In this document: positions 1-64,000 of the stretch, one piece after another
Layout of the letters: every line of letters begins with the position of its first letter
Numbering within the stretch: position 1 is the first letter of the stretch
Assembly: GCF_009295825.1 (NCBI RefSeq)
Contig: NZ_WHKF01000002.1
Location: 372,001 to 436,000 of the forward strand
DNA length: 64,000 nucleotides
DNA from: Marinifilum sp. N1E240
Lineage (GTDB): Bacteria; Bacteroidota; Bacteroidia; Bacteroidales; Marinifilaceae
Direction: 5' to 3'
The notes under the pieces: model-generated
The model's database searches: none
Seen by the model: the letters and a program-made list of their open reading frames with translations, nothing else
What the model was told of the DNA's origin: nothing
Translations under genes and position numbers: made by a program

Positions 1-683
1 ATATTAAAACCTACATAAAAATCTTCAACAAAATATGCTTTAGCATCAAATGCTTGTTCGTACCACTCTTTTGCTTCGATCAAATTGGGTACTTTATAAA
101 TTGTTGTTCTTAAGCCAAGGAATTCTTTTTTCATTTGTTTGGTTTTTTTGATCAATTTAAAAGAATCAAAATATTTTTGCATTTCGGCATTGTTATCTTT
201 AGCCGTTTCAGTAATGGTTTGTATCATATACATATCATAACCAATAAGAAACATACGTGCCGTTATAATAGCATAGCCATTTCCATAGTCAATTTTAATT
301 TCTTTACCGGGATACTTTTCATAGAAAACATCTTTTTCAGATATAAGTTTTCCATTTACATTTGTTACAGCTCCATGAATTGCTTCCTTATAAAAGGTTG
401 GAAGGTTAGCAGTATCTTTATAACTTTCGTATTCTTTAGGATAAAGGGTATGATTGGACAGATATAAGAGTGTTGATTTATTGGTCTCCTTCGAATAATC
501 AAGAATCTGCATTTTTATGAGCAATTGCCCAATTTCTGAAGGAATGGTTTTATTACTTGCCTTCGGTTGCGAAGGAAATTCAATGCTATAACCTTGTTCA
601 GGTATTTGTAATTGATACCATTCATTTTGAGAAAATCCGCATAATGGAATAAGTAGTAAGAGAGTAATAAGAACTTTTTTCAT
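1..683 (-). CDS. Secreted protein fused in frame to a VOC (glyoxalase-like) domain, partial
   Basis: The frame opens at ATG 683 and runs with no stop to the left window edge (227 codons), so the C-terminus is missing. Residues 1-19 are a clear signal peptide ending in GFSQ. Residues 20-183 are an exported domain I do not recognise; it begins with a GYSIEFPSQP-like segment seen in small secreted Bacteroidota proteins. At Met184 (codon 134-132) the sequence changes to MKKEFLGLRTTIYKVPN followed by EAKEWYEQAF, which looks like the native N-terminus of a cytosolic glyoxalase/bleomycin-resistance (VOC) protein. I checked codon by codon that no stop separates the halves. This is either a real fusion or two adjacent genes that lost the separating stop. 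The VOC assignment rests on about 44 residues. Confidence 0.7.
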   Translation of the reverse strand, partial: MKKVLITLLLLIPLCGFSQNEWYQLQIPEQGYSIEFPSQPKASNKTIPSEIGQLLIKMQILDYSKETNKSTLLYLSNHTLYPKEYESYKDTANLPTFYKEAIHGAVTNVNGKLISEKDVFYEKYPGKEIKIDYGNGYAIITARMFLIGYDMYMIQTITETAKDNNAEMQKYFDSFKLIKKTKQMKKEFLGLRTTIYKVPNLIEAKEWYEQAFDAKAYFVEDFYVGFN

Positions 684-768
684 TGATTTAGCCATGTGTA
701 TTGGTAATTTAATCTATCACATTTAAGATAAATAAATGAGTTAAGAATAGCTATTATTTGCATCAATA

Positions 769-805
769 ATTCTAAAAAAAAGAGGCTATCATATTGATAA
801 CCTCT
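769..805 (-). terminator. Rho-independent terminator of acs
   Basis: On the minus strand an 11-bp stem (781-791 with 795-805, one G-T pair) with a 3-nt loop is followed by a run of T residues. It lies directly after the acs stop codon. Confidence 0.85.
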
Positions 806-811
806 AATTAT

Positions 812-2725
812 TTATTCCTTTACCTCTTCCAGTGCTCCGTTTATTATTTCTTCAACTACCGAAGTATCTAATAAAGTGGAAATATCTCCAAAGTTGGAGT
901 AATCGCCTTGAGCGATTTTACGTAGAATTCTACGCATGATTTTGCCCGACCTGGTTTTAGGTAATCCTCTTACCAATAGTATTTTATCAGGCTTGGCAAT
1001 TGGTCCGATTATTTTTGTAACACCTTTACGGATACTTGTTTTGATACCTTCCTCGCCGCCAGTCGATAATTCTCCACACACCACAAAAGCATATATTCCT
1101 TGCCCTTTAATATCATGTGGATATCCTACAACGGCTGATTCATTCACCAATGGGTGCTCATTTATGGCATTTTCAACTTCCGCAGTTCCCATTCTGTGTC
1201 CAGATACGTTGATGACATCGTCAACCCGACCAAGAATTCGATAGTAACCATCTTCGTCTCTTTTTACGCCATCTCCCGAGAAATAAAGCTTGTCGAATGT
1301 ACTGAAATAAGTTTTTTTTAACCTTTCATGATCTCCCCAAATGGTGCGTAACATTCCAGGCCACGGATATTTTATACAAAGATTTCCTTCTACACTCTTG
1401 CCCGATAGTTCCTTTCCATCTCCATCCACTATTATGGGTTGAATTCCCGGTTGTGGTAGTGTTGCAAATCCTGGTTTGGTTGGAATAATTCCTGCAATTG
1501 GACTAATGGAAATACCACCAGTTTCGGTCTGCCACCAGGTATCAACAATAGGACAACGATTTTTCCCAATATGATCGTGATACCAGTGCCACGCCTCTTC
1601 GTTAATGGGTTCACCAACGGTTCCTAAAACTTTTAAAGTGCTTAAATCTTTGTTCTCAACATATTCTTGTCCCATTGAAATCAGAGAGCGAATAGCGGTA
1701 GGAGCAGTGTAAAATTGAGCAACTCCATATTTATTGACGATATCCCAATATCTTCCTGCATCAGGGTAGGTTGGAATTCCTTCGAACATCATAGTTGTTG
1801 CTCCATTTAGTAAGGGACCATAAACGATATAGGAGTGCCCAGTAATCCAGCCAATGTCAGCAGAACAGAAATAGACATCGCCATCGCTATACTGGAATAC
1901 ATTTTTGAACGTATAAGCTGAATAAACCATATAACCGCCACAAGTATGAACGATACCTTTGGGTTTATCGGTTGAACCGGATGTATAAAGAATAAACAAT
2001 GTATCTTCAGCATCCATTAGTTCGGCTTTATTTTTTTCTTCTGCATTAGCCATGCATTCGTGCCACCACAAATCTCTATTTTCTTTAAATGTAATTTCGG
2101 ATTTGGTTCGTTTAACCAGAATTACTTTCTCTACGGATGGACTGTTCTCAACTGCCTCGTCCACAATATCTTTTATGGGAATAATTTTACTTCCTCGGTA
2201 TCCACCATCGGATGTAATCACCAATTTAGCTTCGGCATCGTTTATTCTATCTGCAAGAGAATTGGCTGAAAACCCTGCAAACACGATAGAATGAATGGCT
2301 CCAATTCTTGCACAAGCCAGCATTGCTATTGCCAATTCAGGAATCATAGGCATATAAATTGCAATGCGATCTCCTTTTTTAATGCCCAAATCAAGCATCA
2401 CATTCGAAAACTTTTGAACTTGATCGAAGAGTTCGTTATAAGTCAAAACTCTATTTTCATCCGAAGGATCGTTTGGTTCCCAGATGATTGCTGGCTGATC
2501 GCCTCTGGTAAAAAGATGTCTTTCAAAAATGTTTTCGGTAATGTTCATTTTCCCATTAACGAACCAATTGATTCTTGGCTCGGAAAAATTCCAGTCCAAT
2601 ACTTTATCCCATTTTTTACGCCAGAAGAAGCTTTCAGCAATTCTACTCCAGAATGCTTCTGGGTTTTCAACACTTTTTTGATACTCATGTATGTATCCTC
2701 CAAGAGTACTAATCTTATCAATCAT
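812..2725 (-). CDS. acs: Acetyl-CoA synthetase (AMP-forming)
   Basis: Activates acetate to acetyl-CoA through acetyl-AMP in the cytosol. The 637 residues match the usual length of the Acs family. Visible hallmarks are the N-terminal ACS domain, the phosphate-binding loop YTSGSTDKPKG (247-257), the adenylate motif DTWWQTETGG (395-404), the hinge region before SGHRMGTAEVE, and the C-terminal KTRSGKIMRR with the acetylatable catalytic lysine at K595. The start ATG 2725 gives a full N-terminus; a TACATTTG -7 box lies just upstream and a strong terminator follows. It appears monocistronic. Propionyl-CoA synthetase is the main alternative, but length and motifs favour acetate. Confidence 0.95.
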   Translation of the reverse strand: MIDKISTLGGYIHEYQKSVENPEAFWSRIAESFFWRKKWDKVLDWNFSEPRINWFVNGKMNITENIFERHLFTRGDQPAIIWEPNDPSDENRVLTYNELFDQVQKFSNVMLDLGIKKGDRIAIYMPMIPELAIAMLACARIGAIHSIVFAGFSANSLADRINDAEAKLVITSDGGYRGSKIIPIKDIVDEAVENSPSVEKVILVKRTKSEITFKENRDLWWHECMANAEEKNKAELMDAEDTLFILYTSGSTDKPKGIVHTCGGYMVYSAYTFKNVFQYSDGDVYFCSADIGWITGHSYIVYGPLLNGATTMMFEGIPTYPDAGRYWDIVNKYGVAQFYTAPTAIRSLISMGQEYVENKDLSTLKVLGTVGEPINEEAWHWYHDHIGKNRCPIVDTWWQTETGGISISPIAGIIPTKPGFATLPQPGIQPIIVDGDGKELSGKSVEGNLCIKYPWPGMLRTIWGDHERLKKTYFSTFDKLYFSGDGVKRDEDGYYRILGRVDDVINVSGHRMGTAEVENAINEHPLVNESAVVGYPHDIKGQGIYAFVVCGELSTGGEEGIKTSIRKGVTKIIGPIAKPDKILLVRGLPKTRSGKIMRRILRKIAQGDYSNFGDISTLLDTSVVEEIINGALEEVKE

Positions 2726-2749
2726 GGTTTATTATTTTGGTTATCAGTT

Positions 2750-2757
2750 CAAATGTA
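2750..2757 (-). promoter_or_regulatory. Bacteroidota -7 box upstream of acs
   Basis: The minus strand reads TACATTTG, a match to the TAnnTTTG consensus, 25 bp upstream of the acs start. No good -33 TTG is visible at the expected distance, so the call rests on the -7 element alone. Confidence 0.4.
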
Positions 2758-2854
2758 AATAACTAAATATATGAAATTCTAGATTGATATTCCAGTTTAC
2801 GAACTTCTTAGAATGGATATAGGAAAAGAATATTTACCTTCATGCCTCAAAAAA

Positions 2855-3091
2855 ATGAATAAAATGACAAATAAAACGAAACTAATGATTGGCTTACTAG
2901 CCGTTTTGGTATTTTCGGTAGGAGGAATTTTACTGATAAATAATTCGGATATTTTAAACTCATGGGAAGCCAATTCAATTTCTCTATTGAAACAATATCT
3001 TAAGGTAATAGGCTTTTTAAGCATTATGGCAATGGTCTATGTACGAATGAGAAATGCGAAGAAAGAGGTGATAGAGGAGCAAGAAGATTGA
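2855..3091 (+). CDS. Small two-helix membrane protein of unknown function
   Basis: From ATG 2855 this encodes 78 residues: a short basic N-terminus, a first hydrophobic helix (LMIGLLAVLVFSVGGILLI), a polar stretch, a second helix around KVIGFLSIMAMVYVRM, and an acidic tail ending EEQED. An in-frame ATG at 2813 would add 14 residues; I prefer 2855 because an A-run precedes it, as is usual for starts in this phylum. It is divergent from acs and is followed at once by a hairpin (3090-3141). I do not recognise a family. It could be a single-gene unit with a structural membrane role; nothing in the neighbours fixes its job. Confidence 0.55.
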   Translation: MNKMTNKTKLMIGLLAVLVFSVGGILLINNSDILNSWEANSISLLKQYLKVIGFLSIMAMVYVRMRNAKKEVIEEQED

Positions 3092-3141
3092 AACAGCAGA
3101 ATTCCTCTGACAAAGGGACTACGGAAAAATTCCGCTGTTTC
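3090..3141 (+). other. Hairpin directly after the small membrane protein gene
   Basis: GAAACAGC (3090-3097) and GAATT (3099-3103) pair with AATTC (3128-3132) and GCTGTTTC (3134-3141), leaving one A-C mismatch. The left arm begins inside the stop codon. No T-tract follows, so it may be a processing or decay barrier and not a classical terminator. Confidence 0.6.
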
Positions 3142-3640
3142 GGTTAACCACTAACCACTACCAATGTAGTACTTTATATTTCCTGTTCGGAACTGTTTAT
3201 TTTATATCATGTGGCGTTTTACAGGAGAATAACGCACATGATTTCGAGTACAATCAATTGCAAGATCGAGTCCTAGATTGAGATTAAGCTTGAGGCAACT
3301 GAATTTACTCTCAGATAATGTATTTAACTGAATTAATATTCTCTTTGGGCAAATCAAATAATAGGGTAGTTAAGCAGTAGCAATTTACGAAATTGTAAGA
3401 GCAAAGTCCAATATATCAGCATGTAATCTTAAGGTTAAAATCAAGAATTAGATTTTTGTTTAAGTAATTCTAATAGAATGATATTTAATTCTGGAGAGAA
3501 TTTAAGAAATTACAAACGAGTCATTCTATTCAGTCTGGTAATTCCATGTATTTTAAAGTATTAATAGCTTGATCGTGAATTGGGAAAATTAATATTTACT
3601 AAAGTTATGTCTTTTGTATCTTACAAAAAGAAGTAAATAG
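3142..3640. other. Gene-free stretch with a second hairpin
   Basis: No convincing reading frame on either strand. The only structure I see is an inverted repeat at 3210-3242: CATGTGGCGTT pairs with AACGCACATG with a single bulged G and a 12-nt loop. The rest is plain AT-rich sequence up to the promoter at 3641. Confidence 0.5.
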
Positions 3641-3685
3641 TTGTCAAAAAGTAAAATAAACTTTACATTTGTTTTGTGCACAAAA
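3641..3685 (+). promoter_or_regulatory. Promoter with overlapping palindromic operator candidate
   Basis: TTG at 3641-3643 and TACATTTG at 3664-3671 are separated by 20 bp, matching the Bacteroidota -33/-7 arrangement. Directly downstream, at the expected transcription start, lies the perfect 14-bp palindrome TTTTGTGCACAAAA (3672-3685). The Xre-type regulator two genes on is the obvious candidate ligand of this site (inference). Confidence 0.7.
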
Positions 3686-3717
3686 TAATATCAAAGTTTA
3701 ACTTATAAATTGACAGA

Positions 3718-4191
3718 ATGAGAACCTATTTCCCATATTATTTTAAAAGGATTGGAATCCTATTTGTATTTATTGCGTTTATCTTGTCCTTTATTGGCGG
3801 TATTGATGATTTTAATAGAGGCTGGTTAAGTGCTGATAAAGATCTACCTATTAATAGTATTGATAATCCTGAATTGGATAGTATTTTAAAGTATACACCC
3901 TATTTTACCAAAGAAGAAGCAAAGCCTTGGGTTAATGGTGGTCTTATATTATCTCTACTTGGTTTTACATTGTACTTGTTTTCAAAAGAGAAAGTTGAAG
4001 ACGAATTTTATCAACAATTGAGGTATAAATCTTTGACTCAAGCCTTATTTTTCACATGGATTTTTATCGGATTGGTGTACTGGCTTGGTCCCGAGTATGA
4101 GTTCGAAGATTTTTATATTTTGCAATTACATCTTCTATTTTTTACAGTAATTTATGCCTATAATAGAAAGTGGAAGTTTGGAACTGAATAA
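3718..4191 (+). CDS. Membrane protein of unknown function, cotranscribed with an Xre regulator
   Basis: 157 residues with about four hydrophobic segments (near 10-28, 65-82, 108-126 and 130-147) separated by short charged loops. The first loop after helix 1 is long and polar (residues 30-62). I do not recognise the family. The gene follows a good promoter by 32 bp and is separated by only 18 bp from the small HTH gene downstream. Pairs of a small multi-helix membrane protein and a short Xre-like repressor are common in bacteria; in such pairs the regulator usually controls its own operon. The function of the membrane partner is unknown. Confidence 0.75.
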   Translation: MRTYFPYYFKRIGILFVFIAFILSFIGGIDDFNRGWLSADKDLPINSIDNPELDSILKYTPYFTKEEAKPWVNGGLILSLLGFTLYLFSKEKVEDEFYQQLRYKSLTQALFFTWIFIGLVYWLGPEYEFEDFYILQLHLLFFTVIYAYNRKWKFGTE

Positions 4192-4209
4192 GTATTAAAA
4201 AGGAGAGCT

Positions 4210-4410
4210 GTGAAAAATACAATAAAAGTAGAAAGAGCCAAAAAGGATGTTACTCAAGCAGGATTGGCTGAACAATTGGGTGTTTCCAGACAAACGGTAA
4301 ATGCTATTGAGAAAGGAAAGTTTGTACCATCAACAGTATTAGCGCTTAAAATGGCTCAGTTTTTTGAATGTAAGGTGGAAGATGTATTCATTTTAGAGGA
4401 TGAGGATTAA
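4210..4410 (+). CDS. Small Xre-family HTH transcriptional regulator
   Basis: 66 residues that are almost entirely one helix-turn-helix domain: KKDVTQAGLAEQLGVSRQTVNAIEKGKFVPS is the classic Cro/CI fold with the recognition helix at SRQTVNAIEKG. The start is GTG at 4210, set by an unusually clear Shine-Dalgarno AAGGAG five bases upstream, rare for this phylum. Such short proteins bind DNA as dimers and typically repress their own operon. The perfect palindrome at 3672-3685 on the operon promoter is a likely target. The C-terminus (CKVEDVFILEDED) is acidic and short, with no ligand-binding domain. Confidence 0.88.
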   Translation: MKNTIKVERAKKDVTQAGLAEQLGVSRQTVNAIEKGKFVPSTVLALKMAQFFECKVEDVFILEDED

Positions 4411-4555
4411 GGGAAAACTGCACATGGCAATTAAACCATAATATCATCCTTGGTAAGAGGTGGGTGTCTTCGGTGTTCCTTCGCTGTTCCTGTACTATGC
4501 AATAAATGATAATTATTGTACATAAAATACATCTTTAATTGACTAATATATGATA

Positions 4556-4600
4556 AAAAAACCTGACAGGTAATAGATGCCCGTCAGGTTTATTTTTTTT
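4556..4600 (-). terminator. Bidirectional terminator
   Basis: AACCTGAC (4560-4567) pairs with GTCAGGTT (4583-4590); T-runs follow on both strands. It sits just past the stop of the minus-strand flavoprotein at 4611 and can also stop transcription from the plus strand. Confidence 0.85.
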
Positions 4601-4610
4601 GATAATATTC

Positions 4611-7094
4611 TTAGATAAACAAATTCAAGTTTGATTGTTCAGCTTCGGAAAGATAGGTGGCAACTCCTCCAATTTGAACGCCATCTAATAATTCCTCTGC
4701 GGCAACGCCCATCACATCCATAGACATTTGACAAGCAATCATTTCAACGCCATTTTCCATAGCAGTTTGCAACATGTCTTCCAAAGAATCCACTTTTTTA
4801 GAAAGCATACGCTTCTTCATCATCTTCGATCCCAAGCCCATCATATTCATTTTCGATAGTTTCAAATCGCCGGCATCATCAGCCATCATTTTACCAAACA
4901 TTTTGCCCATAAAATCTTTCTGAACCTTAGGCTTGTTTGATTTTTTGATGATGTTTAATCCCCAAAAGGTAAAGAATAAGGTAACCTTGTTTCCGGTTGC
5001 AGCGGCACCGTTTGCAATAACCAAGGATGCCAATGCTTTATCCAACTCATCAGAGAAAACAACCATGGTTTTGTTTTTTGGCATATCAACAAATCCGGAT
5101 GTAGCTCTTTTTTCTACTTTCTGCTTTTCGATTATGGCAGAATAAATTCCCTTATCTGATTCAGTAGATATTAATTTGTTTCCTGTCATTTTACACCAGG
5201 CTTCGGCATCTTTTACAAATCCGGCATCGGTTACCTTTTGGTGTAAACGTTGACCATTTTCAAGCTTGTCCATTTCCTTTTTCAATTTGATAATTGGTCC
5301 GGGACATTGCAAGCCACACGCGTCAACTTCAATCGTTTTTAAATTAGATTTAATTTCTTCTTTGTTTGACTTTGGTTTTCCGCGATAGATGTGTCCGTCT
5401 CTGGCAATATAACTTGATTCGAAAATATCTTCGTTACTTTGCTTGCAAGTTGCATGCTCGTAGGTTTTATATCCACCACTTAAATTGTAAACATTCGAGA
5501 ATCCTTTTTGCATTAAGATTCTGGCGGCAAAATAACCACGTAAACCAACTCCACAGTAGATAATAATTTTCTTATCCTTAGGGATTTCATCCAGTCGGTT
5601 ACGAATTTGATCAACCTCTATATTTACAGCTCCTTCAATGTTTCCAAGTTCAAATTCATCCGGAGTTCTTACATCCAAAATAAAATTATTTGGCGCATGC
5701 AGTTGGTGAAGCTCATCCCAGTGAATGATGTTCACCAATCCTTCTATAATGTTTCCTGCAGTAAATCCTGCTTGATTAACCGGATCTTTGGCGGAAGAGT
5801 AGGGAGGAGCATAGGCATGTTCAATTTCCTGAAGATCGTAAATGGTACCACCTTTTTGCAGAACCGTAGCAATCATATCGGTACGTTTGTCTACACCGTT
5901 GTAACCAATTATTTGGGCACCATATAATTTGCCATGCTCCGGATCGAACATGATTTTAATGGTTGTTGGTAAGGCTCCAGGATAATAACCCGCATGCTCG
6001 CCACCATGTGTAATATTCGAAACGTAAGAAATTCCCTCTTTTTTCAATACTTTCTCAGCCAATCCTGTTGATCCAACTGTTAAATCGAAAACTTTGGCAA
6101 TAGCAGTGGCAATAGCGCCTTTGTATGTGTGTTTGTGTCCTAATACTAAGTTGTTAGCTAGTAGTCTGCCTTGTTTGTTTGCCGGACCAGCTAAATAGGC
6201 ATTGGTATACTTTCCTGTGATAGGATGAGGAAAAGCAATGGCATCTCCTAAAGCATAAACATGTTCATCGCTTGTTTGCAGATATTCATTTACTTTAATT
6301 CCACCATTTGGAGCCAAATCTATTCCAGCTTCTTTTATCAATTTCGTTTCCGGACGAACACCAATAGATAAAATCACCATATCGGCTTCCACCTTACGAC
6401 CCGATTGCAAATGTACATTCAAATAATCGCCTTCACGTTTGAATTCACTTACACCATCTTTCAAATAAAACTCAACATTTTTGGTTTTAAGATGCTGGTG
6501 AACTTCAGCGGCCATTTCGTAGTCTAATGGAGTCATTACTTGTTCAGCCATTTCAACGATGGTCACCATCATACCTAAATGATGAAGGTTTTCTGCCATT
6601 TCCAAGCCAATAAATCCTGCACCAACAACTACAGCTTTTTGCGGTTGTTTTTCATCGTAATAACTTTTGATTTTATCGGTATCTTTTACATTTCGAACCG
6701 TAAAAATCGCTTCGTCGTTAATACCAGGGATTGGCGGTTTTATTGGTTCTGCGCCAGGAGATACTACCAACTTGTCATAAGATTCAATGTAAGTGGTATT
6801 GTTGATTAAATCAGCAACTTCAACCGTTTTATCCGCTTTGTTAATCTTAAGAACTTCATTCTTGATACGAACATCAACATTCAAGCGTTTGTTAAAACTT
6901 TCGGGAGTTTGAAGTAGTAAATTCTCTCTTTCAGTAATTACACCACCAACGTAATAAGGAAGTCCGCAATTCGCATAAGAAATGTGTTCACCACGTTCAA
7001 ACATGATAATTTCTGCCGATTCATCCATTCTTCGTAATCGGGCAGCTGTAGTTGCTCCTCCGGCTACGCCGCCTATAATCAAGTACTTTGCCAT
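4611..7094 (-). CDS. Four-domain sulfur-transfer flavoprotein: CoA-disulfide reductase/rhodanese/TusA/DsrE-like fusion
   Basis: 827 residues. Residues 1-310 form an FAD/NAD(P)H disulfide-reductase fold: GGVAGGATTAARLRR binds FAD, and C43 in SYANCGLPYY is the single redox cysteine of CoA-disulfide/NADH persulfide reductases. About 330-440 is the dimerisation domain. About 455-555 is a rhodanese domain with active C514 (YCGVGLRG). About 585-660 is a TusA-like domain with CGLQCPGP (C593, C597). The last 140 residues are DsrE-like, with a Met-rich insertion. The enzyme probably reduces CoA-persulfide or polysulfide and passes sulfane sulfur between its own domains. It is monocistronic, with a -7 box upstream and a terminator behind. 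The exact substrate cannot be read from sequence. Confidence 0.9.
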   Translation of the reverse strand: MAKYLIIGGVAGGATTAARLRRMDESAEIIMFERGEHISYANCGLPYYVGGVITERENLLLQTPESFNKRLNVDVRIKNEVLKINKADKTVEVADLINNTTYIESYDKLVVSPGAEPIKPPIPGINDEAIFTVRNVKDTDKIKSYYDEKQPQKAVVVGAGFIGLEMAENLHHLGMMVTIVEMAEQVMTPLDYEMAAEVHQHLKTKNVEFYLKDGVSEFKREGDYLNVHLQSGRKVEADMVILSIGVRPETKLIKEAGIDLAPNGGIKVNEYLQTSDEHVYALGDAIAFPHPITGKYTNAYLAGPANKQGRLLANNLVLGHKHTYKGAIATAIAKVFDLTVGSTGLAEKVLKKEGISYVSNITHGGEHAGYYPGALPTTIKIMFDPEHGKLYGAQIIGYNGVDKRTDMIATVLQKGGTIYDLQEIEHAYAPPYSSAKDPVNQAGFTAGNIIEGLVNIIHWDELHQLHAPNNFILDVRTPDEFELGNIEGAVNIEVDQIRNRLDEIPKDKKIIIYCGVGLRGYFAARILMQKGFSNVYNLSGGYKTYEHATCKQSNEDIFESSYIARDGHIYRGKPKSNKEEIKSNLKTIEVDACGLQCPGPIIKLKKEMDKLENGQRLHQKVTDAGFVKDAEAWCKMTGNKLISTESDKGIYSAIIEKQKVEKRATSGFVDMPKNKTMVVFSDELDKALASLVIANGAAATGNKVTLFFTFWGLNIIKKSNKPKVQKDFMGKMFGKMMADDAGDLKLSKMNMMGLGSKMMKKRMLSKKVDSLEDMLQTAMENGVEMIACQMSMDVMGVAAEELLDGVQIGGVATYLSEAEQSNLNLFI

Positions 7095-7161
7095 TATATT
7101 ATATATTCAAAATTAACAATCTTACAATATGAACATCTAGATATCCATATATGATGAGCTG

Positions 7162-7169
7162 CAAATGTA
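7162..7169 (-). promoter_or_regulatory. -7 box upstream of the sulfur-transfer flavoprotein
   Basis: The minus strand reads TACATTTG, the same -7 octamer seen upstream of acs and at 3664. It is 68 bp from the start codon. A matching -33 TTG is not obvious. Confidence 0.4.
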
Positions 7170-7212
7170 AACTTTCTATCTAAATGAGATTGTTAAATTG
7201 GAATAAATAAAA

Positions 7213-7366
7213 TGTGTTATAAAACACAAGTAATCGATTGCGATGCTTATGTGTTAGTAAATATGGGCGTTTCGGGGTTTTGTGTATTTTGGCATAAGAC
7301 GTAAGGGTGAGAATAATCTCAATAATGTAAATGTTTGGTTAAACAATAATTCGAATGTGAATTATT
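7213..7366. promoter_or_regulatory. Two inverted repeats in the divergent flavoprotein-fetA intergenic region
   Basis: The 344-bp divergent region 7095-7438 has no gene. It holds TGTGTT-N4-AACACA at 7213-7228 and AATAATTC-N6-GAATTATT at 7345-7366, both perfect. The second lies about 70 bp upstream of the fetA-like start and is the better operator candidate for that gene. No known consensus is recognised. Confidence 0.45.
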
Positions 7367-7438
7367 CTGACTGAATAAAGGATCTTTTTATTATTCCTAA
7401 ACGAATTATTATTTTCTTTATAGTGTAAATATATATTC

Positions 7439-8029
7439 ATGATAAGATTTGACAATATAAGCTTAAAATTTCCGGAACAGATTATTTGTGAGAACCTTAG
7501 TTTTAAAGTTAAGGAAGGGGAAATGGTTGGTTTAAGTGCGCCATCTGGTAAGGGAAAAACCAGTTTGTTGAAATTGATGATGGGTATTTTAGTTCCTGAT
7601 GCTGGTAAAATTTTAGTCAATAATATTGAAGTCAACCCAAGTTCGATTGATGAAATACGCAAACAAATTATATGGCTACCACAGAATGTGAATTTGCCAA
7701 TAGAATCAGGACAGGAATTGGTTGAACTTTTGGAATTGGACGAAGAAGGCATCAAAAATTACCATTCCTTTTTAAAGTTTTTGGGTATCGATAACAATGG
7801 AAAGCTTTTTAATAAAATGAGTGGTGGACAAAGGCAGAGAATGATTGTGGCAGCATGTTTAAGCATGAACAAACCAATTCTTGTTCTGGATGAACCGGTT
7901 TCTGCTCTCGATGATGACTCTATAGATCTTTTTATAGAATTGATTCAATCCTTAAAAAACAAAACCATCATCTCCACTTCGCACAATCAAAAGTGGTTGA
8001 ACCATTGTTCTCAAATAATAGAATTATAA
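7439..8029 (+). CDS. fetA: ABC transporter ATP-binding protein, FetA-like
   Basis: 196 residues, a compact ABC ATPase. Walker A is SAPSGKGKTSLLK (about 36-48), the Q-loop is IIWLPQNV, the signature is MSGGQRQRM, and Walker B is ILVLDEPVSALDD, followed by the switch histidine in TSHNQ. The partner permease starts 9 bp after its stop and is UPF0014/FetB-like, so the pair matches FetAB, which in E. coli is linked to iron export and resistance to oxidative stress. The short length (about 200 residues) is typical for FetA. Substrate is inferred from family only. Confidence 0.85.
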   Translation: MIRFDNISLKFPEQIICENLSFKVKEGEMVGLSAPSGKGKTSLLKLMMGILVPDAGKILVNNIEVNPSSIDEIRKQIIWLPQNVNLPIESGQELVELLELDEEGIKNYHSFLKFLGIDNNGKLFNKMSGGQRQRMIVAACLSMNKPILVLDEPVSALDDDSIDLFIELIQSLKNKTIISTSHNQKWLNHCSQIIEL

Positions 8030-8038
8030 TCTACCATC

Positions 8039-8833
8039 ATGAAAGAGATTGTTGATATTAATATATACAGTTTGGCATTAGGCTTCTTGCTTTTGCTGAT
8101 TCCATTTGCAGGCTTCATCTATTTTAAAGTCAAGATCGTAAAAGAAACCTTAATTGCACTTGTTCGAATGGTGGTGCAACTGTCTTTAATTGCTGTTTAT
8201 TTAGAGTACATTTTTGAATGGAACAATGCCTTGATTAATGCAACTTGGGTTCTTGTAATGATTCTGGTTGGTGCATTTACAACTATCAAGCGTGTTGGAT
8301 TAAATTATCGATATTTTGCATTGCCATTTTTTCTGGCAGGATTTACTAGTATTCTTATCCTCGATACATTTTTTCTGGGAATAGTAATTCAACTCGACTA
8401 TGTTTTTGATGCCAGATATTTTATTCCTATTTCAGGAATGGTTCTTGGAAATGCACTAAATCATAACATTGTTGGTGTTAGTACCTATTTCGATAGATTG
8501 ACAAAAGAGCAGGAAATGTATTACTTTCTATTAATTAATACGGGTAATAAGAAGCAAACTTTAGCACCATTTATTAGCGAGGCAATACGAAAAGGATTAA
8601 ATCCATTAATTGCAACCATGTCAGTAATTGGTTTAATATCTCTCCCCGGAATGATGACTGGACAAATTTTAGGAGGTAGTTCTCCGGTTGTCGCAATAAA
8701 ATATCAGATATTAATAATGGTAGCGGTTTTTGTAGGAAGTACGCTAAACCTACTTATTAGTATCATTCTATCGAACCGTTTTGTATTCGATGCTTTTGGT
8801 AGAATAAAACCAAATATTTTTAAGAGTAAATAG
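8039..8833 (+). CDS. fetB: UPF0014/FetB-like ABC permease
   Basis: 264 residues with about seven hydrophobic segments and the family hallmarks: an early RMVVQLS motif on helix 2, a central SGMVLGNALN motif, and LPGMMTGQILGG near residue 205. These are conserved in the FetB/YbbM permease family. It forms a two-gene unit with the ATPase upstream (9-bp gap). Known members export iron or are otherwise tied to metal homeostasis at the inner membrane. Nothing in the intergenic region identifies a Fur-type box, so regulation is open. Confidence 0.85.
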   Translation: MKEIVDINIYSLALGFLLLLIPFAGFIYFKVKIVKETLIALVRMVVQLSLIAVYLEYIFEWNNALINATWVLVMILVGAFTTIKRVGLNYRYFALPFFLAGFTSILILDTFFLGIVIQLDYVFDARYFIPISGMVLGNALNHNIVGVSTYFDRLTKEQEMYYFLLINTGNKKQTLAPFISEAIRKGLNPLIATMSVIGLISLPGMMTGQILGGSSPVVAIKYQILIMVAVFVGSTLNLLISIILSNRFVFDAFGRIKPNIFKSK

Positions 8834-9274
8834 TTGTAAAAATGTAGCTTGTAAGTTGTTTGCTTCTTGTTGAGGAAATTTACGAAACCGTTTTCGTTAT
8901 TTGAACTTATTCTAAACTTTAGCCTTTCGATTGTTTTTTATTGGCTTTAAACCAAATAATGGTATTTTAGCATCAAATAAAAGGAGAATAGCTCATTTTG
9001 TTACAAACTCTAAGTAAATAGATGAATTTAATTGAAATTTATTTTTACGTACTTGCTTACCTTGTAAGCTACTTTGAGATTTTCGGTGGACTTTAATATC
9101 CACTCTCTTCCTCGATCCTAAGCTTAGGATCCGTTTCCTATACACATATATTTATTGATTATTGAATTTGAAGCTGGATGCATCAAATAAAAATATCATA
9201 CTTCTTAGCTACCCACAATTCATTTGTGTGGTATGTGTAAATAAAAGAATACTAAATAGTTAAACAAATATAAC
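8834..9274. other. Gene-free stretch upstream of iorA with an 18-bp palindrome
   Basis: No credible gene in 441 bp. The notable element is the perfect palindrome GATCCTAAGCTTAGGATC at 9114-9131. Just before it is a short hairpin (GTGGA-N8-TCCAC, about 9087-9104), and CCACA/TGTGG arms flank an AT loop near 9212-9230. I do not find a convincing -33/-7 pair. The palindrome may be an operator for the ior operon (inference). Confidence 0.5.
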
Positions 9275-10900
9275 ATGCAAAAGTCTTTACTATTAGGTGT
9301 AGAAGCCATTGCACAGGGTGCAATCGATGGCGGTATGTCCGGAGTTTATGCTTATCCGGGAACACCTTCAACCGAAATTACAGAATACGTTCAACATTCT
9401 AAGCAAGCAAAAGAATTAAACATTCATAGCGATTGGGCAGCAAATGAGAAAACTGCAATGGAATCTGCTTTGGGTATGTCATATGCAGGTAAAAGAGCAA
9501 TGGTATGTATGAAGCACGTTGGCTTGAATGTAGCTGCTGACTGTTTTATGAACGCTGCTATTACTGGTGCTAACGGAGGTATGTTAATCGTTGTAGCAGA
9601 TGATCCATCAATGCACTCTTCACAGAACGAGCAGGATTCACGTGTATATGGTAAGTTTGCCATGATGCCAATCCTTGAACCATCGAACCAGCAAGAGGCA
9701 TACGATATGGCTCGTTTCGGATTCGAATTGTCTGAAGCTTGTGAAATTCCTGTATTAATGAGAATTACTACTCGTTTGGCCCACTCTCGTGCTGGTGTTA
9801 CTCGTGCTACAGAGGTGATCGCACAGAATGATATGAAACTACCAGAAGATAAGGTACAGTTTGTATTGCTTCCTGGTATCGCTCGTAAGCGTTATAAAAT
9901 GTTGTTGAACAATCAGGAGAAATTCGAATTGGCTTCTGAGGAATCAGCATACAATATATATACCGATGCTGCAGATAAGTCGATGGGTATTATCGCATGT
10001 GGTTTAGGTTATAACTATCTAATGGAGAATTATCCAAATGGTGATTGTCCGTTCCCAGTTGTAAAAATTAGCCAGTATCCTATTCCTCGTAAGATGATTC
10101 AAAAAATCACCAGCGAGTGCGATAAGGTAATGGTTTTAGAAGAAGGATATCCTGTAATTGAAGAAATGTTGAAAGGATATTTGGAAAAAGAAGCAGTTAT
10201 CGGTCGTTTGGATGGCACTCTTTCTCGCGATGGAGAGTTAAAGCCAGAAATGGTTGGTAAAGCTTTAGGTTTTGATGTTGAAGAAGGAGCTGAAGTTCCT
10301 AGTATGGTGGCTGCTCGTCCACCAGCATTGTGTACTGGATGTTCTCACATTGATGTATATGTTGCTTTGAACGAAGTGGTTGCTGAATATGGCGAAGGTC
10401 GTGTGTTTGCAGATATAGGTTGTTATACTTTAGGTGCATTGCCTCCATTTAACGCAATTAATTCTTGTGTTGATATGGGTGCTTCTATTACAATGGCTAA
10501 AGGTGCTGCTGATGCAGGTTTAATTCCTTCTGTTGCTGTGATTGGTGACTCTACATTTACTCACTCGGGAATGACTGGTTTATTGGATGCCATTAATGAA
10601 AAGACTCCAGTTACGGTTATCATTTCTGATAATGAGTCTATCTCTATGACTGGAGGTCAGCACTCTTCTGCTAAAGGTAAGTTAGAGGCGATCTGTGAAG
10701 GTTTAGGAGTTGAGCAGGATCACTTACACGTACTAACTGCTGTACCTAAAAAACGTGACGATCTAAAAGATCTTCTTCGTAAGGAATTTGAGTACCAGGG
10801 AGTATCTGTAATTATTCCTCGTCGTGTTTGTGTTCAGAAGAACGTTCGCGATCAGAAAATTAAAAAAGCCGCTAAAGCAAAAGCAGCTGCTAAAGCTTAA
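9275..10900 (+). CDS. iorA: Indolepyruvate:ferredoxin oxidoreductase, alpha subunit (no C-terminal ferredoxin domain)
   Basis: Oxidatively decarboxylates aryl-pyruvates (indolepyruvate, phenylpyruvate) to aryl-acetyl-CoA with ferredoxin, or runs in reverse. The N-terminal pyrimidine-binding domain starts GVEAIAQGAIDGGMSGVYAYPGTPSTE; the C-terminal TPP domain has CTGCSHIDVY and the TPP/Mg motif GDSTFTHSG...ISDNESISMTGG. The 541 residues end with a Lys/Ala-rich tail (about the last 20 residues). The two [4Fe-4S] clusters with CxxCxxCxxxC motifs found at the C-terminus of archaeal IorA are absent, so electron transfer must use another partner or a shorter route. iorB follows 30 bp downstream. 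Confidence 0.92.
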   Translation: MQKSLLLGVEAIAQGAIDGGMSGVYAYPGTPSTEITEYVQHSKQAKELNIHSDWAANEKTAMESALGMSYAGKRAMVCMKHVGLNVAADCFMNAAITGANGGMLIVVADDPSMHSSQNEQDSRVYGKFAMMPILEPSNQQEAYDMARFGFELSEACEIPVLMRITTRLAHSRAGVTRATEVIAQNDMKLPEDKVQFVLLPGIARKRYKMLLNNQEKFELASEESAYNIYTDAADKSMGIIACGLGYNYLMENYPNGDCPFPVVKISQYPIPRKMIQKITSECDKVMVLEEGYPVIEEMLKGYLEKEAVIGRLDGTLSRDGELKPEMVGKALGFDVEEGAEVPSMVAARPPALCTGCSHIDVYVALNEVVAEYGEGRVFADIGCYTLGALPPFNAINSCVDMGASITMAKGAADAGLIPSVAVIGDSTFTHSGMTGLLDAINEKTPVTVIISDNESISMTGGQHSSAKGKLEAICEGLGVEQDHLHVLTAVPKKRDDLKDLLRKEFEYQGVSVIIPRRVCVQKNVRDQKIKKAAKAKAAAKA

Positions 10901-10930
10901 TCAATTATTAACCTGAAAAATTAAAAGACG

Positions 10931-11515
10931 ATGAAAACAGATATGGTCATAGCAGGTGTTGGTGGACAAGGGATTTTATCCATTGCTGCTGCTTTAGGTT
11001 CTGCTGCACTAGATAACGATTTACATATGAAGCAAGCTGAAACTCATGGTATGAGTCAGCGTGGTGGTGATGTTCAGTCATTTATGAGAATTTCTGACAA
11101 GCCTATTTATTCAGATTTGATTCCTAAAGGAGGTGCTGATATTATTCTATCAGTTGAGCCAATGGAAGCACTTCGTTACCTTCCTTATTTAAAGCAAGGT
11201 GGATATGTAGTAACCAATTCAACTCCATTTGTAAATATTCCTGATTATCCAGAAATGGAAAAGCTGGAAGAAACAATTAAAGCTCTTCCAAATTATGTGT
11301 TGATTGATGCTGATAAAATTGCTGAGGAAACTACAGGGTCTAAGCGTGCTTTCAACTTTGTAATGTTAGGCGCTGCTTCACCATTTATCGATGTTCCTTT
11401 CGAGTATCTTGAAGAGGGTATCCGTAAGATTTTCGGTAGAAAAGGGGAAGAAGTTGTAGATATGAACATCAAAGCACTTCATGCTGGACGTAAATTTGCT
11501 GAAGAAAATAAGTAA
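10931..11515 (+). CDS. iorB: Indolepyruvate:ferredoxin oxidoreductase, beta subunit
   Basis: 194 residues of the pyruvate/ketoisovalerate oxidoreductase gamma-type fold. It begins with the nucleotide-like loop VIAGVGGQGILSIAAALG and has the conserved AETHGMSQRGGDVQSFMRIS segment characteristic of IorB. Residues SVEPMEALRY form the next conserved block. It pairs with iorA in a two-gene operon closed by a strong terminator. Together they link aromatic amino acid transamination products to acyl-CoA formation. The length is normal for the family. Confidence 0.92.
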   Translation: MKTDMVIAGVGGQGILSIAAALGSAALDNDLHMKQAETHGMSQRGGDVQSFMRISDKPIYSDLIPKGGADIILSVEPMEALRYLPYLKQGGYVVTNSTPFVNIPDYPEMEKLEETIKALPNYVLIDADKIAEETTGSKRAFNFVMLGAASPFIDVPFEYLEEGIRKIFGRKGEEVVDMNIKALHAGRKFAEENK

Positions 11516-11536
11516 TCTAACCTGACTACTATAATG

Positions 11537-11577
11537 CAAAATCCCCGATAGGATATTTCCTTTCGGGGATTTTTTAT
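11537..11577 (+). terminator. Terminator of iorAB
   Basis: AAAATCCCCGA (11537-11547) pairs with TCGGGGATTTT (11563-11573), followed by further T residues. It ends the plus-strand operon and also lies past the stop of the minus-strand gene at 11596. Confidence 0.9.
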
Positions 11578-11595
11578 AATTCGGTTAAAAGAATA

Positions 11596-12027
11596 TTAAT
11601 TTCCAGTCTTCTTTTCGTCTAAAATTTCGGTTATTGATCTGATACAATTGGCAATTTCTCTTTTAAAGGGATGATTTGGCATAATACCACTTTCAGCATC
11701 TAATCCGTTGAAAATACTCATCCAAATTGCGCTAATACCAAATGCAACCAATAAATCTTTTTTGTGGTTAGTTGAGAATATTTGTCTGTACAGTTCAATT
11801 AATTTGTTGAATTCAACAGCTATTTGAAAAGCATAAGAGGCATCTGGATTTTCACCTTTTTGCAAATGATAACTTATTGCATTAACAAAAGATGGCGAAA
11901 GTTGTTCAGCCTCTGATTTGATCTCATTACGTTTGTCCTGATTGATATCCATATCGTTAACTCCATTAAGAATAAGAGCGTTTATATCATCAATGCTTAT
12001 CGTAGTTTTTAATAGTATAGGGTCCAT
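11596..12027 (-). CDS. Hypothetical mostly helical cytosolic protein
   Basis: 143 residues with no signal peptide, membrane segment or motif I recognise. The sequence is rich in predicted helix and has a hydrophobic patch near 93-105 (LLVAFGISAIWMSIF). It lies alone between the convergent iorAB terminator and a divergent DUF885 lipoprotein gene. Coding looks genuine because the frame is open over its full length with typical local codon use and an ATG preceded by an AT-rich leader. Function unknown. Confidence 0.65.
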   Translation of the reverse strand: MDPILLKTTISIDDINALILNGVNDMDINQDKRNEIKSEAEQLSPSFVNAISYHLQKGENPDASYAFQIAVEFNKLIELYRQIFSTNHKKDLLVAFGISAIWMSIFNGLDAESGIMPNHPFKREIANCIRSITEILDEKKTGN

Positions 12028-12179
12028 TATTATATTTGATTTATTTAAAGTGAATCTAAAGTAATAGAAAATTACGAGATAATTAAAAACATATCATCTA
12101 TTGTAAAAATACACATGGGATACCATAAGGATTTTGTAGATTTGAGATATTCAATTTACCATTAACCTTGATAGCTACA

Positions 12180-13478
12180 ATGAAAAGAATTTTATCTCTA
12201 CTAGTAATAAGTACAATGTTTTTTGGATGTACATCCAAAATTGATCCGAATACTTCAATCAGTTCTCTATCTGAAGATTATGTGAAAACTATATTAGAAA
12301 TTGGATTGTATGATCCAATGTATGTTGATGCATATTATGGTCCGGAAAGCTGGAAGAAAGAAGTCGATCAGTTAAAAGAGGAATCGATTCCTGCAGAACG
12401 ATTGATTAAGAAGGTAGAAGACTTAGAACTTCTATTGGAGAAAATTTCGATTGAACCTGAAAATGAAATGTTGGTTTTACGAAAAAAATATATGGCAAAG
12501 CAATTGATTGCTGTAAAAGCTAGAATTAAAATGCTTAATGGAAAGACATATACTTTTGATGAGGAATCGAGTAAACTTTACGATGCTGTTGTGCCTCCTT
12601 TTGAGAATGAGCATTTTGCCTCAGTTATTGAACAGCTTGAAAAATTACTTCCTGGAAAAGAGAATGTAATTGATAAGGTAGCCAAGTTTAATCGAGAATT
12701 TGTGATACCTAAAGATAAGATTGATACAGTTTTTCGTGCTGCAATTGAAGAATCGAGACGAAGAACCAAAATGCATATCGACTTGCCAGACAATGAAAAT
12801 TTTGAATTGGAATATGTAACAGATAAAGCATGGGCAGGTTACAATTGGTATAAAGGAAATAATTTCAGTTTGATTCAAGTGAATATCGATTTTCCAATTT
12901 TGATTGATAGAGCAATTGACTTGGCGAGTCATGAAGGATATCCGGGACATCATGTTTACAATTCTTTATTGGAGACAAATTTAGTTAAGAATAGAGGCTG
13001 GTTGGAATTTTCGGTATATCCATTGTTTAGCCCGCAGTCATTAATTGCAGAGGGAACAGCAAATTATGGAATTAATGTAGTTTTCCCAAGAGAAGATAGA
13101 ATGAAATTTGAAAAGGAAGTTCTTTTTCCATTGGCTGGATTGGATACTGCTAAGGTGGATTTGTATTATCAAATTCAAGAATTAACTCATGAATTGACCT
13201 ATGCTAGAACGGTTGCCATGAGAAATTACTTAGATGGCAAGTGGACTAAAGAAGAAACCGGAAAATGGATGGAGAAATACGCATTGCGTCGTTCATCTGA
13301 AGCTTCATTTAGGTTTCCGGAAACTTATCGAAGCTATATCATAAATTACAATTGGGGACAGGATATGGTACGAGATTTCATTGAAAAGAATGGAGGTACA
13401 GAGTTAAATCCTGAAAAGAGATGGGAATTATTTACTCATTTAATTTCAACTCCTCAGGTTCCAACCAATTTAAAATAG
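12180..13478 (+). CDS. DUF885-family lipoprotein, putative metallohydrolase
   Basis: 432 residues from ATG 12180; an in-frame ATG at 12168 would add four residues before the signal peptide. The signal ends in a lipobox, MFFGC, so the mature protein is a lipoprotein. The C-terminal half carries the DUF885 zinc-site pattern SHEGYPGHH (first His about 251) and, downstream, EGTANYG, resembling HExxH-type metallopeptidases. DUF885 proteins are poorly characterised but often annotated as secreted peptidases. It is a single gene, followed by a strong bidirectional terminator. Substrate unknown. Confidence 0.85.
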   Translation: MKRILSLLVISTMFFGCTSKIDPNTSISSLSEDYVKTILEIGLYDPMYVDAYYGPESWKKEVDQLKEESIPAERLIKKVEDLELLLEKISIEPENEMLVLRKKYMAKQLIAVKARIKMLNGKTYTFDEESSKLYDAVVPPFENEHFASVIEQLEKLLPGKENVIDKVAKFNREFVIPKDKIDTVFRAAIEESRRRTKMHIDLPDNENFELEYVTDKAWAGYNWYKGNNFSLIQVNIDFPILIDRAIDLASHEGYPGHHVYNSLLETNLVKNRGWLEFSVYPLFSPQSLIAEGTANYGINVVFPREDRMKFEKEVLFPLAGLDTAKVDLYYQIQELTHELTYARTVAMRNYLDGKWTKEETGKWMEKYALRRSSEASFRFPETYRSYIINYNWGQDMVRDFIEKNGGTELNPEKRWELFTHLISTPQVPTNLK

Positions 13479-13481
13479 TAA

Positions 13482-13522
13482 AAAAACAGAGGCAATTCAT
13501 TGTGAATTGCCTCTGTTTTTTT
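13482..13522. terminator. Strong bidirectional terminator
   Basis: A 16-bp perfect stem (13484-13499 with 13503-13518) around a 3-nt loop contains CAGAGGCAATTCA. Flanking A and T runs serve both the DUF885 gene and the converging histidine kinase gene. Confidence 0.92.
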
Positions 13523-13560
13523 TTATATGCTTTTTATAATTTAATACGATAGAAGGAATT

Positions 13561-15678
13561 TTAAGCTAAAGGCTGTGAGAAAGCAAAACAAGCACCTTTA
13601 TCATACTCATTGCAAAACCAAATCTCTCCATTATTCATTTCTACAAATTCTTTGCAAAGTATCAGTCCTAAACCAGAACCTTTTTCATCGTTTGTTCCTT
13701 TTGTGGTATACGACTCATTAATATTAAAAATTTTCTGAGCTGCTGTTTGTGACAAACCAACACCGGTATCTTTAACTTTAACAATTGCCTTATTGTTTTT
13801 TACTAAAGCTTTAATATTAATAGATCCACCAGCAGGTGTAAATTTGATCGCATTGTTTATTAGATTACCGATAACCAATTCAAAAGAGAACTGATCTGTT
13901 ATTACATTAATTAATTGATCTGATTCAAAGGATAAATCAATATTTTTCAATTTTGCGCTAGACTGGAAGTTATTGACAGATCTTTTTAACAGTGCATTAA
14001 GCTGTATGGGTTCAGGATTTATTTTTACTCCTCCTTGCTGAACTTTCGACCACGTTAGTAAATTTTCCAGCAAATTGTATGTTCTGTGCGAAGCTTTCTT
14101 AATATCCAGAATTTGAGCTTTTCTTTCTTCGTTGCTTAAATCGTCATATTCTTCATTTAAAAAATCGCTAAAGCCAATAATAGTACTAAACGGAGATCGT
14201 AGATCATGAGCAATAATGGAAAAGAATTTATCCTTAGTTGCATTTGCAATCTCAAGTTCTAGCTTTTGTTTTTCAATTATTTTGTGAGCTTGTCTTTTTA
14301 TGCGTGCTCGGTTTAAAAGAATACTTCCCAATATAATAATGAGTATACTTAATGCGATTAGAAAATTTCGAATAGTGGTTTGTTCCTGTACTTTCATTTT
14401 CTCTATACTTAGGTCTTTCCGAAGTATTTGATTATCCTTTTCCTTTTGCTTAGATTGAAATTTTGTTTCCAATTCTGCAATTTGTTGCTGGTGATCTACA
14501 TTAAAAATACTATCCTTAAAATTGAGTTCTTTCTGCTTGTAATTAAGGGCTTCATTAAATTGTCCGGTATTCTCGAAATAGAGACTTATTGCCTTATACA
14601 AATCAACTTTATTGTAATTGATATTGTATTTGTTTACTAATTCTTGAGCCTCGAATAGGGAATATTTTGCCTGAAGAAATTCATTCTCTTGCAGTTGCAA
14701 TTTCCCTAGTATAATAAGATTAATGATTAACTGATTACTCGATTTACTAGCACGATTAAGTGAAATTGCCTTTTTCAAGTATGGTCGGGCAGCTTCTATT
14801 CTTCCAAGAATGTAATTAGACTGTCCTAAGTTTGCATACAATTGTGCAATTTGGAATTGATTGTTTAATTTTTGATATGCAGGTAGTGCTTTTTCGAAAT
14901 ATACTAATGCCTTTTCATGATCTGCTTTTCTACTGTAGCATGCCCCCAAATTGTTTAGAGCTGAGGCATAAGCCAAATTAACATCCGTAGTATCCGACAT
15001 TTCAATTACTCTCTCAAAATATCCAATTGCTTGTTCCAAATCTTCATTATAAAGTAAGGTGGTGCCTATATTTAGTGACAAATTTGGAAGCATTTTTTTC
15101 AATTGCATGCTATCTGCAATTGAATAGGCTTGTGTGAAATTGGAAAGAGCTTTATCGTATTTTCCTTGATTCAAATAGTTGGCAGCCATTGTGTTTAGGC
15201 ATTGCATTTTAATTTTGCTCTCCTTTGATTCTGTAGCCAATTTAAAAGCCCTATTCAGATGTACCAGTGAACTATCAGGTTGCCCGGTTGCATATAAATA
15301 GTATCCTTTGAAGAAAATAGTTTTTATTTTTTCTTTCTTTAAATTCTTTTGCTCAGCAATATCCATTGCTGTTTGATTATACGCGATGGCATCATTTACC
15401 TTTCCGGTTTGTAAAGAAGCATAGGTGAGATTGTTCAATGCATTTACTCTTGTGCTATCTATATCGAATATGGTGGCAATTGAATCTGCTTTTAATGAAT
15501 AATATCTTACTTGAAGCACGTCCTTGTAATACAACTCACGAGAAAGCTGGTAATATATGTATGCTTTCTCTTTATCCTCAGATGAGTCAAGAAGATTCTT
15601 AAGACTATCAACTTTATTTTGTGAGACTGCTGTAAATGAGATAAATGAAATTAGAATGTAAAGGAATAATTTTCTCAT
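13561..15678 (-). CDS. TPR-repeat sensor histidine kinase
   Basis: 705 residues. Residues 1-19 are a signal peptide; about 25-400 are tandem TPR repeats in the periplasm (for example the segments beginning at LYYDEDLEQ-like and NLGACYSRKADHEKALVYF units). A coiled segment precedes one membrane helix (about 437-455, FLIALSILIIILGSILL). The cytosolic part has the H-box SIIAHDLRSPF with H491, the N-box NLINNAIKFTP, and G-boxes DTGVGLS and GSGLGLILCKE. No receiver domain is present and no response regulator is adjacent, so the partner is elsewhere. The TPR input domain suggests sensing through protein contacts. It is transcribed alone, divergent from the DUF1971 gene. Confidence 0.9.
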   Translation of the reverse strand: MRKLFLYILISFISFTAVSQNKVDSLKNLLDSSEDKEKAYIYYQLSRELYYKDVLQVRYYSLKADSIATIFDIDSTRVNALNNLTYASLQTGKVNDAIAYNQTAMDIAEQKNLKKEKIKTIFFKGYYLYATGQPDSSLVHLNRAFKLATESKESKIKMQCLNTMAANYLNQGKYDKALSNFTQAYSIADSMQLKKMLPNLSLNIGTTLLYNEDLEQAIGYFERVIEMSDTTDVNLAYASALNNLGACYSRKADHEKALVYFEKALPAYQKLNNQFQIAQLYANLGQSNYILGRIEAARPYLKKAISLNRASKSSNQLIINLIILGKLQLQENEFLQAKYSLFEAQELVNKYNINYNKVDLYKAISLYFENTGQFNEALNYKQKELNFKDSIFNVDHQQQIAELETKFQSKQKEKDNQILRKDLSIEKMKVQEQTTIRNFLIALSILIIILGSILLNRARIKRQAHKIIEKQKLELEIANATKDKFFSIIAHDLRSPFSTIIGFSDFLNEEYDDLSNEERKAQILDIKKASHRTYNLLENLLTWSKVQQGGVKINPEPIQLNALLKRSVNNFQSSAKLKNIDLSFESDQLINVITDQFSFELVIGNLINNAIKFTPAGGSINIKALVKNNKAIVKVKDTGVGLSQTAAQKIFNINESYTTKGTNDEKGSGLGLILCKEFVEMNNGEIWFCNEYDKGACFAFSQPLA

Positions 15679-15864
15679 AAGAAATATTGCTATGATAACT
15701 AACGAATTATAAAATGGTTTAGTCCCAATGTATACGCAGTTTATAGCTACTTGTTGTGTTGAATTTGTTTAAATAAACTTGGCTTGAATTAATCTGAAAT
15801 TGAAAAGATTATTTGATTAAAATAATTATATTTGAAGCTATTTAGATTAAGAATAAATAAAAAT

Positions 15865-16218
15865 ATGAATTACCAAAATGAAAAATTACCTGATGGTGCG
15901 ATAAAAGTTGGTAGTACGCCAAGTATGACTGAAGAAACAGTAAAACCGGCTATTTTAAAATCTCATTTGGCGCCAAAAGGAAAAATCGGATTGCTTGTTG
16001 TTGAGAAAGGACATTGCCAATATGTTTGGGAAGATGAGGAAGGACCAGCTTTGGATGCAGATTCCAACCATCCAATAGTTATTTTTCCTGAAAGATATCA
16101 TCATGTTGTAATTACAGGACCTGTGGTTTTTAGAGTGGAATTCTATACCGTTTTAAACAAAGTAATTGAAGTGAAGCATCCTGAAGAAAAGAAGAGACCA
16201 GGAGAAAGTTTCCTTTAA
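15865..16218 (+). CDS. DUF1971 cupin-like protein
   Basis: 117 residues from ATG 15865. An upstream in-frame ATG (15832) adds 11 unlikely residues, and 15865 is preceded by an A-rich stretch. The sequence has the short beta-rich cupin pattern of DUF1971, related to the N-terminal domain of some TehB tellurite-resistance proteins: LPDGAIKVGSTPSMTEETVK, then GLLVVEKGHCQYVWED and FPERYHHVVITGPVVFRVEFY. The His pair in RYHHV could bind a metal. No methyltransferase domain is attached. A bidirectional terminator follows. Function unproven. Confidence 0.75.
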   Translation: MNYQNEKLPDGAIKVGSTPSMTEETVKPAILKSHLAPKGKIGLLVVEKGHCQYVWEDEEGPALDADSNHPIVIFPERYHHVVITGPVVFRVEFYTVLNKVIEVKHPEEKKRPGESFL

Positions 16219-16223
16219 GAATA

Positions 16224-16255
16224 AAAAGCCATTGATTATTACATTAATGGCTTTT
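16224..16255. terminator. Bidirectional terminator between DUF1971 gene and thiamine operon
   Basis: AAAAGCCATT (16224-16233) pairs with AATGGCTTTT (16246-16255) across a 12-nt loop. It lies between two converging stop codons. Confidence 0.8.
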
Positions 16256-16265
16256 CAATTGGGTT

Positions 16266-16967
16266 TTATTCGAAATTGATAATTTGGGAATTGCATGTCA
16301 ATGCATCATACACTAAAAGTTTACCCGATAGTATTTCTCCTATTCCTAATACAATTTTGATTGCTTCGCAAGCTTGCATACTTCCAATAATTCCAGGTAG
16401 TACGCCCAAAACTCCTATTGGAAGACTTGATTCATCAGGTGAGTCGGTAAACAAATCGAAATAGGAGGGAGCATTGTTGTAATTGAAAACGGAAACTTGC
16501 CCTTCGAACTCGCCAATAGAGCCGTTCACGAATGCTTTCTTTTGTTTTTTTGTAATGGTATCAATACATTTTCGAGATACAAAGTTATCAGTTGCACCAA
16601 CAATAATATCAAATTGAGAGATCAGATTTTCAGCATTAGTTTCATCAAGCATGTAGGGAAAAATATCAATATTAACATCAGAATTTAGCTGATTAAGAAT
16701 TGTTTTTGCACACTCCACTTTTGATAAATCAATTTCATTTTCCTTGTATAAAATTTGTCTTTGCAAATTCGAAAGGCTTACAACATCACTATCAACAATA
16801 CCAATATTACCTATTCCTGCAGCAACGAGATATTGCAAGACCGGAGCTCCTAAGCCGCCAGCACCAACCACCAGAACTTTTGCATTTAGTAGTTTTTTCT
16901 GTCCTTTCTCACCAATTTCAGATAGCAAAATATGTCTGTTGTATCGTTCTTTTTGTGTATTGTTCAT
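16266..16967 (-). CDS. thiF: ThiF/MoeB/HesA-family adenylyltransferase for ThiS
   Basis: 233 residues, last gene of the thiamine operon, starting 5 bp after thiH. It activates the ThiS C-terminal glycine by adenylation. The Rossmann motif GAGGLGAPVLQYL, the DSDVVSLSNLQRQILY segment with the conserved Arg, and GATDNFVSRK are clear. Oddly, it lacks both CxxC zinc pairs and the conserved cysteine of E. coli ThiF: the region after FEGQVSVF reads NNAPSYFDLF, and the protein ends at about residue 233 before the second pair. Sulfur transfer to ThiS therefore cannot follow the E. coli acyl-disulfide scheme exactly. Confidence 0.88.
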   Translation of the reverse strand: MNNTQKERYNRHILLSEIGEKGQKKLLNAKVLVVGAGGLGAPVLQYLVAAGIGNIGIVDSDVVSLSNLQRQILYKENEIDLSKVECAKTILNQLNSDVNIDIFPYMLDETNAENLISQFDIIVGATDNFVSRKCIDTITKKQKKAFVNGSIGEFEGQVSVFNYNNAPSYFDLFTDSPDESSLPIGVLGVLPGIIGSMQACEAIKIVLGIGEILSGKLLVYDALTCNSQIINFE

Positions 16968-16972
16968 TGTAT

Positions 16973-18085
16973 TTACAATTGCATGAAATTATCCCAATCT
17001 TTCCAGACTACTTCATATTCGTTATTTTGTATCATTGCAGCAATTTCTTTAGGAGATCTTTCATCATTTATTGAGAATTGTTCCAGTGATTTATCAGTTT
17101 TGGAATATCCACCAGGGTTGGTTTTAGAACCTGCACTAAATGAAGTAGTTCCCAATTTCATGGCATTATCCCGGAATTTTTCGCTTTCTCTGGTGGAAAG
17201 TGAGATTTCAATATGATGATTGAACAATCTGTACGCTCCAATCAATTGAAGCAGGTCTTTTTGTGATGCTTCAAAATTTGGTTGGAATCCGCCAGTATGC
17301 GGACGCAATCGAGGGAAGGAGATTGAATATTTACTTTTCCAGTACTTTTTTTCAAGATATTGTAAATGTACAGCCGTAAAAAAGGTATCGACACGCCAAT
17401 CTTCCAATCCTAATAAACAACCCAATCCAATTTTATGAACACCAGCTTTACCTAATCTGTCCGGAGTTTCTAATCGATATTGGTAGTTTGATTTTTTACC
17501 CGATGGATGATATTTTTTGTAATTGTTTTCGTTGTAAGTTTCCTGATAGATGTAAACCGTATTCAATCCTTTTTTTGAAAGAGTTTCGTATTCTTCAGTT
17601 TTTAAGGGTTGTGCTTCCAATGAAATTAAAGCAAAGTCATCTCTAATAGCTTCCATCATTTCTGAAATGTAATTAGCGCCACAGTTCAATTGATCTTCAC
17701 CACTTACCAAAAGAACATGCTCAAATCCAAGCTGCTTTATCGCTTTTGCTTCTTGTTTAATTTCTTTTTGGTTAAGAATTTTTCTGTCAAATTTATTTTT
17801 ATGATTGAAACCGCAATAAATACAAGTATTGGTGCAAGAATTGGAAATATATAAAGGAATATACATTTGTATGCATTTGCCAAACCGCTTTTGGGTCAAT
17901 TCCATACTTTTTTGTGCAATTTGCTCCAGATATGCACTTGCTGCAGGAGAAATAAGAGCTTGAAAATCATTCAAATCTATTCTTTCTTTGTTTAATGCTC
18001 TTTCAACATCAACTTCAGTTTTATTATAGATTTGATTTTTGATTTCTTGCCAATCGTATTTTTGTATTTCGTCGTAGAAACTCAT
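16973..18085 (-). CDS. thiH: 2-iminoacetate synthase (tyrosine lyase)
   Basis: 370 residues. A radical SAM enzyme that cleaves tyrosine to dehydroglycine (2-iminoacetate) for the thiazole ring. The Fe-S motif CTNTCIYCGF fits CxxxCxxC, and ISLSTRESEKFRDNAM with GSKTNPGGY matches the ThiH C-terminal (BATS) region. It lies 18 bp after thiG and before thiF. The choice of ThiH over the oxygen-dependent ThiO fits an anaerobic or facultative lifestyle. Length is typical. Confidence 0.95.
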   Translation of the reverse strand: MSFYDEIQKYDWQEIKNQIYNKTEVDVERALNKERIDLNDFQALISPAASAYLEQIAQKSMELTQKRFGKCIQMYIPLYISNSCTNTCIYCGFNHKNKFDRKILNQKEIKQEAKAIKQLGFEHVLLVSGEDQLNCGANYISEMMEAIRDDFALISLEAQPLKTEEYETLSKKGLNTVYIYQETYNENNYKKYHPSGKKSNYQYRLETPDRLGKAGVHKIGLGCLLGLEDWRVDTFFTAVHLQYLEKKYWKSKYSISFPRLRPHTGGFQPNFEASQKDLLQLIGAYRLFNHHIEISLSTRESEKFRDNAMKLGTTSFSAGSKTNPGGYSKTDKSLEQFSINDERSPKEIAAMIQNNEYEVVWKDWDNFMQL

Positions 18086-18103
18086 TGGTTGTTGTTGAAT
18101 GGT

Positions 18104-18880
18104 TTAATCTAAATCTTCTAAAAATGATGTTAACGGACTACTCGCATTGGCTTCTATTGATTTTTCTGCCAACCTTGCTTCGAAAGCCATGCGTCCGGCT
18201 TCAACTGCCATTTTAAATGCTTTTGCCATTTCAATAGGATTTGGCGAAACTGCAATTGCTGTATTTACCAAAACAGCATCGGCACCAATTTCCATAGCAG
18301 CGGCTGCATGAGATGGTGCTCCAATACCAGCATCAACTACCACAGGAATATTGCTTTGCTCAATAATGATTTTTAAGAAATCGATGGTTTGCAACCCACT
18401 ATTTGAACCAATTGGTGAGCCTAAAGGCATAACAGCTGCAGTTCCAACATCTTCTAATTTCTTACAAAGGACCGGATCGGCTTGGATGTATGGCAAAACA
18501 TGAAATCCAAGTTTTACCAATTCTTCTGCTGCTTTTAGAGTTTCTTCTCCGTCAGGTAATAAGTATTTTGGGTCAGGATGAATTTCTAGTTTTAGCCAGT
18601 TGGTTTCGAGAGCTTCTCTTGCCAATTGTGCTGCAAAGATGGCTTCCTGAGCATTACGAACTCCAGATGTATTTGGTAATAGATTAACGCCAGGAATATT
18701 CAAGTGTTGTAACATGTTGTCATTTTCATCTTGAATGTCAACACGTTTTAATGCCATGGTAACCAGTTCGGATCCTGATTCTATTATGGCATTTCTCATT
18801 ATCTCGTTAGAACTGAATTTTCCTGTTCCTGTAAATAAACGAGATGTAAATATTTTATCTCCTATTTTTAATTCTTGCAT
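18104..18880 (-). CDS. thiG: Thiazole synthase
   Basis: 258 residues of the ThiG TIM barrel, which joins deoxyxylulose 5-phosphate, ThiS thiocarboxylate and 2-iminoacetate into the thiazole phosphate. The conserved start [12 protein letters not shown], the Schiff-base lysine in VTMALKRV, and the phosphate-binding [20 protein letters not shown] segment are present, as is [14 protein letters not shown]. It sits between thiE and thiH. A 96-bp gap separates it from thiE, the longest spacing in the operon after thiS-thiC. Confidence 0.96.
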
Positions 18881-18976
18881 TTTATACCGTTTTACTTATT
18901 AAATAATTTAGGTATAATGCCGATCGATATTTGACATGCATTAATAAACTTGTGCAATTAATGTATTAATCAAATA

Positions 18977-19585
18977 CTAATCGGTATTATGGTTGTTTAG
19001 TGTTTGTAATAATGCTCCAGATAGCGCTACTCCATATAATCCTGTTTGAGTAAGAGTTTCAATATCGTTTAATTGGATGCCTCCGACAGCAATTATTGGA
19101 ATATCAAGCTTTAGATTTTTCATTTGAAATAGAATTTCCTTATAGCCATTTAGACCAATAATCGGACTAATATTTTTCTTAGTAGTAGTATGTTTAAAAG
19201 GTCCAAGTCCTACATAATTTGCTCCTCGTGATTGCTGCAATTGAATATCTTCTATTGTATTGGTAGTTCCACCAATTATAAATTCATCACCTAAAAAATC
19301 TCTGGCTTCATTTATTGGAGTATCTGATAATCCCAAATGCACGCCATGTGCACCAATTTCTTTAGCAATTTCTATTGAATCGTTAATAATAAGAGTTTTA
19401 CCATATTTTTTTGCAGATTGTAGTGCTTGCTTGGCTTGAGTTAAAATTTCTTCCTCGGTGGAGTTTTTCATTCTGATTTGTACACACTCAATTCCTTTTT
19501 CAAACATCAATCGGGCTTGTTCCGAATGAGAGAAACGAGCAGAATCTTGGGTTATGTATTGTATTTTGGGTATGTTTTTTCTCAT
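18977..19585 (-). CDS. thiE: Thiamine-phosphate synthase
   Basis: 202 residues with the ThiE barrel motifs: IQYITQD start, QIRMKNSTEEEI, LIINDSIEIAKEIGAHGVHLGLSD, GGTTNT, GANYVGLGPFKHTTTKKN, and the phosphate-binding IIAVGGI. It couples HMP-pyrophosphate with the thiazole phosphate to give thiamine phosphate. Its start overlaps the stop of the upstream ThiE/TenI-like gene by 4 bp (19582-19585), pointing to translational coupling. Confidence 0.93.
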   Translation of the reverse strand: MRKNIPKIQYITQDSARFSHSEQARLMFEKGIECVQIRMKNSTEEEILTQAKQALQSAKKYGKTLIINDSIEIAKEIGAHGVHLGLSDTPINEARDFLGDEFIIGGTTNTIEDIQLQQSRGANYVGLGPFKHTTTKKNISPIIGLNGYKEILFQMKNLKLDIPIIAVGGIQLNDIETLTQTGLYGVALSGALLQTLNNHNTD

Positions 19586-20196
19586 TGGTAAACTTCTAAA
19601 AATTGCAGGTAGATGTATTTAAAATTCTTCTCAATTTCTTGATAATTGTTGTGTGGAATTTCATTCCAAATTGTTCCTAAAATGGCTATCCCATCAAATT
19701 CGATAGTTTTTAGTTTTTTCAATTTGTTAGTTTCTATTCCGCCTAATGCAAAAACTTTGATCTTTCTATCTTTCCTGAGGTACTTCTTAAGTTCCTTCAA
19801 ATCCAAATTTCCCGTATATCCTTTTTTTGATATGCTGGGAAATATGGGACTTAAATACGCATAGTCAAATTTTCCATCAAGGTCTTTTATCTCCTGAAGT
19901 GAATGACAAGAAGTTCCTTTCCTGATAGTTGGAGATATTTTGGATGCATAACTCCTATTGTTTGAAGAAAAGTGAATTCCTTTTAATTCGAATTGTTTAT
20001 TAATCACTACCTGATTGTGAATTATTATTCTGTTATGAAAATGATAAGGTATTGCCTCCAGGAATTGAGTATATTCAATGGTTGTTGCATTTGGTTTTCG
20101 CAGATGAAAGGTAAATTCAAATTGTTCTAGTAAAGAGGAAACAATAGTTGTTTCCCCTTTAAAAAACTCAGGATAAGATATAAGGATGAATTCCAT
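19582..20196 (-). CDS. ThiE/TenI-like protein, probable thiazole tautomerase or second thiamine-phosphate synthase
   Basis: 204 residues from ATG 20196, which starts 7 bp after the thiC stop; an earlier ATG (20220) would overlap thiC. The sequence is a divergent ThiE/TenI barrel: FHLRKPNATTIEYTQFL, RIIIHNQ, GIHFSSNNR, SCHSLQEI, YAYLSPIFPSISKKGY and VFALGGI. It lacks the LIINDS and full diphosphate-binding pattern of its neighbour. The known tautomerase TenI of Bacillus has this kind of reduced motif set, so thiazole tautomerisation is a reasonable guess. High Lys/Ile content. The 4-bp overlap with thiE supports a joint role. Confidence 0.75.
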   Translation of the reverse strand: MEFILISYPEFFKGETTIVSSLLEQFEFTFHLRKPNATTIEYTQFLEAIPYHFHNRIIIHNQVVINKQFELKGIHFSSNNRSYASKISPTIRKGTSCHSLQEIKDLDGKFDYAYLSPIFPSISKKGYTGNLDLKELKKYLRKDRKIKVFALGGIETNKLKKLKTIEFDGIAILGTIWNEIPHNNYQEIEKNFKYIYLQFLEVYQ

Positions 20197-20203
20197 TATA
20201 GTT

Positions 20204-22018
<1,815 letters not shown>

Positions 22019-22090
22019 TTAATTGATACTTCCAGAAATAAGGAGGAGCAATTAAGCGACAAAAGAATATTGAATGAGCAAGTTATAGAA

Positions 22091-22294
22091 TCATCCTCCT
22101 TTGGTTGCCGATACAATTAAAACTTTGTCGTTTTCCTGAAGTTGATGAGATTTCCAATCCTGTTTTTTTACTACATTGTTGTTTACAGCTACTGCAATTC
22201 CTTTCTGATTCACATATTCTGTGACAGACAAAAGTGAAAAAAGTGTAGCACTATCATCCAAGGTAATAGAATTACCATTGCAAAAAATGTTCAT
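22091..22294 (-). CDS. thiS: Sulfur carrier protein ThiS
   Basis: 67 residues with a ubiquitin-like beta-grasp pattern and the essential C-terminal Gly-Gly (IVSATKGG). The C-terminal glycine is adenylated by ThiF and converted to a thiocarboxylate that feeds ThiG. It is the first gene after the riboswitch; 84 bp separate it from thiC. The length is the family standard. Confidence 0.93.
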   Translation of the reverse strand: MNIFCNGNSITLDDSATLFSLLSVTEYVNQKGIAVAVNNNVVKKQDWKSHQLQENDKVLIVSATKGG

Positions 22295-22332
22295 ATTAAA
22301 AATATTGCAGGAGTAGAAACAGGAGATACATA

Positions 22333-22400
22333 CAATCCCTTAGCAGCATTACCTGCCCAGGTTCATAGGGTCTAATCTCAGCCGTTACAGGCACCCCTTG
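22333..22400 (-). ncRNA. TPP (THI-box) riboswitch
   Basis: On the minus strand the conserved blocks appear in order: GGGGTGCC, then CTGAGA, then ACCC...GAACCTG and GGTAATGC, closing with AGGGA. These are the pyrophosphate- and pyrimidine-binding helices of the TPP aptamer. It lies about 40 bp upstream of thiS and should repress the whole operon when thiamine pyrophosphate is plentiful. Confidence 0.96.
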
Positions 22401-22509
22401 TTAATAATGTTGACAAACTTACAGCTAATTTTTTAATATGCAACTGTTCCTTGAATAAAAATATGAAAAGTAAAAAATGAAACTTTACAAATGCAAATTA
22501 ATCAGTTTT

Positions 22510-23244
22510 TTAGGTTGGTAAATTATTTTTTTTGCGTTCCTCTTCTTCAATTTCTCTGGCTTTCGATAAAGAAGTAGCTACTAATCCAGCAGGAACAGTG
22601 ACAATTCCAACACCAACAAGAAGAACAAAAAATGTGAAAATTTTACCTCCAACCGTAATAGGGTACACATCTCCATAGCCAACTGTAGTTAAGGTAACAA
22701 TTGACCACCATAAGCTGTGAAATACAGACGCAAATACCTTTGGTTGTGCCTCGTTTTCGAAGAAATAAATTCCAGCAGCAGAAAGAAATATTAATATTCC
22801 TGTAACGATAAAAAATAGAATTACTTCTTCGCGAACAATGCGAGCAGCTATGTGAAAACGATGTAAGGCTCTGTTGTATCGAATTAGTTTTAAGGTTCTG
22901 AATACTCTGAAAATTCGAAATGCTCTAAGAGCTCTAAAATCCAGAGTTCCTCTTAGATAGAATGGCAGAATAGCAAGTAAATCGATGATGCCATAAAAAC
23001 TGAATATGTAGGAGAATGGTTTTTTTGAAACATAAATGCGTAATACATATTCAATGGAGAAAATGATAATGCAAAAAATCTCGAAATATTCTAAGAACAA
23101 GATAGTATTTGGAGAATTATTGGGTAAAGTTTCTACAGAAAAGGAGATCAATGACAACATGATCAGTCCCTGAATGATATAATCAAATATTTTTCCTTTT
23201 TTACTGGTATTATCTTCAACAATATTTCGAATATACTCCCTCAT
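22510..23244 (-). CDS. Voltage-gated-type potassium channel
   Basis: 244 residues with the six-helix Kv layout: S1 about 22-40, S2 about 52-70, S3 about 83-98, an arginine-rich S4 (RALRAFRIFRVFRTLKLIRYNR), S5 about 138-158, pore with selectivity filter TTVGYGDVYP and S6 about 200-225. The short C-terminus (AREIEEEERKKNN) has no cyclic-nucleotide or RCK domain. The S4 arginines spaced by three argue for voltage sensing. It is last in an apparent three-gene unit with NYN and acetyltransferase genes (10-bp gap upstream). Confidence 0.92.
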   Translation of the reverse strand: MREYIRNIVEDNTSKKGKIFDYIIQGLIMLSLISFSVETLPNNSPNTILFLEYFEIFCIIIFSIEYVLRIYVSKKPFSYIFSFYGIIDLLAILPFYLRGTLDFRALRAFRIFRVFRTLKLIRYNRALHRFHIAARIVREEVILFFIVTGILIFLSAAGIYFFENEAQPKVFASVFHSLWWSIVTLTTVGYGDVYPITVGGKIFTFFVLLVGVGIVTVPAGLVATSLSKAREIEEEERKKNNLPT

Positions 23245-23254
23245 TTTTAAGATA

Positions 23255-23791
23255 TTATTTTTTAGCTATCCAATCTTTCTTTGTAATCTCATAAACAAAT
23301 ACATTCAATCCATGATATTTTATTTGTGTTTTTCTTTTCATACCATTCTTTTCGGCTACTTTTTGCGATGCAATGTTTCTTATATCAATAATGGATACCA
23401 ACCGATCACACAAATTGGTTTCAAAAGCAAAATCCCTGAATTTTAGTGCCGCTTCTGTAGCATACCCATTTCCCCAATATTTAGGTAGAATATGATAGCC
23501 AACTTCCAGCACTTCAACTCCGTTAATTTCCTGAGTAAGAAGTCCGCACTGTCCAATAAATTCATTTGAGCTTTTATCCCAAAGAGCATGATGTCCGAAC
23601 CTTCCAGATTTGTATCGGTCCAATTGGAATTGAATCCAGCTAGTGGCTTGTTCTTCATTGGAAAGACTTAAATCTATTCCCAAATAGGGAAGAAGTGGAT
23701 TGTTTTCAAAAAAACACTCCCAGTTAGAGCTATCATTAATGGTAAGTGCTTGTATTTTTAATCGGTTTGTTGAGGCATTGTTTAAATACAT
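23255..23791 (-). CDS. GNAT acetyltransferase, RimJ/RimL type
   Basis: 178 residues of the N-acetyltransferase fold that acts on protein N-termini or small amines. Visible features are FIGQCGLLTQEINGVEVLEVGYHI and the acetyl-CoA loop KYWGNGYATEAALKF, followed by IDIRNIASQKVAEKNGMKRK, the typical RimJ/RimL end. It is between the NYN protein (34-bp gap) and the potassium channel gene (10-bp gap). Substrate unknown. Confidence 0.85.
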   Translation of the reverse strand: MYLNNASTNRLKIQALTINDSSNWECFFENNPLLPYLGIDLSLSNEEQATSWIQFQLDRYKSGRFGHHALWDKSSNEFIGQCGLLTQEINGVEVLEVGYHILPKYWGNGYATEAALKFRDFAFETNLCDRLVSIIDIRNIASQKVAEKNGMKRKTQIKYHGLNVFVYEITKKDWIAKK

Positions 23792-23825
23792 AAAGGCAAT
23801 ATATTGAATATCTTAATGAGAGTTT

Positions 23826-24572
23826 TTAATCTTTAATCTTTACAAAAATATGTTTGATATTTCGTTTCCCACTCTCTCTCTCATCTATTTCAAAATGTTT
23901 CTGTAATGATTTAATTAAAGGAGTTAACTTGTTAAAGCCATAATTTCGGGGATCAAAATCTGGTTTCTTTTTATTGATAAGAGAACCAAGTTCTGCAAGA
24001 AATGCCCATCCATCATCATCAGCTATATCATCAATCGAATTTTTAAGTAGATTGATAAATTTTCGATCAATCTTATCGAATTTTTGCTGCTCAATTTGAG
24101 TATCATTTTTCTTTTTTTCAGCTATTTGTTTGCCTCCAATAATCTCTATGTAAATAAATTTATCACAAGCTACAATAAATGGATTTGGTGTTTTCTTTTC
24201 GCCTATTCCAATTACCAATTTGCTTGATTCTCTTAATCGGGTTGCAAGACGAGTGAAATCACTATCGCTGGAAACCAGACAAAAACCATCTATTTTATCG
24301 CTGTGCAAAATGTCCATAGCATCTATAATCATTGCAGAATCGGTTGCATTTTTACCTGTTGTGTAGGAGTATTGTTGGATGGGAGTAATGGCATGCTCTA
24401 AAAGTGCAGGTTTCCAACCCGAAACAGTTGGTCTTGTCCAATCACCATAAATACGTTTAATACTTGGCGTTCCAAATTTGGCTATTTCGTCAAGCATTCC
24501 TTTTATATTCGAATAGGGGATATTATCTGCATCAATTAAAACGGCAAGATTTAAATCATTTTGTTCTTTCAT
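23826..24572 (-). CDS. NYN-domain (LabA/DUF88-like) nuclease with C-terminal OST-HTH/LOTUS domain
   Basis: 248 residues. Residues 8-150 are a NYN (PIN-like) RNase domain: LAVLIDADNIPYSNIK at the start, KNATDSAMIIDAMDILHS in the middle and LVSSDSDFTRLATRLRE, which supply the acidic metal ligands. A linker rich in Lys/Gln follows, then about 170-248 an OST-HTH (LOTUS) RNA-binding domain (DDDGWAFLAELGSLINKKKPDFDPRNYG). This architecture is widespread in bacteria; an RNA-processing role is inferred. First gene of the minus-strand unit with GNAT and channel. Confidence 0.88.
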   Translation of the reverse strand: MKEQNDLNLAVLIDADNIPYSNIKGMLDEIAKFGTPSIKRIYGDWTRPTVSGWKPALLEHAITPIQQYSYTTGKNATDSAMIIDAMDILHSDKIDGFCLVSSDSDFTRLATRLRESSKLVIGIGEKKTPNPFIVACDKFIYIEIIGGKQIAEKKKNDTQIEQQKFDKIDRKFINLLKNSIDDIADDDGWAFLAELGSLINKKKPDFDPRNYGFNKLTPLIKSLQKHFEIDERESGKRNIKHIFVKIKD

Positions 24573-24705
24573 TGTTATAAACTCTTTTGTATTTAACTAA
24601 GTTAGGCAATTGTTAAGAAATACGAAGCAAATATTGGATTAATAAAAACTATTTAATTGGCTATTATTAGTTGAATTATTAGATTAAGAACAGTAAACTG
24701 TTGAT

Positions 24706-24724
24706 GATAAGATAACATCTTATC
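24706..24724. promoter_or_regulatory. Inverted repeat upstream of the BLUF gene
   Basis: GATAAGAT-AAC-ATCTTATC is a perfect 8-bp inverted repeat with a 3-bp spacer, 65 bp upstream of the BLUF start in the divergent 217-bp region. It looks like a dimeric repressor or activator site. Confidence 0.5.
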
Positions 24725-24789
24725 TTAAAGTATTTGTATCTTTAGTTGAGAAGCCTCATCAATTTTGCTATTAACCAAAAGATAAACAC

Positions 24790-25215
24790 ATGTCAGAATT
24801 AATTCATATTGTATATGTCAGTACTTCTACTCATGATCTTTCACAATTAGAATTGGATGAACTACTCAAGAGTATCAGAGCCAAGAATAAGAAAAACAAT
24901 ATTACAGGATTATTGTTATACAACGATGGTATGTTTATTCAGGTAATTGAAGGTGATGTTAAGCGTATTATTGATTTATTTGAATTGGTAAAATCTGATG
25001 CAAGACATAAGAATATTATTGAACTTTTAAAGGAACCAATTAAGAAGAGATCATTTCCAGATTGGTCTATGGGATTTAAGCGAATTACCAATGAGGACCT
25101 GAAATCGATTCAAGGTTTCTCTAATTTTATGAGTGAGAATACTGATTGGGAGCCTGACCCAGGCATTGCTGAGCAAGTGCTTTTTTTATTAAATAGCTTT
25201 CGAAAATACACTTAG
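24790..25215 (+). CDS. BLUF-domain blue-light photoreceptor
   Basis: 141 residues, a single BLUF domain with a short C-terminal extension. The flavin site is intact: Y9 in IVYVSTS, N37 in NNITGLLLY, Q51 in MFIQVIEG, and the W92/M94 pair in FPDWSMGF. These are the residues that form the Tyr-Gln-flavin hydrogen-bond switch. No effector domain is fused, so output must go through a partner protein. An SDR gene begins 34 bp downstream on the same strand and is the likely co-transcribed partner. Confidence 0.93.
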   Translation: MSELIHIVYVSTSTHDLSQLELDELLKSIRAKNKKNNITGLLLYNDGMFIQVIEGDVKRIIDLFELVKSDARHKNIIELLKEPIKKRSFPDWSMGFKRITNEDLKSIQGFSNFMSENTDWEPDPGIAEQVLFLLNSFRKYT

Positions 25216-25249
25216 ATTGTTTTGAAAATGGAATCTAAATTCTGAATTT

Positions 25250-26074
25250 ATGAATAAAGTAGCCTTAATTACAGGAGCGGCGAGTGGAATTGGTTTGGAG
25301 ATTTCTAAATTAATGTTTCGCGATAATTATTCATTAATATTGATTGATAAGGATGCTAGTGGATTAACTCAAGTTCAATCAAGTTTTCATCATCATACTA
25401 ATAATAACAAAGTGCGCATTTTAGTTAAGGATTTATGTAAGCCTAATACAGCTGAGGAGATTTATAATGAACTTTATGAGCAGGACGTTGTTATAGATGT
25501 ATTGGTTAATAATGCAGGTTTTGGAATTTTGGGAAAGTTTGAGGAAACGGATTGGCAACAAGAATCTCAAATGATCAATTTACATGTGCATACCGTAACG
25601 CATTTGTGTAAATTGTTTTTGCCTGGAATGATATCTAGAAAAAAGGGAAAGATTTTAAATGTTGCTTCTTTAGCGTCTTATTATTGTGGTCCTTTAATGT
25701 CGGTTTATTACGCGAGTAAAGCATATATATTATCATTTAGTGTAGCATTAAGTAATGAATTAAAAGGAACGGGAGTTGGTATAACAGTATTGTGTCCTGG
25801 TTTAACGCGTACTGCCTTTCAGAAAAGTATGTGCGAAGAAAAGGCACTTATACGTTGGAATATTGGATCTGCAAGGGAGGTTGCGAAATATGCATATCGA
25901 TCAATGAATAATAACAAATTGATTGCTATTCCAGGTTTCTTTAATCAGTTTTTGGCTGCATTATCCAGAATTCTTCCATTAAAAGTGTCCGCCTGGATGA
26001 TAAGAAAATTACAACTGAAGAATAGAGTAAATAAATTTGAAAAGGAGAGAAAAGAAGAGGAAATTTTCCAGTGA
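25250..26074 (+). CDS. Short-chain dehydrogenase/reductase
   Basis: 274 residues of the classical SDR family. TGAASGIGLEISK binds NAD(P), LVNNAGFGILG is the structural NNAG motif, and the catalytic residues appear as S in NVASLASYY and YYASKAYILSF (YxxxK). The C-terminal region matches DltE-like SDRs (COG0300) with RILPLKVSAWMIRKLQ. It lies just behind the BLUF gene. A light-linked redox role is possible but only inferred; substrate unknown. Confidence 0.88.
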   Translation: MNKVALITGAASGIGLEISKLMFRDNYSLILIDKDASGLTQVQSSFHHHTNNNKVRILVKDLCKPNTAEEIYNELYEQDVVIDVLVNNAGFGILGKFEETDWQQESQMINLHVHTVTHLCKLFLPGMISRKKGKILNVASLASYYCGPLMSVYYASKAYILSFSVALSNELKGTGVGITVLCPGLTRTAFQKSMCEEKALIRWNIGSAREVAKYAYRSMNNNKLIAIPGFFNQFLAALSRILPLKVSAWMIRKLQLKNRVNKFEKERKEEEIFQ

Positions 26075-26204
26075 GATTTCTGAGTTTTCAAAAAGAAACG
26101 AAAAGTATATTTTTATTACTAAGTGAATTATTCTACTTGTTTTATTTTAAAAAATAGGTTTATTTTAAGTTGTGTAACAATACAAATATCACTACCTACC
26201 TAAA

Positions 26205-29120
26205 TTGAAGATCTTGAAAAAAACATATTTACTCCTAATTATTATATTTTGTTGGCAAAGTATTGTATTTGCAAAGATTAAGAATAATGGAATTCCATTT
26301 ATAAAGAATTATTACAAAAACGAGTACAAGGGAGGAACACAGAACTGGGATGTTGTTCAAACTCCCAATGGTTTAATGTATTTTGCCAATAACGATGGAG
26401 TTCTCGAATTTGATGGAAACAATTGGCGATTAATCCAGATGCCAAACAAATCAATCGTACGTTCTTTAGCTATCGATTCATTAAATAGAATTTTTGTTGG
26501 AGCCTATAATGACTTTGGATTTCTAAAGCCTGATAAATCGGGTAAATTAAGTTACCATTCTCTTGTGAACTTGTTACCTGATTCTGAACGAGATTTTCGA
26601 GAAGTATGGAATATTTATCCGTTTAAAAAAGGAATGCTTATACACTCCTTTGGATCGGTATTTTATTATAAGAATGGTAAAATTTCACAAATAAAAGCAA
26701 AGAATGAATTTCATTTCAGTTTTATGGTGAATGATCAATTTTTTGTTCGTGAAAAAGGAATTGGATTGTGTAAGTTGGATGGTAGAAGTATTCAATTAAT
26801 AAAGGAAGGTAGTTTTTTTAAAGATCTGGAAATAGTTGGAATGACTCCATTTTCTGATGGCGCAATTTTAATTGCTACAGCATTGGATGGTTTGTTTCTA
26901 TACAAGGAAAATCGTATCGAAACTTGGGATATCAGTCTGAATTCAGATTTTAAGACAAAACAGATATTTTGTATGGCAAGGCTTAATGGTGAATACCTTG
27001 CTGTTGGAACGGTTCGCGATGGTTTGTATGTTTTTAATACTAAAGGAGAATTTGTTCAAAAGGTAAATACAAAAACGGGTTTACAAAACAATACAATTTT
27101 AAGTTTGCATTTGGATAGAGATGAGAATCTATGGTTAGGATTGGATAATGGGATTGATTTATTGGAAATTAGTTCGCCTTTATCAACTTTCCCAAGAAAC
27201 AATGAAATTGGTTCGGGTTATGCTTCGATATACCATAAAGGGCATCTTTATTTGGGAACAAATATGGGTTTATTTGTCAAAAAGCATGATTTCTCGAATC
27301 GCTCGAGAAATGAGTTTGAATTGGTAAAAAATACATCAGGTCAGGTTTGGTCATTGCAAGTGATTGGAGGTGAATTGATATGTGGTCATAATAAGGGAAC
27401 GTTTAGAATTGAAAAAAACAGAGGTGAATTACTATCGGATGTTGAAGGAGGTTGGACTTATTTGTACAAGGAAGAATTTCCGGATATATTGATTGGAGGT
27501 ACGTATTCTGGCTTAATTTTATTAAAAAAATCAGAAGGGAACTGGAAGTTTGTAAAGCGAATTGATGGTTTTTTAGAATCATCAAAAGAGTTGCTTTGGG
27601 ACAAAGACAATAGTATTTGGATGTGCCATGGATATAAAGGTGTTTACCGTATATATTTAAATGAAGATTTTACAAAATGTACCCATTCTCGATTTTATGG
27701 TACAAATGATGGATTACCTTCAAATTTGAATATCAATATTCATAAAATTAGAAATGAGAAGGTGTTTTCGACGGATAGTGGTTTTTATAAATACATACCA
27801 GAAGTTGATCGTTTTGAAAAGCATCAATATCTAAACAATTTATTTGGTAAGAACGAAAGTGTAAATAAGTTAATAGAGGAATCTAACGGCGATGTATGGT
27901 TTTTTGAAGGGAATAAAGCAGGAATATTAAAATCTCAGCTAGATAACAGTTATGAGATTCACAAAAAAACATTTTCTTCTATTCAGGGAAAGTTTATCAA
28001 TGCTTTTGAGAATGTGAGTGTTATTGATAGCGAAAATGTTCTCATAGGCACTGAGAGAGGTTTTGTTCATTACGATCCAAGTATTGTGTCCAGATTTGAT
28101 AAATCTTATTCAACCTTTATTCGTAATGTTTATTTAACCAATGCGGGAGATTCTATTATTTATCATGGAAATTATTCAAGCACTTTAAGACCAAATGTTA
28201 AAGCTGAAAGTAAGGTTTCCTTAGCTTATAAAAACAATGCTTTGAGATTCGAATATTCTGCTCCGATATATAACTCATCTGAATTTGTACAATATAAATA
28301 TCAGTTAATAGGTTTTGAACCGAATTCATCGGTATGGACAAAAAAGTTGCAAAAAGAATATACGAATCTACCTGAGGGTGATTATGTATTTAAAGTGTTG
28401 TCGGAAAATCAATATGGATTGAACTCCCGAGCGGATGAATTTCAATTCACCATATTGCCTCCATGGTATAGATCCTATTTAGCTTACTTCTTTTATGCTG
28501 TGTTATTTGTATTTAGCCTTTATGGGATAGTGTATTTAATTCGCAGAAGAGTTAAACGAATGCAATATTTAATGGAGAAAAAGCAGAAAGAAGAGATTAA
28601 AATTAAAGAACAAAAATTCAGGGAGGAAGCATTAATTGCTGAGCGTGAAATCGTTCAATTGCGTAATGAAAAATTAAGAGGAGAGGTAGATTTTAAAAAT
28701 AAAGAACTGGCAAGTTCAACCATGAATATTATCCACAAAAATGAGGTTTTATCTTATTCTGTAGGAGAATTAAAAAAAGCACTTCGCAAAATTAAAGATC
28801 CAACCGCTCTTGTTCAAGTTCGTCAGTTAATGAAAACGATAGATTCCGAATTTAATAGCGAACATGATTGGGAGCAATTCGAAATCCATTTCGACAAAGT
28901 TCACGAAAATTTTATAAAACGACTTCGAAACGACTATCCACAATTAACTCCAAAAGATCTGCGTTTGTGTGCCTATTTGAGAATGAATTTATCTACGAAA
29001 GAAATTGCTCCATTAATGAATATTTCGGTACGAGGTGTTGAAATAAGTCGTTATCGTTTGCGTAAAAAGTTTGACTTAACTCGAGAAGAAAATCTAATTG
29101 ATTTTATATTGAACGTATAA
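26205..29120 (+). CDS. Membrane sensor-regulator: beta-propeller, Y_Y_Y domain and C-terminal LuxR-type HTH (SusR-like)
   Basis: 971 residues. The frame opens with TTG (26205); a second TTG nine bases on is equally possible, and no ATG gives a signal peptide. After an N-terminal signal/anchor, about 40-680 are propeller-type repeats (WDVVQTPNGLMYF, RDENLWLGLDNGIDLL). About 690-750 is a Y_Y_Y domain, about 757-778 a membrane helix, then a coiled coil, and 905-971 a LuxR-type HTH (LTPKDLRLCAYLRMNLSTKEIAPLMNI). There is no kinase or receiver. The design is that of SusR-like regulators which sense oligosaccharide in the periplasm and activate the adjacent susCD operon directly. It is separated from susC by a strong terminator. 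Confidence 0.88.
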   Translation: MKILKKTYLLLIIIFCWQSIVFAKIKNNGIPFIKNYYKNEYKGGTQNWDVVQTPNGLMYFANNDGVLEFDGNNWRLIQMPNKSIVRSLAIDSLNRIFVGAYNDFGFLKPDKSGKLSYHSLVNLLPDSERDFREVWNIYPFKKGMLIHSFGSVFYYKNGKISQIKAKNEFHFSFMVNDQFFVREKGIGLCKLDGRSIQLIKEGSFFKDLEIVGMTPFSDGAILIATALDGLFLYKENRIETWDISLNSDFKTKQIFCMARLNGEYLAVGTVRDGLYVFNTKGEFVQKVNTKTGLQNNTILSLHLDRDENLWLGLDNGIDLLEISSPLSTFPRNNEIGSGYASIYHKGHLYLGTNMGLFVKKHDFSNRSRNEFELVKNTSGQVWSLQVIGGELICGHNKGTFRIEKNRGELLSDVEGGWTYLYKEEFPDILIGGTYSGLILLKKSEGNWKFVKRIDGFLESSKELLWDKDNSIWMCHGYKGVYRIYLNEDFTKCTHSRFYGTNDGLPSNLNINIHKIRNEKVFSTDSGFYKYIPEVDRFEKHQYLNNLFGKNESVNKLIEESNGDVWFFEGNKAGILKSQLDNSYEIHKKTFSSIQGKFINAFENVSVIDSENVLIGTERGFVHYDPSIVSRFDKSYSTFIRNVYLTNAGDSIIYHGNYSSTLRPNVKAESKVSLAYKNNALRFEYSAPIYNSSEFVQYKYQLIGFEPNSSVWTKKLQKEYTNLPEGDYVFKVLSENQYGLNSRADEFQFTILPPWYRSYLAYFFYAVLFVFSLYGIVYLIRRRVKRMQYLMEKKQKEEIKIKEQKFREEALIAEREIVQLRNEKLRGEVDFKNKELASSTMNIIHKNEVLSYSVGELKKALRKIKDPTALVQVRQLMKTIDSEFNSEHDWEQFEIHFDKVHENFIKRLRNDYPQLTPKDLRLCAYLRMNLSTKEIAPLMNISVRGVEISRYRLRKKFDLTREENLIDFILNV

Positions 29121-29141
29121 TAACACCAAAACAACAAAGCC

Positions 29142-29182
29142 AAAAAGGGAGTTGATGACATAGTTCATTAACTCCCTTTTTA
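29142..29182 (+). terminator. Terminator after the sensor-regulator
   Basis: A 17-bp stem (29142-29158 with 29165-29181, one G-T pair) carrying AGGGAGTT, with a 6-nt loop and trailing T residues. It isolates the regulator from the susC operon. Confidence 0.92.
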
Positions 29183-29361
29183 TTTTTTGATGTACTTCTA
29201 TTTGTAATGATGTGTAAATGTTAAGGAGTGTTAAGTGTTACGTTATTAAAACATTACATGTGTAAATATTGTTATTGATGTAGTAATGATGTATAGCTTT
29301 TTTCTAGCTGTAGGGTTCGTGATGTAGTTGATTTCTTGAAATTAGACTTGTAAGAGTGGAT

Positions 29362-29393
29362 ATTGCAAACGATTTAGTTGTGGACTTTGCAAT
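29362..29393. promoter_or_regulatory. Inverted repeat upstream of susC
   Basis: ATTGCAA (29362-29368) and TTGCAAT (29387-29393) form an inverted repeat spaced by 18 bp in the 316-bp gap before susC. It is a candidate site for the upstream regulator; no -33/-7 pair is convincing here. Confidence 0.35.
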
Positions 29394-29436
29394 TATATCA
29401 AGTGAACTAATTTTTCTAATCTTAACTAACTAATTT

Positions 29437-32400
29437 ATGAAAAAAACAGTAATGTTTTTAGTTCTGGCAATGTTTTGTTTGCAAACATTTGCACAGCAAC
29501 ATTCAGTTAGCGGTACAGTGCGTTCATCGGAAGATGGTCTTGCTTTACCCTTTGCATCCGTAGTGATAAAAGGCACTACAATAGGAACTTCTACCGATTT
29601 TGATGGGAAGTTCAGTATCATGGCATCGAATGAAGATGTTCTTTTGTTTTCGTTAATTGGATTTACTACTCAAGAAATTACAGTAGGAGATAAAACAGAA
29701 ATCAATGTTATCTTGGATACCGAAACAACAGGTTTAGATGAAGTTGTTGTTATTGGTTATGGTGTTCAGAAAAAAAGTGTCGTTACTGCTTCTATTAGTA
29801 GTGTTGATGCTGAAGATCTTGAAAAGTCAACTCCTTCTCGTATTGAAAATGTACTGAAAGGACGTGTTTCAGGTGTTCAAATTACACAAAGTTCTGGTCA
29901 ACCAGGTGCAGATTCAAAAGTTAGAATCCGTGGTATTGGTACAATTAACAATAGTGATCCTTTATACATTGTAGATGGAATGGCAGTTGATGGAGGTATC
30001 AATTATCTTAACCCATCAGATATTCTATCTGTTGAGGTATTGAAAGATGCTGCTTCTTCGGCAATTTATGGTGCCAGAGGTGCGAATGGTGTTATTTTGG
30101 TAACAACAAAATCTGGTAAACAGGGAAAAGCAACTGTTAGCTACGATTTTTCTTATGGTTTCCAGAATCCATGGACTAAAAAATCGGTTTTAAATGCACA
30201 GGAATACATGGTTATCATGAATGAAATGCAATTAAACGATGGTAATTCTGCAACTTATACTCCAGAGCAAGTTGCTAATGCAGGTGAAGGAACTGATTGG
30301 CAAGATGAGACGTTTAATTATGATGCGCCAGTTCAAAATCATCAAGTTAGTATAAGTGGAGGAACAGATAAGTCTAATTATTTTGTGTCTTTTGGTTATT
30401 TCAATCAAGAAGGTATTGTTGGAGGTAATTTTGATAAATCAAACTTTGAGCGTTATAGTTTACGTGTAAATAATACATATAATATTTTTGATGAGGATCG
30501 TCAACTTTTTAAGAGTTTAAAAGTTGGAATCAACTCAGGTTATACAAGAATAAAATCCACAGGAATTGAAACCAACTCCGAGTATGGTTCAGTTTTGGGA
30601 AGTGCATTGGCATTCGATCCAAGTGTATCTGTATATGCTGCCGATCCTGATGCTGTTTTAGCTGCTCACCCAACAGCAGTAACCGATTCAAAAGGAAGAG
30701 TATTTTCACTTCCTCCATCAGGTTTTCAGGAAATTGCTAACCCTGTTGCAATGTTAAATGCTCCTGATAATTCAGAAGATAATTCCGATAAATTCGTAGC
30801 TACACTTTGGGCTGAATTGGAAATCATTAAGGACTTAAAATTCAAATCCAGTTATGGTGTTGATTTAGCTTTTTGGGGAAATGATGGATATAGATTTGCT
30901 TACTATCTAACTTCACAAGGAAAAAATTACGATCGTAGTTCAGTTTGGTCTAGTATGAATAGAGGTTACAACTGGCAGATCGAGAATACATTGCATTATA
31001 CAAAAACAATTAATGAGAAGCATAACTTCTCAGCTTTGTTGGGGCAATCTTCTAAGGAATATACCTATAGAAACTTGTCGGGAACCGATTATGATTTATT
31101 AGAAGAGAATCCTTCTAAGGCAGTAATTGATTATGCAATTGCTGATCAGGATGATGAAACTGTTTCAGGTGGAACTGGTGGCTATACTTCTAAAACCTTG
31201 GCATCTTATTTTGCACGTGTAGATTATAACTTCGATGAAAAATACATGTTTCAGGCAACTGTTCGTCGCGATGGTTCTTCTAATTTTGGTCCAAACAACA
31301 AGTGGGCAACTTTCCCGTCATTCTCGGCAGGTTGGAATGTAACCAATGAATCCTTTATGGATGGAATGCCAGAATGGTTAGATTATTTGAAAGTACGTGC
31401 CAGCTGGGGTAGAAATGGTAATGAAAATATTGATGCTTTTTCATACACAAGTTTGATGGATGGTGGAACTAACTATTACTTTGGTTCTGGTGATTATTCA
31501 ACTATGCAGTATGGGTCTAATGCTTCAAGAATTGCGAATCCTGATGTGAAATGGGAAGAGTCAGAACAAATTGATGTTGGATTTGATTTGAGATTATTCA
31601 ATCATGCATTATCGATTGGTTTCGATTATTTTAAGAAAGATACTGAAGGAATGTTAATTGCTCAGCCGATTCCTAGCTACGTTGGAAAAGGTGCTCCTAT
31701 TGCCAATGCAGGTGATATGGAAAATCAAGGAATTGAATTTGAAGTTACTTGGAAAGACAATATCGGAGACTTGAATTATTCAGTTAGTGCACAGGCATCA
31801 TATATCAAGAATGAGTTGGTTGATATGGGTAATGACTCAGGAGAAGCCATTTATGAGAGTAATAGTACATCAGGTATTGGTAGCTACGTAAAAGGTCAGA
31901 ACGGTGAAGTTTTCCCATATTTCTATGGTTTTAAAACAGATGGACTAATTCAGAATGATGCAGAAGCTGCTCTATATAACAGCGCTTTTGGTGAATCTGC
32001 AATGCCAGGTGATGTTCGTTTTGTTGATTACAACAATGATGGTTTAATTAATGATGACGACAGAACTAAAATTGGTAAAGGAATGGCAGATTGGACATTC
32101 GGTTTAAACATTACTGCTGACTATAAAAATTTCGATTTTGCAGCTTTCTTCCAGGGAAGTTACGGTAATGATATCTACGATTTTTCTCAAAGAGCGGATA
32201 TTCCAAATATGAACCGTGCATCTTGGATTCTAAATCGTTGGAGAGGAGAAGGAACATCTAATTCTATTCCAAGGGTAACTTCTGAAGATCCAAATAATAA
32301 CTCACGTTCTTCTGACCTGTATGTAAAAGATGGATCATATATCAGATTAAAGACTATTCAGTTAGGATATACAATTCCTTCTTCAATAATAAGTAAAGAT

Positions 32401-32571
32401 ATTATTAAAAAATTCAGAGTTTATGTAGCAGCGGAGAACTTGTTTACATTAACTGATTATGAAGGATTTGAGCCGGAAGTTGCTTCTGGAAGTTATACTA
32501 CTATTGGTGTTGATAAAGGAGTTTATCCACAATCACGCACCATTACATTTGGAGCAAACATTACTTTCTAA
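29437..32571 (+). CDS. susC: SusC-family TonB-dependent outer-membrane transporter
   Basis: 1044 residues. Residues 1-19 are a signal peptide ending in TFAQ, about 22-98 a carboxypeptidase-D regulatory-like domain (VSGTVRSSEDGLALPFASVVIKG), about 110-225 the plug (VRIRGIGTINNSDPLYIVDG), and the rest a 22-strand barrel ending in the aromatic TFGANITF. This is the outer-membrane channel that, with the SusD lid, takes up oligosaccharides using TonB energy. It is the first gene of the glucan locus, followed by susD with a 7-bp gap. Confidence 0.96.
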   Translation: MKKTVMFLVLAMFCLQTFAQQHSVSGTVRSSEDGLALPFASVVIKGTTIGTSTDFDGKFSIMASNEDVLLFSLIGFTTQEITVGDKTEINVILDTETTGLDEVVVIGYGVQKKSVVTASISSVDAEDLEKSTPSRIENVLKGRVSGVQITQSSGQPGADSKVRIRGIGTINNSDPLYIVDGMAVDGGINYLNPSDILSVEVLKDAASSAIYGARGANGVILVTTKSGKQGKATVSYDFSYGFQNPWTKKSVLNAQEYMVIMNEMQLNDGNSATYTPEQVANAGEGTDWQDETFNYDAPVQNHQVSISGGTDKSNYFVSFGYFNQEGIVGGNFDKSNFERYSLRVNNTYNIFDEDRQLFKSLKVGINSGYTRIKSTGIETNSEYGSVLGSALAFDPSVSVYAADPDAVLAAHPTAVTDSKGRVFSLPPSGFQEIANPVAMLNAPDNSEDNSDKFVATLWAELEIIKDLKFKSSYGVDLAFWGNDGYRFAYYLTSQGKNYDRSSVWSSMNRGYNWQIENTLHYTKTINEKHNFSALLGQSSKEYTYRNLSGTDYDLLEENPSKAVIDYAIADQDDETVSGGTGGYTSKTLASYFARVDYNFDEKYMFQATVRRDGSSNFGPNNKWATFPSFSAGWNVTNESFMDGMPEWLDYLKVRASWGRNGNENIDAFSYTSLMDGGTNYYFGSGDYSTMQYGSNASRIANPDVKWEESEQIDVGFDLRLFNHALSIGFDYFKKDTEGMLIAQPIPSYVGKGAPIANAGDMENQGIEFEVTWKDNIGDLNYSVSAQASYIKNELVDMGNDSGEAIYESNSTSGIGSYVKGQNGEVFPYFYGFKTDGLIQNDAEAALYNSAFGESAMPGDVRFVDYNNDGLINDDDRTKIGKGMADWTFGLNITADYKNFDFAAFFQGSYGNDIYDFSQRADIPNMNRASWILNRWRGEGTSNSIPRVTSEDPNNNSRSSDLYVKDGSYIRLKTIQLGYTIPSSIISKDIIKKFRVYVAAENLFTLTDYEGFEPEVASGSYTTIGVDKGVYPQSRTITFGANITF

Positions 32572-32578
32572 CTCAAAA

Positions 32579-34111
32579 ATGAAAAACATTATGAATAAAT
32601 ATATAAAAACATTATTCTTTGCTGCTTTGATAGGATTTACATCCTGCAGCGACGACTTTTTAACCGTGGAGCCTACCTCTTCGCAAGAAGCGGGAGGAGA
32701 TGCAACTGATGGTGCTATCTTATCTAACTTAGGGGCTGCTTATCAGATTTTACTATTCGATAGTTATGCTGATTTTCAGTACAACAGTGTAACGTTGATG
32801 TCAGATTTAATGTCTGATGATATTTATAAAGGAGGTGGATCTGCAGGAGACCAGCAGGTACTATATAATATGTCTCAGTATAATTTAAATGGTGATTTAA
32901 CTGCCAGCGGTCTTTGGAACATTTATTTTGCTGGTTTAAGCCGCTGTAATGGTGTGATTATAGCTTGTGAAAATGCAATTGGTGTCAATGAAGAAAGTTT
33001 GAATCAATATAAAGCTGAGGCACATTTTTTAAGAGCATATTATGTGCATTGGTTGTGGAAATTTTGGGGTAATATTCCATATTTTGAAGAAGAATTGGAA
33101 GCACCTTATTTCGCTCCTCAGTTAACTGCAGATCAGATTTATGCGGAGTTGATTGAAGATGTAGACTTTGCCATTGCTGGGGATAAGTTGCCATTGCAAA
33201 CAACTGCTTCTAATGACGGTAGAGCTACTAAAGCTGCCGCAATGATGCTAAAAGCTCGAATCGTGATGTACCAAAAAGATCAAAGTAAATATGCTGAGGT
33301 TTTGGCTGATATGGAAGCGATTTATAATAGTTCTGAATTCCAATTGGAAGATTATGCTTCTATTTGGGATAGAAGTGGTGAATTTGGTTCAGGATCTATA
33401 TTTGAAGCAAATCATCTAGCTGAAGGTAAAGATTGGGGTGCTGCATGGACAGGTTATGGAACCAATTTACCTACATTTATCTCTCCTAACGAACTTGGAG
33501 GAACAGATTTATTAAGTGGATCTACAGATTATCAGGGTGGATGGGGATTTGCTCCCGTACGTTCTGAAACACCAGGGATTTTCGAAGATGGAGATACAAG
33601 ATTGGCTGCCTCAGTTAATCAGTTCGAAGATGGTACTTACACTGCTCGTTTCCAGAACACAGGTTACTTTATGGCAAAATATGCTGCTCGTAAGGAGTAC
33701 AACGATGCACCATATACTGGGGATTTGAACTATGAGAATAACGTACGTATTTTCCGTTATGCTGAAACATTATTAAATGCTGCAGAGCTAATTGTTATTC
33801 ACGGACAAGCCGCTACTACTGGGCTTACTGCAGAAATTTGCTTAGATGCTGTTCGAGCCAGAGCTGGGGTAGCTTCTATTCCTGCAACAGCTGAGAATAT
33901 TAAGCTAGAGCGTAGAAGAGAGTTTATTGGAGAAGGAATGCGTTACTGGGATTTGGTACGATGGGGAGATACAAATGTATTAACTGAGAGTAATCCTGAC
34001 TTTTCGTCAGAAAGAACGTGGGATGAAACTAGAAAATACTTTCCAATTCCTCAGTCTGAGATCGATAAAACTTACGGTGAATACAAGTTGGTACAAAACT
34101 CAGGTTACTAA
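32579..34111 (+). CDS. susD: SusD-family surface glycan-binding lipoprotein
   Basis: 510 residues from ATG 32579; a longer in-frame start at 32459 overlaps susC and is not credible. The signal peptide ends in the lipobox GFTSC. Internal TPR-like segments and the conserved C-terminal stretch RRREFIGEGMRYWDLVRWG identify RagB/SusD. The protein forms the lid over the SusC barrel and binds the imported oligosaccharide. The 7-bp gap to susC is typical. Confidence 0.95.
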   Translation: MKNIMNKYIKTLFFAALIGFTSCSDDFLTVEPTSSQEAGGDATDGAILSNLGAAYQILLFDSYADFQYNSVTLMSDLMSDDIYKGGGSAGDQQVLYNMSQYNLNGDLTASGLWNIYFAGLSRCNGVIIACENAIGVNEESLNQYKAEAHFLRAYYVHWLWKFWGNIPYFEEELEAPYFAPQLTADQIYAELIEDVDFAIAGDKLPLQTTASNDGRATKAAAMMLKARIVMYQKDQSKYAEVLADMEAIYNSSEFQLEDYASIWDRSGEFGSGSIFEANHLAEGKDWGAAWTGYGTNLPTFISPNELGGTDLLSGSTDYQGGWGFAPVRSETPGIFEDGDTRLAASVNQFEDGTYTARFQNTGYFMAKYAARKEYNDAPYTGDLNYENNVRIFRYAETLLNAAELIVIHGQAATTGLTAEICLDAVRARAGVASIPATAENIKLERRREFIGEGMRYWDLVRWGDTNVLTESNPDFSSERTWDETRKYFPIPQSEIDKTYGEYKLVQNSGY

Positions 34112-34132
34112 TCACAAATAAATTAAAAAATC

Positions 34133-35899
34133 ATGAAAAATATTATAAAATCAGGATTTGGAATTGCATTGGCAATGCTGATGATGTTGGTTGCCTGTGA
34201 TCCAAATGAATTTGATAAATCGGAATTAAATGTTGGTACAGCTCCAACTGCCGATGAAATGAGCTTTACAGTGACTCAAGGTGAGGATGCTTTTCACTAT
34301 AAACTGGAAAATTTAACTAACGTTTCGGGAGTTGCTACAGTGAAGTGGGATTTCGGAAATGGTTCTAGTGGAGAGGGAAATAATGTAATTGCATATTATC
34401 CTTTACCAGGAGATTATGAAATAACACTAACTATTTCGGCTACCGATGGAACTTCAGGGGTAAAAACAATGAGCTTGGAGCAAACCGAAACGGATTATGC
34501 ATTTCTGGATAGCCCAGTGTTGACAATGATTTCTGGTGGAGCTTCTGTAACAGAAGGAAAGACTTGGGTAGTTGATAGTTTGGCTTCGGCACATTATGGA
34601 ATTGGACCAGCAAGTGGAAATTGGCCGGAATGGTGGGCTGCATCTCCTCTGCAGAAAACGGGTTCAGGATCTTATGATGACGAATTTACATTTAAAATGG
34701 TTGATTTTATTTTTGACTATGTAAACAATGGAAATTCGTATGCAAAAGACTACCGTTTAGATGACCCTAATTATTCTAACCCTGTAGAAGTTGATGGTAC
34801 TGATGCAAAAGTTGATTTTACGCCAGCCGCTGCAAACTGGTCGTTTTCAGAAACAGATGGTACATATTACATTACACTTTCATCAGATAAACCTTCGTTT
34901 TTCGGATTTGATTACGGTGCAGTAAACAATGAATATAGAATTGAATCGATTACTGAAACTAACATTACCTTAAGTTGTATTGGCGGGGATGGTAACAGGT
35001 GGTATAATGGTTTAGTTTTAAAAGGATATGTGAAGCCAACTGTAACTTTTAATGTTGATGTTCAAGCAACAGGTGAAGAAAATACATGGGCTGTTAGTTT
35101 AACAGATCTTGTAATTCCTGATGGATTATTTGTAAATAGTTTCTCTGTTGATTTTGGTGACGGTAGTGAAGTTATGGAATCGGATGATGCGACAGCATCT
35201 CTTGAGAATACCTACATGAGAAAAGGTACTTACCCGATAAGCGTTACTGTTAAGGCATCTAATGAAGATTTAGCATCTACAAGTTCGATAACTGTTGACA
35301 ATCATCATTCTGCTTATGTACCATTTTTACTAGATATGATGGTAATGTATGTTGATAATAGTGAAGTTGAATTATCTCCAATTTTAGGACAAGATTGCGG
35401 TGTAAATCTTGTTGATAATCCAGATCGAATTTATCCGAATAAAGGTGCAAAAGTACTTCATTATTCTAAGGAAAATCAACAATGGGCAAATGCTTACATG
35501 CAATTACCAGCAGGTTACCGTTTCGATATCGGTAACAACAGTGTATTTAAAATTATGGTATTTGGGAAAGCTGGACAAGAAGTATTGTTGAAGCTTGAGA
35601 ATACTGATAAAGGTGGTAATGCGTGGCAAACTGGAACTTATGATGTGATTTATACCATCCAGGAAGATGATACCTGGGAAGTTGCAGAATTTGATTTTGC
35701 AGGAGTTGCAGCAGGATATGATTGGACTGGAGATCAGTTTACTTCTGATGTTACCACGGATACTCGATTTAGTCAAGATTTCTACAATGTTGTCAGAATC
35801 ATGCTAAATCCAGGTAACGGAGATGGTGCTCATGAATTTTATTTCGATGATTTAGCAGGTCCTCACGTAGAGGGAGTTAAGTCTGGAAGATCAAATTAA
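34133..35899 (+). CDS. PKD-domain surface glycan-binding lipoprotein (SusE/F-position)
   Basis: 588 residues. The signal ends with lipobox MLVACD. A PKD/Ig-like domain at about 60-105 (VKWDFGNGSSGEGN...YPLPGDYEITLTI) is followed by an unassigned beta-rich region, a second PKD-like domain near 325-375 (FSVDFGDGSEVMES...RKGTYPISVTV), and a C-terminal carbohydrate-module-like segment ending FYFDDLAGP. No catalytic motif is seen. Position after susD and before the GH16 genes is that of surface glycan-binding proteins, which help capture polymer at the cell surface. The ligand is presumably beta-glucan. Confidence 0.82.
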   Translation: MKNIIKSGFGIALAMLMMLVACDPNEFDKSELNVGTAPTADEMSFTVTQGEDAFHYKLENLTNVSGVATVKWDFGNGSSGEGNNVIAYYPLPGDYEITLTISATDGTSGVKTMSLEQTETDYAFLDSPVLTMISGGASVTEGKTWVVDSLASAHYGIGPASGNWPEWWAASPLQKTGSGSYDDEFTFKMVDFIFDYVNNGNSYAKDYRLDDPNYSNPVEVDGTDAKVDFTPAAANWSFSETDGTYYITLSSDKPSFFGFDYGAVNNEYRIESITETNITLSCIGGDGNRWYNGLVLKGYVKPTVTFNVDVQATGEENTWAVSLTDLVIPDGLFVNSFSVDFGDGSEVMESDDATASLENTYMRKGTYPISVTVKASNEDLASTSSITVDNHHSAYVPFLLDMMVMYVDNSEVELSPILGQDCGVNLVDNPDRIYPNKGAKVLHYSKENQQWANAYMQLPAGYRFDIGNNSVFKIMVFGKAGQEVLLKLENTDKGGNAWQTGTYDVIYTIQEDDTWEVAEFDFAGVAAGYDWTGDQFTSDVTTDTRFSQDFYNVVRIMLNPGNGDGAHEFYFDDLAGPHVEGVKSGRSN

Positions 35900-35909
35900 T
35901 TTGAATAAT

Positions 35910-35943
35910 AAAGAGGGTTTTGAGGAAACTCAAAACTCTCTTT
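35910..35943 (+). terminator. Intra-operon terminator or attenuator after the binding protein
   Basis: A 15-bp stem with two imperfect pairs (35910-35924 with 35929-35943) and a GAAA loop, followed by TTTAT. It lies between the binding-protein genes and the GH16 genes, so it can lower expression of the enzymes relative to SusCD. Confidence 0.7.
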
Positions 35944-35976
35944 ATAAATAAAATGAACTTGTTAATATCGAAGTAG

Positions 35977-37071
35977 ATGATTCAGTATAAAAGTTATTTA
36001 ATGACACTTATTTTTGTTGTCTTCACAGTAATAAGTATGTCATCTTGCTCAAGTAGTAGCGATGAAGGTGAGGAATATACAGCAGGTTTTGAACTTGAAA
36101 TTGATCAGGACAATCCAAACTTGGTAAACCTAACGAATACATCAGAAGGAGAATATCTATACCTACAATGGAATTATGGAAATGGTAATTCTAGCTCAAA
36201 AGAAACTGATAAAACCTCGGTGAGAAGTATTCATTATCCACAAAAAGGCACTTATGAAATTACCTTAACGGTTTGGGGGTTAAGAAATAGTTTAACTGAT
36301 ACAAAAACGATTACCAAAACTGTAAGTATAGAAAATGATGATCCTGATTATGTACAAGGAGAAACCTTAGTTTGGTCTGATGAATTTAATGGTACAAGTA
36401 TTAGTTCTGATAATTGGACATTTGAAACAGGTGACGGAGGCTGGGGAAACCAAGAACTTCAAAATTATACCAATGGAGATAATGCAGAAATAGTTGATGG
36501 TAAACTAATTATTACAGTACGTAAAGTGAATGATAATAAGCTTGCCGGATCATATACTTCAACTAGAATGATTACCTGGGGTAAGCAAGAATTCACTTAT
36601 GGTAGAATGGAAATTCGTGCTAAATTACCTTCAGGAACCGGCGTTTGGCCAGCAATATGGATGCTTGGAGCTAATTTAGATCAAGTCGGATGGCCGGCAT
36701 GTGGTGAAATTGACATTATGGAATATGTAGGTTTTGAACCCAATGTAATACATGCTACAGTTCATACTCCATCCGGATATGCTGGAGATGGTAATGGTAA
36801 TTCAAAAACATTGGAAACTTGTGAGGAAGAATTTCATACTTATGGTATGATTTGGGATAAAGATAAAATTCAGTTTTACACAGATTCTCAAGAGAATGTT
36901 ACTCATACCTATTCACCAGCAAATAAAACGGCTAATAACTGGCCATTTAATAAACCACATTTTTTTATTCTAAACATTGCTGTAGGTGGTACCTGGGGAG
37001 GACTTCAGGGTATAGATAATTCAATTTTTCCTCAAACTATGGAGGTAGATTACCTTAGAGTTTATCAATAA
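35977..37071 (+). CDS. GH16 endo-beta-1,3-glucanase lipoprotein with N-terminal PKD domain
   Basis: 364 residues. Lipobox SMSSC, then a PKD-like domain (about 40-110), then a GH16 domain from about 128. The catalytic motif GEIDIMEYVG gives E244 (nucleophile), D246 and E249 (acid/base); the bulged EIDIME form is that of laminarinase-type GH16 enzymes, as are WPAIWMLG and the C-terminal PHFFILNIAVGG. It should cut beta-1,3-glucan at the cell surface. It is followed by a second GH16 gene 30 bp downstream. Confidence 0.92.
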   Translation: MIQYKSYLMTLIFVVFTVISMSSCSSSSDEGEEYTAGFELEIDQDNPNLVNLTNTSEGEYLYLQWNYGNGNSSSKETDKTSVRSIHYPQKGTYEITLTVWGLRNSLTDTKTITKTVSIENDDPDYVQGETLVWSDEFNGTSISSDNWTFETGDGGWGNQELQNYTNGDNAEIVDGKLIITVRKVNDNKLAGSYTSTRMITWGKQEFTYGRMEIRAKLPSGTGVWPAIWMLGANLDQVGWPACGEIDIMEYVGFEPNVIHATVHTPSGYAGDGNGNSKTLETCEEEFHTYGMIWDKDKIQFYTDSQENVTHTYSPANKTANNWPFNKPHFFILNIAVGGTWGGLQGIDNSIFPQTMEVDYLRVYQ

Positions 37072-37101
37072 AATATTGTTGGATTTTAAATTGCTGTAAA
37101 A

Positions 37102-37941
37102 GTGAATATTATGCTGCTAAAAAATATAAATCTATTAGTAGGTATCCTACTTCTTATATCTGCTTGTGATTCAAGGAAGGTAAATAAATTTATTCAAAAT
37201 AAGGAAAAGGAAGAGTATCATTTGGTTTGGTCGGATGAATTTGATTACACGGGCTTACCTGATTCGACCAAATGGACTTACGATACAGAAGGCAATGCTG
37301 ATGGATGGGGAAATAGGGAAGCCCAATATTATACAAAGGCAAAAAAGGAAAACGCCTGGGTTGAAAATGGTGTGCTAACTATTACTGCGCTAAAAGAGCA
37401 ATTTGGAGGAAAAGAATATACTTCAGCACGTTTGAATTCAAAAGCAAACTGGTTGCACGGACGAATTGAGGTAAATGCCAAACTTCCTAAGGGAAGAGGT
37501 ACTTGGTCTGCAATTTGGATGATGCCGAAGGATTGGACTTACAATGATGGAAACTGGCCTAATATTGGAGAAATCGATATTATGGAACATGTAGGACATA
37601 ATTTAGGAACCATTCATGCATCTGCTCATTCTAAAGATTACCAATGGCAAAAGAATACACAACAAACAAGTACCATTAAAATTGCTGGTGTTGATGAAAA
37701 ATTCCATTCCTACATGTTAGAATGGACACCAGAGTTGATGAAAGCTTATGTGGATAATCAGCTTTATTTCGAATATAAAAATGAAGGCTTGGGAAAATCA
37801 AAATGGCCATACATTAAACCATTCTATCTTATTCTAAACCTCGCGATAGGCGGTGCCTGGGGTAGCGGAGAAGGAATCGATGATAGTGTATTTCCTCAAA
37901 CAATGGAAATTGATTATGTAAGAATCTATCAAAAAAAATAA
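37102..37941 (+). CDS. GH16 beta-glucanase lipoprotein
   Basis: 279 residues: signal and lipobox LLISAC, short linker, then one GH16 domain. The catalytic motif GEIDIMEHVG places E157, D159 and E162. WSAIWMMPKDW and FYLILNLAIGGAWG match laminarinase-like GH16. Compared with the enzyme upstream it lacks the PKD domain and is probably a paralogue with different chain-length or linkage preference. It shares the operon with its neighbours; the sugar-porter gene starts 49 bp later. Confidence 0.92.
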   Translation: MNIMLLKNINLLVGILLLISACDSRKVNKFIQNKEKEEYHLVWSDEFDYTGLPDSTKWTYDTEGNADGWGNREAQYYTKAKKENAWVENGVLTITALKEQFGGKEYTSARLNSKANWLHGRIEVNAKLPKGRGTWSAIWMMPKDWTYNDGNWPNIGEIDIMEHVGHNLGTIHASAHSKDYQWQKNTQQTSTIKIAGVDEKFHSYMLEWTPELMKAYVDNQLYFEYKNEGLGKSKWPYIKPFYLILNLAIGGAWGSGEGIDDSVFPQTMEIDYVRIYQKK

Positions 37942-37990
37942 AGTATTAAAATTTACCTACTGCTTAAATTACTTCCAAAAAAATCATTCG

Positions 37991-39547
37991 ATGAACCTAA
38001 AATATAGTGTCTTTGTATCTTTAATTGTTGCCTTAGGTGGTTTCCTTATGGGTTTCGATGCATCTGTAATATCAGGTGTTGTGAAGTTTATCGAACCGCA
38101 ATTTAATTTAACGAAAATTCAATTAGGATGGGCAGTTAGCTGCTTAACTCTTACCGCAACCCTGGCAATGTTATTGGCTGGACCATTGAGTGATAAATTC
38201 GGAAGAAGAACCATTTTAAAATACGCAGCTGCACTTTATTTTATATCCGCTATTGGATCGGCAATTGCACCAAGTTTTTGGTTTTTGGTCATAGCAAGAA
38301 TGATTGGTGGATTTGGTGTTGGTGCATCCTTGATTATCGCACCAATTTACATTGCTGAAATTTCCCCAGCCAAATTAAGAGGCACCATGGTTTCTTTTAA
38401 CCAGCTGAATATTGTTTTAGGTATTTCCATTGCATTTTTCACCAATTATTTGATTTTGCAGCTGGGAAAATCAAACGCTGAATGGATCAATTTATTACAG
38501 TTTAAAGCATACAATTGGCGATGGATGCTTGGCTTAGAAGCCATTCCGGCAATACTTTACTTTATTCTTTTGTTTTTTGTGCCGCGCAGTCCGCGTTGGC
38601 TGGCAATGAATGGAATGGATGATGAGGCTCTTGAGGTAATGAGTAAATCATTAGGTAATGATGAGGCAAAACTTCAGTTAAAATCTATCTCTCAAAGTAT
38701 AAATTCATCTCAAAAGGATGAAAAGATTTCAATTAAAGAATTATTCAAACCCTCTTTAAAATTGGTTCTTATTATTGGAGTTGTAATTGCAATTACTCAG
38801 CAAATAACGGGAATCAATTCTGTATTTTTTTATGCACCAATGATTTTTGAACAAACAGGTATCGGCACCGATGCTTCATTTTCTCAAGCAATATTAGTTG
38901 GTGTAATAAATTTAGTATTTACTCTCTTCGCCATTTGGTTAGTCGATCGAATTGGCAGAAAGCCTCTTCTAATTTTTGGCTTAACAGGAATAGCCATCTC
39001 AATGTTTATTCTCTCAACAGGATTTGGAAGAGCCACTTACCGGTTAAGTGAAAAAAGCATTCAGGAATGCATAGCATTTGCAAATACGAATGACTTGGAA
39101 GCAATGAAAAATATAGTCTTCCAAAGTGATTTAGAATTTAATAAAGCATTGGAAAATTCAATAGGGTCAAAAGCATTTAAAGAACACCAATCAGATTTCA
39201 TTTCGAAAGCAATTAGTATTAATCCATGGATGGTTTTGGTTGGTATTCTTGGTTTTGTAGCATCTTTTGCAATTTCCATTGGACCCGTTATGTGGGTTTT
39301 GTTTTCAGAACTTTTTCCGAATCAAATTCGGGGTTTAGCAATATCATTTGTTGGTTTAATTAATTCAGGAATTAGTTTTCTGGTTCAACTGGTTTTCCCT
39401 TGGGAACAGTTGAATTTTGGTAACGCAACAACATTTTTAATATATGGAATTTTTGGAGCATTAGGACTTGTGTTTGTCATTTTCATGTTACCGGAAACCA
39501 AAGGAAAATCTTTAGAAGAATTAGAACTTATTCTGGTAAAGGAATAA
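37991..39547 (+). CDS. Sugar-porter family MFS transporter (XylE/GLUT-like)
   Basis: 518 residues with twelve predicted membrane helices and sugar-porter signatures: GGFLMGFDASVISGV in helix 1, PLSDKFGRR between helices 2 and 3, RMIGGFGVGASLIIAPIYIAEISPAKLRG, VPRSPRWL at the end of the first half, the QQITGINSVFFYAP segment, and PETKGKSLEELE at the C-terminus. It should import a monosaccharide (probably glucose) or a short oligosaccharide by proton symport. A long insertion between helices 9 and 10 (about 345-405) is seen in Bacteroidota members. Confidence 0.92.
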   Translation: MNLKYSVFVSLIVALGGFLMGFDASVISGVVKFIEPQFNLTKIQLGWAVSCLTLTATLAMLLAGPLSDKFGRRTILKYAAALYFISAIGSAIAPSFWFLVIARMIGGFGVGASLIIAPIYIAEISPAKLRGTMVSFNQLNIVLGISIAFFTNYLILQLGKSNAEWINLLQFKAYNWRWMLGLEAIPAILYFILLFFVPRSPRWLAMNGMDDEALEVMSKSLGNDEAKLQLKSISQSINSSQKDEKISIKELFKPSLKLVLIIGVVIAITQQITGINSVFFYAPMIFEQTGIGTDASFSQAILVGVINLVFTLFAIWLVDRIGRKPLLIFGLTGIAISMFILSTGFGRATYRLSEKSIQECIAFANTNDLEAMKNIVFQSDLEFNKALENSIGSKAFKEHQSDFISKAISINPWMVLVGILGFVASFAISIGPVMWVLFSELFPNQIRGLAISFVGLINSGISFLVQLVFPWEQLNFGNATTFLIYGIFGALGLVFVIFMLPETKGKSLEELELILVKE

Positions 39548-39585
39548 TCTAAATATAGTATCAAATGAAATTCAATTAGGATTTT

Positions 39586-42500
39586 ATGGTACAATCAGAA
39601 TTTTTAAAAGAAATAATTGAAGTAGAATCAATTAAGATTAAAATGAAGAAGAAAAACATTTATTTGGGAGACACGAATTTGAATTGCAGCGAGGCTGAAG
39701 TTGAGGGGAAGTTCGTAGAACTACATAATGAAAAGTTTTACAAGATCAGCAATTCTGATCAAATGTCAGACTTCTTTATGAGTATAGTTAGTGATTCGGA
39801 TCACTGGATGTTCATATCGAGCAATGGATCTTTATCTGCAGGAAGAAAGGATAGAAACAATGCATTGTTTCCATATTATACAGTTGACAAAATTCACGAT
39901 TTTCGTGATAAAACTGGTAGTAAAACCATAATGTTGGTTGAGAAAGGAGATAAAACATTGTTGTGGAAGCCATTCTCGAACGGACTAAGAAAAATATATA
40001 AGATTGAAAGAAACCTGTACAAAAGTATCTATGGTAACAAGATAATTTTTGAAGAGGTCAATTTCGATTTGGGGATGAGTTTTCAATACTCATGGAGCAA
40101 TACGGAGAAGTATGGTTTTGTAAAAACATCTCAGGTAAGCAATTTTGGAGAGGAATCGGTAAAGTTCGAAATTCTTGATGGATTGGAAAACATTCTACCA
40201 AGTGGTGTAGATTATGATTTTCAGAACGAATACAGCAATTTACTTGATGCATATAAGAAAAGTGAATTATTGGAAGAATCTGGATTGGGTTTGTACATGC
40301 TAAGTTCAATTCCTGTGGATAGAGCTGAACCAAGTGAATCTTTAAATGCAACAACCGTTTGGTCTTATGGATTAAATGGAAGTAAGATTTTACTATCAAC
40401 CAAACAAGTTAATAAGTTTAAAGAGGGACAGAATCTTTCAACTGAGATTGATGTAAGAGCTGCTAAAGGTGCATATCTTTTGCATAAAGAGTTGAATCTG
40501 GCAAAGGGTGAATCCAAAGAGTGGATGTTTGTAATTGAGTTGAATCAGGACAGTGTTGCTGTTGCCAATTTGAATGAATTCATTAAAACAGAAAAGCATA
40601 TTGCTTCAGCCTTAAAAGAAGATATTGAATTAGGGACTAAAAATCTGATTAAGATTGTTGCTGATGCTGATGGTTTGCAAATGGGAAATGATGATTTAAG
40701 CTATGCTCGTCATTTTTCAAATACCCTGTTCAATGTGATGCGCGGTGGAATTTTTAATGATAATTACCTTATTGATGTTGTTGATTTTAAGTTGTTTGTT
40801 CAGCAAACCAACAAACCATTGGCTAAGGAATTTGAACAATGGATTGAGAAGTTACCTGTGCATATCTCTTATACGGAATTGAGTGATCTTGCCAAGCAAA
40901 CCAATCATGCTGATTTAATCAGAATTTGCAGTGAGTATCTTCCTTTAACTTTCAGTCGAAGACATGGAGATCCAAGTCGTCCATGGAATCAGTTTGCTAT
41001 TGAAACTAAAAATGAAGATGGTTCGCCAAAATTAAATTATCAGGGAAACTGGCGTGATATTTTTCAAAATTGGGAAGCGCTGGCATTATCGTACCCTGAG
41101 TTTTTGGAAGGTATGATCAGTAAGTTTGTGAATGCTTCAACTGCTGATGGTTACAATCCCTACAGAATAACCCGAGAGGGAATCGATTGGGAATGTCCCG
41201 ATCCGCATGATCCTTGGGCTTATATCGGATATTGGGGTGATCATCAGATTATCTATTTGCAAAAATTCCTTGAGTTATCGAATGAATTTCATCCAGGTAA
41301 ACTGAACGATTTGTTGACAAAAGAGAATTTTGTGTATGCAAATGTGCCTTACAGAATTAAATCTTACCAGGATATTATTAAAAATCCTCAGGATACTATT
41401 GAATTTGATTATGAATTGAATGATCAGATTGTAAGTATGGTGAGTGAGATTGGTGCTGATGCCAGGTTGTTGAGAAAAGGGGATAATCTTTATCAGGTGA
41501 ATCTTACCGAAAAGATATTGGTAACACTTTTAACAAAGCTAAGCAATTTTATTCCTGAAGCAGGGATTTGGTTGAACACTCAACGACCAGAATGGAATGA
41601 TGCAAATAATGCTTTGGTTGGAAATGGTGTTTCAATGGTTACACTATGTTACCTAAGAAGATTCCTTCAATTTTGGTCAGAGAAATTCAATAATATTTCT
41701 GTTGATGAAATAAGCATTTCTGAGGAAGTAGTAACACTATTGGAGAGTATCCAGTCATTATTTGCAGAAAATGTTCAACTATTGGAAACTGGTTTTTCAG
41801 ATAAAAATAGACGTCATTTTGCTGATGTATTGGGAGAAGCTGGTACAAAATACAGAAATGGTATTTACGCTGAATCATTCACAGGTGTTAAAAGAACCAT
41901 TCGAGTAAATGAGCTGAAAGAGTTCGTCGATCTGGCATTGGATTATATGGATCAGTCGATAAGAGTAAATAAGCGTGAAGACGGTCTTTACCATGCTTAC
42001 AATTTGATTTCATTTGCAAATCAAGATATATCGATTCGTTACTTGTACGAAATGCTTGAAGGACAGGTGGCTGTATTAAGTTCTGGTCTTTTAAATGCTG
42101 AAGAGAGCTTGTCTGTGCTAAATAGCTTGAAAGGCAGTCAGATGTTCAGACAAGATCAATACAGTTATTTTCTATATCCTGATAGACAATTGCCTCGATT
42201 TACAGAAAAAAATAACATTCCTGAAGTACGAGTTAAAGAATCTGAACTTTTGACAAAGCTAATTCAGAATAATGACACAACAATTCTAGGAGTTGATCAG
42301 GCTGGAGGCTATCACTTTAATGGTTCGTTTAGAAATGCGGAAGTTTTAAAGAATGCTTTAGAGAATCTTGCTAATGCTGATTATAAGTCATTAGTTGATA
42401 AAGAAAAAGCTAAGGTGCTGGATATTTTCGAGGAGATGTTCGATCATCAATCTTTTACTGGTCGATCGGGTACTTTTTATGGTTTTGAAGGCTTAGGAAG

Positions 42501-43098
42501 TATTTATTGGCACATGGTTTCTAAACTATTACTTGCTGCACAAGAGAGTTATTTCCATGCAATTGAAGAAGGAGCTAATCCGATTACTCGTGGAAAAATA
42601 AAGGATCATTATTTTGAGATTAAAGCAGGAATTGGCTTGTACAAATCTCCTGAATTGTATGGTGCTTTTCCAACTGATGCCTACTCACATACACCATCAA
42701 CTGCTGGTGCACAGCAACCAGGTATGACAGGTCAGGTGAAAGAGGATTTCATTTCAAGAATTGGAGAATTGGGCGTTCATGTAAAAAATGGACAAATCGT
42801 TTTTTCAACATCCCTGTTGAATGATCTTGAATTACTTAATCAGGAAGATCAGTTTGCATACTTCGATGTGTTTGGCAATAAGCAACAAATAAAATTAGGC
42901 AAGGGACAATTGGCTTTTACCTTTTGTAAAGTGCCTGTAGTTTATTCTGTTTCCGATGAAAGTCAAATCTCTATTTCGTTTAAAAATGGAGAAACAAAAC
43001 TGATAAAATCCAATGCAATTGATCAGGAAATCAGTGCAAGGATCTTCAATAGAAACGGAGAAATTGATAGAATCGATTATTCAATCAGAAAAAAATAA
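39586..43098 (+). CDS. Large cytosolic glucan phosphorylase-like protein (GH94/GH149/GH161 clan)
   Basis: 1170 residues with no signal peptide. The start at 39586 is used; ATG 39643 (MKKKNIYLGDTN) is a good alternative. The N-terminal half is beta-rich, followed by an (alpha/alpha)6-type helical half. The segment around D534, EGIDWECPDPHDPW followed by GYWGDHQIIYL, resembles the catalytic region of large inverting beta-1,3-glucan phosphorylases; SFTGRSGTFYGFEGLGSIYWHM later is also characteristic. Such enzymes release glucose 1-phosphate from beta-1,3-glucan chains. Placement between a sugar transporter and GH17 genes of a laminarin-type locus fits. The exact family (GH149 or GH161 are best guesses) cannot be fixed by eye. 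Confidence 0.72.
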   Translation: MVQSEFLKEIIEVESIKIKMKKKNIYLGDTNLNCSEAEVEGKFVELHNEKFYKISNSDQMSDFFMSIVSDSDHWMFISSNGSLSAGRKDRNNALFPYYTVDKIHDFRDKTGSKTIMLVEKGDKTLLWKPFSNGLRKIYKIERNLYKSIYGNKIIFEEVNFDLGMSFQYSWSNTEKYGFVKTSQVSNFGEESVKFEILDGLENILPSGVDYDFQNEYSNLLDAYKKSELLEESGLGLYMLSSIPVDRAEPSESLNATTVWSYGLNGSKILLSTKQVNKFKEGQNLSTEIDVRAAKGAYLLHKELNLAKGESKEWMFVIELNQDSVAVANLNEFIKTEKHIASALKEDIELGTKNLIKIVADADGLQMGNDDLSYARHFSNTLFNVMRGGIFNDNYLIDVVDFKLFVQQTNKPLAKEFEQWIEKLPVHISYTELSDLAKQTNHADLIRICSEYLPLTFSRRHGDPSRPWNQFAIETKNEDGSPKLNYQGNWRDIFQNWEALALSYPEFLEGMISKFVNASTADGYNPYRITREGIDWECPDPHDPWAYIGYWGDHQIIYLQKFLELSNEFHPGKLNDLLTKENFVYANVPYRIKSYQDIIKNPQDTIEFDYELNDQIVSMVSEIGADARLLRKGDNLYQVNLTEKILVTLLTKLSNFIPEAGIWLNTQRPEWNDANNALVGNGVSMVTLCYLRRFLQFWSEKFNNISVDEISISEEVVTLLESIQSLFAENVQLLETGFSDKNRRHFADVLGEAGTKYRNGIYAESFTGVKRTIRVNELKEFVDLALDYMDQSIRVNKREDGLYHAYNLISFANQDISIRYLYEMLEGQVAVLSSGLLNAEESLSVLNSLKGSQMFRQDQYSYFLYPDRQLPRFTEKNNIPEVRVKESELLTKLIQNNDTTILGVDQAGGYHFNGSFRNAEVLKNALENLANADYKSLVDKEKAKVLDIFEEMFDHQSFTGRSGTFYGFEGLGSIYWHMVSKLLLAAQESYFHAIEEGANPITRGKIKDHYFEIKAGIGLYKSPELYGAFPTDAYSHTPSTAGAQQPGMTGQVKEDFISRIGELGVHVKNGQIVFSTSLLNDLELLNQEDQFAYFDVFGNKQQIKLGKGQLAFTFCKVPVVYSVSDESQISISFKNGETKLIKSNAIDQEISARIFNRNGEIDRIDYSIRKK

Positions 43099-43108
43099 AA
43101 TAAACCAT

Positions 43109-43147
43109 ATCTGTGTGAGATTATCCGCAATGATATCTCATACAGAT
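43109..43147 (+). other. Long intercistronic hairpin
   Basis: Left arm 43109-43125 pairs with right arm 43132-43147 (ATCTGTGTGAGAT against ATCTCATACAGAT), with one G-T pair and one bulged T and a 6-nt loop. No T-tract follows. It separates the phosphorylase gene from the first GH17 gene and may set mRNA stability. Confidence 0.7.
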
Positions 43148-43174
43148 TAGCTTAAACTTTAACCTATTAAACCT

Positions 43175-44059
43175 ATGTCTGTACGAAGTGAATATCTCTT
43201 GTCTTTAGCAGGAGTCGACCTAAATGGTAAAAGCGAAGATGAATTGAGATCTATATATTATCAGTATCTGAATAGTGGAATGCATGGAATCTGTTTTAGT
43301 CCATATATGGATGAGCAAGAGCCTGGTGATCAGATTGGTGAGGGTCAAATTCGACGAAGAATGGAAATAATTAATCCACATACCAAATGGATTCGATCAT
43401 TTTCATGTACCGAAGGAAACGAATTGATACCGAAAATAGCTAAGGAGAATGGTTTAAAAACTTTGGTTGGAGCTTGGTTAGGAAAATACAAGAGTATTAA
43501 CGATAAAGAAATCGAAGGACTAATTGAAGTTGCAAAAGCCGGACATGCAGATATCGTGGCTGTTGGTAATGAAGTATTATATCGTGAGGATTTAAGTGAA
43601 GATGAATTGTTGGATTACATCTACAAGGTAAAGGAAGCTCTTCCTGGCATTCCTGTTGGTTATGTTGATGCTTATTATGAATTCGGAAATCGCCCTCGAA
43701 TAACTGAAGCATGCGATGTAATCCTCGCGAATTGCTATCCTTTTTGGGAAGGTTGTAGTCTTGAGCATTCCTATCTCTATATGAAAGATATGTATAATAG
43801 AGCATTGCGAGCTGGTAATGGGAAAAAAGTAATCATTACGGAAACTGGATGGCCGAATGTTGGTGAACCATTCCATGGTGCAGAGCCATCAGTAGAAAAT
43901 GCATTGAAATATTTTATTCAAACACAATCATGGTCAAAGGAAGAAGATATTGATATTTTCTATTTCTCTTCATTCGACGAAGGATGGAAAACTACTGATG
44001 AAGGAGATGTAGGTGCTTATTGGGGAATTTGGGATAAGAATGAGAAGTTGAAGTATTAA
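43175..44059 (+). CDS. GH17-like beta-1,3-glucanase, no export signal
   Basis: 294 residues, clan GH-A TIM barrel of the GH17 type. The acid/base is E133 in AVGNEVLYRED and the nucleophile E223 in IITETGWPNVGEP. The N-terminus (MSVRSEYLLSLAGVDL) is polar with no signal peptide or lipobox, so a cytosolic location is predicted, unusual for GH17. It opens a run of three GH17-like genes and sits after the phosphorylase. A role in trimming imported beta-1,3-oligosaccharides is inferred. Confidence 0.82.
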   Translation: MSVRSEYLLSLAGVDLNGKSEDELRSIYYQYLNSGMHGICFSPYMDEQEPGDQIGEGQIRRRMEIINPHTKWIRSFSCTEGNELIPKIAKENGLKTLVGAWLGKYKSINDKEIEGLIEVAKAGHADIVAVGNEVLYREDLSEDELLDYIYKVKEALPGIPVGYVDAYYEFGNRPRITEACDVILANCYPFWEGCSLEHSYLYMKDMYNRALRAGNGKKVIITETGWPNVGEPFHGAEPSVENALKYFIQTQSWSKEEDIDIFYFSSFDEGWKTTDEGDVGAYWGIWDKNEKLKY

Positions 44060-44105
44060 TCTTACGATTGATAGTAAGAAAAAGCTAGAAACCAATTGAA
44101 ATTTA

Positions 44106-45053
44106 ATGAAACTAGAAGATCAAATTAATATACAGGTTGACAATGCCATTTGCTATTCAGGATTTAGAGAAGGACAGAGTCCGCATACAGGAGTTTTTCC
44201 TACTTACGATCAGATAAAAGAAGATTTAACGATTCTTCAAGGTCATTGGAAATTTCTTCGTTTGTATGCTTGCGATCAGCAAACAGATACCATTTTAGAG
44301 GTAATAGAAAAAGAAGGTTTTGATTTTAAGGTAATGCTTGGAGCATATATTGGTGCCGAAATGAACAATTTCGGTTGTCCTTGGGGAGGTTCTTTTTCCG
44401 AAGAAGAATTGTTTGATAACAAAGAACATAACCTACAGGAAATATCAAAATTAATTCTTCTGGCAAATCGATATCCTGAGATTGTTTTTTCATTATCAGC
44501 AGGAAATGAAGCTACAGTTCACTGGACAGATCATTATGTGCCGGTAGAAAATGTGATTAATTACGTTCGAATTATTAAAAAGGCTTGCAGACAACCTGTT
44601 ACATTCTGTGAAAATTATGTGCCTTGGCTGGATAAACTAAAGGACTTGGTAGAAGAGGTTGATTTTATTTCCATTCATACCTATCCGGTTTGGGAGTATA
44701 AAAATATTCATGAAGCATTAGAATACACCAAGCAAAACTACTACAGTGTTGCAGACAGATATCCGCATAAACCTGTTGTGATTACTGAAGCTGGTTGGGC
44801 AACCAATTCAAATGGACGAGGAATTTGTCCTGGAAATGTAAGTCAGGATCTTCAGAAGATATACTATAACGATTTGGTGAACTGGAGTAAGGAAGAGGAG
44901 ATTCTCACTTTTGTTTTTGAAGCCTTTGATGAGCCATGGAAAGGATCGGCTGAACCATTGGAGCCTGAAAAACATTGGGGTTTGTTTACGGTTGATCGAA
45001 AACCAAAGAAAGTAACTCAAGAATTATTTAATAGCGTAATAACTCAATCTTAA
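44106..45053 (+). CDS. GH17-like beta-glucanase or transglycosylase, no export signal
   Basis: 315 residues. The motifs are NAICYSGFREGQSP at the start, FLRLYACDQQT, SAGNEATVHW with acid/base E135 and VITEAGWATNS with nucleophile E228, ending in EKHWGLFTVDRKPKK. No signal peptide is visible, so it is predicted cytosolic. It is closely similar to the lipoprotein encoded next, sharing YSGFR, EAFDEPWKG-type and KHWGLFTVDRKPKKV segments, so the two are tandem paralogues sorted to different compartments. Confidence 0.83.
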   Translation: MKLEDQINIQVDNAICYSGFREGQSPHTGVFPTYDQIKEDLTILQGHWKFLRLYACDQQTDTILEVIEKEGFDFKVMLGAYIGAEMNNFGCPWGGSFSEEELFDNKEHNLQEISKLILLANRYPEIVFSLSAGNEATVHWTDHYVPVENVINYVRIIKKACRQPVTFCENYVPWLDKLKDLVEEVDFISIHTYPVWEYKNIHEALEYTKQNYYSVADRYPHKPVVITEAGWATNSNGRGICPGNVSQDLQKIYYNDLVNWSKEEEILTFVFEAFDEPWKGSAEPLEPEKHWGLFTVDRKPKKVTQELFNSVITQS

Positions 45054-45064
45054 ATTTTTGAAAC

Positions 45065-46150
45065 ATGAAAAGCTCAAATCTTAAACATACACTGCTTACA
45101 TTTTTAGCAATCGCTTCAGTTGTATTTGTATCATGTAAGAATGAAAATAAAAAATCAGGAGAAGAGACAATTGTGAAGAAATCTGATAAAATTGAAATTA
45201 AACAAAACGAGAAAGACCTACTAAATGGGATGTCCAGAGCTGTTTGTTACTCTGGATTTAGAAGTGGTCAGCATCCCGATAGAGGAAATGGCGCAATAAA
45301 TCCGAGCGATGCGGAAATATTGGAAGATCTTCGAATCATTTCAAAAGATTCATTGTTCAATTTGATTCGCCTTTATGATTGTGGAGAAAACTCCGAAGCT
45401 GTTCTTAGGATTATTGAAGAACAAAAATTAGATATCAAGGTGATGCTAGGAATTTGGCTTAAGGCAGAATTAAGTGCTCACGAAACCTGTGCTTGGCTTA
45501 CAGAACCAATTGCACAGAATGTTTTAGATGAAAACAGACATTTAAATCACAAGGAAATCCAAAAAGGAATTCAACTGGCGAATAAATATTCTGAAATAGT
45601 GCTTGCTGTGAATGTGGGTAACGAGGCTTTGGTGGAATGGAACGACCATAAAGTGGATACCGATACTATTATCTCTTATGTGAAACAAGTACAGGCAGCT
45701 ATCAAACAACCGGTAACAGTTGCCGATAATTACGATTGGTGGGCTTTAAAAGGTCAAAAATTGGCAAAGGCAGTTGATTTTGTTTCCATTCATGTTTATC
45801 CGGTTTGGGAAGGGAGGGATATTGATGAAGCAATGTCTTATACCATCGAAAATGTTCAGAAAGTGCGCAATGCAATACCAGATAGCAAACTTGTAATTAC
45901 CGAAGCAGGATGGGCAACTGTAGCATCTGAATTTGGTGATAGAGCTAATGAAGAAAAGCAAGAGAAATATTACCATGAATTGATGAAATGGACGAAAGCA
46001 ATGAATATAACCACTTTCTTTTTCGAAGCTTTTGATGAGGATTGGAAAGGGGAAACCGCTAATCCTCTCGGAGCTGAAAAGCATTGGGGATTATTTACAG
46101 TGGACAGAAAACCAAAAAAGGTAATGCAAAATCTATTTCCAGAACTCTAG
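45065..46150 (+). CDS. GH17-like beta-glucanase lipoprotein
   Basis: 361 residues. Signal peptide and lipobox VFVSCK, a charged linker, then a GH17-like domain starting at about 55 (RAVCYSGFRSGQHPD). Acid/base E187 in NVGNEALVEW and nucleophile E280 in VITEAGWATVA. It is the exported paralogue of the preceding gene, starting 11 bp after its stop. It is likely to act on beta-glucan fragments in the periplasm or at the surface. Confidence 0.85.
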   Translation: MKSSNLKHTLLTFLAIASVVFVSCKNENKKSGEETIVKKSDKIEIKQNEKDLLNGMSRAVCYSGFRSGQHPDRGNGAINPSDAEILEDLRIISKDSLFNLIRLYDCGENSEAVLRIIEEQKLDIKVMLGIWLKAELSAHETCAWLTEPIAQNVLDENRHLNHKEIQKGIQLANKYSEIVLAVNVGNEALVEWNDHKVDTDTIISYVKQVQAAIKQPVTVADNYDWWALKGQKLAKAVDFVSIHVYPVWEGRDIDEAMSYTIENVQKVRNAIPDSKLVITEAGWATVASEFGDRANEEKQEKYYHELMKWTKAMNITTFFFEAFDEDWKGETANPLGAEKHWGLFTVDRKPKKVMQNLFPEL

Positions 46151-46183
46151 AATCATAACTATAACATCTCAAATCTTAAAACT

Positions 46184-47617
46184 ATGACACATTATAAAAC
46201 GGCAAAGGAAGACATTGTCCCGTTTGGGCAAAAACTAGCATTTGGATCGGGACATTTGGCAAATCAGTTGTTTCCTGCTGCTCTGGGTGTGTTTATGGTT
46301 GTGTTGGTGATGTCCTTAAATATGAATCCAGTTTTGGCGGGTATTTTAGGAGCTCTTCCACGATTCTTAGATGCATTAACAGATCCAATTATGGGATTCA
46401 TTTCGGATAATACCAAATCGAAGTGGGGAAGAAGAAAGCCATATATTTTATTGGGAAGTGCTATAACTGGTGTTGCCTTTATGGTAATGTGGCAACTAAA
46501 CCCAGAAGATTCTCAAACCTATAATTTCGTCTACTTCCTAATTGTTTCTGTATTTTTCTACATCGGTTATACCATTTTTGCCACTCCTTTAATTGGTTTG
46601 GGTTACGAAATGACTTCCGATTACAATGAGCGTACCCGTTTGATGGCAGTATCTCAATGGATGGGGCAGGTTGCCTGGATGATTGCTCCTTGGTTTTGGG
46701 TGATCATATATGATCCATCAATTTTTGCATCGGCTCCCGAAGGAGCAAGAATTTTAGCGATTTGGGTAGGAGGAATTTGTATGGTGCTTGGAATTTTACC
46801 AGCCATTTTCAACAAAGAGATGATTGTTCCTGATAAGAGTAAAATGGCTGATTTAAGTATGAAGGATTTGGCCGTGAATGCTAAAGAATTTGTTAGAGGA
46901 ATTAAGCTGACTATTAAAAATAAGCAGTTTATGAAACTTTGTGGTTCTACTTTTTTCATATTTAATGGTTTTCAAACCATCGCGCAATTTGCGATGTTCA
47001 TTATTGTTTATTATTTATTTCAGGGCGATAAAGTTGCTGCAGGTTCCTGGCCAGCATGGTTTGGAACAATAAGTGCAATGGCTACAGCCTTTCTTGTTAT
47101 TCCTATTGTAACAAAATTGTCAGAAAGAGTGGGTAAGAAAAATGCTTTTGTAATAGCAACTTTTGTTTCCATTGTTGGATATGCATTAAAATGGTGGGGC
47201 TTCAATCCTGCTAATCCATGGTTAATGTTCATGCCAATTCCATTTTTGTCGTTCGGTATTGGTGGTTTATTCACATTAATGATGTCGATGACAGCCGATG
47301 TTTGCGATTTAGATGAATTGAACAATGGAGAAAGAAGAGAGGGAATGTTTGGAGCCGTTTACTGGTGGATGGTGAAGTTAGGAACCGCTTTGGCATTGCT
47401 TACTAGTGGAATTGTGTTGCAAATGGTTGGTTTTAACGAATCTGTAGATCAGCAAAGTGTTGAAACATTAACCAATTTGAGAATTGCAGATATCGTAATT
47501 CCTATAGTAACTGCATTAATGGCTATTCTACTAGTATGGAAATATGATATCACTGAAAGTAGAGCACTGGAAATTCGTGAAGCCTTAATCGCAAAAAGAG
47601 GAAGAGTAAAACATTAA
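46184..47617 (+). CDS. GPH-family sugar:cation symporter
   Basis: 477 residues, twelve helices. GPH hallmarks: FGSGHLANQLFPAALGVFM at helix 1, RFLDALTDPIMGFISDNTKSKWGRRKPYI between helices 2 and 3, and MTADVCDLDELNNGERREGMFGAVYWW in the second half. This family imports glycosides, often oligosaccharides, with Na+ or H+. It is 33 bp after the GH17 lipoprotein and 21 bp before the GH30 gene, so it probably carries beta-glucan oligosaccharides to the cytosolic enzymes of this locus. Confidence 0.93.
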   Translation: MTHYKTAKEDIVPFGQKLAFGSGHLANQLFPAALGVFMVVLVMSLNMNPVLAGILGALPRFLDALTDPIMGFISDNTKSKWGRRKPYILLGSAITGVAFMVMWQLNPEDSQTYNFVYFLIVSVFFYIGYTIFATPLIGLGYEMTSDYNERTRLMAVSQWMGQVAWMIAPWFWVIIYDPSIFASAPEGARILAIWVGGICMVLGILPAIFNKEMIVPDKSKMADLSMKDLAVNAKEFVRGIKLTIKNKQFMKLCGSTFFIFNGFQTIAQFAMFIIVYYLFQGDKVAAGSWPAWFGTISAMATAFLVIPIVTKLSERVGKKNAFVIATFVSIVGYALKWWGFNPANPWLMFMPIPFLSFGIGGLFTLMMSMTADVCDLDELNNGERREGMFGAVYWWMVKLGTALALLTSGIVLQMVGFNESVDQQSVETLTNLRIADIVIPIVTALMAILLVWKYDITESRALEIREALIAKRGRVKH

Positions 47618-47638
47618 AGAACTTTTTAATTGAAAATT

Positions 47639-49123
47639 ATGAAATCAAAATACATTATCGGTATTCTTTTAAGTCTTGTTGTTATGGCTTGTAATACAAA
47701 AGAAAAAAACTTGTTGGTTGATGTTTACGAAACATCTGCAAGTGGTAATAAATTAACAAAAATAACAGAATTTGAATCAGGAGATGAGTTTGTAAGCATT
47801 CAAATATTACCTGAGGAAAAATATCAGGAAATCATAGGTTTTGGAGGTTCATTTACCGAGTCATCGGCTTATTTGTTGAATCAAATGAGTAAAGAAAATA
47901 GGAAATTGATCTTGGATGCCTATTTCGCTGAAGAGGGCGCAAAATACTCACTAACCCGAACACATATTAACTCTTGTGACTTCTCGCTTAGCAATTATTC
48001 TTACGCTCCGGTTGAAGGGGATAAAGAATTAAAACACTTTTCTATCGATGAAGATCGTGATGATATCATTCCAATGATAAAAGAGGCTATGGAAGCATCT
48101 AAGGATGGCTTTAAAATACTTTCATCTCCATGGACAGCATCACCCTGGATGAAAGATAACAACAAGTATGTAGGTGGAAAATTGTTGCCAGAATACTATG
48201 ATACTTGGGCACTATTTTTCTCAAAATACATTCAGGAGTACAAAAAAGAAGGAATTGATATTTGGGGACTGACTGTAGAAAATGAGCCATTGGGAAATGG
48301 AAACAATTGGGAAAGTATGCATTTTTCTCCTGAGGAAATGGTAGAATTTGTGAGCAAACACATGGGACCAAAACTAAAGGAAGATGGTCATGATGTTAAG
48401 ATTTTGGGATATGATCAAAACAGGGATGAATTGGAAGAATGGGCTGATATCATGTACAAGGATGAGGAATCATCTAAATATTTTGATGGTATGGCAATTC
48501 ATTGGTATGCCAGTACATACGATTATATGCCTGAAGTTTTGCAATATACTTTCAAAAAGGCACCAAATAAACTGATGATTCAGTCTGAAGCTTGCGTTGA
48601 TGCAGAAGTTCCTCATTGGAATGATGATGCCTGGTACTGGAAAAAAGAGGCAACTGATTGGGGCTTTGATTGGGCTCCGGATGATCAAAAACATTTACAC
48701 CCTAAATATGTACCAGTATATCGTTATGCAAGAGATATTATTGGCTGCTTAAACAATTACGTACAAGCTTGGATTGACTGGAATATGGTATTGGATACTA
48801 AAGGCGGACCAAACTGGGCAAATAACTGGTGTTTGGCTCCTGTTATTGTCGACCCTGAAAAAGATGAGGTGTATTTTACGCCAATGTACTACACTTTAGC
48901 TCATTTTAGCAAGTACATTCGTCCTGACGCTGTTCGTATTGGTTTTAAGATATCTGATAAAGATGTAATGATGACAGCAGCAAAAAATCCTGATGGTACC
49001 ATAGCTATTGTGATTTTAAATATGAATGAGAAAACAAAGAATTTAGAAATTTCATTAGGCGATCGTTCGGTTAAATTTCAGATTAATGCACAAGCAATTC
49101 AAACTGTGATTGTTCCAGCTTAA
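47639..49123 (+). CDS. GH30 beta-glucosidase or beta-1,6-glucanase lipoprotein
   Basis: 494 residues from ATG 47639 (an in-frame TTG at 47630 adds three). Lipobox VVMAC. The GH30 pattern is clear: IIGFGGSFTESSAYLLNQ, LTRTHINSCDFSLSNYSY, PWTASPWMK, acid/base E216 in VENEPLGNG and nucleophile E317 in MIQSEACVD, then NYVQAWIDWNMVLD. In a laminarin-type locus the expected job is removal of beta-1,6-linked glucose branches (GH30 subfamilies 1 and 3 include such enzymes). The C-terminal beta-sandwich is present. Confidence 0.9.
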   Translation: MKSKYIIGILLSLVVMACNTKEKNLLVDVYETSASGNKLTKITEFESGDEFVSIQILPEEKYQEIIGFGGSFTESSAYLLNQMSKENRKLILDAYFAEEGAKYSLTRTHINSCDFSLSNYSYAPVEGDKELKHFSIDEDRDDIIPMIKEAMEASKDGFKILSSPWTASPWMKDNNKYVGGKLLPEYYDTWALFFSKYIQEYKKEGIDIWGLTVENEPLGNGNNWESMHFSPEEMVEFVSKHMGPKLKEDGHDVKILGYDQNRDELEEWADIMYKDEESSKYFDGMAIHWYASTYDYMPEVLQYTFKKAPNKLMIQSEACVDAEVPHWNDDAWYWKKEATDWGFDWAPDDQKHLHPKYVPVYRYARDIIGCLNNYVQAWIDWNMVLDTKGGPNWANNWCLAPVIVDPEKDEVYFTPMYYTLAHFSKYIRPDAVRIGFKISDKDVMMTAAKNPDGTIAIVILNMNEKTKNLEISLGDRSVKFQINAQAIQTVIVPA

Positions 49124-49158
49124 GTTATTGTAATTAGAAACAAACTAATATCCTTTCC

Positions 49159-50172
49159 ATGATTAAAAATATTGTGTTGATTTTTACGCTGAGTATACTG
49201 CTCATTTCATGTAAACAAGCTAATACAGATGCCATTTCTATTAATGGACGGGATATTTTAGTAAACGATTCTGTTTATACAATTAGGGGGATATGTTATC
49301 ATCCTGTGCCAAAAGGGAGCGATCAAAGAAGTTTTGATAATTTGAAGGAAGATTTGGCTTTAATGAAAGAGGCAGGAATCAATACGATTCGTGTGTATGA
49401 ACCAATTACAGAGCTTTCTGTTCTTGATAAAATACATGAATCTGGTTTGAAAGTGATCATTGGCTTTGGCTACAATCAGGGAGGAGAGAATGATATTCTA
49501 TCCGGAACTTTTATCGATTACGTAAATGCATTCAAGAACCACGAGGCAATTTTGATGTGGGAATTGGGCAATGAATACAATTATCATCCAGAGTGGTTTC
49601 AGGGAGATATGAAAAATTGGTACACAGCTATGAATAATGCGGCAAAACTAATTCATGAGCAAGATCCATTACATCCTGTTACAACAGCACATGGAGAATT
49701 GCCAGATGCTTTGGCTTTAAGCATGTGCCCTAATATTGATGTTTGGGGAATGAATGTGTATCGCTGGGACAATCCGGAAGAGATATTTTCACAGTGGGCT
49801 GCTGTAAGTGATAAGCCGATGTATTTATCGGAGGCTGGCGCAGACAGTTATATGACCATCGAAAAAAGTGGTTACAGCAAAGGCGCAAACGAGTTGGCTC
49901 AAGCCGATGCTACAACTAATATTTTAGATGCCACATTTCGAAATCAGGAAATTTGTTCGGGTGTAACTCTTTTTGCTTTTGTAGATGAATTGTGGAAAGC
50001 AGGTAATAATGACGTTTTAGATACAGGTGGATGGGCTCCAAATAGCAGTGGCGTTCCTTACGATGGAGCTCCTAATGAAGAGTATTGGGGAATTGTAGAT
50101 ATAGATCGGAACAAGAAAAAGGCTTTTCAGATCGTCAAAGAGAAGTACACCAATTTATCGAAGTCAAATTAG
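49159..50172 (+). CDS. Clan GH-A glycoside hydrolase lipoprotein (GH2/GH72-like barrel)
   Basis: 337 residues. Lipobox LLISCK, then a single TIM barrel: RGICYHPVPKGSDQRSF, INTIRVYEPITELSVLDK, acid/base E139 in WELGNEYNYHPEW and nucleophile E225 in YLSEAGADSY. The first barrel strands recall GH72/GH2 catalytic domains, but I cannot assign a family with confidence. It has no accessory domains. Position between GH30 and the mutarotase-like gene suggests an exo-acting or transglycosylating enzyme on beta-glucan fragments in the periplasm. Confidence 0.75.
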   Translation: MIKNIVLIFTLSILLISCKQANTDAISINGRDILVNDSVYTIRGICYHPVPKGSDQRSFDNLKEDLALMKEAGINTIRVYEPITELSVLDKIHESGLKVIIGFGYNQGGENDILSGTFIDYVNAFKNHEAILMWELGNEYNYHPEWFQGDMKNWYTAMNNAAKLIHEQDPLHPVTTAHGELPDALALSMCPNIDVWGMNVYRWDNPEEIFSQWAAVSDKPMYLSEAGADSYMTIEKSGYSKGANELAQADATTNILDATFRNQEICSGVTLFAFVDELWKAGNNDVLDTGGWAPNSSGVPYDGAPNEEYWGIVDIDRNKKKAFQIVKEKYTNLSKSN

Positions 50173-50190
50173 TTTTTCAAATTCCAAAGA

Positions 50191-51150
50191 ATGAAAAATA
50201 TACTATTGATTTTACTGATCATTTTTGCCTTTAATAGTTCAGCTCAGCAAAGAAAAGACGCAAATATGGAACACATTCTTAAAAATAATAATCTTGAAAT
50301 TTGTATTGATTTTCCCTTAAAGAATTATCAGTTTTCAAGATTCGATTGGACGGGTAAAATCGCAGCCGTAAAATTTAAAGGCATTCCTGTTTCCACTCAA
50401 GAAAAAATAAGTGGAGATAAAGAGAATATTTATGGCAAAGGTTTTTACAATGAGTTTGGTATTGAAATGCCCATTGGTTTTGATGATATAAAAGAGGGTG
50501 AGTATTTTCCTAAAATCGGGATAGGATCCTTAAAAAAGGAGGGAAAGAATTACGCTTTTAGCAAGAATTATGAAATTCTACCAGCCAATTTTAAGGTGAC
50601 AACAGAAAAGAATAAGCTAATTGTAGAATGTGAATCAAAAAGTATGAATGGTTATTCCTATGTTCTGAGAAAAGAAACAGAACTACTGGAAAGTAGTTTT
50701 ATAATTCGATACAGCCTACGAAATACAGGAGTAAAAACCATTACAACCAATGAATACTGTCACAATTTTTTAGCCATCAATAAAGAGTTAATGGGAAGTG
50801 ATTACATATTAAAATTTCCATTCGATCTCAATGCGGAATTATTTGATGCAGCACTAAATCCAGAAGGAAAAGTATTGGTTGAAAAGGAGAAAATTACTTT
50901 CAATAGCACGCCTGAAGAACAATTCTTTTATGGAAATCTTACAGGTAATAAAATGGTTGATGCAAGTTGGGAGTTAATCAATACGAAGAGCAAGATTGGA
51001 ATAAGGGAAACAGGAAGCTTTAAAACAAACAAAGTAAACCTATGGGGATGGAAACATGTGATAAGTCCGGAGTTGTTTTTCGATTTAAGCGTGGAACCCG
51101 GAAAGACCATCGAATGGTCTCGAGCCTATGCCGTTTATGAAGTTGAATAG
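50191..51150 (+). CDS. Exported aldose 1-epimerase-fold protein
   Basis: 319 residues. Residues 1-18 are a signal peptide (ends NSSAQQ). The remainder is beta-rich with a galactose-mutarotase-like pattern: RFDWTGKIAAVKFKG near the start, FYNEFGIEMPIGFDDI, then TTNEYCHNFLAINK where the His is where mutarotases keep a catalytic histidine, and a C-terminal FDLSVEPGKTIEW. It may interconvert anomers of released sugars in the periplasm. I do not recognise a narrower family. It is the last gene of the core locus, 19 bp after its neighbour. Confidence 0.65.
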   Translation: MKNILLILLIIFAFNSSAQQRKDANMEHILKNNNLEICIDFPLKNYQFSRFDWTGKIAAVKFKGIPVSTQEKISGDKENIYGKGFYNEFGIEMPIGFDDIKEGEYFPKIGIGSLKKEGKNYAFSKNYEILPANFKVTTEKNKLIVECESKSMNGYSYVLRKETELLESSFIIRYSLRNTGVKTITTNEYCHNFLAINKELMGSDYILKFPFDLNAELFDAALNPEGKVLVEKEKITFNSTPEEQFFYGNLTGNKMVDASWELINTKSKIGIRETGSFKTNKVNLWGWKHVISPELFFDLSVEPGKTIEWSRAYAVYEVE

Positions 51151-51191
51151 TAATAGATTTCTATAAAAGTTAATGGGGAGTAATTAAAGAG

Positions 51192-51740
51192 ATGAAAATA
51201 CATATAAAAGACAGACTTGAATTATCCTTATCTGAGATTCGTAAAATTTTAGAATTACTTACCTCCATTTGGCCTCCACAAGTGGGTTTCGTTGATACTG
51301 AAAAAATGATTCAGGATTATTCACGTAAGAATTTAAGTTCATTTAATAAGGTTCTCTTGTATTTTAAAGGAGAAGAGTTGATTGGCCATACCGAAATATT
51401 TAATCGGGAAATTATTGTTGATTCTGAGAGAAAGGAAATATTGGCCTTGGCTGGAGTTTGTGTTAAACCAGAATACCGAGGTAAAGATATTGGATATAGT
51501 CTGGTGGAGAATGCATTCAGATATGTAGACAATGGACAATTTTCTTGTTCAATATTTCAAACTAATGTGCCGGGATTTTATGAGAGATTCGATTGCAAAC
51601 AAATCCAGAATAAATTTATTAATGGAAAAAGTACTATTGGAACAAATAAAAATCCTTGGAGGGATCCTTACGTTATGGTTTATCCTAATACCTGTATTGT
51701 AGGAGATAATGATATAGATTTAAATGGAGAAGGTTATTAA
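51192..51740 (+). CDS. GNAT-family acetyltransferase
   Basis: 182 residues. The acetyl-CoA binding motif is VCVKPEYRGKDIGYSLV, followed by PGFYERFDCKQI, a common GNAT ending. The N-terminal part includes SIWPPQVGF, atypical and perhaps substrate-specific. It lies 41 bp after the mutarotase-like gene and 90 bp before a PfkB kinase and a second GPH carrier. The three could be an appended catabolic unit for a modified (for example amino or acetylated) sugar; this is inference. Confidence 0.8.
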   Translation: MKIHIKDRLELSLSEIRKILELLTSIWPPQVGFVDTEKMIQDYSRKNLSSFNKVLLYFKGEELIGHTEIFNREIIVDSERKEILALAGVCVKPEYRGKDIGYSLVENAFRYVDNGQFSCSIFQTNVPGFYERFDCKQIQNKFINGKSTIGTNKNPWRDPYVMVYPNTCIVGDNDIDLNGEGY

Positions 51741-51830
51741 TTAAAGAAAAGTATTCAATACTAAGTATTAATATCCAACACCGCAATTAGAATTATATAG
51801 AAAGGATTTATAGCACTTAAATTAAAGAAA

Positions 51831-52622
51831 ATGAAAATAACAGCTCTAAGTTCCTGTTGTGTAGATTTTTTTCCGGAATTAGAAAAAGTATATGTTGGAG
51901 GAAATTCCCTGAATTTCGCAACCCAATGCAAACTTTCTAATATAACTGATATATCGGTAATGGGTGCAGTTGGTGAAGATTGGTATGGAGATCTTATCGA
52001 ACAACATTTAGATAAAAATAATATTGACCGATCCAGATTGTATCGCTTAAATGTTCCCACAGCTTCCAATCGAATTTACATTAATGAGCAAGGAGATCGT
52101 TATTTTAAGGAGAATAGTTGGAATGGAGGTGCTTTTGATAAATTTCGTTTGTCTGAAGAAGATTGGTTGTATATGGAAAATAGGGACATTATTGCAATGC
52201 CTGCAGGCGATCCTAATTTAGATTCGCTAGTGGAGAGAAGAACCCAAAACCAGCTTGTGGTAATTGATTTTCTGGATTACCATAGCATTGAATTCATTGA
52301 AAAACGAATTGAGCATATTGATATTGTATTTTTAAGTGCCAATGAAAATAGGTTTGATAGTTTGAAAAAGTTGGCATTTAAATCAGGTAAGATGATTGTG
52401 GCTACTATAGGAAGCGAGGGAAGTGTGGCATTCTATAAAGATTCAATTTTTCGTCAGGAAGCTATCCATGTAGATAAAATTATTGATACTACTGGGTGTG
52501 GTGATGCATATCAAGCAGCATTTATGATTGAATGGTTTACATCGAAAGATGTGAAAAAAGCTATGCTAGAGGGAAGTTTGGCGGCAAGTAAAGTCCTGTC
52601 TTTCATAGGAGGAGTTGAGTAA
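51831..52622 (+). CDS. PfkB-family sugar kinase (fructoselysine 6-kinase-like)
   Basis: 263 residues, ribokinase fold. Features are VYVGGNSLNFATQCKL near the substrate site, VGEDWYGDLIEQHL, and the C-terminal anion-hole motif DTTGCGDAYQAAF, in which the usual GAGD is GCGD and D is the catalytic base. The short length and the CCVDFFPE start resemble FrlD-like kinases. It is placed between the acetyltransferase and a GPH carrier. Substrate not determined. Confidence 0.85.
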   Translation: MKITALSSCCVDFFPELEKVYVGGNSLNFATQCKLSNITDISVMGAVGEDWYGDLIEQHLDKNNIDRSRLYRLNVPTASNRIYINEQGDRYFKENSWNGGAFDKFRLSEEDWLYMENRDIIAMPAGDPNLDSLVERRTQNQLVVIDFLDYHSIEFIEKRIEHIDIVFLSANENRFDSLKKLAFKSGKMIVATIGSEGSVAFYKDSIFRQEAIHVDKIIDTTGCGDAYQAAFMIEWFTSKDVKKAMLEGSLAASKVLSFIGGVE

Positions 52623-52671
52623 TATCACAAGAAAACAAAATTAAGTATACCCTTAATATAACAAATAGAAC

Positions 52672-54033
52672 ATGAGTAAGATTGAGTCAAAATTATCCTT
52701 AAAAGAAAAAGTAGGTTACAGTCTAGGAGATACAGCTTCTCATTTTGTATGGGATATGGTAGGCTTTTGGATTCTGATATTTTATACCGATACATTTGGA
52801 ATTTCAGCAGCTGCAGCAGGAACCATCATGTTAATTGCTCGTTTTTGGGATATGATTAGTGATCCAATTATGGGTATTATTGCCGACCGTACCAAAACTC
52901 GATGGGGAAAGTTTCGACCTTATATTTTATGGATGGCTTTACCGTATAGCGTGCTGGCTGTTCTTACTTTTACAACACCCGATTTAGGAGCGACAGGTAA
53001 GGTGATCTACGCAGGAGTTACATACATCTTGTTGATGTCTGTTTTTACAGCTATAAACCTCCCATATTCCTCTTTAGGAGCCGTTATGACATCTGATTCT
53101 TATGAACGTGCAGGCTTAAACTCATACCGATTTATATTTGCTTTTATTGGGCAGTTTATTGTCTCGGGAACGGCTCTAAGTTTGGCTTTGTATTTTGGTG
53201 GAGGTGACAATGCAAAAGGATATCAGTACACTTTAATTCTATTTTCGATCATCAGTTTTGCCTTGTTCATGATTACTTTTAAAACCACAAAAGAACGTGT
53301 GCAACCACCCAAAAAACAAAAGGAGAATTTAAAAGAAGATTTCAAAAACCTATTTAAAAACAAGCCCTGGGTAATTCTGTTTTTTGTGGGTATTATTTCG
53401 TTTATCATGTTTGCAATGCAAAATTTATCCATTGCTTACTACTTTAAATATTACATAGGAAATGAAGAAAATGTTCAGTTGTTTAATGTAATTGGAACTA
53501 TTGCTTTAATTGTGGCGATTCCTTTTTCTAAACCATTGGCAAAACGATTCGGAAAACGTAATGTGTTTTTGGCTAGTTCATTACTTTCCGGATTTTTCTT
53601 CATCTGCCTATACATTCCCAATGCAGAGAATACTGCAATGATATATGCCTTTAATATTTTGGCAAAAATGGCATACGCACCTGCCGTTCCATTACTATGG
53701 ACCATGCTTGCCGATACAGCTGATTATTCGGAGTGGAAAACAGGAAGAAGATCAACCGGATTGGTATTTTCTGCAGCCACTTTTGCACAAAAAGCTGGTT
53801 GGGGAATAGGTGGAGCATTGGCAGGTTGGTTATTGGCAATTTTCGAATTTGCACCCAATGTAGAACAAACAGAAACCGCAATTACAGGCATTAAGTTGAT
53901 GATTTCAGTAATTCCAGGAATTTTATACATGTCTTGTGCCATTCTCTTGTATTTCTATACCATCGATCATGAAACTTGTGTAGTAATGAAAACCGATTTG
54001 GATAAAAGGAGATTGGCGGAAGCTTCTCTATGA
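52672..54033 (+). CDS. GPH-family sugar:cation symporter, second copy
   Basis: 453 residues with the GPH landmarks: KVGYSLGDTASHFVWDMVGFW in helix 1, RFWDMISDPIMGIIADRTKTRWGKFRPYI, and LLWTMLADTADYSEWKTGRRSTGLVFSA. It differs clearly from the copy at 46.2 kb, so the two probably import different sugars. It is the last gene before a terminator. Grouping with the GNAT and PfkB genes suggests import and phosphorylation of the same compound. Confidence 0.93.
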   Translation: MSKIESKLSLKEKVGYSLGDTASHFVWDMVGFWILIFYTDTFGISAAAAGTIMLIARFWDMISDPIMGIIADRTKTRWGKFRPYILWMALPYSVLAVLTFTTPDLGATGKVIYAGVTYILLMSVFTAINLPYSSLGAVMTSDSYERAGLNSYRFIFAFIGQFIVSGTALSLALYFGGGDNAKGYQYTLILFSIISFALFMITFKTTKERVQPPKKQKENLKEDFKNLFKNKPWVILFFVGIISFIMFAMQNLSIAYYFKYYIGNEENVQLFNVIGTIALIVAIPFSKPLAKRFGKRNVFLASSLLSGFFFICLYIPNAENTAMIYAFNILAKMAYAPAVPLLWTMLADTADYSEWKTGRRSTGLVFSAATFAQKAGWGIGGALAGWLLAIFEFAPNVEQTETAITGIKLMISVIPGILYMSCAILLYFYTIDHETCVVMKTDLDKRRLAEASL

Positions 54034-54075
54034 AAATAATGTGATAGGTAGTGGTTACCTTCATTTGGTTTGCTT

Positions 54076-54110
54076 AAGTCCACTTCGGAAACGGAGTGGG
54101 CTTTTGTTGT
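54076..54110 (+). terminator. Terminator closing the glucan/GPH region
   Basis: AAGTCCACTTC (54076-54086) pairs with GGAGTGGGCTT (54093-54103) including two G-T pairs, followed by a T-rich stretch. It ends the plus-strand run of the utilisation locus. Confidence 0.85.
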
Positions 54111-54209
54111 TTTTGGGAGTGTATCATTCTGGAATGAATATCTCACATAAGGAAGCAAATTGCTATTTTTAATTTAACATCTCAAATCTTTTGTTCTTGC
54201 TTGGTTTTT

Positions 54210-54244
54210 CATAAATTCAAATTTGATTTAAACTTGAATTTATG
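54210..54244 (+). promoter_or_regulatory. Perfect inverted repeat containing the start codon of the KAP NTPase gene
   Basis: CATAAATTCAA (54210-54220) and TTGAATTTATG (54234-54244) pair over 11 bp around a 13-nt loop, and the ATG of the next gene is the last three bases of the right arm. In RNA this would hide the start codon; in DNA it could be an autoregulatory operator. Confidence 0.6.
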
Positions 54245-55690
54245 ACCTCAGAGACATTAGAAAAAGAAAAAAATGATTTGATTGTTCCAATAGCCAAACC
54301 TTTAGAACAATTTGATAAACATCTTGATATACCAGAGAATAATAGGATTTTATTCTCAGCTCCCTTCGGTACAGGCAAGACTACTTTTTTGAAAGAATTC
54401 TTTAAGGGGAAAGAAGATAAATATCAAGTATTTCACCTTTATCCTGTAAATTATCAAGTAGCCAATAACAAGGATATATTCGAACTATTAAAGTTTGATA
54501 TTCTAACTGAATTAATCCCATCTATTGATTTTACCACTCCAGAATATAATTTGAAGGATAAAATTTTGGCCTCTCAGTATTATTTAATGAATGATGGTGC
54601 AAACTTAGCTTTAGATATCCTTAAAGGGATCCCCAAACTGGGTAAGGCTGTAAGTTCATTTGAGAGTATAATAAAATTTTGTTCTAATTTGAATTCGTCT
54701 TTTAAGCAGCCAGAAAATGAAATGTTCGCTACACTAGAGGAATATTCTAGGAATTTTCAATCGTGCAAAGGCTCTATTTACGAAATGGATTCATTATCTT
54801 ATTTTATTTCAGAGGAAATTCATAAGCTGAACGATGAAAATAAAGGGAAAAAAGAAACAGTTCTCATTATCGATGATTTAGATCGCGTTGACCCTAATCA
54901 TATTTTTCGTTTGTTAAATGTGTTCTCAGCTCATTTCGACCAACAGCAATTTGAATCAATTGAGTTGGATAATAAATTTGGGTTCTCTAAAATAATATTG
55001 GTCTGTGATCTTTATAATATTGAAAAAATCTTCATTAATAAATTCGGTAATAATGTTGATTTTAAGGGCTACATCGATAAGTTTCGATCTGTTGAAATAT
55101 TTTATTTTAACAATATTTATAATTGGCATAATCATTTAAAAGAACTGACTCAGAAATTCATAGCTATGAATTCATTTTGCGCAAATTGTAATGAGCATTT
55201 TACTAAGTTTATAGATCTTATAATATATGATTTGTTACAAAATGGACTTTTGAATATTCGACAATTATTGAAACTTTATAATTTTCCAATTTCACTAAGT
55301 GAGTCTTTAAGGGTAAAATCAGATTGCTACTACAGGATTGAAGAAAAATCGATTGGATGGAGTTATAAAGTGTTACTTTTTTTATATGATGGAAATAATG
55401 AAATGTTGTTTAATTCTCTAAAAATGATGAAATCCCTTGCGGAGACAAGATTTGCTAGTCGTTTGGATGAATTTCATTTAGTTGAGTTGATAGAGGTATT
55501 GGGTTATAGAAATAATTTTTCGAGAATGGATGGTAATTATTCTATTATGGTTGATAATTTGGAATTTAAATATGAAATTAAAGATCAGAAAGTAATTATT
55601 GGTAAAAAGGAACTGAGTTTGTTTAGAAAAGAGGTAAATAGATACGCTCTATGTATCCAAGGATTTTCAATAATGGATGAATTAATATAA
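54242..55690 (+). CDS. KAP-type P-loop NTPase
   Basis: 482 residues. Walker A is APFGTGKTTF (K46, T47) and Walker B TVLIIDDLDRVDP (D211, D212) with the DDLDR signature of KAP-family STAND-like NTPases. The region between them (about 100-160) is a helical insertion but lacks the membrane helices common in KAP proteins, so the protein looks soluble. The C-terminal third is helical with no domain I recognise. KAP NTPases occur in several anti-phage systems and also in other roles; no nuclease or toxin partner is adjacent. It is a single gene between two terminators, more AT-rich than its neighbours, which hints at acquisition. Confidence 0.82.
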   Translation: MTSETLEKEKNDLIVPIAKPLEQFDKHLDIPENNRILFSAPFGTGKTTFLKEFFKGKEDKYQVFHLYPVNYQVANNKDIFELLKFDILTELIPSIDFTTPEYNLKDKILASQYYLMNDGANLALDILKGIPKLGKAVSSFESIIKFCSNLNSSFKQPENEMFATLEEYSRNFQSCKGSIYEMDSLSYFISEEIHKLNDENKGKKETVLIIDDLDRVDPNHIFRLLNVFSAHFDQQQFESIELDNKFGFSKIILVCDLYNIEKIFINKFGNNVDFKGYIDKFRSVEIFYFNNIYNWHNHLKELTQKFIAMNSFCANCNEHFTKFIDLIIYDLLQNGLLNIRQLLKLYNFPISLSESLRVKSDCYYRIEEKSIGWSYKVLLFLYDGNNEMLFNSLKMMKSLAETRFASRLDEFHLVELIEVLGYRNNFSRMDGNYSIMVDNLEFKYEIKDQKVIIGKKELSLFRKEVNRYALCIQGFSIMDELI

Positions 55691-55703
55691 CTATAAGTTC
55701 CTG

Positions 55704-55737
55704 AAAGGCTGAGCGAGAGCTCAGCCTTTTCTTTTTC
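55704..55737 (+). terminator. Terminator of the KAP NTPase gene
   Basis: A perfect 11-bp stem, AAAGGCTGAGC (55704-55714) with GCTCAGCCTTT (55719-55729), GAGA loop, then a T-rich tail. Confidence 0.93.
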
Positions 55738-55841
55738 CAAAGTCTATTAATGTCTCATCATTCCTAATTTCAACCCTTCAAACCAATCCAAAACCCCACT
55801 TAAGCAAAATACAGAATCGCCACACTAATATAAAATCCTCC

Positions 55842-56038
55842 AAAGTAAGGGGAGAAGCCCCAAGCCTAAGGAAAATACAACCCAAATGTAATAAAATGCA
55901 TCCTAAGTGAGGGGAACTCACCCAAAGTATGGGAAAATCATTCCAAAGCGACGGAAAGTCAGTGAAAAGTGAGGGGAATCGCTAAAAAGCTGGGGGAATT
56001 GCTCAAAAATGACAGAAAGTCACAAAAAAATGAATGGC
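55842..56038. repeat. Degenerate tandem repeat, about 20-21 bp period, of hairpin-forming units
   Basis: About nine units start at 55842, 55861, 55884, 55904, 55924, 55945, 55966, 55986 and 56006. The shared pattern is AAAG, 3-4 variable bases, GGGGAA or GGAAA, 4-5 variable bases, often CC. In at least seven units the variable parts are complementary: ATGT/GCAT, GTGAG/CTCAC, ATG/CAT, GAC/GTC, AGTGA/TCGCT, AGC/GCT and TGAC/GTCA. No unit is identical to another and no long ORF spans the array. Upstream (55770-55841) weaker, decayed units may continue. Confidence 0.7.
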
Positions 56039-56418
56039 AGACTGTGTTTTGTTAAAAAAGGTGATGAATATCACAAAAAAAGTACAGTACACTTGTTGAC
56101 TTTCACATAATACTCTTCTAATTTTATTATAGATAATTAAGAATTGATTACTGTAATCAATTCATCCTCTAATATGTAGGGCAAGTATTCTGTTTTGTAT
56201 CTCTATCAATTGCAGCAATATAGGGTCTATTTCGGCAGTTACTTATTCTTGCTTTCCTTATTAAAACGAAGTAATTACTACAATTTACATTTCAAAAAGA
56301 ACAATTAAAATTTAATCTTATGAAACATCCATGATTCAGTAATTATTAATTCACATTCGTGAAGAATTATTGAATCAAGCTTAGTTTCATCTAATCTTAC
56401 ATTTAAAAATTGAAACAG
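56039..56418 (+). promoter_or_regulatory. Promoter and long structured leader of the 215-residue hypothetical gene
   Basis: No gene in this stretch. TTG at 56096-56098 and TAATTTTA at 56119-56126, 20 bp apart, give a plausible promoter; GTGAT-N4-ATCAC lies just upstream (56061-56074). The predicted transcript has a leader of about 280 nt. At its end (56320-56390) is a long folded element described separately. Confidence 0.5.
56313..56399 (+). other. Nested inverted repeat flanked by 8-bp direct repeats
   Basis: ATGAAAC (56320-56326) pairs with GTTTCAT (56384-56390). Inside, GATTCAGTAATT (56333-56344) pairs with AATTATTGAATC (56365-56376, one G-T), and TTCAC (56350-56354) pairs with GTGAA (56359-56363) around a 4-nt loop. 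TAATCTTA occurs on both sides (56313-56320 and 56392-56399). It is either a leader RNA structure or a very small miniature-element relic. Confidence 0.6.
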
Positions 56419-57063
56419 ATGAAAGAAAGTTATTTGAAAGAACTCGAAAAAGGAAGACTATTGGTTTATGGAGTTTCCAATGATGCCTCTATTAAAGAAC
56501 GGATAGCACTTATCTATCCCGAAGAGCGTATCGAATTGGGAAAAACCCTTTATACCAAAACCAAAATTGCTTTCGAGGTTCAAAATACCGAACGTATTGA
56601 ATCGAGCGAGGCAACTCGTGTATTTAACGATTCTTATACCACGATTCACGATAAGTTGATTCATATTCGTAAGGTGGGTCGTTATTTCTTTAAAAATGAT
56701 CTTGAATTGTCAACTCTTCTGCGTTTAAACAGGGAAGTTCCAACTGCATATCCTGAGTGGAAAGCATTGGCTGATGATACTGTAAATGCAATTATTACTC
56801 ATGAAGCAATTCAGGAAAAATTGACATTGGTTGCTTTAACTCCTGAGGTAATAACAGCTCTTCAAGGAGATTTGATTGCCGTAGATGAATTAAAACTGAA
56901 TGCCGAGAAAGAAGATGGTGAAGCTCAACAAGCCACCACTAAGAAACAAGAATACTATGGCGAATTTATGGCCTACTGTTCCGATTTGCGTGCCTGTCTC
57001 GATTTATTTTACGAAGGCAATGAGCGCCAAAAATTGGAAGTTTTAGGTGTAATCGTTAAATAA
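56419..57063 (+). CDS. Hypothetical helical protein
   Basis: 214 residues from ATG 56419 (an in-frame TTG at 56410 adds three). It has no signal peptide or membrane segment. The sequence is predicted mostly helical, with many Glu/Lys/Leu, a region rich in Glu-Asp-Gln near 160-172, and a C-terminal DLRACLDLFYEGNERQKLEVLG segment. Two cysteines lie in YCSDLRACLDL. I do not recognise the family. GC content is slightly higher than in the KAP gene upstream. Long leader, own terminator; it seems an independent transcription unit. Confidence 0.75.
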   Translation: MKESYLKELEKGRLLVYGVSNDASIKERIALIYPEERIELGKTLYTKTKIAFEVQNTERIESSEATRVFNDSYTTIHDKLIHIRKVGRYFFKNDLELSTLLRLNREVPTAYPEWKALADDTVNAIITHEAIQEKLTLVALTPEVITALQGDLIAVDELKLNAEKEDGEAQQATTKKQEYYGEFMAYCSDLRACLDLFYEGNERQKLEVLGVIVK

Positions 57064-57083
57064 ATAGAATTCTAGTTATTCTG

Positions 57084-57118
57084 AAATGCCACTTGATTTT
57101 TCGGGTGGTATTTTTTTT
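57084..57118 (+). terminator. Terminator of the hypothetical gene
   Basis: AAATGCCAC (57084-57092) pairs with GTGGTATTT (57105-57113, one G-T), followed by eight T residues in all. Confidence 0.85.
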
Positions 57119-57140
57119 CAATGTTAATTAAAGCATATAA

Positions 57141-57176
57141 ACAAAAAAATCGTCACCGGATGAAGGGTGACGATTT
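57141..57176 (-). terminator. Terminator of the downstream tRNA-Arg copy
   Basis: On the minus strand an 11-bp perfect stem (57166-57176 with 57147-57157, core ATCGTCACC/GGTGACGAT) is followed by T residues. It is the same hairpin as at 57335-57360. Confidence 0.9.
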
Positions 57177-57226
57177 CTTAGCTTAGAAGGGTGGAAGCCC
57201 CTATAGTCTAAACAAGCTCTTTAATG

Positions 57227-57300
57227 TGAACACGGAGGGAGTCGAACCCCCAACCTCCTCGGCCGTAACGAGGTGCACTATCCAGTTATGCTACGCGTCC
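57227..57300 (-). tRNA. tRNA-Arg (anticodon ACG), copy 1
   Basis: 74 nt on the minus strand from GGACGCG at 57300 to the discriminator A at 57227. Acceptor GGACGCG pairs with CGTGTTC; D stem GCAT/GTGC; anticodon stem CCTCG/CGAGG with loop TTACGGC giving anticodon ACG; T stem GGGGG/CCCTC with TTCGACT loop. The 3' CCA is not encoded. ACG is normally edited to ICG and reads CGU/CGC/CGA. Confidence 0.96.
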
Positions 57301-57324
57301 TTATCTTATAAGATTCTTCCAATA

Positions 57325-57360
57325 AAAATAAAAAATCGTCACCGGATGAAGGGTGACGAT
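57325..57360 (-). terminator. Terminator between the two tRNA-Arg genes
   Basis: ATCGTCACC (57335-57343) pairs with GGTGACGAT (57352-57360); on the minus strand T residues follow. It is part of the duplicated unit. Confidence 0.88.
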
Positions 57361-57411
57361 CTCTTAACTTAGAGGGTGGAAGCCCCTTTAATCTAAGCAA
57401 GATTTTTAATG

Positions 57412-57485
57412 TGAACACGGAGGGAGTCGAACCCCCAACCTCCACGGCCGTAACGTGGTGCACTATCCAGTTATGCTACGCGTCC
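57412..57485 (-). tRNA. tRNA-Arg (anticodon ACG), copy 2
   Basis: 74 nt, GGACGCG at 57485 to discriminator at 57412. Identical in layout to copy 1; the only difference seen in the mature tRNA is one flipped base pair in the anticodon stem (CCACG/CGTGG instead of CCTCG/CGAGG). CCA is not encoded. It is the promoter-proximal copy. Confidence 0.96.
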
Positions 57486-57504
57486 ATATCTCTTTAAGAC
57501 GCTG

Positions 57505-57537
57505 CAAATATAGGGGTTTTACTGTGTGAACTGCAAA
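57505..57537 (-). promoter_or_regulatory. Promoter of the tRNA-Arg pair
   Basis: On the minus strand TTTG (57537-57534) and TATATTTG (57512-57505) lie 21 bp apart, close to the Bacteroidota consensus, 19 bp ahead of tRNA copy 2. Confidence 0.6.
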
Positions 57538-57715
57538 TGTTTTTTTGTTTTTTTTGTAAATAATTTGAGGGGTTTAAGCTAAGGTCTTTATTGGTAGAAA
57601 ATTAGATTAACAAAAAAATGCGATATCTTTTTAAAAATTCATTCCTGGTAAGGAAATCCGGACAAAAAGCGATTTTAACAATCGATTAACAGCTTCGCTA
57701 AGGTATAGTGTAGCT

Positions 57716-57742
57716 TTTTATTTAAATTTGATTTAAATAAAA
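57716..57742. promoter_or_regulatory. 12-bp perfect inverted repeat upstream of the AraC regulator
   Basis: TTTTATTTAAAT (57716-57727), spacer TTG, and ATTTAAATAAAA (57731-57742) lie 13 bp before the start codon. It is a candidate autoregulatory site or a hairpin over the translation start region. The rest of the 57540-57715 gap shows nothing clear. Confidence 0.5.
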
Positions 57743-57755
57743 CCAATTGATAAAA

Positions 57756-58634
57756 ATGGAAAGAGATCCTGCAGAGCTATTTCAAGAAAAAGATGAATCG
57801 AAAGCCTTATTTCACATTCATAAAATACAAAATATGTGCGAAGAGGTAAGAAAGCAGAACGATGTTCCTCACATGCATAATTATTACACAATAACCTGGA
57901 TTAAGGAAGGAGAGGCTATTCATTCTACCAAATATGTTGATTACACTCTAAGAGCAAATTCAATATTATTTGTGCCACCAGGATTGATGCATCGATTTAT
58001 AATGAATGAGCATTGCAATGGATATACAATCACTTTCGATGAAACTTTTTTTTCAATTAAGGAAAATGGAGAGGGATCAGTATCTGATTCTACTCTTTTT
58101 AGCAATCCCGATTTCAAATCCATTATTCATTTGGATGAAGTGCAAGTCCAAATTTTTCAAAGTATTGCAGGACTAATGGAGCGTGAATTTAATGGTGAGA
58201 GTAAATATCGTCATGATATGCTTTATCATCAGTTGAAGATGTTTTTGTTGGAGTCCAGAAGAATTTATGAAGATCAGCATGATTTGGATCAGTCGTTGAA
58301 TGATGAGCATCCTGGATCTGTTATCATTAAATTTAAACAACTGATTGATGAAAATTATCGTGATAAAAAGAATGTCTCATCGTACGCGGATATGCTCAAT
58401 TTAAATCCAAGTTGTTTAAACGAGATTAGTAAGAAGACAACAGGAGTTACTGCAGGAGAATTGATTCGTGGCAGAGTGATAAAAGAAGCAAAGAAAATGT
58501 TGTTTGGATCGGATTTACATACCAAAGAGATTGCTTATGATTTGGGATTTCAGGATCCGGCTTATTTTAGCCGTTTTTTCAAAAAATATACGAATCAAAC
58601 ATTAAGTGATTTTCGGAGTCTGGTTCGGAAATAA
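57756..58634 (+). CDS. AraC-family transcriptional regulator
   Basis: 292 residues from ATG 57756 (an in-frame TTG at 57747 adds three). The N-terminal half is a cupin-like sensing domain (DVPHMHNYYTITWIKEGEAIHST, ANSILFVPPGLMHRF). The C-terminal about 100 residues are two HTH motifs of AraC type: SSYADMLNLNPSCLNEISKKTTG and TKEIAYDLGFQDPAYFSRFFKKYTNQTLSDFR. It is monocistronic and 113 bp ahead of yceI, which it could regulate. Ligand unknown. Confidence 0.93.
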   Translation: MERDPAELFQEKDESKALFHIHKIQNMCEEVRKQNDVPHMHNYYTITWIKEGEAIHSTKYVDYTLRANSILFVPPGLMHRFIMNEHCNGYTITFDETFFSIKENGEGSVSDSTLFSNPDFKSIIHLDEVQVQIFQSIAGLMEREFNGESKYRHDMLYHQLKMFLLESRRIYEDQHDLDQSLNDEHPGSVIIKFKQLIDENYRDKKNVSSYADMLNLNPSCLNEISKKTTGVTAGELIRGRVIKEAKKMLFGSDLHTKEIAYDLGFQDPAYFSRFFKKYTNQTLSDFRSLVRK

Positions 58635-58747
58635 TACAAGAATAACGGAGAATTGTCCATTTACCCAAATACAAACTAAAGCTAGTTTTGTAAGTAAGTA
58701 TTTAAAGAAAGAAATTAATATTTAACGATTTATAAAATTTAAAACTT

Positions 58748-59347
58748 ATGAAAAGAAATGTTTTAAAAAGCGGAATTGCAATGTTGGCTGGTATTTTTTT
58801 ATTTGTTGGTATGGCTAATGCAAAAAATGGAACCTATAAAGTAGACACTCAAAAGAGTAAAGTGGAGTGGTTAGGTAAAAAGGTAACTGGAGAACATTCC
58901 GGAACAATAATGATATCCGATGGAAGCATTATACTGAATGGAGATGATCTTAAATCAGGAAGTTTTGTAGTAGATATGAACTCGATTAAATGTACGGATA
59001 TTAAAGACGAAGGCTACAGAGGGAAATTGGAAGGTCATTTAAAATCGGATGATTTTTTTGGAATAGAAAAGTTTCCAAAATCAAAATTTGAAATTGTCGA
59101 AAGCAAGTATTTGGGCGAGGGCAATTATAAAGTGAAAGGAAATATCACGATTAAAGAGATTACAAAACCAATTGAATTTACTGTGAATTTGCATAAACAT
59201 GGCGAAGATATTCATGTTAGTGGAAAAGTAGTTATCGATAGAAGTAAGTTTAATATTCGTTATGGTTCTGGAAGCTTTTTCGATAATTTGGGAGATAAAA
59301 CCATATATGACGATTTTGAATTAACACTTGATTTGTATTTACGTTAA
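58748..59347 (+). CDS. YceI-family periplasmic lipocalin-like protein
   Basis: 199 residues. A signal peptide covers residues 1-25 (ends GMANAKN). The rest is the YceI beta-barrel: YKVDTQKSKVEWLGKKVTGEHSG, the DIKDEGYRGKLEGHLKSDDFFGIEKFPKSKF block, and IEFTVNLHKHGEDIHVSGKVVIDRSKF. YceI proteins bind isoprenoid-like lipids in the periplasm. It is followed by its own terminator; an AraC regulator lies upstream on the same strand. Confidence 0.93.
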   Translation: MKRNVLKSGIAMLAGIFLFVGMANAKNGTYKVDTQKSKVEWLGKKVTGEHSGTIMISDGSIILNGDDLKSGSFVVDMNSIKCTDIKDEGYRGKLEGHLKSDDFFGIEKFPKSKFEIVESKYLGEGNYKVKGNITIKEITKPIEFTVNLHKHGEDIHVSGKVVIDRSKFNIRYGSGSFFDNLGDKTIYDDFELTLDLYLR

Positions 59348-59365
59348 ATCTTACATATTGTATTT

Positions 59366-59397
59366 TAAGCCGGATATTAATTTAATCCGGCTTTATT
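59366..59397 (+). terminator. Terminator of the YceI gene
   Basis: AAGCCGGAT (59367-59375) pairs with ATCCGGCTT (59385-59393) over a 9-nt AT loop and T-rich tail. Confidence 0.85.
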
Positions 59398-59513
59398 ATT
59401 TTTAATATCATGAAATATAAGAATGTTTAACCGCCTGCTAATAAAGGATTTTTTTGATTTTATTGTAAATAATTGTATTTTAACAGTACTTTAAATCCTA
59501 AACCAAGAATTAT

Positions 59514-60698
59514 ATGAAGCGAAGCCTTTTAACTGCTTTATTTGTTTTTTTTACAATTGGTATTTTATTGGCGGAGGTAAACCCTAAAAATTTACGAAGT
59601 ACCAGTGTATATTCTACTATACTAAAGGAGAATAGAGAACTTCAGATTCTTCTACCTACCGAATTTGATAATACTTATTTTTCTTATCCTGTAATTTATC
59701 TGCTAGATGCAGAAACAAATTTTAGTACTAGCATTGAAGTCCTGAGTTTTTTAATGGACAATCATTTTATACCTCCACATGTGGTGGTTGGAATTCCTAA
59801 TACAGATCGTTTTCGGGATATGACTCCTGTGGATAGTTTATTGAATAAGACTATTTTTCCAACAAGAGGAGGAGCAAACACATTCTTAGAGGTTCTTAAA
59901 ACGGATATTTTCCCGTATGTTTCCAAAAATTACAGAACTAATAATCGTAGATTGGTTATGGGTCATAATTATAGTGGACTGTTCGTAATCAATGCTTTTA
60001 TTAACGGAACGGATTTATTTGATCGTTATATGGCGTTTAGTCCAATTTTATGGTGGAACGGAAATTCTGTTGTGAAGGATACCGAAAAATTTTTAAATGG
60101 TAAATCTACAGTTAGAAAACATTTGTTCGTAAGTTTTGCCGAAGAGGCAAAGAACATGCTCGAAGAATGTAAGAAGCTAACTAAAGTACTTGAAACATCT
60201 TCGCCAGGGGATTTAAATTGGAAATGCGATTGGATGCCCGATGAAAATCATTATAGTTTGTATCGAAAGAGTTTAATGAACGGTATGGAGCATCTGTTTA
60301 AGGATTACAAATATCCGGATGTTAATGATTTAGCTGTGGGTGGTGTGGCTAAAGCAAAAGAATATCAGAAAGACATCATGCTAAATTATGGCAGAAACGA
60401 GAAATTACCTTATTCTTTATTAGAGAGTGTTTGCTTGCAACTTAAACAGGAGAAAAAGTATCAGGAAGCTTTACTATTTTTAAAGTATACCGTGTATAAT
60501 TATCCGCATAAGGCAGAGCCGTATTTTTATGTGGGAGAAATATATGAAACAACGAATAAACCTGATATGGCGATTAAGTTTTATGAGGTTGCTCACAATA
60601 AGGATAAGGGACGTTGGGATTATGAGCAGAAATATCTTGCCATGCAAAAATTACTCGCAGAATTGAAAAATTCTCAGCTAAACCAAACAAAATTGTAA
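59514..60698 (+). CDS. Exported esterase-fold (alpha/beta hydrolase) protein with C-terminal TPR, nucleophile Ser replaced
   Basis: 394 residues. Residues 1-20 are a signal peptide. About 25-270 are the esterase D/IroE-like fold (ENRELQILLPTEFDNTYFSYPVIYLLDAE, HVVVGIPNTDRFRDMTPV). The usual nucleophile elbow GHSxGG is GHNYSG here, so the serine position is Asn, although a Ser lies two residues later; the C-terminal histidine is kept (ENHYSLYRKSL). About 300-380 are TPR-like repeats (YQEALLFLKYTVYNYPHKAEPYFYVGEIYE). It may be a non-catalytic binding protein or use the shifted serine. Confidence 0.8.
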   Translation: MKRSLLTALFVFFTIGILLAEVNPKNLRSTSVYSTILKENRELQILLPTEFDNTYFSYPVIYLLDAETNFSTSIEVLSFLMDNHFIPPHVVVGIPNTDRFRDMTPVDSLLNKTIFPTRGGANTFLEVLKTDIFPYVSKNYRTNNRRLVMGHNYSGLFVINAFINGTDLFDRYMAFSPILWWNGNSVVKDTEKFLNGKSTVRKHLFVSFAEEAKNMLEECKKLTKVLETSSPGDLNWKCDWMPDENHYSLYRKSLMNGMEHLFKDYKYPDVNDLAVGGVAKAKEYQKDIMLNYGRNEKLPYSLLESVCLQLKQEKKYQEALLFLKYTVYNYPHKAEPYFYVGEIYETTNKPDMAIKFYEVAHNKDKGRWDYEQKYLAMQKLLAELKNSQLNQTKL

Positions 60699-60768
60699 AT
60701 GTCGGAATTTTTAATGTTGCACTATTATAAACTATTACTTTGATAAAATCATTTAAAATTTACAGTAG

Positions 60769-61323
60769 ATGAAAGGGATTTTTTTTACAGAAATTTTAGA
60801 GATGTCGGAAAGTGAATTTGGATGTGAAACAGTTGAGAAAGTTGTTTCTCTTTTGGGAGCAGGGAATAATGGAGTTTATGATTCTATGCAAGATTATTCT
60901 TACAAGCAATTCAACGAGCTGGTTACATTATTAAGTGAGGAAACGCGACTTTCAAAATCAGATTTATCTAAAAATTTTGGTGAATATTTATTTAGTAGAC
61001 TGGTAATTTTGTACCGACCAGAATTTGCTGGGAATAGTGATGTGTTCGAATTTTTAGAACAAATAGATTATTTTATTCATGTAAAAATGCAGGAACGTTT
61101 TCCGCATAAAGGATTGAAAGGTTTTAAGGCAGAAAGAATTGACGACAGTACTTTTATAATTTCTTATGAGTCAAAAAAGGTTTTTGTTGATTTGGCTATC
61201 GGGATGTTTATGGGATGTCAGCGATTTTTTAATGAGGATTTGACCTTAAGTTGTGAATATATTGCTAATGTTGATAAGGACGTGGTACGGTTTACATTAT
61301 CAAAAAACAGCGTTCTAATTTGA
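60769..61323 (+). CDS. Stand-alone H-NOX-like haem NO/O2-binding protein
   Basis: 184 residues, the length of an H-NOX domain. The start MKGIFFTEILEMSESEFG is typical. The proximal haem ligand is H104 in YFIHVKMQERFP. The haem-propionate motif YxSxR is present as Y133-E-S135-K-K137, that is with Lys for Arg. There is no fused kinase or cyclase, and none is next door, so signalling partners are distant. The stop overlaps the stop of the converging lipoprotein gene by 9 bp. NO sensing is the usual role; not proven here. Confidence 0.85.
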   Translation: MKGIFFTEILEMSESEFGCETVEKVVSLLGAGNNGVYDSMQDYSYKQFNELVTLLSEETRLSKSDLSKNFGEYLFSRLVILYRPEFAGNSDVFEFLEQIDYFIHVKMQERFPHKGLKGFKAERIDDSTFIISYESKKVFVDLAIGMFMGCQRFFNEDLTLSCEYIANVDKDVVRFTLSKNSVLI

Positions 61324-62724
61324 TTCCATACTGTGAAAGCTAAAAAAGCTGGTTTGTCCTGCCTTTATCGTAAACTTCAAATTTTGATTATTTGATGTTC
61401 CATTTGGAGACTGCACTTTTAAATTAATATTGTTTTCTCCTTCTTTTAAATGCAATCTCGTGTAGTGAATAGAATGAGGTAGGGTTTGCCAGTTTCTTGT
61501 ATCAGCTTTTTCTGTAACGGCATTAAAAATTCCTATAATAGCACCAATATTATCATCTTTGCTGCGAGCATAATTTTCCAAAGCTTTTTTAGTAGCTAAT
61601 CTGAGTAATGAATTCGCCATTTCTCTAAGCATTCTATCTTTTAGAGATTTAAAAGCAATAGCATTTAAGTCTTGCGCTTTATCTAAATTGTAATGAACAG
61701 AATCTACTTGTATTGAAGCTGAATTGTAAAAAGGCATTCTTTCCTGATACTTAGGAAAGGCTACTCTCACAAAATCTAGATCGCTAAATGAATTTCGAGT
61801 TCTGCTATCCATATCACCTACATAAAAAGGAAAGTTAGCACCTTCACCTTCGTTTACAAGTGTTAAATAACCATCGCGACCATTGAGAGCACTAAAATTA
61901 ATACTCCATTCGTCTTTAACAGGTCCTAATCCTGTCATCCATATCATTATTAAATCACCTTGATTTTTTTCTCTTTTAGTAAAATCAAATCCAAATTTAT
62001 TTTTGTAAAATTCATACTCCTGATTCAATCCAGTTTGATATGCTGTACGCAGAAGATCATCTTTAAGTTGTCTAGGAGCGGGTGTGTTAAAATTTTTGGT
62101 GTAATTACCTTCGTAAATTTTATATGCATTCCTGTAAGCGATAAATGCATTATTTGAATCGCCAGTAGAATCATAAATTAAGCCCATTATGGTGTGAGCA
62201 AATGCATCGTCACTATATCTGTTTTTATAGTTTTTCGGATACTTATCATTAAGTGCATATAGTTTTTCATTCACTCTTCTACACTCGACCAAAGCTTCCT
62301 GACTTTTGCCCATTTCCAAAAAGCTTAAAGCCTTATAAAAGTTAAGCATTACATTTTCGAAATCTTCTGGAACATATGGTTTTGTCGCAGGATTTGTTAG
62401 TAATGCTAGGGCTTCGTTAGCGATGTTTTTTCTCTGATCTTCAATAAATAAATCGGCTTCGTTAAAATAAGCAGTTGCTCTTTCGTAATCTTGTTGCATC
62501 CATGCTAGTGTACCTTTATTTAAAAGATATAAGGATTTATTCTTTTTACGCTGATTTTTAGCATCACCATCCAATGTTTTTTCGGCATTCGCAATATCTC
62601 CATTAAGAAAATACTGATTGAACGCTTCATTTTGAGCATAGTATGTAGCACAACTTGAAAATAGAATACTTGACAAAATTGCAAGCAAGAAAATGATCTT
62701 ATTTGCGAAGAGCTTTTTGTTCAT
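61315..62724 (-). CDS. COG3014-like TPR lipoprotein
   Basis: 469 residues from ATG 62724; the longer frame from 62757 adds an implausible MASLLSLIIYQ before the signal peptide. Lipobox LFSSCA. The first half has TPR-like helices (LNKGTLAWMQQDYERATAYF, YKALSFLEMGKSQEALVEC, HTIMGLIYDSTGDSNNAFIAYRNAY); the second half is beta-rich with MIWMTGLGPVKDEW and a final LHLKEGENNINLKV. COG3014 proteins are uncharacterised surface or periplasmic lipoproteins. It follows an LpoB-like gene (53 bp gap) and probably acts in envelope maintenance. Confidence 0.8.
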   Translation of the reverse strand: MNKKLFANKIIFLLAILSSILFSSCATYYAQNEAFNQYFLNGDIANAEKTLDGDAKNQRKKNKSLYLLNKGTLAWMQQDYERATAYFNEADLFIEDQRKNIANEALALLTNPATKPYVPEDFENVMLNFYKALSFLEMGKSQEALVECRRVNEKLYALNDKYPKNYKNRYSDDAFAHTIMGLIYDSTGDSNNAFIAYRNAYKIYEGNYTKNFNTPAPRQLKDDLLRTAYQTGLNQEYEFYKNKFGFDFTKREKNQGDLIMIWMTGLGPVKDEWSINFSALNGRDGYLTLVNEGEGANFPFYVGDMDSRTRNSFSDLDFVRVAFPKYQERMPFYNSASIQVDSVHYNLDKAQDLNAIAFKSLKDRMLREMANSLLRLATKKALENYARSKDDNIGAIIGIFNAVTEKADTRNWQTLPHSIHYTRLHLKEGENNINLKVQSPNGTSNNQNLKFTIKAGQTSFFSFHSMESN

Positions 62725-62777
62725 TTGGTAAATGATAAGAGAAAGGAGGGAAGCCATCAGACTTCCCTAATATGGAT

Positions 62778-63374
62778 TTATCTGTTAACGTATTTCTTGA
62801 TTTTTTTGTCACCTAACCAAACCAATTCGTTGGTTTCAAGATTGGTTAATTCAAGGTTTAGCTGATAATATCTTACTTTTTCTTTTTTGTAGCTATCAAT
62901 TATCGATGTGATATCTCCTTGAAGGATAAAATCAGCACCAAGTTCGCGTCCCCATTTCTTAATGGTTTCTTTTGAGGCAAAATCTTGTTGATCTGCTCTT
63001 TCCTGGCGCAATTCTTCACGCTTAGCTCCAGCTTGAACCAATCTAACACGACCATCATTTAATATCGCTTTTTCAATATCTTTAATATAAGTGTCAGAAT
63101 CGATATGTTCAGAACTTTTGTTAGTTACTAAACCAACTGTTACAACTGGTTTACGATTGAATTCTTCTTTGAAATTGCCAATCCAACCTTGATTTAATAC
63201 CTGATCGATTAATGCTTCAGCAGCTAATCTAGAGTCAGTGTCGTTCCAGCGTCCACTTAAATCAATTTGCTGATCAGGGGAAACTCTGGTTATTTGTCGT
63301 GAGCAAGATGCAAAACTCATTACAGCAAGTGCGAAAACAAATAGGCGAAATGAATACTTCATATTTTTAATCAT
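62778..63374 (-). CDS. LpoB-like penicillin-binding-protein activator lipoprotein
   Basis: 198 residues from ATG 63374; an ATG four codons later (63362) is also possible. Lipobox MSFASC. The mature domain has the LpoB pattern: DLSGRWNDTDSRLAAEALIDQVL, PVVTVGLVTNKSSEHIDSDTYIKDIEKAIL, GRELGADFILQGDI and NLETNELVWLGDKKIKKY. In enterobacteria LpoB activates PBP1B from the outer membrane; the role in Bacteroidota is presumed similar but unproven. It is paired with the COG3014-like gene and lies downstream of dapA on the same strand. Confidence 0.85.
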   Translation of the reverse strand: MIKNMKYSFRLFVFALAVMSFASCSRQITRVSPDQQIDLSGRWNDTDSRLAAEALIDQVLNQGWIGNFKEEFNRKPVVTVGLVTNKSSEHIDSDTYIKDIEKAILNDGRVRLVQAGAKREELRQERADQQDFASKETIKKWGRELGADFILQGDITSIIDSYKKEKVRYYQLNLELTNLETNELVWLGDKKIKKYVNR

Positions 63375-63434
63375 TTTTTGTTTATTAATTTCAAAAATAA
63401 AGTGTAAAATAACACTTGTATCTGTGGACAATAT

Positions 63435-64000
63435 TTATGCCATTTTATTGTATAGCATTTTTAATTTTTCGTAATGTGATGAACTTACAGGCACAAGAGG
63501 TAGTCTTAAGTCGTTTGAGATAAGTTCTTTTTGATGCAGAATGGCTTTGATTCCAGCAGGATTTCCTTCGGTAAAAATATTTTGAATTAAATCGAGTAAT
63601 CGGTAGTGTGTGGTAAGAGCGTCTTTATTATTACCCCGTATAGCATTTTTAACCATTGAACTAAATTCCTTTGGAAAAGCATTTCCAATTACAGAAATTA
63701 CTCCTGAAGCTCCTAACTGTATCATAGGAAATGTCAAGGCATCGTCTCCAGAAATTACCATGAAATTGGCAGGCTTATTTTTTAATATCTGCATAATTTG
63801 TTCCATGTCACCCGATGCTTCTTTAACTGCAATAACATTCTCAATTTCGTTGGCAATTCGAACAGTAGTTTCGGCGCTTATATTTACACTTGTTCTTCCC
63901 GGAACATTATATATAATTACAGGAACAGGACTGTTGTCTGCAATAAATTTATAATGTTGGAATATTCCTTCCTGACTAGGCTTATTGTAATAAGGTGCAA
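63435..64000 (-). CDS. dapA: 4-hydroxy-tetrahydrodipicolinate synthase, N-terminus outside window
   Basis: 188 C-terminal codons; the frame is open to the right edge. It contains PYYNKPSQEG with the catalytic Tyr, YNVPGRTS, the Schiff-base lysine in VIAVKEASGD, and VISGDDALTFPMIQLGASGVISV. The enzyme condenses pyruvate with aspartate semialdehyde in lysine and diaminopimelate synthesis, supplying peptidoglycan. An LpoB-like gene follows by about 60 bp, so cell-wall functions are grouped here. Confidence 0.96.
   Translation of the reverse strand, partial: APYYNKPSQEGIFQHYKFIADNSPVPVIIYNVPGRTSVNISAETTVRIANEIENVIAVKEASGDMEQIMQILKNKPANFMVISGDDALTFPMIQLGASGVISVIGNAFPKEFSSMVKNAIRGNNKDALTTHYRLLDLIQNIFTEGNPAGIKAILHQKELISNDLRLPLVPVSSSHYEKLKMLYNKMA

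Follow-up and report, generated by a model that had tools for sequence, protein, structure and literature searches.

The window, meaning the whole 64,000-nucleotide stretch of Marinifilum sp. N1E240 DNA that was analysed, contains a run of carbohydrate-related genes on the forward strand, with a large predicted phosphorylase gene in its middle. All coordinates are window positions on the + strand, and residue numbers refer to a 1151-aa protein unless they are marked as ORF numbers. Lipoprotein-like N-termini and signal sequences were called by eye or with a simple home-made rule, other than SignalP. The genes of the locus are listed below.

26205..29120, +: regulator with propeller repeats, a Y_Y_Y domain and a weak LuxR-type C-terminus (Pfam)
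29437..32571, +: SusC/RagA outer-membrane transporter (TIGR04056, 925 bits)
32459..34111, +: SusD-like protein (Pfam SusD_RagB); the ORF start overlaps SusC and the true start is probably later
34133..35899, +: PKD-domain protein (Pfam PKD_4), likely a glycan binder at the cell surface; lipoprotein-like N-terminus (by eye)
35977..37071, +: GH16 with a PKD domain (Pfam), lipoprotein-like N-terminus (by eye)
37102..37941, +: GH16 (Pfam), lipoprotein-like N-terminus (by eye)
37991..39547, +: sugar-porter MFS transporter (TIGR00879, 366 bits, above cut-off)
39586..39642, +: 19-codon ORF extension, probably untranslated (14 of 18 relatives without an upstream start)
39643..43098, +: predicted GH149 beta-1,3-glucan phosphorylase; 1151 aa when counted from the likely start (NF058639, 6HQ6, relatives, model)
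43175..44059, +: GH17a, without signal sequence, predicted MlGH17B-like beta-1,3-glucanosyltransglycosylase (4WTP, 116 bits; E133, Y136, W191, E192)
44106..45053, +: GH17b, a second GH17 without signal sequence (Pfam GH17 barely above cut-off; 6FCG, 112 bits)
45065..46150, +: GH17c, exported, lipoprotein-like N-terminus (Pfam GH17; 6FCG, 107 bits)
46184..47617, +: GPH-type MFS sugar symporter (Pfam MFS_2)
47630..49123, +: GH30 with a lipoprotein-like N-terminus (Pfam GH30); nearest solved structures are glucosylceramidases (3KE0, 273 bits, versus 5NGK, 197 bits)
49159..50172, +: GH2-barrel-like/GH158-like protein, lipoprotein-like N-terminus (Pfam GH2_C; 9ORO, GH158, 36 bits)

Its gene content identifies the locus as a laminarin PUL. 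Neither the enzyme nor its setting is new in kind, since Bacteroidota PULs that combine GH149 with GH16, GH17 and GH30 have already been published (PMC5827456; PMC13188888; PMC6246565), and the present protein adds a member to the family. Laminarin PULs have also been predicted for Marinilabiliales, an order treated together with Marinifilaceae (PMC12325347). As in the Muricauda and Formosa laminarin PULs, so far as excerpts describe them, GH16, GH149, an exported GH17, GH30, an MFS transporter and a second GH17 are clustered. The present locus differs from both in that two signal-less GH17 genes directly follow GH149 and in that the GPH symporter is unfused to GH17, and from the Muricauda PUL in that its GH30 appears lipoprotein-like by eye, whereas the Muricauda GH30 is predicted to be cytosolic. 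The genome yielded no GH17 genes beyond the three of the locus. GH3 matches were absent from the window's contig, all five in the genome lying on another contig (C32), and an Rfam search of positions 25000-55700 at gathering scores gave no match.

The phosphorylase gene lies in a single open frame at 39586-43098 (+), with 1170 codons counted from the first ATG, and conservation of the frame in relatives indicates that it is coding. In 18 same-family relatives, the motif MKK[NKS][NS]IYLG was found at the equivalent of ORF Met20, and in 14 of these no ATG, GTG or TTG precedes it within the open frame, which makes Met20 (window position 39643) the likely start and 1151 aa the most likely length. 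The start is short of proven because the remaining four relatives (L005, L006, L010 and L016) do have an upstream start codon. The length of 1170 residues given in the first-pass annotation thus holds for the open frame from its first ATG, but the protein itself is probably shorter. The suggestion that this length and the N-terminus could mark a new subgroup was rejected on the same 14 of 18 relatives: the apparent extension is probably a start-codon artefact, the N-terminus is the same in the 18 relatives, and neither property sets the protein apart, given a likely 1151 aa from Met20 and Pro_7066 domains that are described up to residue 1156 (PMC6771811). No signal sequence was seen in the GH149 protein when its N-terminus was judged by eye.

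The protein scored 1732 bits (cut-off, 1150) with NF058639, an equivalog model named '1,3-beta-D-glucan phosphorylase, GH149 family', and the alignment spanned model positions 2-1133 of 1134. No other NCBIfam model matched at E up to 0.001, and a Pfam search with the same limit returned no family. Against the sequences of solved structures, the protein scored 1281 bits with Pro_7066 (6HQ6), to which 584 of 1128 residues (52%) are identical. Relatives were taken from a scan of named bacterial genomes as the best 80 of at least 570 loci; one of them (L035), which is truncated by the end of its contig, was excluded from the tree, from the 93-row alignment and from the candidates for the model alignment. 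An AlphaFold model based on an alignment of 68 sequences (the window protein, 7 earlier relatives and 60 of the 79 loci that remained) reached a pLDDT of 88.4 and a pTM of 0.88, and compared with 6HQ8 at a TM of 0.94 and a Z of 53.8, with 1121 residues superposed at 2.5 A. An earlier model built on 13 sequences had been dropped as poor (pLDDT 68.5, TM about 0.5 to 6HQ6). Based on these results, we assign the protein, with a probability of about 95%, to GH149 as a beta-1,3-glucan phosphorylase (laminaridextrin phosphorylase) of a Bacteroidales/Marinifilaceae branch, the activity being predicted from sequence and model. The genome carries one GH149 copy. The earlier proposal of a large inverting beta-glucan phosphorylase of clan GH-Q, for which the lack of any clan GH-Q match had been named as contrary evidence, is supported by profile, pairwise score and fold, as GH149 did match. 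The same three lines of evidence separate GH149 from GH94 and GH161, which had been thought inseparable by eye.

The active site agrees with this assignment. All seven active-site residues named for Pro_7066 (R470, D471, W651, N652, D653, E951 and H959; PMC6771811) are kept, as R471, D472, W651, N652, D653, E949 and H957, and they are invariant across all 92 aligned GH149 rows, with the query counted and Pro_7066 set aside. In Pro_7066, E951 and R470 bind bicine, which is thought to be a sugar mimic (PMC6771811). By alignment, the catalytic acid is D653 (ORF D672), within a WND motif, and both extra domains of GH149 (Dom1 and Dom2) are present. These features lie at the following positions.

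40753..40929, +: region matching Pro_7066 Dom1 (approximate; 15 of 59 residues identical, gap-free)
41053..41058, +: RD motif R471 D472, predicted sugar-1-phosphate recognition (aligned with Pro_7066 R470 D471)
41185..41187, +: D534 of the ORF (D515), conserved, other than the published catalytic acid
41593..41601, +: WND motif 651-653 with the catalytic acid D653 (aligned with Pro_7066 W651 N652 D653; 92 of 92 rows)
42193..42450, +: region matching Pro_7066 Dom2 (approximate; 39 of 87 residues identical, one gap)
42487..42513, +: E949 to H957 (Pro_7066 E951 and H959; 92 of 92 rows, query counted)

Two stretches had been singled out in the first-pass annotation as phosphorylase-like. The region around D534 is indeed conserved, with D in 89 of 92 rows, but the residue matching the published catalytic one is D653 (ORF D672) instead; the TGRSGTFYGFEGLGS segment is present in the ORF and contains E949, the equivalent of Pro_7066 E951.

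As judged from protein families and N-termini, laminarin would be cut and debranched outside the cytoplasm by the GH16 enzymes, the exported GH17c and GH30, and beta-1,3-oligosaccharides would be imported by the GPH or the sugar-porter symporter. The cytosolic GH149 enzyme would then remove single glucose units from the non-reducing end in a phosphate-dependent reaction that inverts the anomeric centre, with D653 acting as general acid, yielding alpha-glucose 1-phosphate and finally, from laminaribiose, glucose. Release as glucose 1-phosphate spares one ATP per glucose unit. With sequence and model settling the GH-Q family that serves this laminarin locus as GH149, most glucose units are predicted to enter metabolism as glucose 1-phosphate, with a lower limit of DP2. 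By analogy, the enzyme is predicted to prefer beta-1,3 linkages and to phosphorolyse beta-1,3-gluco-oligosaccharides of DP2 and longer stepwise; both characterised GH149 enzymes are active on beta-1,3-oligosaccharides, taking G3 down to glucose, and require a DP of at least 2 (PMC6484121). The preferred chain length is not readable from the sequence because acceptor-binding residues are undefined in Pro_7066, whose structure has an active site without oligosaccharide (PMC6771811). Nor does 52% identity to Pro_7066 fix it, since EgP1 and Pro_7066, at 45% identity, differ in their chain-length kinetics (PMC5827456).

The gene after GH149, GH17a, encodes 294 aa, and its nearest solved structure is the glucanosyltransferase 4WTP. 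The protein has a Glu pair (E133/E223), a Tyr-Trp-Glu set (Y136/W191/E192) and, by eye, no signal sequence, the features of the MlGH17B type; E133, Y136, W191 and E192 are the MlGH17B residues at the same numbers (MlGH17B numbering from PMC11005184, where MlGH17B is described as a transglycosylase without signal peptide). GH17a is therefore predicted to be a cytosolic transglycosylase of this type. Among the best 80 of at least 570 loci, 64 contained a GH17 ORF; a free GH17a occurred in 47 and a transporter-fused GH17a in 14, all 14 of which also carried a free one. These counts rest on ORFs, raw tblastn giving GH17 in 66 of the 80. When only the 46 loci with 9 kb or more of sequence on each side are counted, the corresponding numbers are 36, 32 and 13. 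Within the same best 80, the Tyr-Trp-Glu set was found in 51 of 52 free GH17a genes near GH149, and Leu or Met replaced the Tyr in 12 of 14 fused domains (one long ORF of 146 was left out of this residue table).

We consider it unlikely that GH149 and the adjacent cytosolic GH17a form one module, comparable, for beta-1,3-glucans, to the pairing of amylomaltase with maltodextrin phosphorylase. In it, GH17a would reshuffle imported oligosaccharides and GH149 would then phosphorolyse them. The MlGH17B residue set of GH17a is consistent with such a module, and so is the distribution of the two genes. Of 396 genomes sampled from the class, 37 had GH149 (one a fragment below cut-off). GH17a, searched at E up to 1e-15, was present in 26, every one of them among these 37 and none among the other 359. 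In 17 of the 26 genomes, the two genes shared a contig and were no more than 9 kb apart; their joint presence in the other nine, on separate contigs, also speaks for the module, though some of these separations may be assembly breaks. Similarly, among 96 genomes of the same family and order, the 19 with GH17 all fell within the 23 with GH149; the GH149 genomes without GH17 were G051, whose sole GH149 match was a fragment at the end of a contig, and three from other families (G057, G087 and G090). This tie is not specific, however. In the sample of 396, two controls gave a similar picture: an exported-GH17 query hit 29 genomes, and close GH30 relatives, scoring at least 588 bits, were found in 26, in both cases all within the 37 GH149 genomes. 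The tie thus extends to the whole laminarin gene set beyond GH17a alone, and a shared laminarin lifestyle explains it. Moreover, 11 of the 37 GH149 genomes lack GH17a, and the counts are non-independent because the genomes are related. The biochemistry of MlGH17B also argues against the module: the enzyme forms beta-1,6 links and shows very little activity on chains shorter than DP5 (PMC13188888). Both properties would impede phosphorolysis more than aid it, and the beta-1,6 products disfavour a simple amylomaltase-like role. The authors of the MlGH17B work suggest a storage role (PMC13188888). No proposal of a coupled module was found in the excerpts of literature on GH149, GH17 and cytoplasm.

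Somewhat more doubtful still is that GH149 and the MlGH17B-type GH17a share a cytosolic beta-1,3-glucan pool, which GH17a would lengthen and branch and to or from which GH149 would add or remove glucose via glucose 1-phosphate. If true, this would give marine Bacteroidota a beta-1,3 equivalent of maltodextrin or glycogen metabolism, in which a phosphorylase is paired with a transferase or branching enzyme, and perhaps also a short-lived store inside the cell.

For the GH149 beta-1,3-glucan phosphorylase itself, a quick maximum-likelihood tree was built from 93 GH149 rows, with EgP1, GH94 and GH161 left out. The query fell into a 12-row branch (support 99) with ten rows of its own family and a named Marinifilaceae record, nested among Bacteroidales and other Bacteroidota records, and Pro_7066 was placed among Flavobacteriaceae. 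This separation from the Pro_7066 branch could be taken to indicate a functionally distinct GH149 subgroup with altered chain length or linkage, as could the surface oligosaccharide site of Pro_7066, where only three of eight residues are identical here (K831, Y841 and E994), two are conservatively replaced (Y993 to F, E990 to D) and three are changed (E838, E982 and R1062), position 1062 being N in all 12 rows from the query's bacterial family. Against this, the catalytic residues, Dom1, Dom2 and the fold are all kept, the length and N-terminus are ordinary, and the PUL content is the usual laminarin set, so that we regard such a subgroup as very improbable.

In the structure-sequence search, the next phosphorylase chains after 6HQ6 were 9QQK (GH161A, 38.3 bits) and 9H8V (37.9 bits), the latter a 1039-aa chain named cellobiose phosphorylase by its depositors, with a GH161-like score and a family assignment that we leave unsettled; five of the eight matches at E up to 1 were bromodomain chains. 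The GH94 model PF17167, searched over the genome, gave a strong match on contig C32, a weak one on C63 and none on the window's contig, C21. Membership of GH161 or GH94, with their other chain-length rules (DP3 and longer for GH161, DP2 only for the GH94 laminaribiose phosphorylase), has a negligible probability: although the clan and mechanism are common to all three families and GH161 and GH94 structures are the next-best fold matches, GH161 scores 38 bits against 1281 for GH149, the predicted model gives Z values of 33.5 and 31.6 with GH161 structures (9GY9, 9QQK) and 28.4 with the GH94 laminaribiose phosphorylase PsLBP (6GGY, 6GH3; 13% identity) against 53.8, and GH94 is opposed by the empty Pfam search and the position of the PF17167 matches. 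PsLBP shares the clan GH-Q fold with the present protein, but is disaccharide-specific and is built without Dom1 and Dom2 (PMC6771811). The GH161 enzymes share both this fold and the beta-1,3 phosphorolysis predicted here, and differ in that PapP requires DP3 or longer (PMC6484121).

In eight of the sampled related genomes (G144, G179, G268, G372, G406, G423, G476 and G481), GH17a, the predicted MlGH17B-like transglycosylase gene, is directly adjoined by a second GH17 gene. Because the two lie side by side in these genomes even though GH149, the beta-1,3-glucan phosphorylase gene, is on a different contig from the pair, the arrangement suggests that GH17a and the second GH17 (43175-45053 in the window) form a two-gene GH17 unit.

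GH17 residues were compared in the open reading frames near GH149 in loci L026-L105, the best 80 of at least 570 relatives. The transglycosylase Tyr-Trp-Glu set was kept in 51/52 free GH17a genes without a signal sequence, whereas Leu or Met replaced the Tyr in 12 of the 14 GH17a domains fused to an MFS transporter. Within a GH17 match in the related genome G006 (C1:2856587-2856850), the search reported an in-frame TAG stop.

Other genes of the window were annotated as follows.

50191-51150, +, predicted exported protein, 319 aa
51831-52622, +, PfkB-type kinase
4611-7094, -, fusion of pyridine-nucleotide disulfide reductase, rhodanese, TusA and DsrE-like domains

The exported protein, which by eye resembles a mutarotase-like sandwich, had no Pfam match (E up to 0.1) and no NCBIfam match; tblastn matched it in 3 of the best 80 loci (of at least 570 GH149 relatives), and locus L030 carries a relative close to its GH149 gene. 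The kinase is nearest to the fructoselysine 6-kinase family, scoring under that family's cut-off, and has a GNAT gene on one side and a second GPH symporter on the other; this region is perhaps a separate unit. Elsewhere in the genome, two GH3 genes cluster with a GH94 gene and a second GH30 on contig C32 (about 100,900-112,200), perhaps as another beta-glucan locus.
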